Part shown: piece after piece, positions 1 to 64,000 of the stretch
Numbering within the stretch: position 1 is the stretch's first letter
Layout: every line of letters begins with the position of its first letter
Source: Saccharopolyspora galaxeae
GTDB lineage: Bacteria; Actinomycetota; Actinomycetes; Mycobacteriales; Pseudonocardiaceae
DNA: 64,000 bases
Reading direction: 5' to 3'
NCBI RefSeq assembly: GCF_016526145.1
Contig: NZ_JADDUE010000010.1
Location: 211,940 to 275,939 of the forward strand
The notes under the pieces: model-generated
The model's database searches: none
What the model was told of the DNA's origin: nothing
The model's input: only the letters and a program-made list of their open reading frames with translations
Made by a program: the position numbers and the translations under genes

Positions 1-183
1 AACCTCGTCCAATACCGGATTTTTCTCGCCCAACAGGCTCGCTGCGGTGGCACGCACGACACCCGCCAAACTGGACGCCGGCAGCCGGTCCGCCTCCACA
101 GTGTCGTGTGCACCCTCGCCGCCCTGCCCGCTGGCCACGCGGAACGGCGAGTGGAACGTAATCTCGAAATCAAGCCGGGTCAT
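1..183 (-). CDS. RAMP-superfamily Cas protein (Csm3/Cmr4-like), 5' part only
   Basis: The gene starts at 183 and runs off the left edge, so about 60 residues are visible. They begin MTRLDFEITFHSPFRVASGQ and continue with a glycine-rich stretch and then an LPASSLAGVVR segment. This is the usual N-terminus of backbone RAMP subunits of type III complexes: a beta strand, a Gly-rich loop, then the 'LPxSSLxGxxR' helix. Such proteins polymerise along the crRNA, and Csm3/Cmr4 types also cut target RNA. The start lies 14 bp inside the end of the Cas10 gene, so the two are translationally coupled. More cas genes are expected beyond the edge. Which RAMP family it belongs to cannot be settled from the fragment. 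Confidence 0.8.
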   Translation of the reverse strand, partial: MTRLDFEITFHSPFRVASGQGGEGAHDTVEADRLPASSLAGVVRATAASLLGEKNPVLDEV

Positions 184-1501
184 GCCACCACCAGGTCATC
201 CCGAGCGCGTCGGCCAGTGTGAGTTGCTCGCCGAACGGTTCCAGCACCTCCGTGGAGCCAACTCGCGCCGCGTGTGCGGCCACCTCTGCGGAATTCCCGC
301 CGTGCGTGCGGGTCAGGTCGGCGAGCCGCTGACGCGCGGACTGTTTCAGCGCTGCCAAGTCGCTCAGCGCTGTCCGGTAAGTCTGGAAGGTCTGCAGCGT
401 GATCGCGTCACGATCGATTGGTTCGCGTCCATCGCGGGTCGTGTCGTGCCACGCGAGCGACGCGGCTTTGCCGGAGGTTCGGACTTTGGCCCGTCGCAGC
501 AACGATTTCGCGAGCTCGTTGACCTGGAACAGCGGGACCGCGTAGTGGTGGAAAACGATCCCGGCTGACAAGGTCGGAAGGCCCTGGATGCCGGTGGCGC
601 CGGTGTTGACCCCGAGCCGGTCGTGGAACTCGCCGAGCAGCGCTTCAGCGAACTGCCACGCACGGTGCGCGGGCACGCTGACCAGCACGTCGTCGCCGCC
701 GACTAGGTGCGGGACGATCGGCAGCGAAGTGTCGCCGTCACGGCGGATCATGCGGACCGCGGAGGTCAGCGCGTGCCAGGTGGAGTCGTCGATCGCCGCG
801 GGGTAGTCGGTCTTGTCCTTGCGGCGCTTGAGTTTTTGACGCTCGGTAATGAACCTTCCGATCGCGTTTCCGTCCGCATAGACCAGCGCCAGATGGGTCT
901 CGCTACCGTCCAGTCCGGCCAGTTTCGGGAACTCGTCCGGTACTGCGGCGCCAGGATGACCGAGCCGTGCCAACAGTTCCGCCTCGGCGAACGGAACTCG
1001 CTCCTTGCGCTCGGCACGCCCGGCCGCCTCATCGCGAGCCGCGCATTCCACGCACAACGCAGCGTCGTGATCCCGTCTTCCCGATGTGGCGGGCAATGTG
1101 CTGCACCATCCGCACGGACGAGCCGCAGGCCAATCAGCGGCGGGCGCGGGCCATTCCTCGTCGTGCACGGGATCTTGTGCGCGCGCCCGCGTGTAGGTAT
1201 CGCCGCGGAAACCTTTCACCGACAGCGACGCGGCCGGCATCCAGTCCCGCAGGTGCTGAACGACGCGCTGTTCCACCGGTTCTCGATTCCCGTGCAATAT
1301 CAGGGAAACCACGCCGTCGATCCGTCCGGCGGACTCGTTGATCTCGGCGGCGCCGTCCAGTCCGTCGAGGACTTTGCGGACCTCATCAGGCGCGGTAGCT
1401 TGGCTGATCAGCGTCGATCCGCCACGGCGGCCGCGCAGCTTCGGAGTGCGGGTGAGCCACGACTGGATCTGCACCACGCCGATGTCCAGGTAGTCCGTCA
1501 C
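170..1501 (-). CDS. cas10: Cas10-like type III CRISPR protein with intact GGDD motif
   Basis: A 443-residue protein starting at a GTG that overlaps the stop of the upstream RAMP gene (GTGA). It has a CxxC...CxxC zinc-ribbon pair near residues 125-155 (CGWC, CVEC), then the first palm strand with YADGNAIGRF near 205, and a VGGDDVLVSVP motif near 265. GGDD is the metal site used by Cas10 to make cyclic oligoadenylates. No HD-nuclease motif is visible at the N-terminus, and the protein is much shorter than typical Csm1/Cmr2 (700-1000 residues). The expected activity is signalling rather than ssDNA cleavage. This agrees with the SAVED-type effector encoded 2 kb away. Subtype is uncertain; a small III-B/III-D-like variant is possible. 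Confidence 0.85.
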   Translation of the reverse strand: MTDYLDIGVVQIQSWLTRTPKLRGRRGGSTLISQATAPDEVRKVLDGLDGAAEINESAGRIDGVVSLILHGNREPVEQRVVQHLRDWMPAASLSVKGFRGDTYTRARAQDPVHDEEWPAPAADWPAARPCGWCSTLPATSGRRDHDAALCVECAARDEAAGRAERKERVPFAEAELLARLGHPGAAVPDEFPKLAGLDGSETHLALVYADGNAIGRFITERQKLKRRKDKTDYPAAIDDSTWHALTSAVRMIRRDGDTSLPIVPHLVGGDDVLVSVPAHRAWQFAEALLGEFHDRLGVNTGATGIQGLPTLSAGIVFHHYAVPLFQVNELAKSLLRRAKVRTSGKAASLAWHDTTRDGREPIDRDAITLQTFQTYRTALSDLAALKQSARQRLADLTRTHGGNSAEVAAHAARVGSTEVLEPFGEQLTLADALGMTWWWHDPA

Positions 1502-3447
1502 GAGCGGTCCTCGCCCTTCTTGACGATGGGTATCGACTGGTCGGCTTCCTCGGCGAACGGCAGAGTCCGCAGTGGACGGCCGTTGCGTTGTTTACCGGCG
1601 TCGCGGTCGCGATCGGGCGTGGTCTCGGCGCCGGAGGTCTGCTGCCAGAACTCGAATCCGTCGTCGAAGTCCTTGGTTCCGCGCTGGGACCAATCCGCTC
1701 CCGGCGGATACCAGACCTGTTCGGGGTCGTCCTGCGGGCGCAGGACCCGTGCCAGGGCGTTCCAGACATCCCGCACCGCGGGCTCGACGGACTCGCGGAA
1801 AGTTTTGAGCAGTAACGACTTTTCCTCGATGATATCCCGTTCCGGTGCGGAAAGTCCGTAGCGCGCACCGGAAAAGTGCACTTCGCTGGCCTTCGGGTCG
1901 ATCGCCACGCGGCAGGCACCGTAGCCGAGGGGTTTGCCGCCGCCGAGGTGAGTGCGCAGCTGCTCATCTTCGAGTAGGGCGGAAGGTTCCAGCGCAGCGA
2001 TCAGCCCACCGAGCTGCTGCTCATCGATGTCGACGAAAGTGATCGTCGCGGATAATTCCGTGTCCGCGGGAAACGCCTCCGCGGACGAAATGAGTTTCTC
2101 GTTCGTCTGGTGCTGGCGTGCGGCTTCCCGGCCGTTGAGGCGGTCGGTGTGCCAATAGTGCTTGCGGCCACGCAGCTTCCGTGGTGTCGGTTCGTCCGGG
2201 CTGGCTCCCCACTCGCGCAGCGGGGTGTCTTCATACCTGCCGATGTTGGCCGGGTCATTGGTCAGATAGAACTGTCCCGCGCCCGGACTCGGTGCTCCCA
2301 TCGGTGGTAAGGAAAGAGATTTCGGCACGACGTCGTGCTTGGCCACGGCATCACCGAACCGCACATGCCCGCGGTAGGCGCGTTGCGCCGCCCGCTCGTC
2401 CTCCTCGGTGCCGGTCGGGTCGATCGAGCCGAACAAGCGGCAACTCGGGCACAGCTGGTCCGGCCGGTCGCAGGGCAGAAAGCCTGCGGCGCGCTCGCCG
2501 GCGGAGTGTCCGCCGAGGTTGCGCCAGTTCATCGCCAGCCCTACGTGCTCGATCCGGCCGCGATCGTCCAGGTCGACCCAAACCGGCTGGCCCTGCTGGA
2601 GATCTGGCCTCGCCAGGTGCCGTTCGCCGACGGCGTACTGTCGTCCCGGCTCGTTCTTGTCCGGTTTGTGGGTGTACACGATTGGTTCGGTGCGCTGCCC
2701 GTCGGTCTTGTTGAGCTGCGCGGTCCGTTGGTCGTCCGTGTCCTGGACGACCCGCAGGAACTCCGACCACACGTGCTCCGGAACATCGCGCTTTTGATCC
2801 CGGGCCAGTTTCCGGACATGTGCCCGGTACGGGTGCCGGGGGTCGCGGGCACCCGGATCGCTGAGGAACACGACCCATTCCCCGTCGTCGTCCCGTGTCG
2901 CCTGGTCCGGGCGACCGCTTTTGCTGTTCCAGCGCGGGATCTGGAGCCGTTGTCCGGAACGCAGCCCACCGGCGAGGTGGAGATGCTCGAGCAGTTCCTG
3001 GTCCAGCCGGAACTTCTGCGGATCGCCCGGCTCGCACAGACACACCGCGGGTGGTGCGTCGCCCGCGGGCGGCTGGGCGACGACGGCCATGCGGCGGTGT
3101 CTGCGCGACGCGACCACATCTCGGTAGCTCGGCAGGAAGTCGGCGTCGAAAACCCGAAGGCAACTGCCGGTCAGCGTCTCGTGCAGCGACCGGACCGCGC
3201 CCTTCAGCGACGAGCCGGGCACGAACGCGGTGCCGTCCGGGCGCCGTGGCAGCTCGTTGCTCGGCTCGCCATCGGCGTTCTTCGTGCCGTATCCCCTGAT
3301 CAGCAGCGGCGTCCCGGCAGTGATCGTGATGGTTAGTTTTCCGCTCAACAATCGCGGATTTCCCAGGTGCCCGTGCGGCTCTGCCCGCATCGGCGGCTTC
3401 TCCGGAAACGGTACGAACGTGTAGGGATTGATGAAACGGTCGGTCAA
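1498..3447 (-). CDS. Large multi-domain CRISPR RAMP protein (TIGR03986-like)
   Basis: A 649-residue RAMP protein. A first RAMP domain starts around residue 35 (GTPLLIRGYGT), followed by a VPGSSLKGAVRSLHE helix typical of crRNA-backbone subunits. A CPSCRLFGS zinc/loop segment near residue 335 and a C-terminal HLGGGKPLGYGACRV glycine loop near 515 indicate at least a second RAMP fold. The length and the 'CxxCRLFG' plus 'GGGKPLGYG' pairing are those of the long TIGR03986-type RAMP family associated with type III loci. The start is TTG at 3447, chosen because an AGGAGG lies 7 bases upstream. It is the first gene of the leftward operon and overlaps cas10 by 4 bp. Role: scaffold and guide/target binding in the effector complex. 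Confidence 0.85.
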   Translation of the reverse strand: MTDRFINPYTFVPFPEKPPMRAEPHGHLGNPRLLSGKLTITITAGTPLLIRGYGTKNADGEPSNELPRRPDGTAFVPGSSLKGAVRSLHETLTGSCLRVFDADFLPSYRDVVASRRHRRMAVVAQPPAGDAPPAVCLCEPGDPQKFRLDQELLEHLHLAGGLRSGQRLQIPRWNSKSGRPDQATRDDDGEWVVFLSDPGARDPRHPYRAHVRKLARDQKRDVPEHVWSEFLRVVQDTDDQRTAQLNKTDGQRTEPIVYTHKPDKNEPGRQYAVGERHLARPDLQQGQPVWVDLDDRGRIEHVGLAMNWRNLGGHSAGERAAGFLPCDRPDQLCPSCRLFGSIDPTGTEEDERAAQRAYRGHVRFGDAVAKHDVVPKSLSLPPMGAPSPGAGQFYLTNDPANIGRYEDTPLREWGASPDEPTPRKLRGRKHYWHTDRLNGREAARQHQTNEKLISSAEAFPADTELSATITFVDIDEQQLGGLIAALEPSALLEDEQLRTHLGGGKPLGYGACRVAIDPKASEVHFSGARYGLSAPERDIIEEKSLLLKTFRESVEPAVRDVWNALARVLRPQDDPEQVWYPPGADWSQRGTKDFDDGFEFWQQTSGAETTPDRDRDAGKQRNGRPLRTLPFAEEADQSIPIVKKGEDRS

Positions 3448-3540
3448 GCAATGCCTCCTGGGTTCCCCTGCCCGCGACGTGAGGTGAGCGCTCGATCGTG
3501 CGGTAGACTACACGCCGGTTTGAAGCGATCACGGAGAGTC

Positions 3541-4632
3541 ATGCGTAAGGCATTATCGTCGCTGGTCACGGCGCCGAAAAGGGTGGCACTCGCGGATTCT
3601 GCCACTGCGATTGCGGTGGCGTTGGTGACGGCTTCGCTCGCATTGCTGGTGGAAGACCTACTCCCGAAGCCGGGGGAGCGGTACGAGCCGTCCTGGCCAC
3701 GGGTGTCCTTCTTCGCGGTCGTGCTGGTGCTCGTTGTCGTCGGTCGGTACGTCCGTCGTAAGGCGCGTGAGGCGGCTGGAACTTTGGTGAGCATCCAGGT
3801 TCTCGACGAAGGCATGGCTGATCGGACCCGGGGCGAGAACTCTCGGACGGCCGCCCAGAAACGCACCATGTCCATCCGCACGGTCCATCGGTGGCCCGAT
3901 CTGGCCGCGAGTACCGTGGACGGGGTGATCGACGTTGCCGCATTATGCGCGGAAGTGGGCAGGACTGCCGAGTTGCTCATCAACACCGCGCAAGACAACG
4001 AGCGGATCGCGGTAGCGCCGAATCTGCTGTGGCCGATGGCGCTCGGCGTCGGCGGCTACCTCCCACTTGCGGAGTTCGACACCTGTTTCGTCGAACTGTC
4101 CACTCAGGACCGACGTGAATCCGAGGAGTTCGTCCCAGGCCGCAGCACCCTTGAAGGCCTCTCCGATATCGACCTGGCGCCCAGTGAACTGGCGGAGCCG
4201 ACGGGCAACCGAATCGGCGTCGCGGTGACCTTGACTCAGGACGTGCACGCCGGAACGAGCGAAGCCAGACTTCGAGATTTCGGCGTCCGCACGGTCCATC
4301 ACATCGTCCGCCCGGCCGGGGTCGGAACCGCGGAGATGGTCAACGGTCGCCCGCAAATCCACTTCTCCGGAGCGGAGCTGCACGTTCTCGCCAGTGTTGT
4401 GGCCGCGGGACTTGCGAAGATCAAACAATCATGTGGTGAGCGGGAACTGGTCGTTACCGCGCAGATGCCGAAGACGGTCGCGCTCGCAGCCGGTTGGTAC
4501 TTGGCGCAACTGGGCCTGAACTTCTACCGGGGGACTTACCTGTTGCACTACACACCGCAGGACGACGTGAGTAGCCCGATGCGTGTCAAGGAGTCGCACG
4601 ACCCGCGCCCGTTGAACTCCGAGTCGTCGTGA
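3541..4632 (+). CDS. Two-TM protein with SAVED-like C-terminal domain (putative CRISPR-linked membrane effector)
   Basis: 363 residues from ATG 3541, with a GGAGAG ribosome site just upstream; an earlier in-frame start would read back into the divergent RAMP gene. Two hydrophobic segments (about residues 15-40 and 58-75) make a hairpin anchor. The remainder is soluble and ends with a segment near residues 295-340 (LVVTAQMPKTVALAAGWYLA, then FYRGTYLLHY) resembling the terminal part of SAVED domains, which sense cyclic oligonucleotides in CBASS and some type III CRISPR systems. It is divergent from the Cas10 operon, only 93 bp away. I infer a membrane effector opened or activated by Cas10-made cyclic oligoadenylate. 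The SAVED assignment rests on pattern recognition, not an alignment. Confidence 0.6.
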   Translation: MRKALSSLVTAPKRVALADSATAIAVALVTASLALLVEDLLPKPGERYEPSWPRVSFFAVVLVLVVVGRYVRRKAREAAGTLVSIQVLDEGMADRTRGENSRTAAQKRTMSIRTVHRWPDLAASTVDGVIDVAALCAEVGRTAELLINTAQDNERIAVAPNLLWPMALGVGGYLPLAEFDTCFVELSTQDRRESEEFVPGRSTLEGLSDIDLAPSELAEPTGNRIGVAVTLTQDVHAGTSEARLRDFGVRTVHHIVRPAGVGTAEMVNGRPQIHFSGAELHVLASVVAAGLAKIKQSCGERELVVTAQMPKTVALAAGWYLAQLGLNFYRGTYLLHYTPQDDVSSPMRVKESHDPRPLNSESS

Positions 4633-4638
4633 GGTCTT

Positions 4639-5352
4639 GTGTCCGACATCGCGGGCTCCGGCTGCCGACTGCTGACGTTGGCGCTGCCCGAAGGAATCAG
4701 GATCGCGCCACGCCGCGCGGGCATGGTGGCTGCTCTGCTGCGTAAGGCCGTGATGAGCCGGGTTGGCGACCCGCTGCCGCCGGAGATTTCCGGGCATGGA
4801 GCGCAGGATTCGCCGCACGTGGCCTACTTGCCGATGCTGGACGCGGGGCGCGCGGGCGCGAGCGGACAGGTCACCGGAGTCGGAGTGCTGAGCCCGCCCG
4901 GTCGTGCTGACATCGCGGAGTCGATTCGCGATGCGCTGCTGATCGACCAACCGTTCACATTGGACTTTCGCGGCACGCGGCTGCGATTCCGTTTCCCAGC
5001 ACCGGCCGAGATTTCTCTCGAATCGTCTACTTGGTGCGCATCCGCCCGAGTCTGGACGACCGTGACGCCCATCGTGTTGAACCGTTTCCCCGGGCGAGGC
5101 AAGGTAGCCGCCGAGCTGGCACGCACGTGTGTCCGCATGGGACTCGGCGAACCAGCCGCGATCACGGTCGATCGCGACCCACTAACGGAAGGCGGAGTCG
5201 CCCTCGGCCCGGCGGACCTGCCCCGGCGCGAGCGCACTCCGCGCCCCTTCTCCCACGCGACCATCGAATTCCCGGACCCCATCGAGGGCCCACTAATCCT
5301 CGGAGCACAACGCTACCTCGGCATGGGCCTATGCCTTCCGGTCAAGCAGTGA
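4639..5352 (+). CDS. Cas6-like / C-terminal Csb2-type crRNA-processing protein
   Basis: 237 residues from a GTG six bases after the SAVED gene, so the two form an operon. The C-terminus carries FSHATIEFPDPIEGPLILGA followed by QRYLGMGLCLP. This 'SHAxIxFPxPVxGPL..G..R..GLGLxxP' signature ends type I-G/I-U Csb2 (Cas5-Cas6 fusion, GSU0054 family) and gives the G-rich loop of Cas6. Full Csb2 is about twice as long; only the Cas6-like half is present here. Placed immediately before array 1 and convergent with it, it is the obvious candidate to cut the 36-nt hairpin repeat into crRNAs for the type III complex. Catalytic residues cannot be assigned confidently. Confidence 0.7.
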   Translation: MSDIAGSGCRLLTLALPEGIRIAPRRAGMVAALLRKAVMSRVGDPLPPEISGHGAQDSPHVAYLPMLDAGRAGASGQVTGVGVLSPPGRADIAESIRDALLIDQPFTLDFRGTRLRFRFPAPAEISLESSTWCASARVWTTVTPIVLNRFPGRGKVAAELARTCVRMGLGEPAAITVDRDPLTEGGVALGPADLPRRERTPRPFSHATIEFPDPIEGPLILGAQRYLGMGLCLPVKQ

Positions 5353-5415
5353 CGCGGCACTGCTGAACCGAAGCCGAACGCTTGAGATGGGCTGGTCAGG
5401 TTCGGCATGTGGCGC

Positions 5416-6187
5416 CATTCGCGAACGACCGACTCGAGGAGCCGGTGACAGGCGCTGACAGTCGCTAAAGAAGATCCATCAGAGCTGCCGCAGTGAGGGC
5501 CGGCTCGAAGAGCCGGTGACAGGCCGTCGCGTACGCCATGGGCAAGCTCGACGCGCGGCCGCAATGAGGACCGGCTCGAAGAGCCGGTGACAGCGGGCTC
5601 AACCGCATCCGCTGACCACATCAGCCACCAAGCAGCCGCAATGAGGACCGGCTCGAAGAGCCGGTGACAGACTCCTGGATGACTACGACCTGGTGTTGGT
5701 GGATACGCCGCAATGAGGACCGGCTCGAAGAGCCGGTGACAGCGGCGAGACGACGTTGAAGAACGCCGGTCGGGACGTGAGCCGCAATGAGGACCGGCTC
5801 GAAGAGCCGGTGACAGCCGGTGGTGTGCGAGATCGAAACGGAAGCCCTGCTCGCCGCAATGAGGACCGGCTCGAAGAGCCGGTGACAGGGCCGGGGCGCC
5901 ACTCACGTCGCGGGAGGATTCCGCGCCGCAATGAGGACCGGCTCGAAGAGCCGGTGACAGCGGCCGCGAGCGGAATGCCCGCGTTGAGCAGGAACACCGA
6001 GCCGCAATGAGGACCGGCTCGAAGAGCCGGTGACAGCAGGCCGAAGAACCTCCGGGGCTGACGCTTCCGCAGTGGAAGCCGCAATGAGGACCGGCTCGAA
6101 GAGCCGGTGACAGCCGTCGTGCAGCTTCGGCTGGTCGGTATCCACGGACTGGCCGCAATGAGGACCGGCTCGAAGAGCCGGTGACAG
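5416..6187 (-). CRISPR. CRISPR array 1 (12 repeats, 11 spacers; transcribed leftward)
   Basis: Twelve 36-bp repeats start at 5416 (decayed), 5487, 5558, 5635, 5707, 5781, 5853, 5925, 6001, 6078 and 6152 in register, plus spacers of 35-41 bp. Counting the recognisable units gives eleven clear or near-clear repeats with the 5416 unit as the degenerate leader-distal end; one unit at most is debatable. In the RNA sense each repeat begins CTGTCACCGGCTC and ends CATTGCGGC. An 8-bp perfect stem (ACCGGCTC with GAGCCGGT) closes a TTC triloop, which suits Cas6 recognition. Decay at the left and the conserved leader on the right both say transcription and spacer acquisition proceed from the right side. 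Confidence 0.97.
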
Positions 6188-6281
6188 GGCAGCCCGGAAA
6201 AGGGGCCCATGACCTGCGTTTTCAAAGATCATCGCGAGCGGCGGCCGATGGAGATCGCGCCGCCCGGCAGCATCGATCTTA
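6188..6281 (-). promoter_or_regulatory. Leader and promoter of CRISPR array 1
   Basis: This stretch abuts the youngest repeat. It contains a 41-bp block (6218-6258) that recurs perfectly, inverted, in the leader of array 2 (11384-11424). A TAAGAT box in the leftward sense (6276-6281) lies exactly 88 bp from the repeat, the same distance as in array 2. I read it as the -10 element of the array promoter; the conserved core may serve Cas1-Cas2 integration. The rest of the gap to 6417 shows nothing recognisable. Confidence 0.75.
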
Positions 6282-6417
6282 CCTCACGCCAACACCCGCC
6301 CCGACCTGCGCAAACGGTCCGCGAGCGGCTACGCCTGAAAGTCTCGGAACCGGACCGCTCGCACGAACCGGGTGCGATCCCGAAGAGGGGCGCACCCGAT
6401 TCGTGGTCGGCGTCAGC

Positions 6418-8142
6418 TCAAGCCGCTCTTGGCGGGTAGTGCCGATAGCCGACCGCCACGCGAGGCGCATACGCCACGGGCAGGTGCACCCGTTCGCAGA
6501 GTCCGCTCACGGCAGCCAGCTCTTCGGCGTCCACTTTGTACTGGTCTTCTTCTAGTGGAGTGACCGAGTTCAGCCATGGAGGTCCGAGTCCGAGGAACTC
6601 GAAGCGCGGAGTTCGCGGCATCCCTGCGGCCGGCTCCGGTCCGGTCGGCAGTTCGCCGTCATCCTCGTCCGCGGCCGGGGCTGCGTCGGCCAGCGCTTGC
6701 CGGAATGCTTCCTGCAACGCCGGATGGTCCGGCACGAGGATTGCGGCGGGCAGCACGGTGGCACGTGCACGTTCAGTTCCGGTGATCCGCATCGCGCGGG
6801 CGGTGACCTGCGAGATGAACAGGGGAGCGGTCACGTTCGCCGCATAAGCGATCGTGGAGACGTGCGCGCAATCGAACCCTTCGGTGACCATCCGGACCGC
6901 GACGATCCCGCATGAGTTCGGTTCCGCCGCGGCAGACCGGAGTGTTCGCAAGGCTTCTGGTTCGTCGGAGGTGACCAGCCGAGCGAAGTTCCGTCCGGTG
7001 ACGCGGTTCAGTGCGAGCGCGGCACGCCGTGCGACCTGTTGCGTCGGAGCGACGAACAGCAGCTTCAGTGGTTCCGCGTACTCGATCGCGGCCAACTGGT
7101 TCTCCAGCAGCCGGACCGCTTCGGCGACGAAACCGCGCAGCCACTCGTCCGAGGTGCACGCCTGTAGCAGCACCATGTTGCTTTGCGGATCGTCCAGATC
7201 TGCGATCTGGGCCCGAGTTTCCCGCTGGTGGTTGACGTCGACGAACCGCGCCCATCCTGTGTAGGCGAAGAGATCGACCGGACGCAGCAACTTCTTGTCG
7301 ATCAGGTCGCGCGAGGAGACCGAGCAGTCGGCCACTGCCTGCAACTTCGGCCTACCGTCGACGAGCACCCGTTCGTAGCGCACGGTGGAGATGCGACGCT
7401 TGGGGCTGGAGCGGAACAACGTCCCGGTCATGTTCAGCACAGCGGCAGCGTGGATGTCCTTGTCCACCACGTTGCCGATCATGGTTTGCACTGCGGATCC
7501 CCAGGACGCATCGGTCGCGACATGATGTACCTCGTCCAGCACCACCAGCGTCCGCTTGCGCCGCAAGCGCACCGAGTGGGCTCCGGCCGAGTTCTGCACC
7601 GACTGGTAGGTCACGATGATTCCGGGCCGGGAGCGTGTCTCGATGATCCCTCCCGCAGGGTTGCTGTCCAGATCAATCCTCAGTTCGGCCAGGGCGCGGC
7701 GCCATTGCTCGACGAGCGCGGTGTTCGGCACGATCACGACCATCCGCTCGGCATATCCGGCCTCGCGGAGCGACTTGAACACGGATGCCGCGAACACCGT
7801 CTTCCCGGCGGCTCCGGCGGCTTGCAACGTGGCAGAGCCTTCGTAGAAGATCCGCTCCAAAATCACGGGAAGGGCCTGGGCTTGCCACTCCCGCAAGCGT
7901 AGCCCGTCGAACGGTTCGGCATCGCGTCCACCGAGCCGGAGGTTGCAGCGGGCGCACCACGCTTGCATGTTCTCAAGTTCGGTTGGTCCGCCGTTGCACG
8001 TGGCGACCAAGTGTGCGGCGTGCCAGTCGGGTCCGAGGTCGGCGCCGCAGCGCTGGCACCGCCCGTCCGCCCGTTCGTACAGAAGTCGACGTTCGCGCAG
8101 AGACACGCGCCGTTGCGGTGGCTTGTCGCCATGTTCGTCCAT
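6418..8142 (-). CDS. HNH nuclease fused to SF2 (DEAD/DEAH-type) helicase
   Basis: 574 residues. Residues about 28-70 form an HNH finger: CQRCG, then WHAAHLVATCNGG, an asparagine (ENMQ) and a closing CARCN, with both Cys pairs and the central His visible. The helicase core follows: AAGAAGKTVFA (Walker A) near 110, LDEVHH (motif II) near 200, MTGTLF (motif III), LLFVAPTQQ (motif IV), VTEGFDCAHV (motif V) and QVTARAMRI (motif VI). There is no HD domain, so this is not an ordinary Cas3. It lies downstream of the DUF5343-like gene (56 bp gap) with an AGAAAGG ribosome site, inside the two-array CRISPR locus. It could be a Cas3 substitute or a nested independent defence enzyme that unwinds and nicks DNA. 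The domains are clear; the function is inferred. Confidence 0.85.
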   Translation of the reverse strand: MDEHGDKPPQRRVSLRERRLLYERADGRCQRCGADLGPDWHAAHLVATCNGGPTELENMQAWCARCNLRLGGRDAEPFDGLRLREWQAQALPVILERIFYEGSATLQAAGAAGKTVFAASVFKSLREAGYAERMVVIVPNTALVEQWRRALAELRIDLDSNPAGGIIETRSRPGIIVTYQSVQNSAGAHSVRLRRKRTLVVLDEVHHVATDASWGSAVQTMIGNVVDKDIHAAAVLNMTGTLFRSSPKRRISTVRYERVLVDGRPKLQAVADCSVSSRDLIDKKLLRPVDLFAYTGWARFVDVNHQRETRAQIADLDDPQSNMVLLQACTSDEWLRGFVAEAVRLLENQLAAIEYAEPLKLLFVAPTQQVARRAALALNRVTGRNFARLVTSDEPEALRTLRSAAAEPNSCGIVAVRMVTEGFDCAHVSTIAYAANVTAPLFISQVTARAMRITGTERARATVLPAAILVPDHPALQEAFRQALADAAPAADEDDGELPTGPEPAAGMPRTPRFEFLGLGPPWLNSVTPLEEDQYKVDAEELAAVSGLCERVHLPVAYAPRVAVGYRHYPPRAA

Positions 8143-8198
8143 GGCCTTTCTTCTTTCGCTGCGAGCGGGTCCCCCGTCGTCACGGAGGACCCTGGGTG

Positions 8199-8930
8199 TT
8201 ACTGATCTTCGGAGCCCTCATCGGGTCCGGAAGCTTCTTCGTCTGCGTGCTTCGCCTGGTAGTCACGCAGCGCGTCGCTGATGCCGAAGACGAAGGCTCT
8301 GTCCTCATCGGACATGTGGAGGAAGTCCGCTTCCAGGGTCACGGCGATGCGCCCGACACCCGATGCAAGCTTGACCTCCAGCACCGATTTGTTCTCCGCG
8401 CTCTGCGATTTCGCGCGAGTGGCGGACTTGGCGGCAGGGCGGCTGCGCCGGCGCTGCCTGGGCGCGGCAGCAGCTGGGGTGGGCATCCCTTTGGTCCATT
8501 CGGGACTGAGCGGGATACCTGCCAGCTCCGCTGCTTGCAAGAAGAAGTTGATCGCTCGGTTGCGGGTGTCCCCTTCTTGCCCGTAGATTTCACGCCAGGT
8601 GCTGTTCAGCTGCCCTGTGGTGGCGTGCATCTTCCCCATTTCCACGATGGGCTCATAGTGCTCGTGCAGCTGTTCTCCGATGATCCGTGGCCGGGAGTCC
8701 GGGTCGTAGACGAGTTCGCGCAGTCGTCCGGTAGGTCGGTCTTGATCATCGACGAGATCGAACTGCCGCAGCATTCCCAAGAAGCTCGTCTGCGTGGTGC
8801 CGGACATCCACTTCAGGTAGCTGCGATCGATCACCGCTGGCAGTGTGTCCTGGCTGGCCATGTGCTCCCAAGCACCGGTAAAGCTGCGCCAGGACAAGTA
8901 TGGAGGGATGAACGATTCCGCCTTGGTCAT
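8199..8930 (-). CDS. DUF5343-like protein, probable partner of the HNH-helicase
   Basis: 243 residues with a strong GGAGGT ribosome site. The N-terminal 140 residues (LPAVIDRSYLKWMSGTTQTS ... FDLVDDQDRPTGRL, then RPRIIGEQLHEHYEPI) have the pattern of DUF5343, a helical domain of unknown function often found near defence genes. A low-complexity Arg/Ala/Pro linker (about 155-185) joins it to a short acidic beta-rich tail ending EASGPDEGSEDQ. The basic linker and acidic tail suggest nucleic-acid and partner contacts. It is upstream of, and probably co-transcribed with, the HNH-helicase. 257 bp separate it from cas2, so it may have its own promoter there. No enzymatic motif is visible. Confidence 0.65.
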   Translation of the reverse strand: MTKAESFIPPYLSWRSFTGAWEHMASQDTLPAVIDRSYLKWMSGTTQTSFLGMLRQFDLVDDQDRPTGRLRELVYDPDSRPRIIGEQLHEHYEPIVEMGKMHATTGQLNSTWREIYGQEGDTRNRAINFFLQAAELAGIPLSPEWTKGMPTPAAAAPRQRRRSRPAAKSATRAKSQSAENKSVLEVKLASGVGRIAVTLEADFLHMSDEDRAFVFGISDALRDYQAKHADEEASGPDEGSEDQ

Positions 8931-9187
8931 GGCAGTACCTCCTGTTCCAGAGTTGTCGACGTGTTTCGCTCTGCGGCGCGATCGATGGAGACGGCCGTAA
9001 GAGCTGGACGTGGTAGTCGAAGAGCAGCGGATGCTCGCTCGCCCGACCGTCCGTTGGCGCCTGGGGAGGAGTCGTCAACGTAGCCACGTCTCGTGGTGCG
9101 GCCCAGACGAGGCAGCGTCCGGGACGCGGTCAGTCGCCGGCGCGGAGGCGTGTCACGAGAGAACGGTGCCATCGGGATATCTCCGCC

Positions 9188-9475
9188 TCAAACGACGTGC
9201 GGCCCGGACCGCGGCCACGGACGTTGCTGGCCGAGGATGTTGATCGGCACCGTGCTTTCCGGTCGCCCGAGGTCGACGAACAGCACTCGATCCTGACCGG
9301 TATCGATGACCTGCTGCAGCTCTACCCGCAAATCTGCTAGGTCCGCTTTGGACAGTTCGCAGCAGAACACCGAGAACTGGATTCGATCGCCATACCGCTC
9401 CACGATCTTCGCGACGCGCGGTAGCCGGTGTTCGTCGCGGATGTCGTAGGCCACCAGGTAACGATGCCGTGGCAT
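9188..9475 (-). CDS. cas2: CRISPR adaptation nuclease subunit Cas2
   Basis: 95 residues with the ferredoxin-like Cas2 fold: the first strand RYLVAYDIRDEHR carries the conserved Asp after YD, followed by the RVAKIVERYGDRIQFSVFCC helix-strand unit and RVLFVDLG near the C-terminus. Length is typical. Cas2 dimerises between two Cas1 dimers during spacer integration. The gene begins 6 bp after the Cas4-Cas1 gene, so the two are one operon. The last 20 residues (Pro/Gly/Trp-rich) are likely disordered. Confidence 0.95.
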   Translation of the reverse strand: MPRHRYLVAYDIRDEHRLPRVAKIVERYGDRIQFSVFCCELSKADLADLRVELQQVIDTGQDRVLFVDLGRPESTVPINILGQQRPWPRSGPHVV

Positions 9476-9481
9476 TCGGAA

Positions 9482-11128
9482 TCACCGGCTGGTGAAGGGT
9501 GTGTACTGCGGAATCTCGCCGAGCAGGTACGCGGCGAACAAGCGTGCCTGCACCTCCAGCGCTCGCCGATAGGTGATCCGGTAGCCGAAGATCGGATGCC
9601 GCACCTGCGTGGCGAGCCGTCGCTCGTAAGCACCGATGACCTTGCGTCGTCCCGGTTTGGTCAGTGCCACGGCGGTCGGCGTCACCTCGAAAACCGTCGC
9701 ATCGGCCTGCCGGTTGTTGATCAAAGTTAGCGCGGTCGAATCCCCGATCAATGGCCGGAATTCTTCAGCCAGGTCGAGTGCCAGGGCAGGACGCCCATAA
9801 CGGGGCCGGTGGTAGAGACCGAAATACGGGTCGAGCCCGAGGGCGTAACAAGCCACGGTCAAGTCTTTGATCAGCAGGGTGTACAAGTACGACAGCAGGC
9901 AGCTCACCGGGTCGCGGGGCGGCCGCCGAGTACGGCCCGTCTGATCGAATGACGGGCCAGGCAGGCGGTGATCACAACGGAATGCGGTGGGGAGCGCCCC
10001 GAAATAGGTCTGCCCGGCGGCGCCCTCGATGCCGAGCAGCGTGTCGATGCCGTCCGCCTTGCCTGCTTGACGAACCGCCTCGCCCAGCCGCGCCCGAGCA
10101 TTCTCCGCAGGCGGGGCGTTGCGGCGCAGCATGGTTCGGCAGTTGCGGATCTTGCCCAGCACAACGTTTCGTGCGCACGACAAAGCCTGGTCCGGCGAGG
10201 CCGTGTACTGGCGCCGCCGAACCTCCACATGCTTGCCGGCGCCCGGCACGCCGACGGCTTTCAGCCATCCACCGGTCGAGGTCCACACCACGGGGCTGCT
10301 TTGCTCGGCCAGCGCATGGATCGCCTGGGTCGTGACTTGGACCGGTCCGGACGCCACCAGATGGAGCACATCGCGCAGGCGCATCGACAACAGCTCGGTA
10401 CTGTCATGGGTCACCACGAGGTGACCATTACGGATCCCGACAGAGCTTCCCGGTTCGGTGGCATACAGCGGAAAACGGTCCGGATCGCGCGCCAGTAGAC
10501 GTCGTGGCGCAGTATTGTCGCGCGCGGAGAGTTCGTTGATCTCGTCCGGCATGCAGACCTGCAGCAGTGCGCAGCGCGGGCAGCGGTCGCTGTGTCGCAG
10601 CGGTGGCGGCGGTTCGGATTGATCGGCAACTGTCTGCGCGGCTCGCAAAGCAGCTCGGAGCTCATGTTCGGCCGCAGAAGTCCATTGCACCCGTTTACGA
10701 CGACGCGCCCGGTCGTACCAGATCCAGCCGTGATCGCAGTTGTATCCATGCCGGCGTAGCAACGAAATCTGCAGCAGAACCTGGGTCCGGTCGGTCGCCC
10801 ACGGGTTGCCGTCAGGGGCCGGTGCGCCCAGCCGGAACTCCACCGGGCAGGTCTCGGATGCGCCGTGCTCCACGACATCGCACACGGCGGTCACCCCGAG
10901 ATCTGCCGACGAGAGCCGAACCGAACGGGCGCGCCAATCTGTCGATCGAATGGTGTCCGCGGTGGGCATGGCCGATCCGGGACGGTCGACGACGCGGTGC
11001 ACGTGACGGCCGAGGCGGGTGTCGTCGGAATCTTGCCAGTGGCCTTGAACCTGCTCGAGATGGAACAGCCTGGGGCAGTACACGAACTTGCTCAACGCGC
11101 GAGCTGGAATGAAAGACTCGGGTTCCAT
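9482..11128 (-). CDS. cas4-cas1: Cas4-Cas1 fusion protein
   Basis: 548 residues if begun at ATG 11128, which is preceded by GGGGAAAG at good spacing; an upstream in-frame ATG at 11170 would add 14 residues. Residues 1-200 are Cas4: YCPRLF near the start and a C-terminal cluster CPRCALLQVC give the four iron-sulphur cysteines. Residues about 215-548 are Cas1, with the catalytic Glu in LLGIEGAAGQTYF, then the His and acidic pair in GLYHRPRYGRPALALDLAEE. Cas4 trims and orients prespacers by PAM while Cas1 integrates them. Such fusions are characteristic of type I-G loci. Here the partners are type III genes, which points to module exchange. Confidence 0.95.
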   Translation of the reverse strand: MEPESFIPARALSKFVYCPRLFHLEQVQGHWQDSDDTRLGRHVHRVVDRPGSAMPTADTIRSTDWRARSVRLSSADLGVTAVCDVVEHGASETCPVEFRLGAPAPDGNPWATDRTQVLLQISLLRRHGYNCDHGWIWYDRARRRKRVQWTSAAEHELRAALRAAQTVADQSEPPPPLRHSDRCPRCALLQVCMPDEINELSARDNTAPRRLLARDPDRFPLYATEPGSSVGIRNGHLVVTHDSTELLSMRLRDVLHLVASGPVQVTTQAIHALAEQSSPVVWTSTGGWLKAVGVPGAGKHVEVRRRQYTASPDQALSCARNVVLGKIRNCRTMLRRNAPPAENARARLGEAVRQAGKADGIDTLLGIEGAAGQTYFGALPTAFRCDHRLPGPSFDQTGRTRRPPRDPVSCLLSYLYTLLIKDLTVACYALGLDPYFGLYHRPRYGRPALALDLAEEFRPLIGDSTALTLINNRQADATVFEVTPTAVALTKPGRRKVIGAYERRLATQVRHPIFGYRITYRRALEVQARLFAAYLLGEIPQYTPFTSR

Positions 11129-11360
11129 GGTGCTTTCCCCGACGTGATTGCTCTTGTGCCCTCCCAGCATCGCGCGGACGGCATGCCCCTGGGGTTCGCA
11201 CTTTCGGGTGGATCGGACCGCTGCGCTTGCGTGACGCGGATTCCTGCGTCTTGCGTGGCGGGTGAGCTGGAAGTGGTCCCGCGAGCGGTCCGGTTCCGAT
11301 GTCCGCAGGCGTAACCGCTCGCATAAAGTCTGTGCAGGTCAACCGGTCAGCGGGATAAGC

Positions 11361-11454
11361 TAAGATCGACACGGTCGGCTGGAGCGATCTCCATCGGCCG
11401 CCGCTCGCGATGATCTTTGAAAACCCAGGTCAGAGGCCTCGTCTTCGGGATGCC
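11361..11454 (+). promoter_or_regulatory. Leader and promoter of CRISPR array 2
   Basis: It begins with TAAGATCGAC (putative -10 at 11361-11366) and contains the 41-bp core (11384-11424) identical, in inverted orientation, to the leader of array 1. From the TAAGAT box to the first repeat is 88 bp, as in array 1. Bases 11129-11360 between this and the Cas4-Cas1 start show no gene. Confidence 0.75.
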
Positions 11455-11856
11455 CTGTCACCGGCTCCTCGAGCCGGTCCCCATTGCGGCCGCGATCGCT
11501 CCAACAACCTCGGCATCGTCGCGATCCTGTCACCGGCTCCTCGAGCCGGTCCCCATTGCGGCCAGCCGCGCTCGCAGGTGTGCCGGACCGCGGCCGCGGC
11601 TGTCACCGGCTCCTCGAGCCGGTCCCCATTGCGGCACTGCGGCGCGGGACACCGTCTGCTCAGCGCCGTCGACTGTCACCGGCTCCTCGAGCCGGTCCCC
11701 ATTGCGGCGGGCGCGGGTCGTCGCCGGGGTTGAGCTGGTCTCGGTAGCGGCTGTCACCGGCTCCTCGATCCGGTCCCCATTGCGGCTGCACGATGTTGAC
11801 CACACCGACCAGCCCGGCCACTGTCACCGGCTCCTCGAGTCGGTCCTCATTTCGGC
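11455..11856 (+). CRISPR. CRISPR array 2 (6 repeats, 5 spacers; transcribed rightward)
   Basis: 36-bp repeats start at 11455, 11527, 11600, 11673, 11751 and 11821; spacers are 36, 37, 37, 42 and 34 bp. The repeat equals that of array 1 in RNA sense except for two T-to-C changes, one in the hairpin triloop and one near the 3' end. The 8-bp stem is untouched. The unit at 11751 has one stem change and the unit at 11821 several, marking the leader-distal end. The orientation is opposite to array 1, with the leader toward the adaptation genes. Confidence 0.97.
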
Positions 11857-11924
11857 ACGGCGACACTGGCCACGAACAGCACGGTGGACAGCGGCCGGCC
11901 GGTTCTCCGGGCGGGTGGCTGTTC

Positions 11925-11954
11925 GTATCCGACGATGTCTCCATCGTCGGATAC
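11925..11954. terminator. Perfect 13-bp hairpin between array 2 and a DeoR gene
   Basis: GTATCCGACGATG pairs perfectly with CATCGTCGGATAC across a TCTC tetraloop. No T-run follows. It sits between array 2 (rightward) and the convergent DeoR gene, so a bidirectional terminator is the simplest reading. Confidence 0.7.
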
Positions 11955-11986
11955 CGGGCGGTGGAAAGCTGTTGCGCGGCAAGCGT

Positions 11987-12775
11987 TCAAGCGCGTGCGG
12001 GCACCGTGGTCCGCACCTCAACCCCGCACTTCTCCGCCGCCCGAAGTTCCTTGCGCGACACCGCGTCATCGGTGATCAGGGTCTGATATCCGCTCAGATC
12101 CCCATGCGCGTACGTAGCCGTGCGGCCGAACTTGCCGCCGTCGACGGCCAGGATCGAGCGGCCGGCGGCGGCCACGAAGCCTTCCTTGTTCTCCGCGTAC
12201 TCCCGCACCGGGTGGGACAACCCGCCATTGTGGACACACGTGGCGGTCAGGAATGCGACGTCCACGCGGAAGCGGTCGAGCTGGCGCAGTACCTCGGGTC
12301 CCGCGCAGGACTCGAATTCCGGGTGGACGCGGTCGCCGAGCAGCGTGACGGTCGCGGACTCGGACAGCAGGTAGCTCACCCGCAGCGAGTTCGTGACGAC
12401 CTGCAGCTGCTCCACTTCGGACAGTGCCCGGACGAACGGGAAAAGCGTGCTGCCGCAGTCGATGAGCACGGTGTCGCCGGGTGCGACGAGGTCGAGCAGC
12501 GGCTCGGCGATGGCCGCCTTGAACTCCGCGTTGACGTGTTCGCGCAGGCGCAGCGAACTCTCCCGCTGCACGGTGCTGAACGCCGCCGCCACCCCGCGCC
12601 GCTTCTGCAGCAGGTTGCGGGACTGGAGGTCGTCGAGGTCGCGGTGCGCCGTCATCACGCTGACCCCGAGGCGGTGCGCGAGTTGGTCGATGCGGACCTC
12701 CCCGGCGCCGGTGACCAGGCGCAACGCCTCCTGTCGACGCTGCTCGACCTCGGCGGCCGACTTCCGGACCGGCAT
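11987..12775 (-). CDS. DeoR/GlpR-family transcriptional regulator
   Basis: 262 residues from ATG 12775, chosen for its GGGAGG ribosome site; an ORF extension to 12814 would lose it. The N-terminal helix-turn-helix is about residues 20-65 (IDQLAHRLGVSVMTAHRDLD), with His where most relatives have Arg in 'TxRRDL'. The C-terminal DeoR sensor, a ribose-isomerase-like fold, begins with PLLDLVAPGDTVLIDCGSTL and includes VVTNSLRVSYLL and ILAVDGGKFG. Such regulators bind sugar phosphates. It is divergent from the polyol-type MFS gene, with 193 bp between them, and probably controls it. Confidence 0.9.
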   Translation of the reverse strand: MPVRKSAAEVEQRRQEALRLVTGAGEVRIDQLAHRLGVSVMTAHRDLDDLQSRNLLQKRRGVAAAFSTVQRESSLRLREHVNAEFKAAIAEPLLDLVAPGDTVLIDCGSTLFPFVRALSEVEQLQVVTNSLRVSYLLSESATVTLLGDRVHPEFESCAGPEVLRQLDRFRVDVAFLTATCVHNGGLSHPVREYAENKEGFVAAAGRSILAVDGGKFGRTATYAHGDLSGYQTLITDDAVSRKELRAAEKCGVEVRTTVPARA

Positions 12776-12968
12776 CGCGACCTCCCGACTGTGGAAACCA
12801 CCAGAGTATCCCACAATTTGTGTGAAGATCTTGCTCAGATCTCGGGTCTTGTTGCAGGTTGTCCGTCACGAACCGGCCGCCGCCGGCGCGGGAACTCGCC
12901 GTCGCCGTGGTGACCAGCGGAAACCTGCTACGACCCGGGCGCCGCTGCCCGTCAGGAGGTCCACGAAC
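12776..12968. promoter_or_regulatory. Divergent promoter region of the DeoR regulator and MFS permease
   Basis: The 193-bp gap contains an A/T-rich near-palindrome CACAATTTGTGTG around 12810-12822, in contrast with the GC-rich surroundings. It is a plausible operator for the DeoR protein. An AGGAGGT at 12954-12960 serves the MFS start. The operator assignment is inference. Confidence 0.4.
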
Positions 12969-14273
12969 GTGGTGTCAACCGGCCACGAGCCGCCCGCGAA
13001 CTTCTTCGACCGGATAGGCATCCCGCGCACCCTGCTGTGGGGCTACGTCGGGATGTTGCTGTTCATGATCGGTGACGGGGTGGAGACCAGCTACCTCTCC
13101 ACCTACTTCAAAACCGAGTTCGGCTTCACCGAAGCCAGCGTGGGCGTCATCTTCACCACCTACGGCATCGCCGCCGCCGTGGGCGCGTTCCTGTCCGGCG
13201 GGCTCTCCGACCGGTGGGGGCCGCGCAAGGTCATGATGGCCGGCACCGCGATCTGGGCCGTCTGCCACGCGGTGCTGCTGGCGGTGGCCGTGCCGACCGG
13301 GAGCTACGCGCTGATCCTGATCACCTACGGGATCCGCGGCCTCGGCTACCCGCTGTTCGCCTACGGCTTCCTGGTGTGGGTCATGGCGGGAGCGCCGAAG
13401 CAGCAGATCAGCAAGGCGCTCGGCTGGTACTGGTTCTCGTTCACCATGGGATATCCGGTGCTGGGTTCCGGCGCGGTCTCGGTGCTGAAGCCGACCATCG
13501 GCTACTACCCGACGCTGTGGGTGTCGCTGCTGCTGATCCTGGTGGGCTCGGCGATCGTGTTCACGATGCTCAAGGAGCGTTCCGGCTACGGAGGACTCAG
13601 CCAAGGCGCCGAACGCGCGAGCGTCGTGCAGACCCTCGTCGGCTGCGTCACGATCATGTTCGAGAAGCCGAAGGTCGGCATGGGCGCGCTGATGCGCCTG
13701 ATCAACACCACTTCGCAGTTCGGCGTGTGGGTGTTCGTGCCGCTGTACCTGATCCAGGAAGTCGGGTTCGGCTCCGAGGAGTGGTCCACGCTCCTGATGA
13801 TCATGATGGGCTCGAACCTGGTCGGCGTGGTCGTGCTCGGCGCGGTCGGCGACCGGTGGAGCGGGAGCCAGACCATCGTCTGGTTCGGCGGTGTGCTCGC
13901 CGCGGTCGCCTGCCTCGGGCTGTACTACGTGCCGGCCACGTTCGGCCACAACTACGCGCTGGTCGCGGTCGCGTGCGCGATCTTCGGGGTCGGCATGGCC
14001 GGGTACGTCCCGCTGCCGCCGCTGATGACCATGCACGCGCCGAACCGCACCGGACAGGTCATGTCCACCTACACGCTCGGCGCGGGCGCCAGCCAGGCGC
14101 TCGGGCCGGCCATCGGCACGGCGTTCATCGGCATCCTCGGCATCCAGGGCGTGCTGTGGATCTACGCGGTGCTGCACCTGATCAGCGCCGGACTGGCGCT
14201 GGTCATCCGCACTTCCAGCGCCACTGAAGAGGAAATCGCCGCGGCGCCCAAGGACGCGGTCCCGGCGCACTGA
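12969..14273 (+). CDS. MFS permease, polyol/sugar-alcohol type (RbtT/DalT/CsbX-like)
   Basis: 434 residues from GTG 12969, eight bases after AGGAGGT; an in-frame extension upstream overlaps the regulator and is rejected. Twelve hydrophobic segments are apparent. The opening FDRIGIPRTLLWGYVGMLLF and MIGDGVETSYLSTYFKTEFG are close to ribitol/arabitol proton symporters of the RbtT/DalT/CsbX branch. The MFS loop 2-3 motif appears as GGLSDRWGPRKV. No polyol dehydrogenase or kinase is adjacent, so the substrate is open. The divergent DeoR gene is the probable regulator. It is followed by an imperfect hairpin at 14281-14305. Confidence 0.85.
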   Translation: MVSTGHEPPANFFDRIGIPRTLLWGYVGMLLFMIGDGVETSYLSTYFKTEFGFTEASVGVIFTTYGIAAAVGAFLSGGLSDRWGPRKVMMAGTAIWAVCHAVLLAVAVPTGSYALILITYGIRGLGYPLFAYGFLVWVMAGAPKQQISKALGWYWFSFTMGYPVLGSGAVSVLKPTIGYYPTLWVSLLLILVGSAIVFTMLKERSGYGGLSQGAERASVVQTLVGCVTIMFEKPKVGMGALMRLINTTSQFGVWVFVPLYLIQEVGFGSEEWSTLLMIMMGSNLVGVVVLGAVGDRWSGSQTIVWFGGVLAAVACLGLYYVPATFGHNYALVAVACAIFGVGMAGYVPLPPLMTMHAPNRTGQVMSTYTLGAGASQALGPAIGTAFIGILGIQGVLWIYAVLHLISAGLALVIRTSSATEEEIAAAPKDAVPAH

Positions 14274-14280
14274 CGCCCGC

Positions 14281-14305
14281 GGGGGCCTGCCGCGCGCAGA
14301 CCCCC
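14281..14305. terminator. Hairpin between convergent MFS and DUF4442 genes
   Basis: GGGGGCCTGC can pair with GCAGACCCCC, with one internal mismatch, around a short GC loop. It lies in the 33-bp gap between two converging genes and probably acts on both. Confidence 0.5.
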
Positions 14306-14306
14306 G

Positions 14307-14771
14307 TCAAGCCTTCTTCGCGGACACGCGCATCGAGATGTCGGCGGTGACGACGGCGTCGCCCGCGGCGTCCAGAATCCGCACCGGCACGACCCACTCC
14401 GCGGGCTCGTCGGAGAGTTCCGGGAGCTCCAGCTCGGCGACGCCGCGCAGGTCCGTTTTCGCTTTCGCGAGGTAGCGGACGGTCATTCCCGTGGGAATCC
14501 AGCGGTGCGAGCCGGGCAGGCTCGCCTCCATCAGCATCCCGGCCGCGACCTCGGCGAGATTGCACGCGGCGATCGCGTGGAACGTTCCGAGGTGGTTGTG
14601 CACCCGGCGGCGGTTGGTCGCGCGCACCTCGCAACGGCCCGGACGCATCTCGGTGATGTGCGGGCGGATCGTGCGGAAGTACGGCGCCCGCAGGCACACC
14701 GCCCAGGAGAACAACCGGGTTCCCAGCGGCTTCGGCTCCAGCTTCCGCCACATCTGCATGGTCGAGGACAT
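14307..14771 (-). CDS. DUF4442 hotdog-fold thioesterase-like protein
   Basis: 154 residues from ATG 14771 with an AAGGAG site. The segment RRRVHNHLGTFHAIAACNLA (about residues 55-75) and the following helix-strand layout (AEVAAGMLME, then WIPTGMTVRYLAKAKTDLRG) match the DUF4442/PaaI-like single-hotdog family, which includes acyl-CoA thioesterases. The substrate cannot be told. It converges with the MFS gene and is divergent from the B12-transport operon, and looks like a stand-alone gene. Confidence 0.75.
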   Translation of the reverse strand: MSSTMQMWRKLEPKPLGTRLFSWAVCLRAPYFRTIRPHITEMRPGRCEVRATNRRRVHNHLGTFHAIAACNLAEVAAGMLMEASLPGSHRWIPTGMTVRYLAKAKTDLRGVAELELPELSDEPAEWVVPVRILDAAGDAVVTADISMRVSAKKA

Positions 14772-14914
14772 CACGGACTCCTTGGGACACCGGTCATTAC
14801 CGGCGGGTAACTTATTCTGCAAGGTGGCCGCCGGTCAACCGGTCGCCGTCCGGAGCGGGCCGATCGCTCTGGGCGGGCGCGAGCAACGTCACCATGTCCG
14901 TTCGGTGGTATGTC

Positions 14915-15085
14915 CGGTTAGGGTGCTCGGCGAGCCAGTCGTGCCCACGTGGCCAGGGAATCCGGTCGGAAGCCGGAACTGACGCGCAGCGGTGGGGGTG
15001 ATGGGCGGGGCGATGCCACTGGATCCGTTCCGGGAAGGCGGCCCCGTCCGGTGCGAACCCGAGTCCGAAGACCTGCTGGCTCCCC
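14915..15085 (+). ncRNA. Cobalamin (AdoCbl) riboswitch
   Basis: The core landmarks are all present in order: AGGGAATCCGG (14955-14965) followed by AGCCGGAACTGACGCGCAG, the GCCACTGG box at 15015-15022, CGGGAAGGCGG at 15031-15041, and GTCCGAAGACCTGCTGG at 15063-15079. These are the conserved pieces of the B12-box riboswitch. It precedes a lipoprotein-permease-ATPase operon, which is then most probably a cobalamin importer shut off by adenosylcobalamin. Exact ends are approximate. A helix over the ribosome site of the lipoprotein gene (about 15140-15156) would be the expression platform; I did not fold it. Confidence 0.88.
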
Positions 15086-15156
15086 GGGCCGCAGGCGGTG
15101 CCGGGTCGTGGCCGACCGGGCTTCGCGCATGGGCCCGGGGTGAGGATCGCAAAGCA

Positions 15157-16167
15157 GTGTTCGCTGTTCGCGCCCGCGCGTTGCGCGCCGGGCTGGTGGT
15201 GCTGGCCGCCGTTGTGCTCGCTTCCTGTTCCGCACCCGCTCCGAAAGAGGACGCCGGAGGCGGGAAAACGCTGCGCAACTGCGGAACCGACGTCACTGTG
15301 GACGGTCCGCCGCAGCGCGCGGTGAGCCTGAACCAGTCCACCACCGAGATCATGCTCTCGCTCGGGCTGGCCGATCGGATGGTGGGCACGGCGACCTGGA
15401 CCGATCCGGTGGATCCGGCGTTGGCGCAGGCCAACGCGACGGTGCCGCGGCTCGCCGAGAACAATCCGTCGTACGAGGCGGTGCTGGGCACCGAGCCGGA
15501 CATCGTGCTCGGGGCCTATCAAGCCGTGTTCACCGACGAAGGCGTCGCCGATCGCGAGCGGTTCGGCGAACTCGGCGTGCCCACATATCTGTCGCCGAGC
15601 AACTGCTTCCCGGAGGCCGCGCCGCTGGCCGAACCGGTCGAGCTCGACGACATCTACCGGGAAGTGCAGGAGATCGCCGACATCTTCGGCGTTCCGGAAC
15701 GCGGGCGCGCGCTCACCGCGCAGCTGCGCGAACGGGTGGCCGCCGCGCGGCAGCGGGTCGACCGGTTGGAGTCCACCAAGGACACATCGGTGCTGTTCTG
15801 GTTCGCCCGCACGGAATCGCCCTACGTGGCGGGATCCACCGGTGCACCGGCGATCATGGCCAGGGAGCTGGGCGTGCGCAACGCCTACGACGACGCGCGG
15901 TCGATGTGGCCGCAAGTGTCCTGGGAGGACATCCTCGCCCGCGATCCCGACCTGCTCGTGCTCGGCGACCTGACTCGCGACGGAGAAGGCGACGGCCTTG
16001 CCGCGAAACGGGATTTCCTGCGCGCCGACCCGGCGGTGTCCCGGCTGGCCGCGGTGCGCGACGAGCGGTCGATGGGCATGACCGGCACCGAGCTCAACGT
16101 CAGCATCCGCACTGTGCAAGGGATCGAGCGGCTCGCGGACAAACTCGTCGAACTGGACCGGCGTTGA
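15157..16167 (+). CDS. btuF: Cobalamin-type ABC transporter substrate-binding lipoprotein
   Basis: 336 residues from GTG 15157, preceded by a GAGGATC element. An upstream extension in frame reads into the riboswitch and is rejected. The first 27 residues are a lipoprotein signal (hydrophobic AGLVVLAAVVLASC, lipobox LASC). The body is a periplasmic-binding fold of the FecB/BtuF class: VSLNQSTTEIMLSLGLADRM, EPDIVLGAYQ, VLFWFARTESPYVAGSTG and DPDLLVLGDL. The family carries B12 or ferric siderophores; the riboswitch argues for B12 or a related corrinoid. The permease starts inside its stop codon. Confidence 0.85.
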   Translation: MFAVRARALRAGLVVLAAVVLASCSAPAPKEDAGGGKTLRNCGTDVTVDGPPQRAVSLNQSTTEIMLSLGLADRMVGTATWTDPVDPALAQANATVPRLAENNPSYEAVLGTEPDIVLGAYQAVFTDEGVADRERFGELGVPTYLSPSNCFPEAAPLAEPVELDDIYREVQEIADIFGVPERGRALTAQLRERVAAARQRVDRLESTKDTSVLFWFARTESPYVAGSTGAPAIMARELGVRNAYDDARSMWPQVSWEDILARDPDLLVLGDLTRDGEGDGLAAKRDFLRADPAVSRLAAVRDERSMGMTGTELNVSIRTVQGIERLADKLVELDRR

Positions 16168-17186
16168 CGGCGAACCGGGCACCGGCGGCGGCCATCGTCC
16201 TCGCCGGAGTGCCGATCCTGTTGCTGTCGGCCGCGATCGCGGTGACGCTCGGGCCCGCGCAGCTCACCGTCGCGGACGTCGCCGGTGTGGTCGGCAGCAA
16301 GCTCGGGCTCGCCGAGACCGGCGTTTCCCGCATCGGGCAGGGCATCGTGTGGCAGCTGCGGTTGCCGCGCGCGGTGCTGGCCGCGATCTGCGGAGCCGGG
16401 CTCGGAGTCTGCGGGGCGGTACTGCAGTCGCTGCTGCGCAACCCATTGGCCGACCCGTTCCTGTTAGGAGTGTCGGCCGGAGCCTCGACCGGGGCGGTCT
16501 CGGTGGTCGTGCTCGGTCTCGGGGCCGGGGCGGTCGGTCTCACCGCCGGGGCGTTCGCCGGGGCGCTGGTCGCGTTCGCGCTGGTGATGTTGCTGGCGTC
16601 GGCCGCAGGCGGCGCGGCCGGGCACATGGTGCTGGCCGGAGTCGCCGGGACGCAGCTGTTCTCCGCGCTGACCTCGTACATCGTGATCACCTCCGCGGAC
16701 GCCGACCAGACCCGCGGCGTGCTCTTCTGGCTGCTGGGCTCGCTTTCCGGTGCGCGCTGGGATGATGTGCTGCTGGCGGGCGTGGTGTGCGCGGTGTGCC
16801 TCGTGCTGTGCTTGGCGAAAGCGGGCTCGCTGGACGCCTTCGCGTTCGGCCAGGACGCCGCCGCCACTCTCGGAGTCCACGTTGGACGGCTGCGGGCGCT
16901 GCTGCTGGTGGTGACCGCGCTGCTGGCCGCGACCTTGGTCGCAGCGGCGGGAGCGATCGGCTTCGTCGGGCTGGTGCTGCCGCAGGCGGCCCGGCTGCTG
17001 GTCGGACCGCGGCACCGCGCGCTGCTGCCGGTGACCGCGGTGCTCGGCGCGATCCTGCTGGTGTGGGTGGACGTGCTGGCCACCACGATCGCCGCGCCGC
17101 AGGAGGTTCCGGTCGGCGTGGTCACCGCATTGGTCGGGGTGCCTGCCTTCGCGGTCCTGCTGGTCCGGCGGGGGAGGGTGTCGTGA
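16164..17186 (+). CDS. btuC: FecCD-family ABC permease (B12 importer)
   Basis: 340 residues from a TTG that overlaps the lipoprotein stop (TTGA), so it is translationally coupled. About ten hydrophobic helices. The segments QLRLPRAVLAAICGAGLGVC, LQSLLRNPLADPFLLGVSAG and AGAIGFVGLVLPQAARLLVG are diagnostic of FecCD/BtuC permeases, the last being the coupling-helix region that meets the ATPase. It forms the membrane channel with its neighbours. Confidence 0.92.
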   Translation: MTANRAPAAAIVLAGVPILLLSAAIAVTLGPAQLTVADVAGVVGSKLGLAETGVSRIGQGIVWQLRLPRAVLAAICGAGLGVCGAVLQSLLRNPLADPFLLGVSAGASTGAVSVVVLGLGAGAVGLTAGAFAGALVAFALVMLLASAAGGAAGHMVLAGVAGTQLFSALTSYIVITSADADQTRGVLFWLLGSLSGARWDDVLLAGVVCAVCLVLCLAKAGSLDAFAFGQDAAATLGVHVGRLRALLLVVTALLAATLVAAAGAIGFVGLVLPQAARLLVGPRHRALLPVTAVLGAILLVWVDVLATTIAAPQEVPVGVVTALVGVPAFAVLLVRRGRVS

Positions 17187-17962
17187 GCCCGACCGCGCGC
17201 GAGGTGTCGTGGACAGCCGGGGGCGCGCTCATCCTGGACGGGGTGAGCCTGCGCGCCGAACCGGGCAGCACGCTCGGGCTGCTCGGCCCGAACGGCTCCG
17301 GGAAATCCTCGCTGCTGCGGCTGCTGGCAGGGCTGCGCAGGCCCTCCGCCGGTGCGATCGACATCGACGGGCAAGCTATGGCGGCTTGGTCACGACGCGA
17401 GTTGGCGCGGCGGATCGCCGTGGTGGAACAGCAGGTGTCCACCGAGGTCGATCTGACCGTCGCCGAAGTCGTCGCGCTCGGCCGCACGCCGCATCGTGGC
17501 GGCTGGGGCGGCAGCGGGCCGGAGGACGCCGAGATCATCGCGCGCGCCCTGGCGCGCACCGGGTTGGACGGACTCGGACACCGCCGTTGGCACGGCCTTT
17601 CCGGCGGTGAGCGGCAGCGCGCCCAGATCGCGCGGGCGCTCGCGCAGGAACCGGTCGAGCTGCTGCTGGACGAGCCGACGAACCACCTCGACGTCGCCCA
17701 CCAGCTCGAATTGCTCGCGCTGGTCCGGGAATTGCCGGTGACGGCGGTGATCGCGCTGCACGACCTCAACCTCGCGGGAATGTTCTGCGATGAACTGGTG
17801 GTGCTCGCAGGCGGCCGCGTGGTGGCGGCTGGGGCGCCGCGGGACGTGCTCACCGCCGACCTCGTCGGCGAGGTCTACGGCGTCCGATGCGAAGTGTCCG
17901 CTGTGGACGGGATACCGCATGTGCGGTTCATGCCGCCGGATCGGGGCGACGTGCGACCGTAG
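17183..17962 (+). CDS. btuD: ABC ATPase of the B12 importer
   Basis: 259 residues from GTG 17183, overlapping the permease stop by 4 bp. Walker A is LGPNGSGKSS (about 33-42), Q-loop IAVVEQQ, signature LSGGERQR, Walker B ELLLDEPTNHLD, H-loop ALHDLNLA. This is the usual FecE/BtuD layout and length. It energises uptake; the operon ends here with no evident strong hairpin before the convergent tesB gene. Confidence 0.93.
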   Translation: MSPTAREVSWTAGGALILDGVSLRAEPGSTLGLLGPNGSGKSSLLRLLAGLRRPSAGAIDIDGQAMAAWSRRELARRIAVVEQQVSTEVDLTVAEVVALGRTPHRGGWGGSGPEDAEIIARALARTGLDGLGHRRWHGLSGGERQRAQIARALAQEPVELLLDEPTNHLDVAHQLELLALVRELPVTAVIALHDLNLAGMFCDELVVLAGGRVVAAGAPRDVLTADLVGEVYGVRCEVSAVDGIPHVRFMPPDRGDVRP

Positions 17963-18109
17963 GGAGGCCGCGAGCTGACGGGCCCGGCGCTGGAGCCGGC
18001 GATTTCCGCGACGGTGCCCCACGGCGGATCGTGGTACAGCGGCGTGCGACGCATCAACGATCGAGCCGAGGAAACGAGCATCCGCCGCTGTGCCGGACCC
18101 GGGCGCGCC

Positions 18110-18946
18110 TCACTGCGTGCCGTGGATCAGCCCTTCCTGCGCCACCGAAGCCATCAGCGCCCCGGAGCGGGTGTAGAGCCGCCCCTGCGCGAGGCCGCGC
18201 AGCGGGCCGACCGCGGGGGAGTTCTTGGCGTACAGCAACCAATCGTCGAATCGAGCCGGTTCGTGGAACCACATCACGTGGTCCAGCGAAGTCATTCCCG
18301 CCACATCGGTGCGTCCGGTCGGCCCGAGCACCGCGGCGGCCAGCGTGAGATCGCTCAGGTAGGTCAGCACCGCGGTCGCCGGTCGCCCTTCGCCCTCGGT
18401 GGCGCGCAGCCGGAACCACAGATCTCCGGAGAACCGGTCCACGAGGTCCCCTGTGGACTGACCAGGAGCCGGTGCCCGGCGGAACTCGAACGGCTGCCAG
18501 GCGTTGAACCCGTTGGCGGTGTCCGGCCACTCCAGCGCCGGGCACTCCTCCGGCGCCAGCCGCTGCGGCATCGGCTCCTGGTACTCCAGCGCGGTCCGGT
18601 CGGTGGTGAACGAGCAGTCCAGCGACAGGATCGGTTTGCCGTGCTGCACCGCGGTCACCCGGCGGCGCCGGAACGTCGAGCCGTCGTGCAGCCGCTCGTT
18701 GCGGAACACCACCGGCACTCCGGTGATGCCGGGCCGCAGGAAGTACGAATGCAGCGAGTGCACCCGCGACGAATCGTCCACTGTGTTCGTCGCGGCGACC
18801 AGGGCTTGCGCCGCGACCTGCCCGCCGAACAGGCGCGGCGCCCCGGGCGGGGCGCAGGTGCTGCGGAACAGGTCGTCGTCGATCGTCTCCAGGCTGAGCA
18901 CGTCGAGCAGCGTCTGGACCGTGAAGTCCTGCGTCGTCTCGGTCAT
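18110..18946 (-). CDS. tesB: Acyl-CoA thioesterase II
   Basis: 278 residues from ATG 18946, chosen for GGAGAGG ten bases upstream. It is a double-hotdog protein: VQTLLDVLSLETIDDDLFRS and RLFGGQVAAQALVAATNTVD at the N-terminus and SLDHVMWFHEPARFDDWLLY in the second half are hallmarks of TesB, including the catalytic Asp-containing strand. It hydrolyses acyl-CoA to free acid and CoA in the cytoplasm. No neighbour suggests a particular acyl chain. Confidence 0.92.
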   Translation of the reverse strand: MTETTQDFTVQTLLDVLSLETIDDDLFRSTCAPPGAPRLFGGQVAAQALVAATNTVDDSSRVHSLHSYFLRPGITGVPVVFRNERLHDGSTFRRRRVTAVQHGKPILSLDCSFTTDRTALEYQEPMPQRLAPEECPALEWPDTANGFNAWQPFEFRRAPAPGQSTGDLVDRFSGDLWFRLRATEGEGRPATAVLTYLSDLTLAAAVLGPTGRTDVAGMTSLDHVMWFHEPARFDDWLLYAKNSPAVGPLRGLAQGRLYTRSGALMASVAQEGLIHGTQ

Positions 18947-19078
18947 CCGGGCCTCTCCGTGGCGTGCGGGTCCGCCGACCACCCTAAGCGGCGCACCGCG
19001 TCGCGCCGGGGCCAGGGCTTGAGGTTGACGCCGCGTGAAGCCTTAACGTGCAGGTCATCAGAGCACGGGAGGTGCGTG

Positions 19079-19816
19079 GTGGGGGAATGGGCGATTCAGG
19101 AGCTCGCCCGCGCGGCGGGCACGACCAGTCGCACGCTGCGCTACTACGGGGAGATCGGCCTGCTGCCCGCGACGCGCGTCGGCGCCAACGGGTACCGCTA
19201 CTACGACGAGCAGGCCTTGGTGCGGCTGCAGCGAATTCTGCTGTTGCGTGAGTTGGGCATGGGGCTTTCGGCGATCGGTGAGGTGCTCGACGGCCAAGAA
19301 CCCGTACCGGCGCTGCACGATCACCTGCAACTGCTCCAGCAGGAGCGGGATCGGATCGAGCGGCAGATCGCCTCCGTGCGCTGCACCGTGCGCAAGCTCG
19401 AACGAGGGGAAGAACTCATGGCACAGGAAACGCTCGACGGCTTCGACCACACCCGCTACGAGGACGAGGTGGTGCGCCGCTGGGGCCGCCCGGCGTACGC
19501 GAGCGCCGACCGCTGGTGGCGTTCGCTCAGCGACGCCGAGAAGCGGGAATTCCAGCAGCAGGGCCGGGACATCGCCGGCGGCTTCCAGGAAGCGTTCGCC
19601 GCCGGCGAAGCCGCCGACGGCGCGCAGGCGCAGGAACTCGCGCACCGCCAGTACGAATGGGTCAGCACCGGCTGGGGCGGCAGGAGGCCGTCCCGCGAGG
19701 CGTTCGCCGGGCTGGGACAGCTGTACGTGGACGACCCGCGCTACGGCATGGGAAACCACGAGTGCGCGGCATTCATCCGCGCGGCGATGAGCCGCTACGC
19801 GGAGCGGAACCTGTAG
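19079..19816 (+). CDS. MerR-family regulator with TipAS-like domain
   Basis: 245 residues; the start is GTG 19079 (an adjacent GTG at 19076 is equally possible) six bases after GGAGG. The MerR winged helix is at 1-70 (IQELARAAGTTSRTLRYYGE, then GYRYYDEQAL), followed by a coiled-coil dimer helix (about 78-115) and an all-helical C-terminal domain with FDHTRYEDEVVRRWG and the Trp-rich SADRWWRSLSDAEKREFQ. That is the TipA antibiotic-recognition layout, which binds thiopeptide-like drugs and activates resistance genes. A TTGACG hexamer at 19024-19029 lies in its upstream region and could be its own -35. No obvious resistance gene adjoins it. Confidence 0.85.
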   Translation: MGEWAIQELARAAGTTSRTLRYYGEIGLLPATRVGANGYRYYDEQALVRLQRILLLRELGMGLSAIGEVLDGQEPVPALHDHLQLLQQERDRIERQIASVRCTVRKLERGEELMAQETLDGFDHTRYEDEVVRRWGRPAYASADRWWRSLSDAEKREFQQQGRDIAGGFQEAFAAGEAADGAQAQELAHRQYEWVSTGWGGRRPSREAFAGLGQLYVDDPRYGMGNHECAAFIRAAMSRYAERNL

Positions 19817-19820
19817 CGGC

Positions 19821-20597
19821 TCAGGCCGGTTCCTCGGCCACGACGACGTCGACACCGCGGCTCAGGAACGGTGCGGTGGCCGCGGCGTCGGCGGCGGCGT
19901 CGGTGACCAGCGTCCAGCGTTCCGGCAGCCGCGCCCAGGCGTGGAACGGGTGGTGGCCGAGCTTCGCCGAGTGCACCAGCACGTACACCGCGTCGGCGCG
20001 CTCGGCCATCAGCTCCTTGAGCCGGGTCTGCTGCAGATCGGCTTCGCAGATGCCCTGCTCCGCGGTGACCCCGTCGGCGCCGAGGAAGACCCGGTCGAAG
20101 GTCAACCGGCTCAGCGCGGCCTCGGTGAGCGGGCCGACGAAGCCCTGGCTCAGGTGCCGCAGCGTGCCGCCGAGGCATTCCACGTGCACCTCGTCGGCGC
20201 TGACCAGCTCCTGCAGCACGGTCAGGCCGGTGGTCACGACGGTGACGTCGCGGGCGTCGCGCAACTCGCGCGCCAAGGCGCCGGTGGTGGTGCCGGAATC
20301 CAGCAGCACCGTCTCACCGGGGAGGATCTGCCCGGCCGCCCACCTGGCGATGGCCTGCTTGGCCGCGAACGCCTCGCTGCTGCGCTGGCGCAGCGAGCTC
20401 TCCTGGTGCCCGGCGACCGCGATCGCGCCCCCGTAGGTGCGCGCGAGCCGCCCGGCGGATTCCAGCTGCGCCAGGTCGCGGCGGATCGTCGACGCGGTGA
20501 CCCCGAACGTCGCGGACAGCTCGTCGACGCTGGTCAGCCCGGACGTGGTGGCCAGCCGCACGATGGCGGCGCGGCGATCCTGCGATCCGCGGGGCAT
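19821..20597 (-). CDS. DeoR-family regulator, likely of the acid-sugar island
   Basis: 258 residues from ATG 20597 behind AGGAGG; longer in-frame starts lack a ribosome site. HTH VDELSATFGVTASTIRRDLA (about 22-45) has the family TxRRDL. The sensor domain contains LPGETVLLDSGTTTGALARE, VVTTGLTVLQELV and FLGADGVTAEQG. It is downstream of pdxA2 and the four-carbon acid kinase on the same strand (174-bp gap), so control of that pathway by a phosphorylated intermediate is likely. Its stop is 4 bp from that of the convergent MerR gene. Confidence 0.9.
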   Translation of the reverse strand: MPRGSQDRRAAIVRLATTSGLTSVDELSATFGVTASTIRRDLAQLESAGRLARTYGGAIAVAGHQESSLRQRSSEAFAAKQAIARWAAGQILPGETVLLDSGTTTGALARELRDARDVTVVTTGLTVLQELVSADEVHVECLGGTLRHLSQGFVGPLTEAALSRLTFDRVFLGADGVTAEQGICEADLQQTRLKELMAERADAVYVLVHSAKLGHHPFHAWARLPERWTLVTDAAADAAATAPFLSRGVDVVVAEEPA

Positions 20598-20771
20598 CGT
20601 CGGTCCTCCTCGGGTCGATGTCGTCCTGCCAAGGATGGCGCAGGCGGCCGATCCGCCGCGGCTCGGGATCGGCGCGTCGTGCGGATGCGGTCGGCTGCCG
20701 CTGCGCAGATCGGCTTTGCGAAGGGGCGCCAGCCGTTCGCGGTGCGTGCGGCTCACCAGACCGGCCAAGCG

Positions 20772-21764
20772 CTAAGCCGCGGCAGAGAGTTCGGCCGCCT
20801 GCCGCAGCGCTTCGGCCATGCTGCGCGGATCCGCCTTGCCGGTGCCCGCGATGTCGAAGGCCGTGCCGTGGTCCACCGACGTGCGGATCACCGGCAACCC
20901 GACGGTGATGTTGACCCCGGCTTCGATCCCGAGCACCTTCACCGGCCCGTGTCCCTGGTCGTGGTACATCGCCACGATCAGGTCGTAGTCCCCGCGACCG
21001 GCCAGGAAGAACGCGGTGTCGGCGGACAGCGGGCCGCGGGCGTCGATGCCGTCGGCGCGGAGCCGCTCCAGCGCGGGAACGATCTTGGTCTCTTCCTCGC
21101 CGTGGCCGAACAGGCCGTTCTCCCCGGCGTGCGGGTTGATCCCGCACACTCCGATGCGCGGGTGCGCGATCCCCGACCCGGTGATCGCCCGGTTCCCGCG
21201 CCGCACGGTCCGCTCGACCAGCCCGGGCTCGATCTTCGCGACCGCGTCGATCAGGCCGACGTGCGTGGTCACGTGCACGACCTTGACCGATGGCGTGGAC
21301 AGCATCATGGACACCTCTTCGGTGCCGGTCAGGTGCGCGAGCAGTTCGGTGTGGCCGGGGAAGAGGTGCCCGGCGGCGTGCAGCGCCTCCTTGTTCAGCG
21401 GAGCGGTGCAGATCCCCTGCACCGCGTGGCGCGCGGCCAGCTCGGCGGCGACCCGGATGTACTGGTACGCGGCCTCGCCCGCGGCCGGTGACACCTCGCC
21501 CCACGCCAGGTCGGCGGGCAGCGGCCCGAGGTCGAGCACGTTGATCCGCCCCGGCTCGAAGACCGCGTCGTCGACCGAGTCCACCGCCACGACCCGTGCC
21601 TCGCGCCCGATGATCCGCGCGGCGGTGCGCAGCCGCTCGGCGTCGCCGACGACGATCGGGCGAGCGCGCGCCGAGGTCGCGTCGTCGAGCAGCGCACCGG
21701 CGATGACCTCGGGGCCGACGCCGGCGCCGTCGCCCATGGTGACGGCGATCAGGGGAGGGGTCAT
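20772..21764 (-). CDS. pdxA2: PdxA2-type 4-phospho-D-threonate/erythronate dehydrogenase
   Basis: 330 residues from ATG 21764 behind GGAAGG, two bases after the kinase stop. It is a PdxA-family protein: VTMGDGAGVGPEVIAGALL at the start, CTAPLNKEALHAAGHLFPGH, GINPHAGENGLFGHGEEET and VAMYHDQGHGPVKVLG with the metal-binding His residues. Fused transcription with a DUF1537 kinase is the signature of the catabolic PdxA2 branch: phosphorylated tetronate is oxidised and decarboxylated to dihydroxyacetone phosphate. Pyridoxine biosynthesis is unlikely from context. Confidence 0.88.
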   Translation of the reverse strand: MTPPLIAVTMGDGAGVGPEVIAGALLDDATSARARPIVVGDAERLRTAARIIGREARVVAVDSVDDAVFEPGRINVLDLGPLPADLAWGEVSPAAGEAAYQYIRVAAELAARHAVQGICTAPLNKEALHAAGHLFPGHTELLAHLTGTEEVSMMLSTPSVKVVHVTTHVGLIDAVAKIEPGLVERTVRRGNRAITGSGIAHPRIGVCGINPHAGENGLFGHGEEETKIVPALERLRADGIDARGPLSADTAFFLAGRGDYDLIVAMYHDQGHGPVKVLGIEAGVNITVGLPVIRTSVDHGTAFDIAGTGKADPRSMAEALRQAAELSAAA

Positions 21765-21766
21765 GT

Positions 21767-23056
21767 TCAGCCTTCCGTTGCGGGACGCAGGTGTTCGGCG
21801 ATGCGCACGAGGCTGTCCGCATCGCCGAAGCTGCCGGGCCGGGTCACCACGGACGTGCCGCCGCGGGTGCGGCTGCGCACGGCGCCGTGGTGGATCTGGG
21901 TGAGTGGCACGAGCTCGTCCATGCCGAGCGCGTCGAGCACGCGGCGCGCGGTTTCGCCGCCGGTGAGCACGAGATCGACCGGGCGATCGGCGGATCTGAC
22001 GGCGCGGGCGGCGGTTTCGGCCAGCCGCCGGACGATTTCGCGTGAGTGCGCGGGGTTCACGCCGTGCGGAGATTGCAAGGTCACCGCCACCGGGGAATGT
22101 CGCAACGCTCGCGCGATCCGGTCGGACTCGTCGTGTTGTGCGAGCAGGACGGGCACGTCGAGCGGGATCTGCTGCACGCCGCGTGTGGCCAGCCTGCGCA
22201 CCTGCTCGGCGGAGGCGGCCTCGGCCGTGCCGATGACGAACAGCAGCCCGTGCGCGGAATCGGGTGCTTCGATGCCATAGCCGTCCACTTCGGGCATTGC
22301 GCGGCCGAGTGCGGACGCGAGGCCGCCGGAGCCCGCGAGCCGGACTCCCGGCAGGTCTGCGCAGGCCGCGACGACGGCGTCCAGGTCGGCGTCGGTCTCC
22401 CCGTCGCACAACGGGATTTCGCCCGCTTCGAGGCAGTCGCGCACCGTTTCGCGCAATCGGCCGGAGCGCACGACATCGAGCGTGATGACGCGGCAGCGCT
22501 GCGGGGCGAGCGCTTCGGCGATCGTGGCAGCCGGAGCGGCGGACTCGGCGGACCACTGACCGCTCCGGTGCAGCGGTCGTCCGCTGACGTGCAGCACTCC
22601 GTTGTGGACGGTGCGGCCTGCGGGCGGCAGCGCGGGAGCGAGCACCGCGGGGCGTGCCGCGGCGAGCATGGACCGCACGTTGCCGCGCAGCAGCGAGTCG
22701 ATCTTCAGGAAAGCCTTCGCGGCCGGGCGCGCGGCGAGCGTTGCGTGAACCGAGCGTTCGGCTTCGGCGCCTGGCGCATTCCTGCAGTCCAGGTCTGCCA
22801 CGGCGAGAGCCGGGCGTCCATCATGTTGCGTGTTGTGCGCAGCAAGCGTCTCGGTGCTCGTGGGTAGTTCGATCCGCGCGGAGCGACATCCCGGTAGCAG
22901 GGCCGCTGCGGCCTCGGCGGCACCGGAGAGGTCGTCGGCGATCGCGAGCACGTCCGCTCGCAAGACTGCTGCGGCGTCCGCCGGTTCAGTGTTTTCCGGC
23001 GAATATCGGGAAAAATTGTTGATCAGGGGAATTTCGGTATGAGCGTTGTCGCCCAT
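21767..23056 (-). CDS. Four-carbon acid sugar kinase (DUF1537, DtnK/DenK-type)
   Basis: 429 residues from ATG 23056 with a GGGGAAG site. N-terminal domain: DVLAIADDLSGAAEAAAALL carries the substrate-binding Asp pair. KIDSLLRGNVRSML and LAPALPPAGRTVHNGVLHV follow. The C-terminal nucleotide-binding domain contains LAGSGGLASALG and DLVLTGGETARRVLDALG. It phosphorylates D-threonate, D-erythronate or a close tetronate, giving the substrate of the next gene. The first 30 residues, before the ADDLSG strand, are longer than usual. Confidence 0.88.
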   Translation of the reverse strand: MGDNAHTEIPLINNFSRYSPENTEPADAAAVLRADVLAIADDLSGAAEAAAALLPGCRSARIELPTSTETLAAHNTQHDGRPALAVADLDCRNAPGAEAERSVHATLAARPAAKAFLKIDSLLRGNVRSMLAAARPAVLAPALPPAGRTVHNGVLHVSGRPLHRSGQWSAESAAPAATIAEALAPQRCRVITLDVVRSGRLRETVRDCLEAGEIPLCDGETDADLDAVVAACADLPGVRLAGSGGLASALGRAMPEVDGYGIEAPDSAHGLLFVIGTAEAASAEQVRRLATRGVQQIPLDVPVLLAQHDESDRIARALRHSPVAVTLQSPHGVNPAHSREIVRRLAETAARAVRSADRPVDLVLTGGETARRVLDALGMDELVPLTQIHHGAVRSRTRGGTSVVTRPGSFGDADSLVRIAEHLRPATEG

Positions 23057-23392
23057 GTGCTTCCCCTTTCGGCTCTGTTGCGCGAGCAGTGGCCGGTGGT
23101 GTCTCCGGCGGCTCGGTCCGACCTCCGGGCCGCGCGCTGTTTGCGCGAATCACGCTACGACAGTTGCGCACAACGCGCAATCATGCCAGAGTGCCTCGCG
23201 AAGCTCAGATATCCCGCAAAGCTCAGCGAGCACTGCGCGAAGTGCAGAGCACTGTGCGACCAAGAAGTGCCAGAGCACTGCGTAGCTCGAAGCACTGCGT
23301 AGCTCGAAGTGCAGAGCACTGCGCGACCGAAGTGCTCTGCGTAGCACCGGCGATCGCCGAAGGCGTTGCCGGTGCCGTGTGCGGAAAGGTCA
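23057..23392. promoter_or_regulatory. Divergent intergenic region with five AGCACTG-type repeats
   Basis: This 336-bp gap separates the leftward kinase operon from the rightward ABC-transporter operon. Between 23228 and 23345 the motif AGCACTGCG or a one-base variant recurs five times, usually as GCAGAGCACTG. It includes a 17-bp tandem duplication (AGCACTGCGTAGCTCGA, twice, about 23274-23308). The arrangement may be a cluster of regulator sites or a decayed tandem repeat. Nothing codes here; the short in-frame runs are chance. Confidence 0.5.
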
Positions 23393-24991
23393 ATGATGAC
23401 CCGCTCTATGACGACGTGGTCCGGTGCGCAGGCGGTCTCCCGCCGCGGCCTGCTGCGCGCCGGTGCCGCCGCGGGCGGTCTCGGCGCGTTGGGGGCGCTC
23501 GGGGCCTGCGCGGGACCGACCGGCAGCCCGGGCGGGGACACGCTCGTGCTGGCGCTGAACCGTTCGCTGGTCTCGCTGGACAACAAGCTCAACCAGTTCG
23601 AGGCGGCGGTGACCGTGCAGCGCGCGGTGCGCCAAGCCCTCACCCGCATCGGCCCCGATCTGACCCCGCGGCCGGTGCTGGCCGAGCGGTTCGAACTCAC
23701 CGCCCCGACCGAGTGGACGGTTCGGCTGCGCGCGGGAGTGCGCTATTCGGACGGAACTCCGGTCACCGTCGCCGATGTGGCCACGGCGCTGGAGATGTAC
23801 CGGAGCGTCAACGGTTCGTTCCTCGCGACGTTCTTCCAGGAGTGGCCGGAGGTCGTCCCGCTCGATGCGCGGACTTTCCTGCTGCGCAGCAGGAACCCGC
23901 TGCCCACTCTGGACTACCTGATGGCGAACATCCTCATCACCCCGGCCGCGGCCAACCGGCCGGAGGAGTTGCAGGACGGCGTCGGCAGCGGCCCGTACGT
24001 GGTCACCGCCGCCAACCGCGGGACGGGGGATTACTCACTGGCCGCGAATCCGCGGTATTGGGGCACACCACCACGAACCCGCCGGGTCGAAGTCCGCTTC
24101 CTGCCGGAGGAATCGAACCGGGTGGTATCGCTGCGCAGCGGTGAGGTCGATGTGATCGACACGCTCTCGCCGGATTCGGCCGACCAGCTGCGCGGCTTAT
24201 CGCAGGTGCGGATGCAGACCACCGGCGGAACCCGGATCAACCAGCTCTTCTACAACTTCCGGAAACCGGCGGGGCATCCGCTGTCGGACCCGCGGGTGCG
24301 GCGCGCGCTGACCTTCGCCATCGACGGGCGCCAGCTGGTCGACGACGTCTTCACCGGGTCGGTGGCGCAAGCGACCGGACCGGTGCCGGACACGCTGGCC
24401 GGAGCGGTGCGCACCGGCGAGTACGTCCACGACCCGCGGCGCGCCCGGGAAGAACTCGCCGCCGCCGGGGTGCGCGACGGTGAGCTGAAGCTGCGGATCA
24501 TCTGGGAGACCGGGGAATTCCCCAACGACACCATGGTGATGGAAGCCGTGCTGCAGATGTTGCGGGATGTCGGCGTTCGCGCGGAGTTGCAGCAGTTCGA
24601 GCCGGGCGGCGACATTTCGCAGTGGCGCCAGGGTCGCGGCGGGGACTGGGACGTCATCGGGAACGGCTTCAGCACCCCCACCGCGCTGGCGGCCTCTGCG
24701 CTGCAGGGCATGTTCGGCAGCACACCGGAAGACGAACGCAGCCGGGACACCTACCAGGGATACGTGTTCCCGCACATCGCGGAACTCGTCCGCCGTGCAA
24801 CGTCCGAAGTGGATCCACGGATGCGGCATGAGCTGGTGTCCCGTGCACAGCGCGAAGTGTGGAACACCTGGCCGTGCCTGTGGGCGTTCGTTCCGCGCGT
24901 CGTGCTGGCCCAGCGGGCGCGCGTGCAGGACCTGAGCCTGGAGCCGACGAACTCCTACGAACTCGCGGCGGCCGGGGTGAGCACACCGTGA
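23393..24991 (+). CDS. Dpp/Opp-type ABC transporter substrate-binding lipoprotein
   Basis: 532 residues from ATG 23393 (ATG 23396 also possible) after GGAAAGG. The leader has SRRGLLRAGAAAGG followed by LGALGACAG: a twin-arginine motif and a lipobox, so Tat export and lipid anchoring are likely. The body is SBP_bac_5: YSDGTPVTVADVATAL, GSGPYVVTAANRG, NQLFYNFRKPAGHPLSDPRV and RRALTFAIDGRQLVDDVF. The family binds peptides, nickel complexes or sugar acids/oligosaccharides; the adjacent catabolic genes argue for a sugar-acid-like compound. It begins an operon whose genes overlap by 4 bp through 29,395. Confidence 0.92.
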   Translation: MMTRSMTTWSGAQAVSRRGLLRAGAAAGGLGALGALGACAGPTGSPGGDTLVLALNRSLVSLDNKLNQFEAAVTVQRAVRQALTRIGPDLTPRPVLAERFELTAPTEWTVRLRAGVRYSDGTPVTVADVATALEMYRSVNGSFLATFFQEWPEVVPLDARTFLLRSRNPLPTLDYLMANILITPAAANRPEELQDGVGSGPYVVTAANRGTGDYSLAANPRYWGTPPRTRRVEVRFLPEESNRVVSLRSGEVDVIDTLSPDSADQLRGLSQVRMQTTGGTRINQLFYNFRKPAGHPLSDPRVRRALTFAIDGRQLVDDVFTGSVAQATGPVPDTLAGAVRTGEYVHDPRRAREELAAAGVRDGELKLRIIWETGEFPNDTMVMEAVLQMLRDVGVRAELQQFEPGGDISQWRQGRGGDWDVIGNGFSTPTALAASALQGMFGSTPEDERSRDTYQGYVFPHIAELVRRATSEVDPRMRHELVSRAQREVWNTWPCLWAFVPRVVLAQRARVQDLSLEPTNSYELAAAGVSTP

Positions 24992-25923
24992 CCGGCTACT
25001 TGTTGCGCCGCATCGGACAGAGCGCGTTGACGGTGCTGCTGATGGTTTCCGTCGTGTTCGTGCTGATCCGGCTCGCGCCCGGAGACCCAGCCGCGGCCTA
25101 CGCGGGACCGACCGCGAGCCCGGCGGAACTGGCGCAGGTGCGCGAGCAGTTCGGCCTCGACGATCCGATTCTTCAGCAGTATTGGGGATTCCTGCGTGGA
25201 CTCGCGACCGGTGATCTCGGCACCTCCTACTCGTTCCAGGCACCGGCTTTCGACGTCGTGCTCTCCCGCGTTCCCTACACGACGACGCTGGCGTTCTCCG
25301 CGATCGCGGTGACGATGCTCGTCGCGGTGCCGCTGGGCGTGTGGATGGCCCGCCGTGCCGACAGCGGCCGCGAAGTGGGCGCGAACGTGCTGACCATCGC
25401 TGGGCAGTCGATGCCGGAGTTCTGGAGCGGCATCATGTTGTTGACGGTTTTCGCCGTGCTGCTGCCGGTGCTGCCCGCATCCGGGTTCACCACTTGGTCC
25501 GGCCTGGTGCTACCGACCCTGACCGCCGCGGTGCTGCAGATCGCGCTGATCTCGCGGCTGGTGCGCCGCGAAATGGCGGGCAACCTCACCGCGCCCTACC
25601 TGGTGGCGGCGCGCTCGCGCGGCATCGGCGAGCGCGGGCTGGTGTGGCGCTACGCCATCGCCAACTCGGCGATCCCGGTGCTGACGGCGCTGGGCACGAG
25701 GTTCGCCGCGATGCTCAACGGCGTCGTGGTCGTGGAGGTCGTGTTCGCCTGGCCCGGAGTCGGCTCGCTGGTGGTGCGGGCGTTGGAAACCCGCGACTAC
25801 CCGCTGATCCAGGCGGCTGTGCTGGTCACCTCCGCGTTGGCGATCCTGGTGCAGCTGCTCGTCGACCTGGCCTACCCGCTGCTGGACCCGCGGGTGCGCC
25901 TGGGCAAGGCGGTGGCGGCATGA
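24988..25923 (+). CDS. DppB-type ABC permease
   Basis: 311 residues, GTG 24988 overlapping the previous stop. Six TM helices; the N-terminal LLRRIGQSALTVLLMVSVVF and LIRLAPGDPAAAYAG are typical of DppB/OppB. The EAA coupling loop is VAARSRGIGERGLVWRYAIA, and FAWPGVGSLVVRALETRDYP is the family C-terminal motif. Forms the import pore with the next gene product. Confidence 0.93.
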   Translation: MTGYLLRRIGQSALTVLLMVSVVFVLIRLAPGDPAAAYAGPTASPAELAQVREQFGLDDPILQQYWGFLRGLATGDLGTSYSFQAPAFDVVLSRVPYTTTLAFSAIAVTMLVAVPLGVWMARRADSGREVGANVLTIAGQSMPEFWSGIMLLTVFAVLLPVLPASGFTTWSGLVLPTLTAAVLQIALISRLVRREMAGNLTAPYLVAARSRGIGERGLVWRYAIANSAIPVLTALGTRFAAMLNGVVVVEVVFAWPGVGSLVVRALETRDYPLIQAAVLVTSALAILVQLLVDLAYPLLDPRVRLGKAVAA

Positions 25924-26828
25924 GCGAGTCCACATTGGAACGTCCGAGCCGGGTCACCGCGCGGCAGCTGTCGCGGTCGTCGACCGCGCGGCGGGCCCGC
26001 GCGGCCGGAGCGAAGCTGTGGATCGGAGTGGTCTGCACGCTCCTGGTGGTACTGCCGGTGGCGCTGGCGAACGTGCTGCCGATTCCCGGGCCCAACGAGC
26101 AACACCTCGCAGAGCGCCGGTTGCCGCCGCTGGCGGGCGGCCACCTGTTCGGCACCGACCAGCTCGGCCGCGACCTGCTGGCGCGGGTGCTGCACGGCGG
26201 TCAGGTTTCGCTGCTGATCGGAGTGCTGGCCGTGGTGGTCTCCGGGCTGATCGGGATCGCGCTGGGCTCGCTGGCCGGGTTTTTCGGCGGCTGGATCGAC
26301 GCGCTGGTCTCCCGCGCACTGGAAGCGCAGATGGCGTTGCCGCTGCTGATGATGCTGCTGCTGGTGATCGCGCTGTTCGGCCCGTCGGTGCCGGTGATCA
26401 CTGCGGTGATCGCCGTGGCGCAATGGCCGGAAGTCGCGCGGCTCGCCCGCTCGCTGGTCGTGGTGGAGCGGGAGAAACCCTACGTGCAGGCGGCGCGGAT
26501 GCTCGGCCTGCACCGGATTTCCGTGCTGCTGCGGCACGTTCTGCCGAACATCGTGCAGCAGGTGACGCTGGTCGTGCTGTTGCTGCTGGCGCAGGCGGTG
26601 CTGCTGGAGAGCTCGTTGAGCTACCTCGGCGCCGGTCCGCAGCGGCCGTTCGCCACCTGGGGCCGCATCATCTCCGATGGCCAGGACTACATCACCACCT
26701 CGTGGTGGATGGTCACGCTGCCCGGCCTGGTGATCGTGTTGCTGGTGGTCGGGGTGAACCTGCTCGGCGACGGCTTGCGCGACCGGGAACCGAAGGCACC
26801 GCGCGGAACGGGGTCGGATGATGCCTGA
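25920..26828 (+). CDS. DppC-type ABC permease
   Basis: 302 residues, ATG 25920 overlapping the dppB-like stop. Contains HLFGTDQLGRDLLARVLHGG, the DppC/OppC motif after TM1, and the EAA-type loop YVQAARMLGLHRISVLLRHV. SSLSYLGAGPQRPFATWG is near the last TM. Second half of the transporter channel. Its last 11 bases overlap the next gene. Confidence 0.93.
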   Translation: MSESTLERPSRVTARQLSRSSTARRARAAGAKLWIGVVCTLLVVLPVALANVLPIPGPNEQHLAERRLPPLAGGHLFGTDQLGRDLLARVLHGGQVSLLIGVLAVVVSGLIGIALGSLAGFFGGWIDALVSRALEAQMALPLLMMLLLVIALFGPSVPVITAVIAVAQWPEVARLARSLVVVEREKPYVQAARMLGLHRISVLLRHVLPNIVQQVTLVVLLLLAQAVLLESSLSYLGAGPQRPFATWGRIISDGQDYITTSWWMVTLPGLVIVLLVVGVNLLGDGLRDREPKAPRGTGSDDA

Positions 26829-27624
26829 ACTGCTCGAAGTGGACGATCTGCAAGTCGAGCTGATCACCGGGCGCGGCGTGGTCCGCGCGGTGGACGGCGT
26901 CTCGTTCGGCCTGTCCGCGGGCGAGACGGTGACGCTCATCGGCGAGTCCGGTTCGGGCAAGTCCACCACCGCGCTCGGCCTGCTGCGGCTGTTGCCCCCG
27001 GGTCTGGCAGTGCTTTCCGGACGGGCGTTGCTGCGGGGCCGGGACGTGGTTTCGGAACCGGATGCTGCTGCGTCGCTGCGCGGACGCGGAGTGTCGCTGA
27101 TCCCGCAGGATCCGATGACCGCGCTGAGCCCGGTGCACACCGTCGGCAGCCAGCTCGCCGAAGCCGTCCGGCTGCGCGGCGCGTCCCGCTCGCAGGCCAA
27201 GCGGCGTGCGCGGGACCTGCTCGAGCAGGTGCGCATTCCGGAACCCGGCAGCCAGTTGCGGAAGTACCCGCACCAGCTTTCGGGCGGGATGCTGCAGCGG
27301 GTGCTGATCGCCATCGCGCTGGCCGGGGAACCCCGGCTGCTGGTGGCCGACGAGCCGACCAGCGCGCTGGACGTGACCGTGCAGGCCGGGGTGCTCGACC
27401 TGCTCATGGAGGTTCAGCAGGACACCGGTGCGGGCATCCTGATGATCACTCACGACCTCGGGGTGGCGCGGCTGGTATCCGATCGCATCCACGTGATGCG
27501 TCACGGCCGGTTCGTGGAAAGCGGCGAAGTGGAGCGGATCGTCGAGGACCCGGCCGAGGATTACACGCGCGCGCTGCTGGACGCGGTGCCGCGGTTGGGA
27601 TCGTGGGACGGAGAGCGCCGATGA
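26818..27624 (+). CDS. DppD-type ABC ATPase
   Basis: 268 residues from ATG 26818 (or 26821). Walker A GESGSGKSTT, signature LSGGMLQRV, Walker B LLVADEPTSALDVT, H-loop ITHDLGVARLV. The usual 320-residue DppD carries a C-terminal oligopeptide/dipeptide extension; this copy is short and lacks the Cys-rich end sometimes seen there. It pairs with the following ATPase to power import. Confidence 0.93.
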   Translation: MMPELLEVDDLQVELITGRGVVRAVDGVSFGLSAGETVTLIGESGSGKSTTALGLLRLLPPGLAVLSGRALLRGRDVVSEPDAAASLRGRGVSLIPQDPMTALSPVHTVGSQLAEAVRLRGASRSQAKRRARDLLEQVRIPEPGSQLRKYPHQLSGGMLQRVLIAIALAGEPRLLVADEPTSALDVTVQAGVLDLLMEVQQDTGAGILMITHDLGVARLVSDRIHVMRHGRFVESGEVERIVEDPAEDYTRALLDAVPRLGSWDGERR

Positions 27625-28448
27625 CCGCAGCATTGCTCGAAGTGCAGGACCTCGTGGTCGAATTTCGCGCGCCCGGCGGGGTTTTCCGCGCGGTGGACGA
27701 GGTGGGCTTCGCGGTTCGGAAAGGCCGGACGCTGGGCATCGTCGGCGAGTCCGGTTCCGGCAAGTCCACCATCGCGCGCTCGCTGGTGCGGCTGAACACG
27801 CCGACTTCCGGGCGGATCCTGTTGGACGGCACGGACATCGCGGGTCTCGGGGAACGCAGGCTGCGGCCCCTGCGGCATCGCGTGCAGATGGTCTTCCAGG
27901 ACCCGTACGGATCGCTCGATCCGCACTTGAGCGCGGCGGAAATCGTCGGCGAACCGCTCAGGATCCGCGGCGTGCGCGGCAGGGCCGAGCGCGATCGCCG
28001 GGCCGCGGAGTTGCTCGACCAGGTCGGATTGCCCAGCAGCGCACTGCACCGGCGACCGCACGAGTTCTCCGGCGGCCAGCGCCAGCGCGTCGGGATCGCG
28101 CGCGCTTTGGCGAGCCATCCCGAGGTGCTGGTGTGCGACGAGGCCACCAGCGCGCTGGACGTGTCCGTGCAGGCGCAGGTGCTCGCGCTGCTGCGGGAGT
28201 TGCAGCGCGAGCACGGCCTTACATACCTGGTGATCTCGCACAACCTCGGCGTGGTCCGGGAAATCACCGACGAAGTGCTGGTGCTGCGCCGGGGACGCGT
28301 CGTCGAGCACGGGCCGACCGAGCACGTCCTCAACAGCCCGCAACACCCCTACACCCGGGACTTGCGCAGTGCCGCGCTGGACCCGACCGCGATGCGCGGG
28401 CGCAAACCGCGCGATCTGCTCACGACCGAACGGAGAGTGCACGCATGA
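27621..28448 (+). CDS. DppF-type ABC ATPase
   Basis: 275 residues from ATG 27621 overlapping the previous stop; an upstream in-frame ATG is internal to the preceding gene. Walker A GESGSGKSTI, VQMVFQDPYGSLDPHL (the DppF/OppF Q-loop signature), FSGGQRQRVG, Walker B VCDEATSALDVS. Note CDEATS where DEPTS is usual, still compatible with ATP hydrolysis. Partner of the preceding ATPase. Confidence 0.93.
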   Translation: MTAALLEVQDLVVEFRAPGGVFRAVDEVGFAVRKGRTLGIVGESGSGKSTIARSLVRLNTPTSGRILLDGTDIAGLGERRLRPLRHRVQMVFQDPYGSLDPHLSAAEIVGEPLRIRGVRGRAERDRRAAELLDQVGLPSSALHRRPHEFSGGQRQRVGIARALASHPEVLVCDEATSALDVSVQAQVLALLRELQREHGLTYLVISHNLGVVREITDEVLVLRRGRVVEHGPTEHVLNSPQHPYTRDLRSAALDPTAMRGRKPRDLLTTERRVHA

Positions 28449-29395
28449 CTTCCGAGAACCGCCTGGTGCTGGGCACCATGACGTTCGGGGACACAGTGGA
28501 CGAATCCGGTGCGGCACGGATGCTGGACGCGGCGCTGGAAGCGGGAATCACCAGTGTGGACACCGCGAACGGCTACGCGGGCGGGAAGACCGAGGAGATC
28601 CTGCGGGAGCTGCTGCCTGCGCGGCGGGAACGCATCGCGCTGGCGACCAAGGCCGGGATGCCGCATCCGGACGCCGGGGAGCACGCACCGCTGTCGGCGA
28701 AGGGGCTGCGCGCGAGCGTCGAAGGCAGCCTGCGCCGGTTGGGCGTGTCCCACGTGGACCTGTTCTACCTGCACCAACCGGACCGTTCGACCGCTCCGGA
28801 GGAGACGCTGGGCGCGGTCGCCGAACTCGTCGCCGAAGGCAAGATCGGCGAGCTGGGCGTGTCCAACTTCGCCGCCTGGCAGATCGCCGAAATCAACCAC
28901 GCCGCCGACCGCACCGGCGCGCCGCGGCCGGTCGTCGCGCAGCAGCTCTACAACCTGCTGGCCCGGCGGATCGAAGCCGAATACGCCGAGTTCGCGGCGA
29001 CGACCGGGCTGCGCACCATGGTCTACAACCCGCTGGGCGGCGGGCTGCTGACCGGGCGGCACCGCTTCGACCAGGCCCCGGCCGGTGGCCGGTTCGATGA
29101 TTCGCGGCTGGCCGAGATGTACAAGAAGCGCTATTGGGACGCGTCGCTGTTCGAGGCGGTGGACCGGCTCTCGGCGATCGCCGGGGACGCGGGGCTGGAG
29201 CTGACCGAGCTTTCGCTGCGGTGGCTGCTGGACCGTCCCGCGACGGGATCGCTGCTGCTCGGCGGGTCCAAAGTGGAGCACCTGCGGGCCAACATCGCGG
29301 CCGTGCAAGCCGGGCCGCTGCCCGCGGACGTGGTGCGTGCCTGCGACGAGGTCGGTGCCTGGCTCAACGGCCCGATGCCCGCGTACAACCGCTGA
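28445..29395 (+). CDS. Aldo/keto reductase
   Basis: 316 residues, ATG 28445 overlapping the dppF-like stop. The TIM-barrel catalytic tetrad is recognisable: Asp in GITSVDTANGY, the Tyr at the end of the same segment, Lys in ALATKAGMP and His in LFYLHQPDRS. C-terminal cofactor loop: LLLGGSKVEHLRANI. It would reduce or oxidise a sugar or keto-acid carbonyl with NADPH. Its place directly after the transporter suggests it acts on the imported compound. Confidence 0.92.
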   Translation: MTSENRLVLGTMTFGDTVDESGAARMLDAALEAGITSVDTANGYAGGKTEEILRELLPARRERIALATKAGMPHPDAGEHAPLSAKGLRASVEGSLRRLGVSHVDLFYLHQPDRSTAPEETLGAVAELVAEGKIGELGVSNFAAWQIAEINHAADRTGAPRPVVAQQLYNLLARRIEAEYAEFAATTGLRTMVYNPLGGGLLTGRHRFDQAPAGGRFDDSRLAEMYKKRYWDASLFEAVDRLSAIAGDAGLELTELSLRWLLDRPATGSLLLGGSKVEHLRANIAAVQAGPLPADVVRACDEVGAWLNGPMPAYNR

Positions 29396-29472
29396 GCCGC
29401 TCAGCGCCGAACTCCGAGACCTCGACTCGATCCACAGCGTCCGATACGGACACAACGAACCGAAGGAGCAAC

Positions 29473-30234
29473 ATGATCGCCGCCGAGTTCGCCGCCAAGC
29501 TGCGCGGCCGGGAGAGAACCGTCGGCTACTGGGCGGTGCTGGACGCACCGGTCGCCACCGAGCGCATCGCGCGCCTCGGGTACGACTACGTGGCCATCGA
29601 CGGCCAGCACGGCCTGGTCGGCTACTCGGGCATCCGCGACGGGATGATGGCCATCGACGCCGGCGGCCGCTCGGCCGGGCTGGTGCGGGTGGAAGCCAAC
29701 GACCTCACCGCGATCGGCCGGTCGCTGGACGCCGGTGCCGCCGGAGTGATCGTGCCGCTGATCGACACGGCCGAGGACGCCGCGGCTGCCGTGCACGCCA
29801 CCCGCTACCCGCCGCGCGGCGGGCGCTCCTACGGTCCGATGCGCTCGGGTCTGCGGATCGGGCCGAAACCAGCTGATGCCGATGCGGCGACCGTCGTGCT
29901 CGCGATGATCGAGACGCCGAAGGGCTTGGCGAACGTCGAGGAGATCTGCGCGACGCCGGGCTTGGACGGTGTCTACGTTGGACCGTCGGACTTGTGCCTG
30001 GCCGTGGGCGGAGCGTTCCCCGGAGATCCGGCGGTCTCCGAGGCCTTCGAGGACGCGGTCGCCACCGTGCGCAAAGCCGCCGAAAAGGCCGGTGTCGCCG
30101 CGGGAATCCACACCGCAGGCGGCGAACTCGCCGCGCGACGGCTCGCGGAGGGCTACACCTTCGCCAGCGTCGCCTCCGACCTGGTGCACCTGGAACAAGT
30201 CGCCGCCGAACACCTGAAGGTGGCGGGCGAATGA
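29473..30234 (+). CDS. HpcH/HpaI-family class II aldolase
   Basis: 253 residues from ATG 29473 behind AAGGAG, after a 77-bp gap, so it may have its own start site. Motifs: YVAIDGQHGLVGYSGIRDGM (catalytic His), GLVRVEANDLTAIGRSLDAG, GVIVPLIDTAEDA, and AMIETPKGLANVEEI with the metal-binding Glu, then the Asp in GVYVGPSDL. Family members cleave 2-keto-3-deoxy sugar acids or 4-hydroxy-2-oxo acids to pyruvate plus an aldehyde. IDGQHG replaces the commoner D-x-EHG pattern, so a specialised substrate is possible. Confidence 0.9.
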   Translation: MIAAEFAAKLRGRERTVGYWAVLDAPVATERIARLGYDYVAIDGQHGLVGYSGIRDGMMAIDAGGRSAGLVRVEANDLTAIGRSLDAGAAGVIVPLIDTAEDAAAAVHATRYPPRGGRSYGPMRSGLRIGPKPADADAATVVLAMIETPKGLANVEEICATPGLDGVYVGPSDLCLAVGGAFPGDPAVSEAFEDAVATVRKAAEKAGVAAGIHTAGGELAARRLAEGYTFASVASDLVHLEQVAAEHLKVAGE

Positions 30235-31340
30235 GCGGGGATCGGCAGGAGGCGTTCCTGCCAGCACCGGACGTGCAGTCGCACGCGGCCAACCTGATGC
30301 CGCTGCCGGGCGGGGACCTCGGCTGCGCGTGGTTCTCCGGGACGCAGGAAGGCATGTCCGACATCGACGTGTGGTTTTCGCGCTACAGCGCGGGAAAATG
30401 GGCCGACCCCGTGCGGGTTTCCGACGACCCGGAGCGTTCCGAGCAGAACCCGGTGCTGTTCAACGCTCCCGGCGGCGAACTGTGGCTGCTCCACACCGCC
30501 CAGCACGCCGGAGACCAATACACCGCCGAAGTCCGCGTGCGCACGTCCGGTGACGACGGCCGCACTTGGGGACCGGCCCGCACGCTGGTGCCTGCGTCGG
30601 CCGGTGGCGGGGTCTTCGTGCGCCAGCCCGTCGTCGTGCTGAATTCCGGACGCTGGCTGCTGCCGGTGTTCCGCTGCCCGCGACCGGCCACCGGCCGCTG
30701 GGTCGGCGACGACGACAGCAGCGCGGTGCTCGTCTCCGACGACGCCGGCCGGACCTGGACTGCGCATGAAGTCCCGGGCAGCACCGGCTGCGTGCACATG
30801 AACATCGTCGAACTGGCCGACCGGAGCCTGCTCGCGCTGTTCCGCCGCAGGCAGGCCGATCGCATCCACCTGAGCCGATCCGCGGACGGAGCCTGCTGGA
30901 GCGAGCCCGAACCGACCGAGTTGCCGAACAACAACTCCTCCATCCAGGCCGCCGGACTGCACGACGGTTCCGTGGCGCTGGTGTTCAACAACAGCAGCGC
31001 CGCCGACGCGACCGACCGCCGCACCTCGCTCTACGACGAGATCGACGGCGAGAGCGACGGCCAACCGCACCCGGGACCGGCGTTCTGGGGAGCGCCGCGC
31101 GCCCCGCTGACCCTGGCGATCTCCACCGACGGCGGGAGGAGCTGGCCGGTGCGCCGCGACATCGAGACCGGCGACGGTCACTGCATGACCAACGACTCCC
31201 GCGACGGGCGCAACCGGGAGCTGTCCTACCCGTCGATCGCGCAGACCGCGGACGGGCAGCTGCACATCGCGTTCACCCACTTCCGCCGGGCGATCAAGCA
31301 CGTGCGCTTGCACACCGGCTGGGCCTCGGAGGCGGCATGA
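30231..31340 (+). CDS. BNR-repeat, sialidase-like protein without signal peptide
   Basis: 369 residues, ATG 30231 overlapping the aldolase stop. BNR/Asp-box-like turns are visible: RTSGDDGRTWGPA, VSDDAGRTWTAHE, LSRSADGACWSEPE, ISTDGGRSWPVR, arranged along a six-bladed propeller. LFRRRQADRIHLSRS and ELSYPSIAQTADGQLHIAFT match the BNR_2 family often named exo-alpha-sialidase. There is no signal sequence, so it is cytoplasmic and unlikely to strip sialic acid from polymers outside. Its tight coupling to an aldolase and a dehydrogenase suggests a hydrolase, lyase or epimerase of an imported sugar acid. Confidence 0.8.
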   Translation: MSGDRQEAFLPAPDVQSHAANLMPLPGGDLGCAWFSGTQEGMSDIDVWFSRYSAGKWADPVRVSDDPERSEQNPVLFNAPGGELWLLHTAQHAGDQYTAEVRVRTSGDDGRTWGPARTLVPASAGGGVFVRQPVVVLNSGRWLLPVFRCPRPATGRWVGDDDSSAVLVSDDAGRTWTAHEVPGSTGCVHMNIVELADRSLLALFRRRQADRIHLSRSADGACWSEPEPTELPNNNSSIQAAGLHDGSVALVFNNSSAADATDRRTSLYDEIDGESDGQPHPGPAFWGAPRAPLTLAISTDGGRSWPVRRDIETGDGHCMTNDSRDGRNRELSYPSIAQTADGQLHIAFTHFRRAIKHVRLHTGWASEAA

Positions 31341-32275
31341 CGATCTTGATCACCACTCCCACCTTCGGCCGGTTCTCCACCGAGCCGTGGCGGATCCTCG
31401 AAGCGGCCGGCGAAGTGTCCCGCCCGCATCCGGACAAGATCATGCCGCCGGAAGAGCTGCGCGAGCGCATCCCGCACGCCGAGGCGCTGATCGTCGGCAT
31501 GGACGACATCGGCGCGGAACTTCTCGACGCAGCACCGAAACTGCGCGTCGTGGCCAAGCACGGCGTCGGCGTGGACACCATCGATGTCGCCGCTGCGCGG
31601 AAGCGCGGTATCCGCGTGGTGTGCGCGCCAGGCAGCAACTCGCGGGCCGTGGCGGAGCTGGCGTTCGGGCTCATGCTCGCCGCCGCGCGCGGCATCGGCG
31701 GTTCGCACGCGGCGGTGCGCGAGGGCGGCTGGCCGAAGCTGTTCGGGCCGGAGTTGCACGGCCGCACGCTCGGCGTGCTCGGGTTCGGCCGCATCGGGCG
31801 GCTGCTGGCCGGGTACGCGAGCGCGTTCGGCATGGATCTCGTCGCGCACGATCCCTACTTGGACGCGGAATCCTTTGCAGCGCAGGGTGTTCGCGGCGTC
31901 TCCTTCCAGGAATGCGTGTCCGAAGTGGACTTCTTGAGCCTGCACCTGCCGGGCTCCCAGGACGGTCCGCTGCTGGACCGGGAGGCGCTGGCATCGATGC
32001 GCCAGGGCGCGGTGCTGGTCAACACCGCCCGCGGCGGACTCGTCGACGAGTCCGCGCTGGCCGAACTGCTGACCGGTGGCCACCTCGGCGCCGCCGGGAT
32101 CGACGCGTTCTCCGTCGAACCACCGGCAGGCAACCCGCTGTTGACCGCCCCGAACGTCGTTCTCACATCGCACTTGGGCGCGTGCAGCCACCAGGCCAAC
32201 CACAACATGGGCGCGCTGGTCGCCGAAGACGTGGCCCGCGTCCTCCACGGCGAGCCGCCCCTCCGCGAAGCCTGA
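31337..32275 (+). CDS. D-2-hydroxyacid dehydrogenase (SerA-like)
   Basis: 312 residues, ATG 31337 overlapping the BNR stop. N-terminal catalytic domain then the NAD-binding Rossmann fold TLGVLGFGRIGRLLAGYA (GxGxxG). The catalytic Arg is in LVNTARGGLVDES, with Glu and the terminal His in LTSHLGACSHQANHN. No ACT domain, so it is not a full biosynthetic SerA. Role: NAD(P)-linked interconversion of a 2-hydroxy acid and 2-oxo acid in the island's pathway. Confidence 0.92.
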   Translation: MTILITTPTFGRFSTEPWRILEAAGEVSRPHPDKIMPPEELRERIPHAEALIVGMDDIGAELLDAAPKLRVVAKHGVGVDTIDVAAARKRGIRVVCAPGSNSRAVAELAFGLMLAAARGIGGSHAAVREGGWPKLFGPELHGRTLGVLGFGRIGRLLAGYASAFGMDLVAHDPYLDAESFAAQGVRGVSFQECVSEVDFLSLHLPGSQDGPLLDREALASMRQGAVLVNTARGGLVDESALAELLTGGHLGAAGIDAFSVEPPAGNPLLTAPNVVLTSHLGACSHQANHNMGALVAEDVARVLHGEPPLREA

Positions 32276-32281
32276 CCTGAG

Positions 32282-32336
32282 CCGAGTGAACGGACTGCCG
32301 GTCCCAATAGATCGGTCGAACGGTCCGTTCACTCGG
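32282..32336. terminator. 14-bp inverted repeat after the catabolic operon
   Basis: CCGAGTGAACGGAC (32282-32295) is perfectly complementary to GTCCGTTCACTCGG (32323-32336), with a 27-base loop. It begins 6 bp after the dehydrogenase stop and ends 29 bp before the Nramp-like gene. Terminator is the likely role, though an operator is possible given the long loop. Confidence 0.6.
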
Positions 32337-32365
32337 AAAGCCGCCGGGGGAGAGAAAGGACCGAC

Positions 32366-33778
32366 ATGGCAACGACGACCGACCCGGACGCCGCGCCGGC
32401 GGATCCGTACGTGCTGCGGCCGGAAGACGCGCGGGAGGCGCCGACGACGTTCGGTGGACGGCTGCGGCACCTCGGTCCCGGCCTGGTGCTCTCCGCCGCG
32501 GTGGTCGGCTCCGGCGAGCTGATCGTGACCACCTCGCTCGGCGCCCGCGCGGGTTTCGCGCTGCTGTGGCTGGTGATCATCAGCGCCGCGGTGAAGGTCT
32601 GGGTGCAGATGGAACTGGCCCGCTGGACCATCCTCACCGGCAAGACCGCGCTGCAGGGCTACCGCCAGGTCGGGCCGCGGATCGGGCCGGTGAGCTGGAT
32701 CAACTGGTTGTGGATCGGCATGGACTTCAGCAAGATGCTGCAACGCGGCGGCATCATCGGCGGAGTCGCGGCCGCCTGCTCGATCCTGTGGCCGATCCAC
32801 GGCGCGGCGCTGAGCTTCCCGTCGCTGCTGATCTGGACGGTGCTGGTCACCGCGGGACTGGTGCTGCTGCTGCGCAGCGGCCGCTACAGCGTCGTCGAGC
32901 GCAGCGCGGTCGCGGCGGTCGTCGTGTTCACCATCGCGACCGTTTCGCTGGCGCTGGCCCTGCCGCTGACGCCGTTCGCGTACGGCCTCGCCGAGCTCGG
33001 CGAGGGACTGAGCCTGCAGGTACCCGCCGGAACGATCGGCATCGCCGTGTCGATGTTCGGCCTGACCGGAGTCGGCGCCGACGAGATGACCACCTACACC
33101 TACTGGTGCCTGGAGAAGGGCTACGCGCGCTGGACCGGGCCGGACGACGGCACCGAGCAGCGCGCCCGCCGCGCCGAAGGCTGGCTGCGCGTGATGCGGC
33201 TGGACGTGCTGGTCTCGTGGCTGGTGTGCACGCTGTGCACGCTCTCGTTCTACGTGATCGGCGCGTCGGTGCTGAATCCGCAGGGCTTGGTGCCCGAAGG
33301 CAACGACATGATCACCACGCTGTCCCGGATCTACACCGACACCTTGGGTTCGTGGGCGCAGTACCTGTTCCTGTTCGGCGCGATCGCCGTGCTCGGCTCG
33401 ACCGCGATCGGATCGTCGGCGAGCGTGCCCCGGCTGTGGACCAACGCGCTCGGCCTGCTCGGCGTCATCGACTGGCACGACACCCGTGTCCGCCAGCGCA
33501 CGGTCCGGCTGCTGACCACGGTGTTCCCGCCGTTGTGGGCGCTGTGCTACCTGTTCGTGCAGGAGCCGGTGCTGATGGTGCAGATCGGCGGGATCGGCAG
33601 CGGGGTGTTCCTGCTCGCCGTGGTGGTCGCGGTGTGGCGGCTGCGCAGCACCGAAGTGGACCGGCGGTTCCGCGCCAATCCCTGGCTGACGGCGGCGCTT
33701 GTGGTCAGCAGCGCGGCGATCACGGTGCTCGGGAGCTACACGGTGCTCGAGGTCTTCGGCATCAGCATCGGCGGCTGA
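32366..33778 (+). CDS. Nramp-superfamily-like transporter lacking the DPGN metal motif
   Basis: 470 residues, ATG 32366 with a GGGGAGAGAAAGG tract upstream. Eleven or so TM helices. The first reads FGGRLRHLGPGLVLSAAVVG followed by SGELIVTT. This is the Nramp start 'GPGxxxx' helix, but the DPGN metal-binding motif is replaced by GSGE. The TM6 equivalent reads VSMFGLTGVGADEMTTYTYW instead of MPH. Metal coordination as in MntH is therefore not expected. Position after a sugar-acid operon suggests an organic substrate or an Mg-like variant, which is inference. A separate transcript is likely because of the preceding inverted repeat. Confidence 0.75.
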   Translation: MATTTDPDAAPADPYVLRPEDAREAPTTFGGRLRHLGPGLVLSAAVVGSGELIVTTSLGARAGFALLWLVIISAAVKVWVQMELARWTILTGKTALQGYRQVGPRIGPVSWINWLWIGMDFSKMLQRGGIIGGVAAACSILWPIHGAALSFPSLLIWTVLVTAGLVLLLRSGRYSVVERSAVAAVVVFTIATVSLALALPLTPFAYGLAELGEGLSLQVPAGTIGIAVSMFGLTGVGADEMTTYTYWCLEKGYARWTGPDDGTEQRARRAEGWLRVMRLDVLVSWLVCTLCTLSFYVIGASVLNPQGLVPEGNDMITTLSRIYTDTLGSWAQYLFLFGAIAVLGSTAIGSSASVPRLWTNALGLLGVIDWHDTRVRQRTVRLLTTVFPPLWALCYLFVQEPVLMVQIGGIGSGVFLLAVVVAVWRLRSTEVDRRFRANPWLTAALVVSSAAITVLGSYTVLEVFGISIGG

Positions 33779-33872
33779 GGCGGCGGTCGAATTCGTGAGC
33801 GGGACGCGACCTTGGACGCGGCGCAGGCCTGTGGTGTTCACTGTCGATGACCCGTTCGGCGGAAGGACCAGG

Positions 33873-35654
33873 TTGTTCACCACCAGACCGACCCTGCAAG
33901 GCACCCACGGCATGGCGGCCTCGACGCACTGGCTCGCCTCGGCCACCGCGATGGCGGTGCTGGAGGACGACGGCAACGCGTTCGACGCGGCGGTGGCCGC
34001 CGGTTTCGTGCTGCACGTGGTGGAACCGCACCTGAACGGTCCCGCGGGCGAGGTGCCGATCATCTTCGCGCCCGCAGGTGGCGAGCCGGTCGTGCTGTGC
34101 GGGCAAGGACCCGCCCCGGCGGGAGCGACGATCGAGCACTACCGGGGCCTCGGGCTCGATCTGGTGCCCGGCACCGGACCGCTGGCATCGGCGGTGCCCG
34201 GCGCGTTCGACGCCTGGCTGCTGCTGTTGCGCGACCACGGCACCAAAGAGCTCGCCGAACTGCTGAAGTACGCCATCGGCTACGCGGCCGGCGGCTACCC
34301 GGCGGTGGCGCGGATCGGGCAGACCATCGAGGTCGTGCAGGAGCTGTTCGAGACCGAATGGCACTCGTCGGCGCAGCTGTACCTGCCGGACGGCAAGCCA
34401 CCCGCGCCCGGTGCGCTGCTGCGCAACCCGGCGCTGGCCGAAACGTGGCGCCGAGTCCTCGCCGAAGCCACCGGCCCCTCCCGCGAAGCCCGCATCGACG
34501 CCGCCCGGCGCGTGTGGCGCGAAGGATTCATCGCCGAAGAACTCGCCGGCGCCGCCGCGCAGTCCACCATGGACAGTTCAGGCGAGCGGCACGCCGGAAC
34601 GCTCACCGGCGAGGACATCGCCGCGTTCACCGCTTCCTACGAGCAGCCGGTGAGCTACCAGCGGGACGGCTGGACGGTGTGCAAAGCCGGTCTGTGGAGC
34701 CAGGGCCCGGTGCTGTTGCAGCAGCTCGCGCTGCTGCCGGACGAACTCGACCCGGCGAGCCCGGAGTACCTGCACACGCTGATCGAAGGCACCAAGCTCG
34801 CGATGGCCGACCGCGAAGCCTGGTACGGCGACCGCACCGAGGTCACCATCGCCGAACTGCTCGACCCCGGCTACAACGCGAAGCGGCGCGCCCTGATCGG
34901 CGAAGAAGCCTCCCGCGAGCTGCGCCCCGGGCACCCCGGCGGCCGCGCCCCGCAGCTGAGCGAGCACGCGCACCGGGTCCGCTCCGGCCCGCTGGAGCTG
35001 ACCGCCCCGGCCGGATCCGGTGAGCCCACCGTCGCGCGCACCGGCGAGACCCGCGGCGACACCTGCCACGTGGACGTCGTCGACCGCTGGGGCAACATGA
35101 TCGCCGCGACGCCCAGCGGCGGCTGGCTGCACTCCAACCCGGTGATCCCCGCGCTGGGCTTCCCGCTCGGGACCCGGCTGCAGATGGCCTGGCTGGATCC
35201 GGGCCTGCCGAACTCGCTGAGTCCCGGAAAGCGGCCGCGCACGACGCTGTCCCCGTCGCTGGCGCTGCGCGGCGGCGAGCCGGTGCTGGCGTTCGGCACG
35301 CCCGGCGGCGACCAGCAGGACCAGTGGAGCACGCACTTCTTCCTCGCGGTCACCCAGCGCGATCGGGTGCGCGGCGGCTACGACCTGCAGGGCGCCATCG
35401 ATGCGCCGAACTGGCACACCGAGAGCTTCCCCGGCTCGTTCTACCCGCGTGCGATGAAAGCGGGCGCGGTCACCGTCGAGTCCCGCATCGGCTCCTCGAC
35501 GATCGACGAGCTGCGCCGCCGCGGGCACGACGTGACGGTGGGGGAGCCCTGGTCGGAAGGCAGGCTCAGCGCCGTGGCCCGCGATCCGGAGACCGGGTTG
35601 CTCTCCGCCGCGGCGAACCCGCGCGGGATGCAGGGGTACGCCGCCGGGCGGTGA
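33873..35654 (+). CDS. Gamma-glutamyltransferase-family (YwrD-like) Ntn hydrolase
   Basis: 593 residues from TTG 33873 behind GGAAGG; GTG codons at 33831/33834 in frame would add 13-14 residues. No signal peptide. Large-subunit motifs: ASATAMAVLEDDGNAFDAAV, PHLNGPAGEVPIIFA. The autoprocessing nucleophile region appears as TRGDTCHVDVVDRWGNMIAA, where Thr in GDT would be the new N-terminus, followed by TPSGGWLHSNPVIP and PSLALRGGEPVLAFGTPGGD. GGT-like enzymes cleave gamma-glutamyl or N-acyl amide bonds; the substrate here is unknown. Confidence 0.85.
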   Translation: MFTTRPTLQGTHGMAASTHWLASATAMAVLEDDGNAFDAAVAAGFVLHVVEPHLNGPAGEVPIIFAPAGGEPVVLCGQGPAPAGATIEHYRGLGLDLVPGTGPLASAVPGAFDAWLLLLRDHGTKELAELLKYAIGYAAGGYPAVARIGQTIEVVQELFETEWHSSAQLYLPDGKPPAPGALLRNPALAETWRRVLAEATGPSREARIDAARRVWREGFIAEELAGAAAQSTMDSSGERHAGTLTGEDIAAFTASYEQPVSYQRDGWTVCKAGLWSQGPVLLQQLALLPDELDPASPEYLHTLIEGTKLAMADREAWYGDRTEVTIAELLDPGYNAKRRALIGEEASRELRPGHPGGRAPQLSEHAHRVRSGPLELTAPAGSGEPTVARTGETRGDTCHVDVVDRWGNMIAATPSGGWLHSNPVIPALGFPLGTRLQMAWLDPGLPNSLSPGKRPRTTLSPSLALRGGEPVLAFGTPGGDQQDQWSTHFFLAVTQRDRVRGGYDLQGAIDAPNWHTESFPGSFYPRAMKAGAVTVESRIGSSTIDELRRRGHDVTVGEPWSEGRLSAVARDPETGLLSAAANPRGMQGYAAGR

Positions 35655-35852
35655 CGGGCGGTGCACGGCGGCGGCGGCATTGATCCGATCCGCCGAACCG
35701 GAACCGCAGGATGTCCGGATTTATATTCCGGAATTGCTCGCCGAGCGTGGCCGATCAATCGCGGAATCGCGCTGTGGCAAACCGTCGCGTTGACGACCGT
35801 TGTAACCGATGTCACAGTGGGAAAATCGTCTTCCGCGCGTGAGGTGAGGCCA
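35655..35852 (+). promoter_or_regulatory. Promoter region before the lactonase operon
   Basis: It contains a TCCGGATTTATATTCCGGA near-palindrome (about 35714-35732), two TCCGGA half-sites around an A/T core, unusual in this GC-rich setting, and a TTGACG hexamer at 35789-35794 that could be a -35. An operator and promoter for the next genes are plausible. Confidence 0.4.
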
Positions 35853-36668
35853 ATGCAGGCAGCATCCGCCCCCAGCAGCGTCCGCTTGTTGAAAACCGGT
35901 GTCATGGAGTGCGACCACACCTGGTTGCTGCTCAAGCCCGGCGAAACGATCACGAACCGCTCGAACACCGCCAAGCCCGCGCCGTGGGGCACCTGCCCGA
36001 CGCACGCGGTGCTGGTCGAACACCCCGAGGGCCGGGTCCTGTGGGACACCGGCGTGCCGCAGGACTGGGAGTCCCGGTGGGCGCCCACCGGGCTGCAGGA
36101 ATTCTTCCCGGTGCAGGCCGGAACCACTTATCTCACCGATTCGCTGGCCGCGTTGGAACTGACTCCCGAAGACATCGACGTGCTGGTGCTCTCGCACCTG
36201 CACTTCGATCACGCGGCGAATGCGAAATTGTTCGACAACGGCCGCACGAAAATCGTGGTGAACCGCAAGGAGCACGAAGGCGCGTTCGGATTCGACGGAC
36301 CGTTCAAAGGCGCGCACCTGAAAGTCGATTACGCCGACATCGACTACACGCTGGTCGACGGCGACAGCGAGATCCTGCCCGGCGTCAACGTCATCGACAC
36401 CCCCGGGCACACCTGGGGCACCATGTCGCTGCAGGTGGACCTGCCCGAGTCCGGCACCAAGCTGTTCACCTCCGACGCGGTGTACCTCTCGGAGAGCTGG
36501 GGCCCGCCGCCGATCGGCGCCGCCATCGTCTGGGACAGCGTGCGCTGGCTGGAATCGGTGGAGAAGCTGCGCGGCATCGCCGAGCGGACCGGCGCCGAAG
36601 TCATCTTCGGCCACGACGCCGCACAGGCCGAGAAATTGACGTTCGCGCCCGACGGCGAATACCGCTAG
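35853..36668 (+). CDS. MBL-fold lactonase (N-acyl homoserine/gamma-butyrolactone hydrolase family)
   Basis: 271 residues from ATG 35853. The metal motif [18 protein letters not shown] (HxHxDH) is followed by a distal His in [20 protein letters not shown], the Asp bridging ligand in [11 protein letters not shown] and a final His in VIFGHDAAQ. The N-terminal [20 protein letters not shown] matches AiiA/AttM-type quorum-quenching lactonases. It opens a lactone ring to the hydroxy acid. The next gene, 8 bp away, fits oxidation of that hydroxy acid. Confidence 0.85.
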
Positions 36669-36676
36669 GAGCCGGA

Positions 36677-37954
36677 ATGACCGAGTACCTGCACGAATCG
36701 GTGTTCACCTGGGGCGCGACCCCGCTGAAGTTCGGCGCGGGCGCGGCCGACGAGATCGGCTGGGACCTCGCGCAGCTCGGCGCGGAACGGGTGCTGGTGG
36801 TCACCGATCCGGCGATCGCCGCGTCCGGGGTGGCGCAGCGGGTGGTCGACGCGGCCAAGTCCGCGGGCCTGGTGGTCGACCTCTACGACCAGGTGCACGT
36901 GGAGCCGACCGATCGCAGCGTGCGCGCGGCCGTCGAGTACGCCTCGCAGTCCACATGGGACGCTTTCGTCGGGGTCGGGGGCGGCTCGTCGATCGACACC
37001 GCGAAAGCGATCAACCTGCTCACGACCTACCCGGCTGATCTCTACGACTACGTCAACGCCCCGATCGGCGGTGGCAAGGCACCGGACGGGCCGCTGAAGC
37101 CGCTGCTGGCGGTGCCGACCTCGGCGGGCACCGGCTCGGAAACGACGCCGGTGTGCATCATGGATCTGCTCGAGCACAAGGTGAAGTCGGGCATCAGCCA
37201 TCCCCGGCTGCGCCCGACCACCGCGGTGATCGACCCGCTGCTGACGCTGTCGATGCCGCCGGAGGTCACCGCGGCCAGCGGGATGGACGTGCTCTGCCAC
37301 GCGCTGGAGTCCTACACCGCGAAGCCGTTCCACAGCTTCCCGCGGCACAGCGCGGATACGCGGGTGGCCTACTGCGGCTCGAACCCGATCTCCGATGCCT
37401 GGGCCGAGCACGCGATGCGGCTGCTCGCGCGCTCGTTCCGGAAAGCCGTGCTCAACGGCGGCGACCTGGAAGCGCGCACGGACATGATGCTGGCCGCCAC
37501 GTTCGCGGGGATGGGATTCGGCAACGCGGGCGTGCACATCCCGCACGCCTGCGCTTACCCGATCGCCGGGCAGGTGCAGGAGTACCGGCCTGCCAACTAC
37601 CCGCAGGACGAAGCGCTGGTGCCGCACGGCGAGTCGGTGTCGCTGACCGCGCCCGCGGCGTTGCGCTACACCTTCCCGGCCGATCCGCAGCGGCACCTGC
37701 ACGCCGCGGAAATGCTCGCACCGGCCGAGATTCCGGACGTTCCGCCGCGCGATCGACTGCCCGCGGTGCTGTCCGAGCTGATGCGCGACATCGGCACGCC
37801 GAACGGGATCGGCGCGGTCGGGTTCGGCGAATCCGACATCCCCGAGCTGGTCGCGGGCACGGTCAAGCAGCAGCGGCTGCTGGCCACCGCGCCGCGCGGT
37901 GTCGGCGAGGACGATCTCGCGGCGATCTTCCGCGACTCGATCCGGAACTGGTGA
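36677..37954 (+). CDS. Hydroxyacid-oxoacid transhydrogenase-type iron alcohol dehydrogenase
   Basis: 425 residues from ATG 36677, eight bases after the lactonase stop. Group III Fe-ADH: GVGGGSSIDTAKAINLLTTY (NAD loop), AVPTSAGTGSETTPVCIMDL, GMDVLCHALESYTAKPFHSF and GVHIPHACAYPIAGQVQEY. The Asp/His residues in the last two bind the metal. The length and 'HACAYPIAG' agree with the ADHFE1/HOT branch, which oxidises 4-hydroxybutyrate to succinic semialdehyde while reducing 2-oxoglutarate. Paired with the lactonase it recalls AttM-AttL of Agrobacterium. Confidence 0.85.
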   Translation: MTEYLHESVFTWGATPLKFGAGAADEIGWDLAQLGAERVLVVTDPAIAASGVAQRVVDAAKSAGLVVDLYDQVHVEPTDRSVRAAVEYASQSTWDAFVGVGGGSSIDTAKAINLLTTYPADLYDYVNAPIGGGKAPDGPLKPLLAVPTSAGTGSETTPVCIMDLLEHKVKSGISHPRLRPTTAVIDPLLTLSMPPEVTAASGMDVLCHALESYTAKPFHSFPRHSADTRVAYCGSNPISDAWAEHAMRLLARSFRKAVLNGGDLEARTDMMLAATFAGMGFGNAGVHIPHACAYPIAGQVQEYRPANYPQDEALVPHGESVSLTAPAALRYTFPADPQRHLHAAEMLAPAEIPDVPPRDRLPAVLSELMRDIGTPNGIGAVGFGESDIPELVAGTVKQQRLLATAPRGVGEDDLAAIFRDSIRNW

Positions 37955-37959
37955 GCCCG

Positions 37960-38331
37960 ATGCCGATCTACGACTACGCCTGCGAGTGCGGGCACCGGTT
38001 CGAGGCCCTGGTGCACGGGTCCGAACCGCGCTGCGATCGCTGCGGCTCGCAGCCGGATCGGCGCCCGTCCGCGGTCCGGCTCGGCGGCGTCGCCGACCCC
38101 GGTCCGAGCCGGGACGACGCGCCGAAGAGCTGGCGGTCCACCGGCCAGGGCGACCGGGACACCGTCCGGCACTGGCACGAACGGATGACCAGGCGCGAAG
38201 CCCTGGAGGAGAAGTACCCCGAACTGGCCGGGGATCGGCGCCCGGTGCTGGCGCACGAAGGCCGGTTCGCGAACGCGCCGCTGCGCGCGGGCGACCCGCT
38301 GCCGCCCCGCGGCGGAGAACACGACACCTGA
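37960..38331 (+). CDS. FmdB-type zinc-ribbon protein
   Basis: 123 residues from ATG 37960; a GTG at 37951 overlapping the previous stop is an alternative. The MPIYDYACECGHRFE start with CxCG, then CDRCGS at about 30, is the FmdB zinc ribbon. The remainder is a charged, Arg/Pro-rich tail ending PPRGGEHDT. Such proteins accompany enzymes of one-carbon or amide metabolism and are thought to be regulatory or assembly factors. No enzymatic residue is visible. Confidence 0.85.
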   Translation: MPIYDYACECGHRFEALVHGSEPRCDRCGSQPDRRPSAVRLGGVADPGPSRDDAPKSWRSTGQGDRDTVRHWHERMTRREALEEKYPELAGDRRPVLAHEGRFANAPLRAGDPLPPRGGEHDT

Positions 38332-38472
38332 CCGCGCCGGTGTCGGGCAGCTTGCGCTGCGGCACGCATTGCTATGCAGACGACTTCGAGGGCTTCGCGA
38401 CGGAGCCCCGAGCAGTTCCGAACGGTCCGGCGATCGCCGAGCCGGGCCGCGCGCCGAGTCAAAGGAGACAGC

Positions 38473-39582
38473 GTGAAGACCAAAGCCGCCGTGCTGACCG
38501 AACCCAGCAGGCCCTTCGAGGTCCTGGAACTCGACCTGGACGGTCCGGGGCCGGGCGAAGTGCTGATCAAGTACACCGCCGCCGGGCTGTGCCACTCCGA
38601 CCTGCACCTGACCGACGGGGACCTGCCACCGCGGTTCCCGATCGTCGGTGGCCACGAAGGCGCCGGGATCATCGAGGAGGTCGGCCCCGGAGTCACCAAG
38701 GTCGCCCCCGGTGACCACGTGGTGTGCAGCTTCATCCCGAACTGCGGCACCTGCCGCTACTGCTCGACCGGCAGGCAGAGCATCTGCGACATGGGCGCCA
38801 CGATCCTGCAGGGTTCCATGCCCGACGGCTCGTTCCGGTTCCACGGGCGGGACGGGGATTACGGCGCGATGTGCATGCTCGGCACGTTCTCCGAGCGGGC
38901 GACGATCTCGCAGCACTCGGTGGTCAAAGTGGACGATTGGCTGCCGCTGGAGACCGCGGTGCTGGTCGGCTGCGGCGTTCCCTCCGGGTGGGGAACCGCG
39001 GTCTACGCCGGAGGGGTGCAGGCGGGCGACACCGTGGTCGTCTACGGCATCGGCGGGCTCGGCGTGAACGCCGTGCAGGGCGCGGTGCAGGCCGGGGCGA
39101 AGTACATCGTCGTGGTCGACCCCGTGGAGTTCAAGCGGCAGACGGCGATGAAGTTCGGCGCCACCCACGCGTTCGCCGACGCCGACGAAGCCAAGGAGAA
39201 GGTCAACGAGCTCACCTGGGGCCAGGGCGCGGACCAGGCGCTGATCCTGGTGGGCACAGTGGACGAAACGGTGGTCCAGCAGGCCACGTCGACCATCGGC
39301 AAGGGCGGCACGGTCGTGATCACCGGCCTCGCCGATCCGCAGAAGCTCACGGTGCAGCTGTCCGGCACGGAGCTGACGTTGCAGCAGAAAACCATCAAGG
39401 GCACGCTGTTCGGCTCCGCGAACCCGCAGTACGACATCGTGAAGATGCTGCGGCTCTACGACGCCGGGCAGCTCAAGCTCGACGAGCTGATCACGACTCG
39501 GTACACCCTCGACCAGGTCAACGAGGGCTATCAAGACCTGCGCGACGGCAAGAACATCCGCGGCGTGGTCGTCATGGACTAG
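38473..39582 (+). CDS. NDMA-dependent-type zinc alcohol dehydrogenase
   Basis: 369 residues from GTG 38473 behind AAAGGAG. GroES domain: LCHSDLHLTDGDLPPRFPIV and GGHEGAGIIEEVGPGV supply the catalytic Cys and His. The structural zinc Cys cluster is CGTCRYCSTGRQSICD. Rossmann domain: VVVYGIGGLGVNAVQGAVQA. The layout and the length match mycobacterial NDMA-dependent alcohol:acceptor oxidoreductases, which hold NAD tightly and need an external acceptor (mycofactocin in some species). It is followed by a structured repeat and a terminator hairpin. Confidence 0.85.
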   Translation: MKTKAAVLTEPSRPFEVLELDLDGPGPGEVLIKYTAAGLCHSDLHLTDGDLPPRFPIVGGHEGAGIIEEVGPGVTKVAPGDHVVCSFIPNCGTCRYCSTGRQSICDMGATILQGSMPDGSFRFHGRDGDYGAMCMLGTFSERATISQHSVVKVDDWLPLETAVLVGCGVPSGWGTAVYAGGVQAGDTVVVYGIGGLGVNAVQGAVQAGAKYIVVVDPVEFKRQTAMKFGATHAFADADEAKEKVNELTWGQGADQALILVGTVDETVVQQATSTIGKGGTVVITGLADPQKLTVQLSGTELTLQQKTIKGTLFGSANPQYDIVKMLRLYDAGQLKLDELITTRYTLDQVNEGYQDLRDGKNIRGVVVMD

Positions 39583-39598
39583 GAGCGTTTAGGAAATG

Positions 39599-39733
39599 GT
39601 TTGCGTAGCGGGTCGGGTAGCGGAACCTCAGACGCCTTCTGGCTCCGGGATCTCATCCTGAAGTAGCTTCCCTACTCGGCGTCTGAGCTGTCCTTGCCAG
39701 AAGACGTCTGAGAACCCGCCGGTGGTCCGGCTG
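39599..39733. repeat. Structured intergenic repeat, copy 1
   Basis: It begins GTTTGCGTAGCGGGTC and ends AGAACCCGCCGGTGGTCC. An outer stem (CTCAGACGCCTTCTGGC with GCCAGAAGACGTCTGAG, nearly perfect) encloses a small AGTAG...CTACT hairpin and the conserved word CTGTCCT. The second copy at 43375-43522 has the same ends and the same layout but different stem bases. See findings. Confidence 0.75.
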
Positions 39734-39800
39734 ACTCCTCGGGCGGCGCAAGCGGCTGCCACCGCTTTTCAAACAGAACCTGGCCGTCCCGGCCGCTGTT

Positions 39801-39835
39801 CGGCCCGGTTCGTCCGTTGTGGACGGACCGGGCCG
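39801..39835. terminator. 15-bp hairpin terminator-like element
   Basis: CGGCCCGGTTCGTCC pairs with GGACGGACCGGGCCG (one G-T wobble) around a GTTGT loop. It lies between the rightward alcohol dehydrogenase and the leftward alkB-like gene, so it can act on both. The rest of the 353-bp gap after 39582 holds the structured repeat and nothing else recognisable. Confidence 0.7.
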
Positions 39836-39935
39836 TTGCGTGCCGGTAACGCCGGGCAGTGTTCAGGCGTCCTGCGTGGACTCGCCGGCGAGCGGGCCGT
39901 CCCGGTGGGCGGAATCGCGCGTCCACATCGGACCG

Positions 39936-40565
39936 TCAGGGCAGTCCCGACTCGCGCAGCGTGATGTTCAGGCGTCCGCCCGCCATGCCGATTTCCGGTC
40001 CGGTTCCCGGGAAGGTCTTCGGCACGCCGTGGTAGGCGAGTCGGGAGCTGCCGCCGAACACGAACAGGTCGCCGGAGCGCAGATCGACGTCCGTCCAGGG
40101 CTTGCCGCGGCCCTCGGTGTTGCCGAAGCGGAACGTGCAGGCGTCGCCGAGGCTCAGCGACACCACCGGCGCAAGGGTTCGTTCGTCGCGGTCCTGGTGC
40201 ATGCCCATCCGCGCCTGGGCGTCGTAGAAGTTGACCAGCGCCACGTCCGGGTCGTAATCCGCGCCGACCCCGTAGGCGTCGGCGACCGCCTCCCGGCCGA
40301 GTGCTCCCAGCCAGCCCGGGAACGGCGTGACCGGCGAGCCGTCGCCGTCGTCCACGGTGCGCGAGTACCGGTACGGATACCAGTGCCACCCGAGGCAGAC
40401 CGTGCGCACCGACATCACGCCCCCGCTCGGCAGCCGCGGTGAGCGCAGGCCCGCGCTCGCGGCCCATTCCCGGCACGCGCGGACGAGATCCCTCTGGGCA
40501 TCGAGGCCCAGCCAGCCGGGCACGTGCACCGCGCCCGGTGCGACTTCGGCCCGTTCCCGGGGCAT
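39936..40565 (-). CDS. alkB: AlkB-like 2-oxoglutarate/Fe(II) dioxygenase
   Basis: 209 residues from ATG 40565; a longer reading frame upstream runs into the furA promoter. The iron ligands are HQD in [11 protein letters not shown] and His in [12 protein letters not shown]. The 2-oxoglutarate-binding Arg lies in [31 protein letters not shown] and [16 protein letters not shown] match DNA alkylation-repair AlkB. It would remove 1-methyladenine and 3-methylcytosine lesions. It is divergent from furA-katG, an oxidative-stress pair. Confidence 0.9.
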
Positions 40566-40652
40566 CAACGGCTCCACGCACCCAGTCCAGCACGCTCCAC
40601 CGGGGCCGGGCGACGCCCGGGGTAACGGCACGGCAAGAATCTGCGGAACACT

Positions 40653-40674
40653 CTTGATTCATTCCAGAAAATGG
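40653..40674 (+). promoter_or_regulatory. furA promoter/FurA operator
   Basis: CTTGATTCATTCCAGAAAAT closely resembles the furA promoter/operator of mycobacteria and streptomycetes (TTGACT-type -35 overlapping an ATTCCAGAAAA box bound by FurA). The start codon at 40690 lies at about the expected transcription start, so a leaderless message is likely. The match is from memory of the published motif. Confidence 0.75.
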
Positions 40675-40689
40675 CTCAAACTGCTGCGC

Positions 40690-43348
<2,659 letters not shown>

Positions 43349-43374
43349 TTCCTTGTTGAAAGCCCATTTTTGAG

Positions 43375-43522
43375 GTTTGCGTAGCGGGTCAGGTGGCGGA
43401 ACCTCAGCGGCTTCCTCGCTGCCCCTTGCCGATGTGACCGCGATTTCTGACGTAGGCCCCTACGCGGCGAAATCGCTGTCCTCGCGAGGAAGCCGCTGAG
43501 AACCCGCGGCGGTGCCGGTTGC
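43375..43522. repeat. Structured intergenic repeat, copy 2
   Basis: Same ends as copy 1 (GTTTGCGTAGCGGGTC at the left, GAGAACCCGCGGCGGTGCC at the right). Outer stem: CTCAGCGGCTTCCTCGC with GCGAGGAAGCCGCTGAG, 17 bp and perfect. Middle stem GCGATTTC with GAAATCGC, inner stem CGTAGG with CCTACG. The word CTGTCCT is kept. A further short hairpin, CAGCGGCTGCGCCGCTG, lies just downstream at about 43538-43554. Confidence 0.75.
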
Positions 43523-43597
43523 TTGCATGGTCGCTGCTCAGCGGCTGCGCCGCTGACAAGATGAAGATCAAAAAACAAGATCAAAAAGGGGCCGCGC

Positions 43598-43629
43598 ACC
43601 GGACTCCGCCCGCTTGGGCGGGGTCCGGT
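43598..43629 (+). terminator. 14-bp GC-rich hairpin followed by TGTGTT
   Basis: ACCGGACTCCGCCC pairs with GGGCGGGGTCCGGT (one G-T wobble) around GCTT, followed by a weak T-rich tail. It is the likely end of the furA-katG message. The other bases in the 412-bp gap (43349-43760) comprise the repeat and an A-rich stretch (43557-43587) with no recognisable gene. Confidence 0.7.
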
Positions 43630-43760
43630 TGTGTTACCGGTGTGCGTGTGCGCAGAGCCGCCGGGCGCTGCGCAGTGCGGCGCGGCTGGAGTGCGGTGTC
43701 GGGGGGTCCCAGTAGATTCTGCGGCGGAGACCGAGTTCGTCAGGCACATGTGGAGGTCCG

Positions 43761-46178
<2,418 letters not shown>

Positions 46179-46314
46179 GCCGAACTCCTCCCGGACGTCC
46201 CCGCGGCCGTTGTTGATCCGCTGCCCCTCGCGTCCAGCGCATCCTCAACTTGCTCGAAGCCCGACGAATCGCCTCCGATGTGGACGAAGAAGGTGCCGGG
46301 ATGTCCGGTGGTCT

Positions 46315-47604
46315 TCAGTAGACCGTGATCGCTCCGGTGAGCACGGCGAATGCAATGTAGGCCAGCGAGGCGAGCAGCACCCACAGCAGGGCGAAGCGCT
46401 GGAAGTCGCCGAGTTCGCGCTTGATGAGCCCGAGCAGGACCCACAGCGGCGCGGAGGCCGGGCCGATGGAGTGCATCATCTGGCCGATCGCTCCGGCCCG
46501 GGCGATCTCGATCGGGGCGATGCCGTAGTGGCCGGCCGATTCGGCCAGCACCGGCAGGACGCCGAAGAAGTAGGCGTCGTTGGACATGAAGAAGCTCAGC
46601 GGCAGGCTGATCACGGCGGTGAACAGCGGGATCAGGTTGCCGAGCGAGTCGGGCACGATCGACAGCAGCGCGTCGGCCATGGCTTCGGTCATGCCGGTGT
46701 CGGTCATGATGCCGGTGAAGATCCCGGCGCCGAGCACGAGCATGACCACCGGCACGGCGTTGCCCGCGTGCTTCTTGATGACCTCGCCCTGGTCGGCCAG
46801 GCGCGGGTGGTTGACCAGCAGAGCGATGACGAACGCGACCATGAACAGGTTGACCAGCTCGGCGACCCCGGCGATCAGCAGCACCAGCAGCAGCACGGTC
46901 AGAGTGGCGTTGAACCAGGTTCGCCAGTCGCGATTGTTCTCGTTGCGCTGCTGGGCGATTTCGGCGGCGAACTCGTCGATCACGGCCCGGTCGATGCGGT
47001 CGCGCTGGCCGCGGCCGAGCACCCAGGCGATGCCGATGATGGCTAGCGAGGTCAGCACCATCGGCGCGATCATGTGCGTGAAGTAGTCGGTGGAGTCCAG
47101 GTGCAGCACGCTGATTCCGCGGGTGGCTGCGCCGCCCCACGGGGTGGTGCCGGAGATGGTGCCCAGCGCCATCGTGGCAATGGTGGCGATCACCAGCGGG
47201 TTGATCCCCAGCCGCCGGTAGAGCGGTAAGAACGCGGAGCAGACGATCATGTAGCTGGTGGTGCCGTCGCCGTCGAGGGCGACCAGCAGCGCGAGGATCG
47301 CGGTGCCGACGCAGATGCGCACCGGGTCGCCCTTGGAGATCCGGATGATCGCCGTCGAGATCGGATCGAACAGCCGGGCATCCATCATCACGCCGAAGTA
47401 GAGCACCGCGAACAGGAGCAGGATCGCCGTCGGCGCGACGATCTCCAGGCCGTTGAGCATCATCTCGTCGAGATCGCCGCCGAATCCGGCGGCCACGGCG
47501 AAGACGATGGGGGTGACCATGATGGCGACGAAAGCGGTCAGGTATCTGCGCATCACCAGCGCCATGAAGACGCCGAGCGTTGCGAATCCCAGGACGGCGA
47601 GCAT
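46315..47604 (-). CDS. CitMHS-family citrate/hydroxyacid-metal carrier
   Basis: 429 residues from ATG 47604 behind AAAGGAG. About 12 TM helices. AILALLVALDGDGTTSYMIV and GTISGTTPWGGAATRGISVL are CitMHS hallmarks, and SFFMSNDAYFFGVLPVLAES is the repeat-related second half. The family co-transports citrate with divalent metals. Here it is the last gene of a tetronate/tartrate-type operon (90-bp gap), so a hydroxydicarboxylate or sugar acid is the likely cargo. The 136-bp gap before it (46179-46314) shows nothing notable. Confidence 0.88.
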   Translation of the reverse strand: MLAVLGFATLGVFMALVMRRYLTAFVAIMVTPIVFAVAAGFGGDLDEMMLNGLEIVAPTAILLLFAVLYFGVMMDARLFDPISTAIIRISKGDPVRICVGTAILALLVALDGDGTTSYMIVCSAFLPLYRRLGINPLVIATIATMALGTISGTTPWGGAATRGISVLHLDSTDYFTHMIAPMVLTSLAIIGIAWVLGRGQRDRIDRAVIDEFAAEIAQQRNENNRDWRTWFNATLTVLLLVLLIAGVAELVNLFMVAFVIALLVNHPRLADQGEVIKKHAGNAVPVVMLVLGAGIFTGIMTDTGMTEAMADALLSIVPDSLGNLIPLFTAVISLPLSFFMSNDAYFFGVLPVLAESAGHYGIAPIEIARAGAIGQMMHSIGPASAPLWVLLGLIKRELGDFQRFALLWVLLASLAYIAFAVLTGAITVY

Positions 47605-47694
47605 CGTTGCTCCTTTGCTGCGCGAAACGGCCGCGGTGCGGGCCGGGGCTCGCGCGCGCTGATCGGATCGGTGGGCGCCGGTGGCAGCGCGGGC

Positions 47695-48318
47695 TCAGGA
47701 GCCCGGCGCCGCGAGCTCCCCGGCCTGCTCCGGTGTGAGCGGCCGGGAACGCATTCCCCGCAGCAGCAGGAAAATCCGGGCAGTCTCTTCGAGTTCTTCG
47801 ACGGCGTCGGCCGCCGCGGGGAGGTCCCGGCCTGCCACGACCGGGCCGTGGTTGGCCAGCAGCAACGCGTGGTGCCGCGCGGCGGTTCCTTCGACCAGCG
47901 GGCCGAGCCCGTCGTCACCGGGCGCGTGATAAGGAAGCAGCGGCAGGTGGCCCACCCGCATGGCGTAGTAGGCGGTCAGCGGTGGCAGCACGTCGTGCGG
48001 ATCGACGTCGGCCAAGCAGGAAACCGCGACGGAGTGGGTGCTGTGCAGGTGGATCACCGCTGCGGCGGAGGGTCGTGCCCGGTACATCGCCGCGTGCAGG
48101 AAAGCCTCCTTGGACGGGCGCGGGCCGCTCAGGTGCGCGCCATCGAGGTCCAGTTCGGACAGTCCGGCCGGATCGAGGGCGCCCAGCGAAGCGCCGGTCG
48201 GAGTGAGCAGGATCCGGCCGTGGTGGCGAACGCTGATGTTGCCGGTACGCCCGAAGGTCAACCCGCGCTCGAAGAACGACGCTCCCAGCGCGGCGACGGC
48301 TGCCGCGGTGTCGCTCAT
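47695..48318 (-). CDS. otnC: Class II aldolase, OtnC-type 3-oxo-tetronate 4-phosphate decarboxylase
   Basis: 207 residues from ATG 48318, overlapping the OtnK stop by 4 bp. Class II aldolase/adducin fold: FGRTGNISVRHHGRILLTPT, metal ligands in VIHLHSTHSVAVS (HxHxxH) and a later His in LLLANHGPVVAG. With OtnK upstream it matches the OtnK-OtnC pair that phosphorylates and decarboxylates 3-oxo-tetronates to dihydroxyacetone phosphate. The specific substrate isomer cannot be read from the sequence. Confidence 0.87.
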   Translation of the reverse strand: MSDTAAAVAALGASFFERGLTFGRTGNISVRHHGRILLTPTGASLGALDPAGLSELDLDGAHLSGPRPSKEAFLHAAMYRARPSAAAVIHLHSTHSVAVSCLADVDPHDVLPPLTAYYAMRVGHLPLLPYHAPGDDGLGPLVEGTAARHHALLLANHGPVVAGRDLPAAADAVEELEETARIFLLLRGMRSRPLTPEQAGELAAPGS

Positions 48319-49544
48319 GATCGCCCCTGTGCCGCACGCGTCAGCAGATCGGGGCGGCCGAAGTTGCCGGATTTCAGCAACAGCGCCACCGGCGGGTCAC
48401 CGTCGTGCACGCACCACGGCACGCCCCGGTCGGCTTCACCGGTGACCGCGACCGCGGTCACGCCGAGGGCGTTGACCACGGCGCCCGAGGTTTCGCCGCC
48501 AGCGACGACGAGCCGTCGATACCCTAGCTGCACCGCGCTTCGCGCCAGTGCCGCCAGAATCCGTTCGTAGCTCGCGGAGTCCGATGTCCGTTCTTCCGGC
48601 CGCGCGGAGGAGTAGACCAGCAGCGGACCGCCGTCGCCGTGCTCGCGCAGCCAGTCGTCGGCCAGCTCGTGCAGGCGCTCGGGATCGGGGACGGCGCGCA
48701 GATCCAAGCGGTGCGCAGGCAGGTGTTCCCGCGCCCGGTCGACCTGCTCGAGCGTGGTGCGCGAGCAGCTGCCCGCGAGCACGAGCGCCGGTCCGGCCGG
48801 GATTTCCGGGGTATCGCGCGCTTTCGCCGACGCCTCCGCGCCGAGTGTCCCGGCCAACGCGTGCGCGAGCCCGGCCGCGCCGGTGAGCGTGGTCAGACCG
48901 GTGGCGGCGCGGGCGACGGTGCGCAGGTCCTCCTCGGTGAGTGCATCGGTCACCGCGTACCGCACGCCGCGATGGCGCATCGCCGCCAGCTCGCTGCGGA
49001 CCGCATCGGCACCTCGGCGGACCACGGGCAACCCGACGAGCCCGACGCGGTGCGGGGTCTGCGCCCCCAGGACGCGCACGAGGTCGGAGTCGGTCATCGG
49101 GGTCAGCGGATGATCCCGCATCGGCGACTCCGACAACGGCACGTCACCGACGAACAGGTGTCCGTTGTGGACGGTTCGACCTTGGTCCGGAGTGGACGGG
49201 CACACCACGGTGAGCCGACTGCCGTCCGCGTCGAGCAACCCGTCCGCGACCACGCCGATGTTGCCCTGCGGCGTGGAGTCGAACGTGGAGCAGTACTTGA
49301 AGTAGACCCGATCCGCTCCGCGCCCGGCCATCCACGAGCGGACCTGAAGCGTTTCCGCGATCGCGGTGGTGGCGGGCGCGGTCCGCGTTTTCAGCGCGAC
49401 CACGACGGCATCGCAGTCGGTCAGGTCCACGGCCGTCTCCGGGCGCCCGAACAACAGCGCGGTGCGCAGGCCACCGCGGCGCAGCGCTGCGGCGACATCG
49501 GCACCACCGGTGTAGTCGTCGGCTATGCATCCGAGCAGGCTCAT
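48315..49544 (-). CDS. otnK: 3-oxo-tetronate kinase (OtnK, DUF1537 family)
   Basis: 409 residues from ATG 49544, which overlaps the upstream stop (ATGA). SLLGCIADDYTGGADVAAAL carries the N-terminal Asp pair, and YFKYCSTFDSTPQGNIGVVA plus CPSTPDQGRTVHNGHLFVGD are typical of OtnK. The C-terminal nucleotide site is RRLVVAGGETSGAVVNALG followed by LLLKSGNFG. It is only distantly like the kinase at 21767-23056, so the window holds two different tetronate branches. Confidence 0.9.
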   Translation of the reverse strand: MSLLGCIADDYTGGADVAAALRRGGLRTALLFGRPETAVDLTDCDAVVVALKTRTAPATTAIAETLQVRSWMAGRGADRVYFKYCSTFDSTPQGNIGVVADGLLDADGSRLTVVCPSTPDQGRTVHNGHLFVGDVPLSESPMRDHPLTPMTDSDLVRVLGAQTPHRVGLVGLPVVRRGADAVRSELAAMRHRGVRYAVTDALTEEDLRTVARAATGLTTLTGAAGLAHALAGTLGAEASAKARDTPEIPAGPALVLAGSCSRTTLEQVDRAREHLPAHRLDLRAVPDPERLHELADDWLREHGDGGPLLVYSSARPEERTSDSASYERILAALARSAVQLGYRRLVVAGGETSGAVVNALGVTAVAVTGEADRGVPWCVHDGDPPVALLLKSGNFGRPDLLTRAAQGRS

Positions 49545-50182
49545 GATCCAGCCCCCGCCGAGTCGCCCAGCAGGTGCGCCCGCAGCTCGCGAAGCCCGGG
49601 CGATGGCGTGCTGAGCACCTCCGCGTTCAACGTCGCGGCGAGTTCCCGCGCGTGCGGGCTCAGCGAATACTGGCCCAGCAGCACGAGATCCGCCGCTTGC
49701 AGGTGCGGTTTCGCCGCCCGCGCCAGGGAATCCACCGAGCCGGGCCGTGCGCGCTCGGCCACGATCTCCGTCCCGGTCGCCACCTCCGCGAGTCGCCGCG
49801 CGGAATCGGCCAGCGCGGATTCCAGCGGCGCGAGCAGGACCACCCGGCCACATCCGCGGCGGGCGACCTCGGCGAACGCGGCATCGTCGGAACCCCGCAC
49901 CGGCACCGGCCAGAGCTGCCGGGCGAGCGCGGCGACCGGCCCGTACATCGAGCAGCTCAGCTGCACGGCTTCGGCGCCCCCGTCCACGGCGTGCCGGATC
50001 AGCGACAGCATCCGCAGCCGCAGCGCCCGGGTGAGGCCGCCCGCTTCGTCGGCTTCGCGGATCAGCCGGTCGTCCAGCAGGTGCCAGCTGTCGGCTTCCG
50101 GGAACTCCGCGCGCAACGCCGCGTCCGCCGGCTCGATCGAAGCGGGCGTGGCGTGCACGAACGCCACCAGCGGGCCGATCAC
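49541..50182 (-). CDS. Asp/Glu/hydantoin racemase-superfamily protein
   Basis: 213 residues from GTG 50182 (GTGA overlap with the dehydrogenase stop). The first catalytic Cys is in AEAVQLSCSMYGPVAAL; the second half has LLAPLESALADSARRL and LVLLGQYSLSP, without a clear second Cys (Gln-Tyr-Ser at that place). The fold fits aspartate/glutamate racemase relatives, but the missing second Cys argues against ordinary racemisation. It takes the slot where OtnI isomerase is found in known pathways, so an isomerase or decarboxylase role is possible. Confidence 0.65.
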   Translation of the reverse strand: MIGPLVAFVHATPASIEPADAALRAEFPEADSWHLLDDRLIREADEAGGLTRALRLRMLSLIRHAVDGGAEAVQLSCSMYGPVAALARQLWPVPVRGSDDAAFAEVARRGCGRVVLLAPLESALADSARRLAEVATGTEIVAERARPGSVDSLARAAKPHLQAADLVLLGQYSLSPHARELAATLNAEVLSTPSPGLRELRAHLLGDSAGAGS

Positions 50183-51279
50183 GCCGCGGCTCCGCTGCGG
50201 ATCGCGTCGGCGACCGACTCGGCGAACGCGGTGGTCCCGGCCGCCCCGCCCATGTCCGAGGTGCAGGTCCCGGCCGCGACCGTGCGCGCGACCCCGGACT
50301 CCAGCGCCGCGGCCGCCCGGCGCAGGCCTGCGTCGTCGTGGCGGTCGGCCAGCCAGTCCAGCAGCATCGCGCTGGAGAGCATCATCGCGATCGGGTTGGC
50401 GACGTCCCGGCCCGCGATGTCCGGAGCCGAGCCGTGCGCGGCCTGGGCCATGCCGTGCCGGTCGGAGACGTTGATCGACGGCGCGATGCCGAGCGACCCG
50501 GCCAGCTCGCCGGTGAGGTCGGAGAGGATGTCGCCGAACATGTTCTCGGTGACGAGCACGTCGAATTCCGGGGCGCGGCGCAGCAGGTGCACGGTCATCG
50601 CGTCGATGTGGAAGTCGTCGACGGCGACCTCGGGGTATTGCGCCGAGATCTCGCGGCAAACGTCCCGGAACAGCCCGGTGGTCAGCCGCAGCACGTTGGC
50701 CTTGTGCACGATGGTGAGCCGGTTGCGCCGGTTGCGCGCCAGCCGGAACGCGGCGTGCGCGATCCGCTCGACCGCTGCGCGGGTGATGATGCCGTGGGCG
50801 ATGGCGACGTCCGGGGTCGGCATGAGCTCGCCGGTGCCCGCGTGGGTGTTGCGGTCGGCGTAGAAGCCTTCGGTGTTCTCCCGCACGATGACCAGGTCGG
50901 TGCCGGGCACCATCGCCTTCGCGCCCTCGAACGCCTTGGCCGGGCGGATGTTGGCGTAGAGCCCGAAGCGGGTGCGGATGGTGCCGCTCGGGTTGAGCCG
51001 GGACCGGTGCGGCTCGGGGTAGGCGGCGCTGTCGTGCGGGCCCAGCAGCCACGCGTCCAGCCCGTCGAGCGCTTCCAGCGTCGAGTCCGGCAGCGGCGTG
51101 CCGTGCTCGTCGATCGCGGCCCTGCCGAGCGGCAGCGGTACCCATTGCACGCCCGGAATTCCGGCGGAGGTCATCGCCGCGTCGACCGCGCGCGTCGCCG
51201 CGGGCACGATCTCGGGGCCGATCCCGTCGCCTTCCAGCAGACCGAGCCGGTACGGACGGGCAGTCGGGGGTGCGCTCAT
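50179..51279 (-). CDS. Isocitrate/isopropylmalate/tartrate dehydrogenase-family enzyme
   Basis: 366 residues from ATG 51279 behind GGAGAG. It has the beta-hydroxyacid decarboxylating fold: YRLGLLEGDGIGPEIVPAAT, NPSGTIRTRFGLYANIRPAK, VIVRENTEGFYAD, VTENMFGDILSDL (metal Asp), and AAHGSAPDIAGRDVANPIAM (NAD loop). It is first in an operon with racemase-like, OtnK and OtnC genes. Tartrate, malate or tetronate oxidation at C2/C3 would feed the kinase. It is not leuB or icd of primary metabolism judging by context. Confidence 0.85.
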   Translation of the reverse strand: MSAPPTARPYRLGLLEGDGIGPEIVPAATRAVDAAMTSAGIPGVQWVPLPLGRAAIDEHGTPLPDSTLEALDGLDAWLLGPHDSAAYPEPHRSRLNPSGTIRTRFGLYANIRPAKAFEGAKAMVPGTDLVIVRENTEGFYADRNTHAGTGELMPTPDVAIAHGIITRAAVERIAHAAFRLARNRRNRLTIVHKANVLRLTTGLFRDVCREISAQYPEVAVDDFHIDAMTVHLLRRAPEFDVLVTENMFGDILSDLTGELAGSLGIAPSINVSDRHGMAQAAHGSAPDIAGRDVANPIAMMLSSAMLLDWLADRHDDAGLRRAAAALESGVARTVAAGTCTSDMGGAAGTTAFAESVADAIRSGAAA

Positions 51280-51318
51280 CAACTCTCCTCGTGTGGCGGC
51301 GGATGGCGGACATCCTGG

Positions 51319-51467
51319 AGGTTATAACCTAGCTCGGTCAAGGGTTCGGTGATACGGCGATCGAACGCGATGAGCTGGAAAAGTGCTCGGGTTAGCGTCT
51401 TATAACGACGCGTCGAAGCAAGTTTCGCCTGCTGACCGGCAGCGCGCGGCGGCGCGGTAGCTTATAG
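51319..51467. promoter_or_regulatory. Divergent operator region with TTATAAC boxes
   Basis: Three A/T-rich boxes stand out: the perfect palindrome AGGTTATAACCT (51319-51330), GCGTCTTATAACGACGC (51395-51411; 5-bp arms around TTATAAC), and CTTATAG (51461-51467). They lie between the tartrate-dehydrogenase-like operon and the FadR-type GntR gene. GntR-family operators are often short palindromes like these, so autoregulation and control of the operon are inferred. Confidence 0.6.
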
Positions 51468-51481
51468 CCGGGAGGTGCGGC

Positions 51482-52156
51482 ATGAGCGAACCGGCGTCGC
51501 CACTGATGACCAAGAGCGAGCTGGCTTACAACAGCGTCCGGGACAAGATCCTCTCGGGTGAGTTCGCGCCCGGATCGGTGCTCAACCAGGCCACGCTGGC
51601 GCGCACCATCGGCATCAGCACCACGCCGCTGCGCGAGGCGCTGCGCAGGCTCAAGGCCGAGCGGCTGGTGGAACTGGACGCGCACCGCGACGCCCGGGTC
51701 ACCGAGCTCGATGCCGAAGAGGCCCGCGACCTGCTGGAGATCCGGCGTTCGCTGGACCCGCTGGCGGTGTCGCTGGCCGCGCAGCGGCGGACCAAGGCCG
51801 ACGTCGCCGAGATCCGCGAGGCCGCGGTAGGGCTGCGCGCATTGCCCACCGACTCCGGCCACCAGCCGATGCTGCACCACCGCCGGTTCCACGCCGCGAT
51901 CTACCGCGCCTCGCACAACGACCTGCTGATCGAGACGCTGGACGGGTTGTGGGACAAGGCCGACCGGTACCGGCGGCTCGCCTTGGAGATCGATCGCGGT
52001 CCGCAAGCCCGCGCGAAGAAGGACGATGAGCACCGAGCGCTCGTCGAATGCGTCGTGGCCGGTGAGTCCGACGCCGCGGCCGAGGTGATGCGCGAGCACA
52101 TCGACACCAGCCTGGGCGCCCAGGCCGCGCGCAGGCTGATGCGATCCGAGCAGTGA
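51482..52156 (+). CDS. GntR-family regulator with FCD domain
   Basis: 224 residues from ATG 51482 behind GGGAGG. The winged helix spans 12-75, with ATLARTIGISTTPLREALRR as the recognition helix. The all-helical FCD sensor has the metal/ligand residues Asp/His in LLEIRRSLDPLAV, HHRRFHAAIYRASHNDLL and EHRALVECVVAGE. FCD regulators bind sugar acids or dicarboxylates. Divergent from the acid-sugar operon, which it most likely represses. Confidence 0.92.
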   Translation: MSEPASPLMTKSELAYNSVRDKILSGEFAPGSVLNQATLARTIGISTTPLREALRRLKAERLVELDAHRDARVTELDAEEARDLLEIRRSLDPLAVSLAAQRRTKADVAEIREAAVGLRALPTDSGHQPMLHHRRFHAAIYRASHNDLLIETLDGLWDKADRYRRLALEIDRGPQARAKKDDEHRALVECVVAGESDAAAEVMREHIDTSLGAQAARRLMRSEQ

Positions 52157-52234
52157 CGCCGGTGCGCTAGCAGCGGAGTGGAACGGTTCGTCAGCCGCGA
52201 GGGCAGGCAGCGTTTCCCGCCCGTGCGGGATGGC

Positions 52235-52795
52235 TCACCGGTCGGTCGGTGCAGCGCTCCGGAACGAGTCGACCAATGTCCGGACCACCTCGCTGAGCTG
52301 CGCGCGCACTTGCTGATCAGCGATGCTTCCGTCGTCGCCGATCATCTCGCGGTGCACGGGAACCTTCGCGCACGCCGTGTCCACGATGTCCGCGCCCGCG
52401 TATTCGAGCACCGCGCGCAGCGTCGCCTCCGCGCCATGCCCGCGTCCGGGCGCGGCCGAGTTGATCCAGGCCATGGGTTTGCCGCCGGTCTCGGTGCCGC
52501 CGATCGTCCAGTCCAGCAAGTTCTTGAACGAGCCCGGCAGCGTTCCCGCGTACTCCGGGGTGCAGATCAGCACCGCAGCGGCCGCACCGATCGCCGCTCG
52601 CAGTTCGGCCACCGGAGCGGGCAGCGGATCGGCGTCGTCGTCGGGGTTGAAGTGCGGAAGCGCCGCCAGCCCCTCGTACCGCACGGTGCGCACCTGCGCT
52701 GGGGCCACTTCGTGGGCGGTGCGCAGCACGGCTTCGTTGCTGGAACCGCTTCTGGTGCTTCCGGACAGCAGCAGGATCACTGGCGACGTAGTCAT
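52235..52795 (-). CDS. NAD(P)H-dependent FMN reductase
   Basis: 186 residues from ATG 52795; no good ribosome site is seen, so it may be leaderless. The flavodoxin-like FMN loop is LLLSGSTRSGSSNEAVLRTA and the second flavin segment CTPEYAGTLPGSFKNLLDWT, as in SsuE/azoreductase-like NADPH:FMN reductases. It reduces FMN or quinones in the cytoplasm. No partner monooxygenase is adjacent. Confidence 0.88.
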   Translation of the reverse strand: MTTSPVILLLSGSTRSGSSNEAVLRTAHEVAPAQVRTVRYEGLAALPHFNPDDDADPLPAPVAELRAAIGAAAAVLICTPEYAGTLPGSFKNLLDWTIGGTETGGKPMAWINSAAPGRGHGAEATLRAVLEYAGADIVDTACAKVPVHREMIGDDGSIADQQVRAQLSEVVRTLVDSFRSAAPTDR

Positions 52796-53006
52796 GCGTT
52801 CAAATTACTGCGCCCCGGCCGCGGAACACACCCGCCGAACGCGGATTCCCGTCCGGGATCGTCCAACTAGGACACCAACGCGGCCCGGTTTCGCAGCAGG
52901 TCCCGATGATGTCCCGGCAAGCACCGGCTGACCAGTGCGGAAGACCGCGCGCGGTGATACGGGCCACCTGGACCCGTCACCACCAGGTCGCCAACAGATA
53001 CAATCC

Positions 53007-53016
53007 TGATATGTCA
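53007..53016. promoter_or_regulatory. TGATATGTCA operator upstream of the betaine-island regulator
   Basis: The word TGATATGTCA differs by one base from the TGATATATCA palindrome found before the dehydrogenase/glyA pair and by one from that before the carrier gene. It lies 69 bp before the GntR gene, consistent with autoregulation. The rest of 52796-53084 holds no gene. Confidence 0.55.
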
Positions 53017-53084
53017 AGCGTTAGCACCTGCGGAAGCGGCCGTCCATCGGCGGACCCGTGCCTCCTTCCCACGCCGGGGCTGGA

Positions 53085-53744
53085 ATGAACACTGCTGCAG
53101 GCGAACCGGAACAGGGCTCGATGGCGGACCGGGCCTACGCGGCGATCCGCGATCGGCTGATCATGCTCGACATCCCGCCGATGACGGCGATCGACGACGT
53201 GGCGCTGGCCGGCTCGCTCGACATCGGCCGCACCCCGGTCCGCGAAGCGCTGAAGCGGCTCGAGATCGATCGGCTCGTGGTGTCCTACCCGCGGCGCGGC
53301 ACGTTCGCCACGGCCGTCGACATCACCGACCTTGCCTACATCTCCGAGCTGCGGGCGCAGCTGGAGCCGTTGGCGGCCCGCCGCGCCGCCGAATCCGCCG
53401 ACGCCGCGCTGCTGGAGGAGTTCGTCGAGCTGGCCGACACGCTCGACGAGGTCGACGTGCGCTCGCTCAGCCGGGACGAACTGATGCGCTGGGACCTGCA
53501 CGTGCACCGCGCCATCTACCACGCGTCGGGGAACCCGCACCTCGAGGACACGCTGGTGCGCTACGACAACCTGGCGACGCGGATCTTCTGCCTGTTCCTG
53601 GACCGGATGACGCATTTCGACCGCCACGTCGGGGAGCACTCCGGCTTGCTGCGGGCGATCGGCGAGCGGTCCGCGGATGAAGCCGAGCAGCTCGCTCGCG
53701 ATCACGTGCTCGGCTTCGAGGAGGCCATCCGCGCGGTGGTCTGA
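53085..53744 (+). CDS. GntR-family regulator with FCD domain (betaine island)
   Basis: 219 residues; ATG 53085 chosen because it is the nearest to the HTH, though its ribosome site is weak. The HTH lies around IDDVALAGSLDIGRTPVREA (35-65), followed by FCD helices with RAQLEPLAARRAAESADAAL, RWDLHVHRAIYHASGNPHLE and EHSGLLRAIGERS. It sits at the edge of a betaine-to-serine cluster and its own promoter has the repeated TGATAT-type box, so it is the likely regulator of the cluster. Confidence 0.9.
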   Translation: MNTAAGEPEQGSMADRAYAAIRDRLIMLDIPPMTAIDDVALAGSLDIGRTPVREALKRLEIDRLVVSYPRRGTFATAVDITDLAYISELRAQLEPLAARRAAESADAALLEEFVELADTLDEVDVRSLSRDELMRWDLHVHRAIYHASGNPHLEDTLVRYDNLATRIFCLFLDRMTHFDRHVGEHSGLLRAIGERSADEAEQLARDHVLGFEEAIRAVV

Positions 53745-53759
53745 CGCGCGCCGGGCGAC

Positions 53760-54923
53760 TCAGCCGCGAACTGCCAGTTTGCGGCGCCATCGGCCGAACG
53801 AGCGGGCGCGGTCGATGCCGAGCACGCCGACCGGAGAACCGGAGCCGTCGAGGTAGAGCGCGAGGAATTCGCCGGAGTCCAGGTCGCCTTCTTCGACCTG
53901 GACCGAGCAGTCCGCGGTGCGGTGCCCGGCGAACTGGATCTTGTGCCCGTACTGGTCGGACCAGAAGTAGGGGACCGCGTGATGCGCCGGGGGCGCGTGC
54001 TCGCGCCCGAGCAGTGCCGCGGCGGCGGCCGCCGGTTGCTGCAGCGCGTTCGTCCAGTGCTCCAGCCGCAGGGATTCCGCGGTATAGCTGCGGAACGAGT
54101 TGGCGCAGTCCCCGACGGCGGCGACTTCCGCAACATTGGTGCGGCCGCTCTCGTCGGTGCGGACGCCGGCTGCCAGCGAGACACCCGATCCCGCGAGCCA
54201 CTCGACGTTCGGCTCAGCGCCGATGCCGACCACCACCACGTCGGCGGGAAGTTCGCGGCCGTCCGCCAGGCGCACGGCCGTGACGCGGGATTCTCCCGCC
54301 AACTCGGCAAGTCCGGCTCCCAGGTGCATCCGCACGCCGTTGCGGGCGTGCAGCCGACCGCACACCGCGCCCATCTCGTCTCCCAGCGCTCGCTGCATGG
54401 GCACCGGGGCCGCTTCGACGATGTCCACTTCGCACCCGAGCCCGGCTGCCGTGGAGGCGATCTCCGCCCCGATGAACCCGGCGCCGATGATCACCAGCCG
54501 TGCTCCGGCGGTGAGTTCTTCGCGCAGTGCCCGCGCATCGTCGAGGTTTCGCAGCGTTCGCACGCCCGCAGGGACCGAATCCGGCAGGGTCCGCGCTCGT
54601 GCCCCGGTGGCCACCACGACGGCATCGGTGGTGATGCGTTCCCCGTCGTCGAGCACGACCGCGCGTTCGGAGGTGTGCAGGGCTCGTGCGGTTCGGCCCA
54701 GCAGCCACTCGGCTTCGAGGTCGGAGTCGTCCGGCTCGATCAGCCGGATGTCGTCCTCGGAAGCGGTCCCCGCCAGGAACTCCTTCGACAGCGGTGGCCG
54801 GTCGTACGGCTCGTGCTGCTCGTCGCCGATGACGGCGATCCGTCCCTCGAATCCTTGCGCGCGCAGCGCACGGGTTGTCGCCAGGCCCGCGAGGGACGCC
54901 CCGACGACGGTGATGTGCTGCAT
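53760..54923 (-). CDS. Ferredoxin reductase (FAD/NAD-binding)
   Basis: 387 residues from ATG 54923, overlapping the Rieske ferredoxin stop by one base (TGATG). FAD site ITVVGASLAGLATTRALRAQ, NAD site LVIIGAGFIGAEIASTAAG, and the second FAD motif VAEVAAVGDCANSF. It matches BphA4-like ferredoxin reductases. It passes electrons from NAD(P)H to the Rieske ferredoxin and then to the Rieske oxygenase at 57125-58270. Confidence 0.93.
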   Translation of the reverse strand: MQHITVVGASLAGLATTRALRAQGFEGRIAVIGDEQHEPYDRPPLSKEFLAGTASEDDIRLIEPDDSDLEAEWLLGRTARALHTSERAVVLDDGERITTDAVVVATGARARTLPDSVPAGVRTLRNLDDARALREELTAGARLVIIGAGFIGAEIASTAAGLGCEVDIVEAAPVPMQRALGDEMGAVCGRLHARNGVRMHLGAGLAELAGESRVTAVRLADGRELPADVVVVGIGAEPNVEWLAGSGVSLAAGVRTDESGRTNVAEVAAVGDCANSFRSYTAESLRLEHWTNALQQPAAAAAALLGREHAPPAHHAVPYFWSDQYGHKIQFAGHRTADCSVQVEEGDLDSGEFLALYLDGSGSPVGVLGIDRARSFGRWRRKLAVRG

Positions 54924-55255
54924 CAACCCACCTCCTGCACAGCCGCGTCGGCCTTGGCGGGCTCGGAGACGTAGATCGAGCCGTCCTCTACGGCGACCTC
55001 GTGGGTCCGGACGGGTTTCTTCGCGGGCGGGCCGCTGGGCCGGCCGGTGCGCAGGTCGAAACAGGCGGCGTGCAGCGGACATTCGACCGCGCAGCCCTCG
55101 AGCCACCCGTCGGAGAGCGAGGCGTCCTGGTGCGTGCAGGTGTCGTCGATCGCGAACAGCTCACCGTCCACATTGAACACCGCGATCGGGACGTCGCCCG
55201 GAACGCGGACCGACTCCCCCGGCGGGAGGTCGGACAGCTCGCCCACGAAGATCAT
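54923..55255 (-). CDS. Rieske [2Fe-2S] ferredoxin
   Basis: 110 residues from ATG 55255 behind AGGAGG. The Rieske cluster ligands are CTHQDASLSDG and CPLHAACFDLRTG (C-x-H ... C-x-x-H). Small size and lack of signal mark it as a soluble electron carrier. Coupled to the reductase and, by context, feeding the betaine-type Rieske oxygenase. Confidence 0.95.
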   Translation of the reverse strand: MIFVGELSDLPPGESVRVPGDVPIAVFNVDGELFAIDDTCTHQDASLSDGWLEGCAVECPLHAACFDLRTGRPSGPPAKKPVRTHEVAVEDGSIYVSEPAKADAAVQEVG

Positions 55256-55537
55256 CGTACCTCCTGTTGCAGATGGCGGAACCCGTACTGCATTACGCAA
55301 CCGACAGAATGCGGCTCGCTCCCGCGGTCGTCAACGGTGGAATATCGGCGCCGATCCGGCGGATGCCGTTGCTGTGGCGAACGATTCGACGATCGCCTGC
55401 GGATGCCGGGCACGACTCGGCGCCGAGCGGCGCCCGGTGGCGAGGGGTCCGGCGACGGCTGCGCCGCTTCGCCGGCGGGGCGAGGTTCGCACCTGCCGGA
55501 GCGTTGACCTCGCTGTGCGGACTGACTTATCGTCCAG

Positions 55538-55547
55538 AGATATATCA
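55538..55547. promoter_or_regulatory. AGATATATCA operator before the MHS carrier
   Basis: AGATATATCA followed by AC closely matches the TGATATATCAAC box at 63538. It lies 86 bp before the carrier start, and 282 bp before the divergent ferredoxin, so it could control both sides. The remainder of 55256-55633 (378 bp) has no gene that I can support. Confidence 0.55.
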
Positions 55548-55633
55548 ACCGTCGAACCCGGCATCAAGGGTGATGAGGCTGCTGCGATCCCGGCGCGGTG
55601 CCGGGTGCTGCGGTTCGCATCCGGGGAGCCCGC

Positions 55634-57067
55634 ATGAGCAACCAGCCCGGACGCCGTCGGCGTGGCGGAACCCCGCCCGTCGTGCAGCAGGAACGCACCG
55701 TGCACCGGGCGGTTGCGGCGGCATCGGTGGGGAACGTCGCCGAGTGGTACGACTTCGGGATCTACTCCTACCTGGCCGCCGTGGTGCTGGACCGGGTGTT
55801 CTTCCCGGACGTCGGGCAGTGGGCCACCGTGTACACGCTCGGCGCGTTCGCCGCCGCGTTCCTGATGCGCCCGCTCGGCGGGTTCGTGTTCGGCCGCCTC
55901 GGCGACAAATTCGGTCGCACGAAGGTGCTTTCCGCGACCGTGCTGCTGATGGCGGTCGCGACCGTGCTGCTCGGGCTGGTGCCGAGCTACGGTGCGGTCG
56001 GCATCGCGGCTCCGCTGCTGGTGCTGTTCGTGCGGATGCTGCAGGGCTTCTCGGCGGGTGGTGAGTACACCGGGGCGCTGACCCTGGTCGCCGAGTACGC
56101 CCCGGACCGGCGGCGGGGATTCTTCGGCAGCTGGCTCGAATTCTGCACGCTGACCGGGTATGCGCTCGGCGCGTCGGTGTGCGGCGTGGTGATCGCGGTG
56201 CTGCCGGAGAACGACCTGCTGGCGTGGGGTTGGCGGCTTCCGTTCATGCTCGCCCTGCCACTGGGCATCACCGGCCTCTACCTGCGGATGCGGCTCGAGG
56301 ACACTCCCGCGTTCCGGCAGTTGATGCAGCGTTCGCCCGCGCTCTCGACGATGTCGGCTCGGCGGGCCGTGCACATCCTGGTGGTCCGTTACCGATCCGC
56401 CGCGCTGGTCGCGGCCGGGGTGATCGTCGCGTGGAACGTGACGAACTACGTGTTCACCAACTACATCCCCACGTACCTGGCCGGGACGCTCCCGCGCCAC
56501 GGCGAGAGCGGCACCAGCGAGGCGCTGGCGACCGCGCTGCAAGTGGCCGTCATGGTGCTGATGCTCTGCGCGATCGTGTCGGTCGGGCGGCTCAGCGACC
56601 GCATCGGGCGAAAACCCTTGCTGATGACGGGAAGCATGGCCTTGATCTTCCTCGGGCTGCCCGCCGTGTGGTTGCTGCGGGAGGGGCTGGTGGGCCAGAT
56701 CGTCGGCTTGCTGCTGATCGGGATGCCGCTGATGTGCTTCGCGGCGGTGTCGCCGTCGACGCTGCCCGCGCTGTTTCCCACGATGATCCGCTACAGCAGC
56801 CTGGCGGTCATCTTCAACGTTTCGGTGTCGCTGTTCGCGGGCACCGCACCGACGATCATCGAGGCCGCGGCGACGACGACCGGCAACCTCGACTGGCCGG
56901 GGTACTACCTCGTCGGCGCAGGTGTCGTCGGGCTGGTCAGCACCCATTTCCTGACCGAGCACGCCGGGCGTCCGCTGGCGGGTGCCGCTCCGCTGACCTC
57001 CAGTTCGGAGTTGCCGCCACCGCCGTTGTCCGACGACGGTGTTCCGCTGGAACAACCGCGCCAGTAG
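55634..57067 (+). CDS. MFS transporter, metabolite:H+ symporter family (ProP/betaine-like)
   Basis: 477 residues from ATG 55634. Twelve TM helices. GNVAEWYDFGIYSYLAAVVL at TM1 and RPLGGFVFGRLGDKFGRTKV are diagnostic of the MHS group (ProP, ShiA, KgtP). QGFSAGGEYTGALTLVAEYA and GFFGSWLEFCTLTGYALGA follow. ProP carries proline and glycine betaine. The neighbouring betaine-degradation genes make betaine or a related quaternary amine the probable cargo. A Pro/Ser-rich C-terminal tail is present. Confidence 0.88.
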   Translation: MSNQPGRRRRGGTPPVVQQERTVHRAVAAASVGNVAEWYDFGIYSYLAAVVLDRVFFPDVGQWATVYTLGAFAAAFLMRPLGGFVFGRLGDKFGRTKVLSATVLLMAVATVLLGLVPSYGAVGIAAPLLVLFVRMLQGFSAGGEYTGALTLVAEYAPDRRRGFFGSWLEFCTLTGYALGASVCGVVIAVLPENDLLAWGWRLPFMLALPLGITGLYLRMRLEDTPAFRQLMQRSPALSTMSARRAVHILVVRYRSAALVAAGVIVAWNVTNYVFTNYIPTYLAGTLPRHGESGTSEALATALQVAVMVLMLCAIVSVGRLSDRIGRKPLLMTGSMALIFLGLPAVWLLREGLVGQIVGLLLIGMPLMCFAAVSPSTLPALFPTMIRYSSLAVIFNVSVSLFAGTAPTIIEAAATTTGNLDWPGYYLVGAGVVGLVSTHFLTEHAGRPLAGAAPLTSSSELPPPPLSDDGVPLEQPRQ

Positions 57068-57073
57068 TGCTTC

Positions 57074-57116
57074 GCGCGGCCCCGCGCGGACGGAGAAGGT
57101 CCGCACGGGGCCGCGC
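57074..57116. terminator. Long GC-rich hairpin between convergent genes
   Basis: GCGCGGCCCCGCGCGGAC and GTCCGCACGGGGCCGCGC pair almost completely around a GGAGAAG loop. It is placed in the 57-bp gap between the carrier and the Rieske oxygenase, a bidirectional terminator. Confidence 0.8.
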
Positions 57117-57124
57117 TTCCCGGC

Positions 57125-58270
57125 TCAACCGACCCGCTGGCGCACCCAGTCGTGGAACTCACCGATGTGGTGCTCGCTGGGAACCAGCACGCCGCCCCGC
57201 TCGTAGGAGCGGGAGTCCATCGACAGCTGGCACCGTTCGCACGCGTCGAAGTCCTGCTGGTTGACCCGGTGGAACAGCTCCACCGAACGATCGATGTCGG
57301 TGCCCGAGTCGACGACCTCCGGCAGGTACAGCCAGTCGCACCGGATGATCGTGCGGTCGACCGCGACCGGGAACATGCGGTGGAAAACCACGTGATCGGG
57401 AACCAGGTTGATGAACACCTGGGGCCGCACGGTGATCGCGTAGTAGCGCCGGTCCTGCTCCTCGTCCACGCCCGGGATCCGGTCGAGCCCTGCCGATCCG
57501 TCGACGGTGAATCCCTCGATGTTCTCGCCGAATTCCGCGCCGTGGCCCACGAAGTACTGCGCGGCCAGGCCGTCGGCGAACTCCGGCAGCACTTCGGTCA
57601 GCTCCGGGTGGATCGTCGCGCAGTGGTAGCACTCCATGAAGTTCTCCACGACCTGCTTCCAGTTCGCCCGCACGTCGTACTCGATCCGCCTGCCGAGCTT
57701 GAGCTCCGCGACCTGGTAGCCGACGATCGCATCCGGTGTGCCCAGCCGGTTCGCGACGTCGCCGATGACGGTGTCCGCGAACGACGGCGGCTCATCGGCC
57801 AGGCACAACCAGACGTAACCGAGCCATTCGCGCACGTGCACCCGGTGCAGGCCGAACTCGCCGCGGTCGATGTCCGGCATCGAGGTCAGGTTCGGGGCGG
57901 AGACGAGCTTGCCGTCGAGCCCGTAGGTCCAGGCGTGGTAGGGACATTGGAAGGATCGGCGCACCTCGCCCTGCTGCTCGGTGCACAGCCGCGCGCCGCG
58001 ATGCCTGCACACGTTGAGGAAGGCGTTGATGGAGCCGTCCCTGGCCCGCGTGACGAGCACGCTTTCCCGTCCGATTTGGACGGTTTCGTACTGGCCGGGC
58101 CTGGCGAGGTCGGCGCCGAGCACGGCGCAGAACCAGCCCGCCTCGAAGATGGATTCCTGCTCGGCGCGGAAGATCGAAGGATCGGTGTAGTAGTGGCCCG
58201 CGAGCGTTTCCCGCAGGCTTTCCGGAAGGCTCGTGTCCTCGGCGGAGGCGGACAGCTCACCGGTCGTCAT
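57125..58270 (-). CDS. Rieske oxygenase alpha subunit (glycine betaine/stachydrine demethylase-like)
   Basis: 381 residues from ATG 58270 behind GGAGC. The Rieske cluster is CRHRGARLC then CPYHAWTYG (about 80-105). The mononuclear iron motif is VVENFMECYHCATIHPEL with two His, and a later Asp in the C-terminal half. The overall layout matches the GbcA/Stc2 group that N-demethylates glycine betaine or proline betaine. The ferredoxin and reductase nearby supply electrons, and the DMG dehydrogenase downstream takes the product. 276 bp of non-coding DNA separates it from purU. Confidence 0.85.
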   Translation of the reverse strand: MTTGELSASAEDTSLPESLRETLAGHYYTDPSIFRAEQESIFEAGWFCAVLGADLARPGQYETVQIGRESVLVTRARDGSINAFLNVCRHRGARLCTEQQGEVRRSFQCPYHAWTYGLDGKLVSAPNLTSMPDIDRGEFGLHRVHVREWLGYVWLCLADEPPSFADTVIGDVANRLGTPDAIVGYQVAELKLGRRIEYDVRANWKQVVENFMECYHCATIHPELTEVLPEFADGLAAQYFVGHGAEFGENIEGFTVDGSAGLDRIPGVDEEQDRRYYAITVRPQVFINLVPDHVVFHRMFPVAVDRTIIRCDWLYLPEVVDSGTDIDRSVELFHRVNQQDFDACERCQLSMDSRSYERGGVLVPSEHHIGEFHDWVRQRVG

Positions 58271-58297
58271 GGCAGTGCTCCTCGTTTCGGGAGAGGG

Positions 58298-58344
58298 GTC
58301 GCTCGGGAGAGGTGTCGCTCGGGTCAGATGTCGCTCGGAACGAT
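58298..58344. repeat. Three tandem 16-bp repeats upstream of the Rieske oxygenase
   Basis: Units of about 16 bp beginning GTCGCTCGGG start at 58298, 58314 and 58330 (the last truncated), with a partial unit before. They lie just upstream of the start codon (28-74 bp), where a promoter or operator would be. The other bases up to 58546 include a TATGCGCTACAGAATATCGCG patch rich in A/T relative to the rest, possibly the promoter. Confidence 0.55.
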
Positions 58345-58546
58345 GGGATCTCGCCGCGATGGCGCGACGCGTTGCTCCCGGCGCAGCCGTGCAGCGGCCG
58401 GCGTGCGGCGAACGTTGCGGTGCTCGCGGGAGCGGAACGACGAATCCGCGCTGTTGCTCGTCGTGCAACCCTTTGCGCTATGCGCTACAGAATATCGCGA
58501 TCGGGGCAGGTAGGTCGAGCGTCTGACGGGCCGGAATCCGTTGCGA

Positions 58547-59395
58547 TCACTGGAAAACGACGGTGCTGTGGCCGTTGAGCAACAGGCGCCGCTCGCAATG
58601 CCAGCGGACCGCGCGCGAGAGCGCGAGCGCCTCGGCATCGCGGCCTACCGTCTGCAGCGCGCGCGGATCGTGGGTGTGATCGATGCGGATCACCTCCTGC
58701 TCGATGATCGGCCCTTCGTCGAGATCCGGGGTCACGTAGTGCGCGGTCGCGCCGACGAGCTTGACCCCGCGGGAGTACGCCTGGTGGTAAGGCTTGGCGC
58801 CCTTGAATCCCGGGAGGAACGAGTGGTGGATGTTGATGGCGCGCCCGTGCAGCGCTTTGCAGGTCTGATCGGACAGCACCTGCATGTAGCGGGCGAGCAC
58901 CACCAGTTCGGCGTCGTACTCGTCGACCACCCGCAACAACCTGGCCTCGGCCGCCGGCTTGTCGGCGGCGGTGACCGGGATGTGGATGAACGGCAGTCCC
59001 GCGGATTCGACCATCGGGCGCAGATCGTCGTGATTGGACACCACCGCGACGATGTCCGCGCTGAGGCTGCCCGCGCGCCAGCGGTAGATCAGGTCGTTGA
59101 GGCAGTGGCCCAGTTTGGACACCATGACCAGGATCCGGGCGTTGCGGTTCGAGCTGAAGGCGAAGCTCATCTCGAAATCGGCGGCGACGGGTTCGAAACC
59201 GCGCGAGATCTCGTCGAGGTCGACCTCTTGTGCGGCGGTCACCTGGGTGCGCAGGAACAGCCGGCCGCGAACCGGGTCGTCGAACTGCCGGTACTCGCCG
59301 ATGTCGCAGTCCCGCCCGTACAGGTAGGAACTGACCGCGCGGACGATGCCGGTGCGGTTCGGGCAGCTCAGCGTCAGGGTGAACGAGCGTGTCAC
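58547..59395 (-). CDS. purU: Formyltetrahydrofolate deformylase
   Basis: 282 residues from GTG 59395 behind GGGGGG. An N-terminal ACT domain (TRSFTLTLSCPNRTGIVRAV) is followed by the formyltransferase fold with VLARYMQVLSDQTCKAL, NIHHSFLPGFKGAKPYHQAY (catalytic Asn-x-His) and AHYVTPDLDEGPIIEQEV (Asp). It hydrolyses 10-formyl-THF to formate and THF. Within the betaine pathway it would discharge excess one-carbon units generated by the dehydrogenase. It follows sdaA by 24 bp. Confidence 0.95.
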   Translation of the reverse strand: MTRSFTLTLSCPNRTGIVRAVSSYLYGRDCDIGEYRQFDDPVRGRLFLRTQVTAAQEVDLDEISRGFEPVAADFEMSFAFSSNRNARILVMVSKLGHCLNDLIYRWRAGSLSADIVAVVSNHDDLRPMVESAGLPFIHIPVTAADKPAAEARLLRVVDEYDAELVVLARYMQVLSDQTCKALHGRAINIHHSFLPGFKGAKPYHQAYSRGVKLVGATAHYVTPDLDEGPIIEQEVIRIDHTHDPRALQTVGRDAEALALSRAVRWHCERRLLLNGHSTVVFQ

Positions 59396-59419
59396 GGGAT
59401 CCCCCCAGAATTCCACGAT

Positions 59420-60793
59420 TCAGCATTCCACGATGTTGAGCGCCAGCCCGCCGCGGGCGGTCTCCTTGTACTTGTCCTTCATGTCCGCTCCCGTCTCGCG
59501 CATCGTCTTGATCGCCTTGTCCAGCGAGACGTGGTGGCTGCCGTCGCCGCGCACCGCCATCCGGGCCGCGGTGATCGCCTTGACCGAGGCGACCGCGTTG
59601 CGCTCGATGCACGGGATCTGCACCAGACCGCCGACGGGATCGCAGGTCAGCCCGAGGTTGTGCTCGATGCCGATTTCGGCGGCGTTCTCCACCTGCTCCG
59701 GTGTGCCGCCGATGACCTCGGCGAGTCCGGCCGCAGCCATCGAGCAGGCCGACCCGACCTCGCCCTGGCAGCCGACCTCGGCTCCGGATATCGACGCGTT
59801 CTCCTTGAACAGGACGCCGATCGCGCCCGCGGTGAGCAGGAACCGCACGGCCGCGTCGTCGGAGAACGACGGCAGGAACCGCTGGCCGTAGTGCAGCACG
59901 GCGGGCACGATTCCGGCGGCACCGTTGGTCGGTGCGGTCACCACGCGTCCGCCCGCGGCGTTCTCCTCGTTCACCGCCAGTGCGTAGAGGGTGACCCATT
60001 CCATCGCGTGCAGGGCATCGCTCTCGTCCGTTGCGGACTCCAAGCGCTTGTGCAATTCGCCCGCCCTGCGGCGGACTTTGAGCCCGCCGGGCAGCACCCC
60101 GCCGGCCCGGGTGCCGTGGTCGACGCAGTCCTGCATCACCGACCAGATGTGCAGCAGACCGTCCCGGGTTTCCCGCTCGGTGCGCCAGGAAAGCTCGTTG
60201 GCCAGCATGATGTCGCTGATCCGCAGATCGGCGCGGGAGGCATGGCCGAGAAGTTCCTGTCCGGTGCGGAACGGGTAGCGCACCGGGGTGTCGTCCTCGG
60301 CCAGCACGGCTTGACCGGTTTCGTCCGCACCCAGCACGAAACCTCCGCCGACCGAGTAGTACTCGCGGCGGTCGAGTTCGCAGCCGTTGTCGTCGCGGGC
60401 GTGGAAGACCATCCCGTTGCTGTGGAACTCGAGCCGCTTGTTCCGGTGCAGCACGACGTCCTCGTCGATGGAGAACGGAATCTTGTGCGCACCGCCGAGG
60501 CTGATGCGAGCGTCCTCGCGCACTGCTTGCACCTCGGATTCGGCGGCGACCGGATCGACCAGGTGCGGCTGCTCCCCGGACAACCCGAGCACGACGGCCT
60601 TGACGCTGCCGTGGCCGTGCCCGGTCGCCCCGAGCGAGCCGAACAGCTCGCAGTGCACGGTGGCGACGCGGGGCAGGACTCCGGACTCGCGCAGCCGGTT
60701 CACGAACAGGTAGGCGGCCCGCATCGGACCGACAGTGTGCGAGCTGGACGGTCCGATGCCCACTTTGAACAGATCGAATACCGAGAGGCTCAT
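59420..60793 (-). CDS. sdaA: L-serine ammonia-lyase (iron-sulphur)
   Basis: 457 residues from ATG 60793 behind GGAGC; a longer in-frame start lacks a ribosome site. Single-chain fused beta-alpha form: [33 protein letters not shown], and cluster Cys residues in [17 protein letters not shown] and [14 protein letters not shown]. It converts serine to pyruvate and ammonia. In this cluster it completes the path betaine, glycine, serine, pyruvate. Confidence 0.95.
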
Positions 60794-60822
60794 GGGTGCT
60801 CCAGGTTCGCCGGCGGCGCGGA

Positions 60823-63297
<2,475 letters not shown>

Positions 63298-63475
63298 CTA
63301 ACGGGCGGCCGGTGCGGGCCGCTGCGAGGACGGTGCGTTCGGGCAGAGCCGCCGAGGCTCTTGGGCGGGGCGGAGAAATGCGCTCGATGCGCGATGCCGG
63401 TGCTGATTGCTGCGAGCAGCCGCCGATTCGGGCGGCGAGAACGGAACCGGTTCGGCGCGGTGAAGTCGTCGCCGT

Positions 63476-63520
63476 CCGGTAGTTCCTGTCGGTCCGCGCT
63501 GCGGACGGTTGCAGGAACCG
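63476..63520. other. Nested inverted repeat in the dehydrogenase/glyA intergenic region
   Basis: GTTCCTG (63482-63488) pairs with CAGGAAC (63512-63518), and inside it GTCCGC (63492-63497) pairs with GCGGAC (63501-63506) around a GCT loop. It could be a transcript hairpin in the dehydrogenase leader or a protein site. Other bases of the 550-bp gap are described in the operator and promoter entries; no gene is seen there. Confidence 0.4.
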
Positions 63521-63537
63521 GAACTCAGACCGAGAAC

Positions 63538-63547
63538 TGATATATCA
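63538..63547. promoter_or_regulatory. TGATATATCA palindromic operator (dehydrogenase side)
   Basis: A perfect 10-bp palindrome in a GC-rich background, flanked as CTGATATATCAACTG. It is 250 bp upstream of the dehydrogenase start. Near-copies occur at 53007, 55538 and 63745. Confidence 0.65.
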
Positions 63548-63706
63548 ACTGAGCAGCAAGGTAAGCAGTGGTCGCGCCGCGGTCAACACCCGCGGGGAAA
63601 ACTGCTTCGATCCGCTGAGCGCCGGCGGGACGCCCGGCCCCAGTGCGCGCAGGTTCGTGCTCGCGACGGACCTGCGGGGCGCGCCAAGTCGGCGTTTTCC
63701 AGCCCC

Positions 63707-63734
63707 TTGACCACGCGGTTCGCGCTGCTAGGCT
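63707..63734 (+). promoter_or_regulatory. Sigma-70-type promoter of glyA
   Basis: TTGACC (63707-63712), 16 bp, TAGGCT (63729-63734). A good vegetative promoter for an actinomycete. The near-palindrome TGATATTTCA at 63745-63754 falls at the expected transcription start, where a repressor would block elongation or open-complex formation. A 7-bp hairpin GTGCGGC/GCCGCAC follows at 63769-63790. Confidence 0.65.
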
Positions 63735-63744
63735 AAAAGTCCTC

Positions 63745-63754
63745 TGATATTTCA
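63745..63754. promoter_or_regulatory. TGATATTTCA operator (glyA side)
   Basis: One base away from the TGATATATCA palindrome. It lies 11 bp past the glyA -10 element, a typical repressor position. With 63538 it gives the divergent region two sites about 200 bp apart. Confidence 0.6.
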
Positions 63755-63838
63755 GTTGAATCTCACTCGTGCGGCGGTCTCGCGCCGCACGTTCGCTCTC
63801 CGCTGCCCGCTGCCGCTTTCCGGCACGGAAGGAGTCCT

Positions 63839-64000
63839 ATGAGTCTGTCCAGTAACGACGGTTCCGCAGGCGGCACCGGCGATTCGCTGTCGGCGGTGGA
63901 TCCGGAGGTGGCGGCCGCGGTCGGCGCTGAGTTGTCGCGGCAGCAGAACACGCTGGAGATGATCGCGTCGGAGAACTTCGCGTCGCAGGCGGTGTTGCAG
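63839..64000 (+). CDS. glyA: Serine hydroxymethyltransferase, 5' part
   Basis: Starts at ATG 63839 behind AAGGAG and runs off the right edge; 54 residues are visible. After a Ser/Gly-rich extension of about 20 residues comes [20 protein letters not shown] and [11 protein letters not shown], the standard GlyA N-terminus. It combines glycine with methylene-THF to give serine, using both products of the dimethylglycine/sarcosine dehydrogenase encoded divergently. A housekeeping copy probably exists elsewhere; this would be a catabolic one (inference). Confidence 0.93.

What the first reader, a model, noticed from the sequence alone, without database searches (positions are those of the whole stretch)
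6418..8930. HNH-nuclease/SF2-helicase fusion with a DUF5343-like partner nested between two CRISPR arrays
The HNH finger and all helicase motifs are readable in one 574-residue chain, and a DUF5343-like gene precedes it on the same strand. No HD domain exists, so it is not Cas3. Its place between Cas2 and an array suggests either a Cas3-like effector with an HNH cutter or an unrelated two-gene defence unit riding in the locus. I know of no described CRISPR effector of this composition.
Basis: partly seen in the sequence, partly recalled or inferred. Interest (0 to 1): 0.75.

Follow-up and report, generated by a model that had tools for sequence, protein, structure and literature searches.

The report
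Helicase-nuclease pair in CRISPR memory operon
Two genes, one joining an HNH nuclease domain to a helicase domain and one for a predicted DNA-binding protein, stand directly behind the genes that write CRISPR memories in this actinobacterium, follow those writing genes from genome to genome, and likely help make the DNA pieces that are stored.

Summary
Window 6418-8142 (-) encodes a 574-aa HNH + SF2 helicase; 8199-8930 (-) encodes a DUF5343 protein; both follow Cas4-Cas1 and Cas2 between two CRISPR arrays. The 'Cas3-like effector' reading is not supported. In 249 genomes of the bacterial family the pair tracks one Cas4-Cas1/Cas2 clade, not the effector. It follows Cas2 in 5 of 23 places matched by the Cas4g-Cas1g profile: the five where a Cas4-Cas1 of this clade stands with a type III effector. 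It stays with Cas4-Cas1-Cas2 through two III-D/III-B swaps. It is absent where the III-D effector has RT-Cas1 (3) or no Cas1 found nearby (13). In one genome it has decayed together with Cas4-Cas1 while the effector stayed. Outside CRISPR the helicase usually (25 of 33 loci) has a different downstream partner, often in viral contigs; the CRISPR form has DUF5343 instead. Elsewhere DUF5343 sits beside HEPN-type genes. Best reading: a helicase-nuclease recruited once into a CRISPR adaptation module, likely to make or process prespacers; that step is inferred and untested. I found no description in what I read; one paper's supplement of 188 modules was not readable.

The parts
6418..8142 (-). HNH + SF2 (RadD/ResIII-like) helicase, 574 aa
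7927..8058 (-). HNH nuclease domain (residues 29-72) of the helicase protein
   Evidence: PF01844; conservation
6658..7905 (-). SF2 helicase core (residues 80-495), nearest solved fold RadD
8199..8930 (-). DUF5343 protein, 243 aa, predicted BrxA-like DNA-binding fold (weak match)
9188..9475 (-). Cas2
9482..11170 (-). Cas4-Cas1 fusion (I-G type, NF049935)
   Evidence: 674.8 bits, cut-off 560
6189..6417 (-). leader of array B, starting directly after the helicase stop; similar to the leaders of the other two arrays
   Evidence: read by eye from printed sequences
5427..6188 (-). CRISPR array B, spacers 35-41 nt
11171..11454 (+). leader of array C, divergent from Cas4-Cas1
   Evidence: read by eye
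11455..11856 (+). CRISPR array C, 6 repeats, spacers 34-42 nt
1498..3447 (-). type III RAMP protein TIGR03986 (III-D-like effector; its remaining genes lie upstream of the window in L009)
   Evidence: 248 bits, cut-off 161
170..1501 (-). small Cas10 with GGDD; no HD in the first 50 residues
3367..4632 (+). SAVED/CARF membrane accessory gene
   Evidence: PDLC01166, SAVED6-SAVED_TM
4639..5352 (+). C-terminal half of type I-G Csb2 (Cas5-Cas6); probably the crRNA-processing Cas6 (inferred)

Best explanation
The DUF5343 gene and the HNH-helicase gene follow cas4-cas1 and cas2 as the third and fourth genes of one gene row that stands with a type III CRISPR effector, and together they likely act as an accessory of spacer acquisition that makes or processes DNA prespacers. 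Inferred steps: DUF5343, predicted to be a BrxA-like DNA-binding protein, would load or aim the SF2 motor on invader DNA; the motor would translocate and the HNH domain cut; Cas4-Cas1-Cas2 would trim the pieces and insert them at the leader ends that flank the row on both sides. It would thus do for this adaptation module what RecBCD/AddAB do for others, or Cas3 in type I priming. The helicase comes from a family that outside CRISPR usually has another partner gene downstream, often in viral contigs; in the CRISPR lineage that partner is absent and DUF5343 stands upstream. Shown: gene row, co-inheritance, partner difference, purifying selection, domains. Not shown: any biochemical or cellular activity.
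For: Order cas4-cas1 > cas2 > DUF5343 > HNH-helicase in 6 of 6 loci with an intact helicase beside cas genes (window, L001-L004, L021), gaps -11 to 60 nt apart from 257 nt between cas2 and DUF5343 in the window. Of 23 places matched by the Cas4g-Cas1g profile in 249 genomes, 5 have the pair, all with type III effectors; the other 18 (12 I-G-type, 1 Cas12b, 3 RT-Cas1 with a III-D-like effector, 2 unclassified) lack it. Effector swaps with the pair kept: L003 (III-D) vs L004 (III-B), 94.7% DNA identity over cas4-cas1 to helicase; L001 (III-D) vs L002 (III-B), 87.8% over 5.0 kb. The III-D-like effector is in 23 of 249 genomes: pair in 4 of 4 with this Cas4-Cas1 clade, 0 of 17 without it; in G247 both are fragments while the effector remains; G126, a partial match, was not fetched. 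dN/dS of the pair 0-0.20, Cas4-Cas1 0.12-0.14. Pair-linked Cas4-Cas1 form one clade (98/94). Helicase fold nearest RadD; by sequence profile XPB and RadD.
Confidence: 0.55

Rival explanations
1. The pair is an autonomous anti-phage unit (DUF5343 sensor + HNH-helicase effector) that rides behind cas2 and is carried along because it sits between two recombining arrays.
For: Relatives of the helicase outside CRISPR usually form a two-gene unit with another partner, many in viral contigs (25 of 33 loci). DUF5343 elsewhere stands beside HEPN-type genes: DUF5343 + HEPN_Swt1 in G113 (PADLOC PDC-M34A/B) and DUF5343 + Hypoth_ymh inside a DISARM locus in G163. The high-identity stretch of L003/L004 runs about from array to array.
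Against: None of the 33 helicase loci without cas genes that I scanned has DUF5343. The pair lies tight behind cas2 (overlap of 11 nt in L003/L004), is kept across deep divergence (helicases about 53-58% identical to the window's) and has decayed together with cas4-cas1 in G247.
Confidence: 0.25
2. The pair is an interference nuclease of the type III system, a Cas3-like DNA shredder that makes up for a Cas10 without an HD domain.
For: Cas10 has no HD in its first 50 residues; HNH-helicase fusions act in interference in type IV-A2 (PMC12669027 and PMC10910872, passages).
Against: The same III-D-like effector occurs without the pair in 17 of 21 classified genomes, and the pair also occurs with III-B effectors.
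Confidence: 0.1
3. The pair acts at the array rather than on invader DNA: DUF5343 binds the leader and the helicase opens or repairs the integration site.
For: The leader of array B starts directly after the helicase gene and all three arrays share a similar leader (by eye); DUF5343 has a possible BrxA-like fold.
Against: An HNH nuclease is not obviously needed for this; related Cas4-Cas1-Cas2 modules do without the pair.
Confidence: 0.1

Closest known systems
RecBCD/AddAB in CRISPR adaptation
   Same: helicase-nuclease that provides DNA pieces for Cas1-Cas2 in some systems (PMC9048733 passages; PMC9699676 abstract)
   Different: those are housekeeping enzymes encoded elsewhere; this pair stands behind cas2, and its core resembles RadD (that RecBCD is SF1 with a PD-(D/E)XK nuclease is recalled)
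Cas3 (type I helicase-nuclease)
   Same: SF2 helicase joined to a nuclease in a cas locus
   Different: HNH instead of HD, no I-G effector in the loci that have it, and it follows the adaptation genes rather than the effector
CasDinG-HNH of type IV-A2
   Same: helicase + HNH fusion linked to CRISPR (PMC10910872, PMC12669027; passages)
   Different: there HNH is at the C-terminal end of a DinG-type helicase and acts in interference; here HNH is N-terminal on a RadD/ResIII-type core behind cas2
Other adaptation-linked genes (RNase H, DNA polymerases and others; PMC10910872 section 14)
   Same: extra genes tied to Cas1/Cas2 modules
   Different: no HNH-helicase + DUF5343 pair is named in the parts of the main text that I read; its supplement was not readable
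PDC-M34 (PADLOC candidate: DUF5343 gene + HEPN gene)
   Same: DUF5343 as first gene of a two-gene unit (G113)
   Different: the partner is HEPN, not an HNH-helicase; no link with CRISPR was seen there, though only 12 kb was looked at

Membership tests
CRISPR adaptation module component | same gene row (likely operon) as cas1/cas2 | tested here: met
   6 of 6 intact loci; co-transcription itself not tested
CRISPR adaptation module component | stays with cas1/cas2 when the effector changes | tested here: met
   two III-D/III-B swaps
CRISPR adaptation module component | lost together with cas1/cas2 | tested here: met
   one case, G247
CRISPR adaptation module component | needed for spacer acquisition | not testable with these tools
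   needs an experiment
Cas3 | HD nuclease domain | tested here: not met
   HNH, no HD; Cas3g of L051 shows HD
Cas3 | goes with a Cascade-type effector | tested here: not met
   0 of 12 I-G-type places have the pair
CasDinG-HNH (IV-A2) | DinG-type helicase with C-terminal HNH | tested here: not met
   HNH at 29-71, ResIII core; typeIV_DinG only a weak PADLOC match in three relatives
DUF5343 (PF17278) | score above the curated cut-off | tested here: met
   30.7 vs 27 bits
PDC-M34 | DUF5343 gene plus HEPN partner (PDC-M34B) | tested here: not met
   DUF5343 gene 24 bits to PDC-M34A; the neighbours are Cas2 and the HNH-helicase, no PDC-M34B match
RadD | NCBIfam equivalog cut-off | tested here: not met
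   26 bits vs 720, although the fold is nearest
Type I-G CRISPR-Cas | Cas4g-Cas1g adaptation protein | tested here: met
   674.8 vs 560 bits
Type I-G CRISPR-Cas | Cas3g and Csx17 effector genes in the locus | tested here: not met
   effector genes of the locus are Cas10/RAMP, with only a C-terminal half of Csb2

The most novel reading that the evidence does not exclude
A dedicated, CRISPR-encoded prespacer factory: a DUF5343-guided HNH-helicase taken from a mobile-element two-gene unit gives a type III CRISPR system its own substitute for RecBCD or Cas3, and marks an alternative to the RT-Cas1 modules that go with the same effector.
Probability: 0.4. Interest if true: 0.8.

Novelty: new variant of a known kind. 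Interest (0 to 1): 0.62.

Why it matters
How type III systems obtain DNA prespacers, above all without Cas3, is poorly understood. A helicase-nuclease encoded beside the adaptation genes would make that step genetically separable and testable. The same III-D-like effector occurs with two alternative adaptation modules (RT-Cas1, or Cas4-Cas1 with this pair) or with none found nearby, which is a natural experiment. It also suggests a mobile-element helicase-nuclease turned into part of the memory machinery.

Tried and rejected
Cas3-like effector: rejected because the pair does not follow the effector. Homology of DUF5343 with the other downstream partner: profile comparison gave probability 0.2%, so I read it as a replacement, not a changed gene order. 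A close solved relative for DUF5343 was not found by sequence (none at E 1) or by Foldseek; the BrxA match comes only from the second look. Protospacers: array B and one L021 array had no phage match, array A one weak match to a Burkholderia phage (83.7%, E 0.04), the other L021 array a match to RecA-like genes of Gordonia phages at 86%; no PAM could be drawn. Plasmids: one 31.7% relative of the helicase; DUF5343 none. A cargo-like position of the unit in viral contigs: in 14 loci checked the orientation relative to neighbours is mixed, so I do not lean on it. Papers: 'DUF5343' 0 papers, 'PDC-M34' 0; the combined-term searches brought no title, abstract start or read passage that describes the pair; some searches were for PbeABCD and BrxA.

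Full report
WHAT IS THERE. The 574-aa protein has an N-terminal HNH domain and an SF2 helicase core of the ResIII type, both above the Pfam cut-offs; the 243-aa protein is a DUF5343 member. They are the third and fourth genes of a same-strand row Cas4-Cas1 (I-G type) > Cas2 > DUF5343 > HNH-helicase, which I take for an operon. Arrays lie at 5427-6188 (-) and 11455-11856 (+). Their leaders look alike, and like that of a third array upstream of the window; the array B leader begins directly after the helicase stop and the array C leader abuts Cas4-Cas1 divergently (read by eye from the printed sequences). The effector is type III: TIGR03986, a small Cas10, a Csx10-like protein (64.9 bits, under the cut-off of 177) and further RAMP genes, partly upstream of the window in L009. 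I call it III-D-like.

WHO CARRIES THE PAIR. The helicase search in 249 genomes of the family gave 10 with a match at E <= 1e-40, and 4 of 394 at class level, of which one is our own and three are distant. Gene order was worked out with a simple gene caller written here. The four-gene order is present in the window, L001-L004 and L021. L001-L004 are Saccharopolyspora records; L021 is from G012, and its DUF5343 protein is identical to one named from Saccharopolyspora erythraea NRRL 2338. The protein search listed 120 of 210 helicase relatives, but gives no gene neighbours.

PAIR VERSUS ADAPTATION GENES. The Cas4g-Cas1g profile matched 23 places in 22 of 249 genomes. I fetched 18 of these; the other 5 were already held. 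Five have the pair (G000, G012, G063, G185, G232), all with type III effectors. Twelve are I-G-type loci by BLAST clustering, not every gene found in each (Cas3g and Csx17 confirmed by NCBIfam for L051 only); one is a Cas12b locus; three are RT-Cas1 with a III-D-like effector (RT and Cas1 shown for L066; L067 and L068 placed by similarity); two are unclassified. None of these 18 has the pair. At class level 14 of 394 genomes match; of the 13 besides our own I fetched five, none with the pair; the other eight were not fetched, but none is among the helicase hits, apparently the same draw.

PAIR VERSUS EFFECTOR. The TIGR03986-type protein of the window matched 23 of 249 genomes. Four have this Cas4-Cas1 clade and the pair. 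Three have RT-Cas1, one (G039) an I-G system on the same contig, and thirteen no match to Cas4-Cas1 or RT-Cas1 at E 1e-8 in the stretch fetched (10.8 to 19.9 kb, so a more distant cas1 is possible). None of these 17 has the pair, and none is among the helicase genomes; none has a Cas4-Cas1 of the pair clade. G247 keeps the effector but has only fragments of Cas4-Cas1 and helicase, with no Cas2 or DUF5343 match. G126, a partial match, was not fetched; its helicase (L006/L017) lies 59 kb away with a fused partner. Excluding G247 and G126, 4 of 4 against 0 of 17 gives Fisher p = 1.7e-4, not corrected for relatedness.

EFFECTOR SWAPS. L003 (III-D) and L004 (III-B) are 94.7% identical in DNA from 6796 to 12151, which spans cas4-cas1 to the helicase and runs about from array to array. 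L001 (III-D) and L002 (III-B) are 87.8% identical over 5.0 kb. Cmr4 was confirmed in L002 and Cmr1 in L004; further Cmr genes of L004 by BLAST to L002. In the Cas4-Cas1 tree (28 rows) the pair-linked rows form one clade (98/94), the Cas12b-linked protein is their sister, and III-D and III-B are mixed inside. dN/dS of DUF5343 and helicase is 0 to 0.20, of Cas4-Cas1 0.12-0.14 (few changes in L003/L004, and Cas2 there had no synonymous change).

ORIGIN. In a tree of 127 rows the CRISPR-linked helicases (546-574 aa as called here) nest inside a larger family. Nine database members taken for that clade have 564-579 aa; the other 110 of those listed have a median of 689 aa. L020, sister of the window gene, stands alone beside transposase pieces. 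A scan of viral contigs gave 24 loci. I scanned 33 helicase loci outside CRISPR: these 24, one phage record and 8 from bacterial genomes. None has a match to any cas reference at E 1e-5; my repeat detector flagged short repeats in L089 and L104, not followed. A profile of the downstream partner was built from 12 of them; 13 further ones also have it, one fused (L006); 8 have none (L020, L106-L108, L111-L114, the last four with only partial or weak helicase matches). None of the 33 has DUF5343, while the 6 CRISPR loci have DUF5343 and no partner. DUF5343 and the partner are not detectably related. That the partner was lost in the CRISPR lineage is inferred from the nesting; the tree is rooted at the midpoint. 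PF17278 itself matches 9 of 249 genomes: four are CRISPR pairs (G012 falls under its threshold); in G113 it stands beside HEPN_Swt1 and in G163 beside Hypoth_ymh inside a DISARM locus (Hypoth_ymh also has a PADLOC Aga_HEPN match). The neighbours in G153, G093 and G201 were not worked out.

MECHANISM. Since the pair follows acquisition genes and not interference genes, I place it in acquisition. A DNA motor with a nuclease is what prespacer generation needs; RecBCD/AddAB have that role in other systems (PMC9048733 passages; PMC9699676 abstract). This step is inference. The main rival is an autonomous defence unit carried along between two arrays; the data do not exclude it.

LITERATURE. Seen: passages and section 14 of PMC10910872, passages of PMC12669027, PMC11229360, PMC12839542, PMC9048733, PMC12231136, abstract and outline of PMC9699676. 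None of what I read describes this pair; the supplement of PMC10910872, which lists 188 modules, was not readable.

Noticed in passing
L066:8174-10045, L067, L068: RT-Cas1 fusion protein stands with the same III-D-like effector that has Cas4-Cas1 + pair in the window.
   Followed up: partly
L059:5141-10975: Cas12b (V-B) beside the sister Cas4-Cas1/Cas2 of the pair clade, without the pair.
   Followed up: partly
window 4639-5352: Free-standing C-terminal half of I-G Csb2 in a type III locus, with repeats matching Rfam CRISPR-DR20; likely its Cas6.
   Followed up: no
window 3367-4632: SAVED-TM/CARF membrane accessory gene, divergent from the effector operon; found in 9 of the 15 III-D-like loci.
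   Followed up: no
L164:1078-12001: DISARM locus (DrmD, DrmMI, DrmA) with a DUF5343 + Hypoth_ymh gene pair inside.
   Followed up: partly
L090:5109-6833: Saccharomonospora phage PIS 136 carries a full-length 26% relative of the HNH-helicase plus the downstream partner.
   Followed up: partly
L021:4500-5700: A stretch of this array matches RecA-like genes of Gordonia phages at 86% (44 nt in the phage record).
   Followed up: no
window 14919-15094: Cobalamin riboswitch (77 bits) before ORFs at 14992-17186 that look like a cobalamin/metal ABC transporter (that label is recalled from the sequence).
   Followed up: no
window 7798-7818 (residues 109-115): Helicase motif I reads AGAAGKT in the window while 50 of 52 sequences have the Pro and 51 the Gly of APGAGKT.
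   Followed up: no
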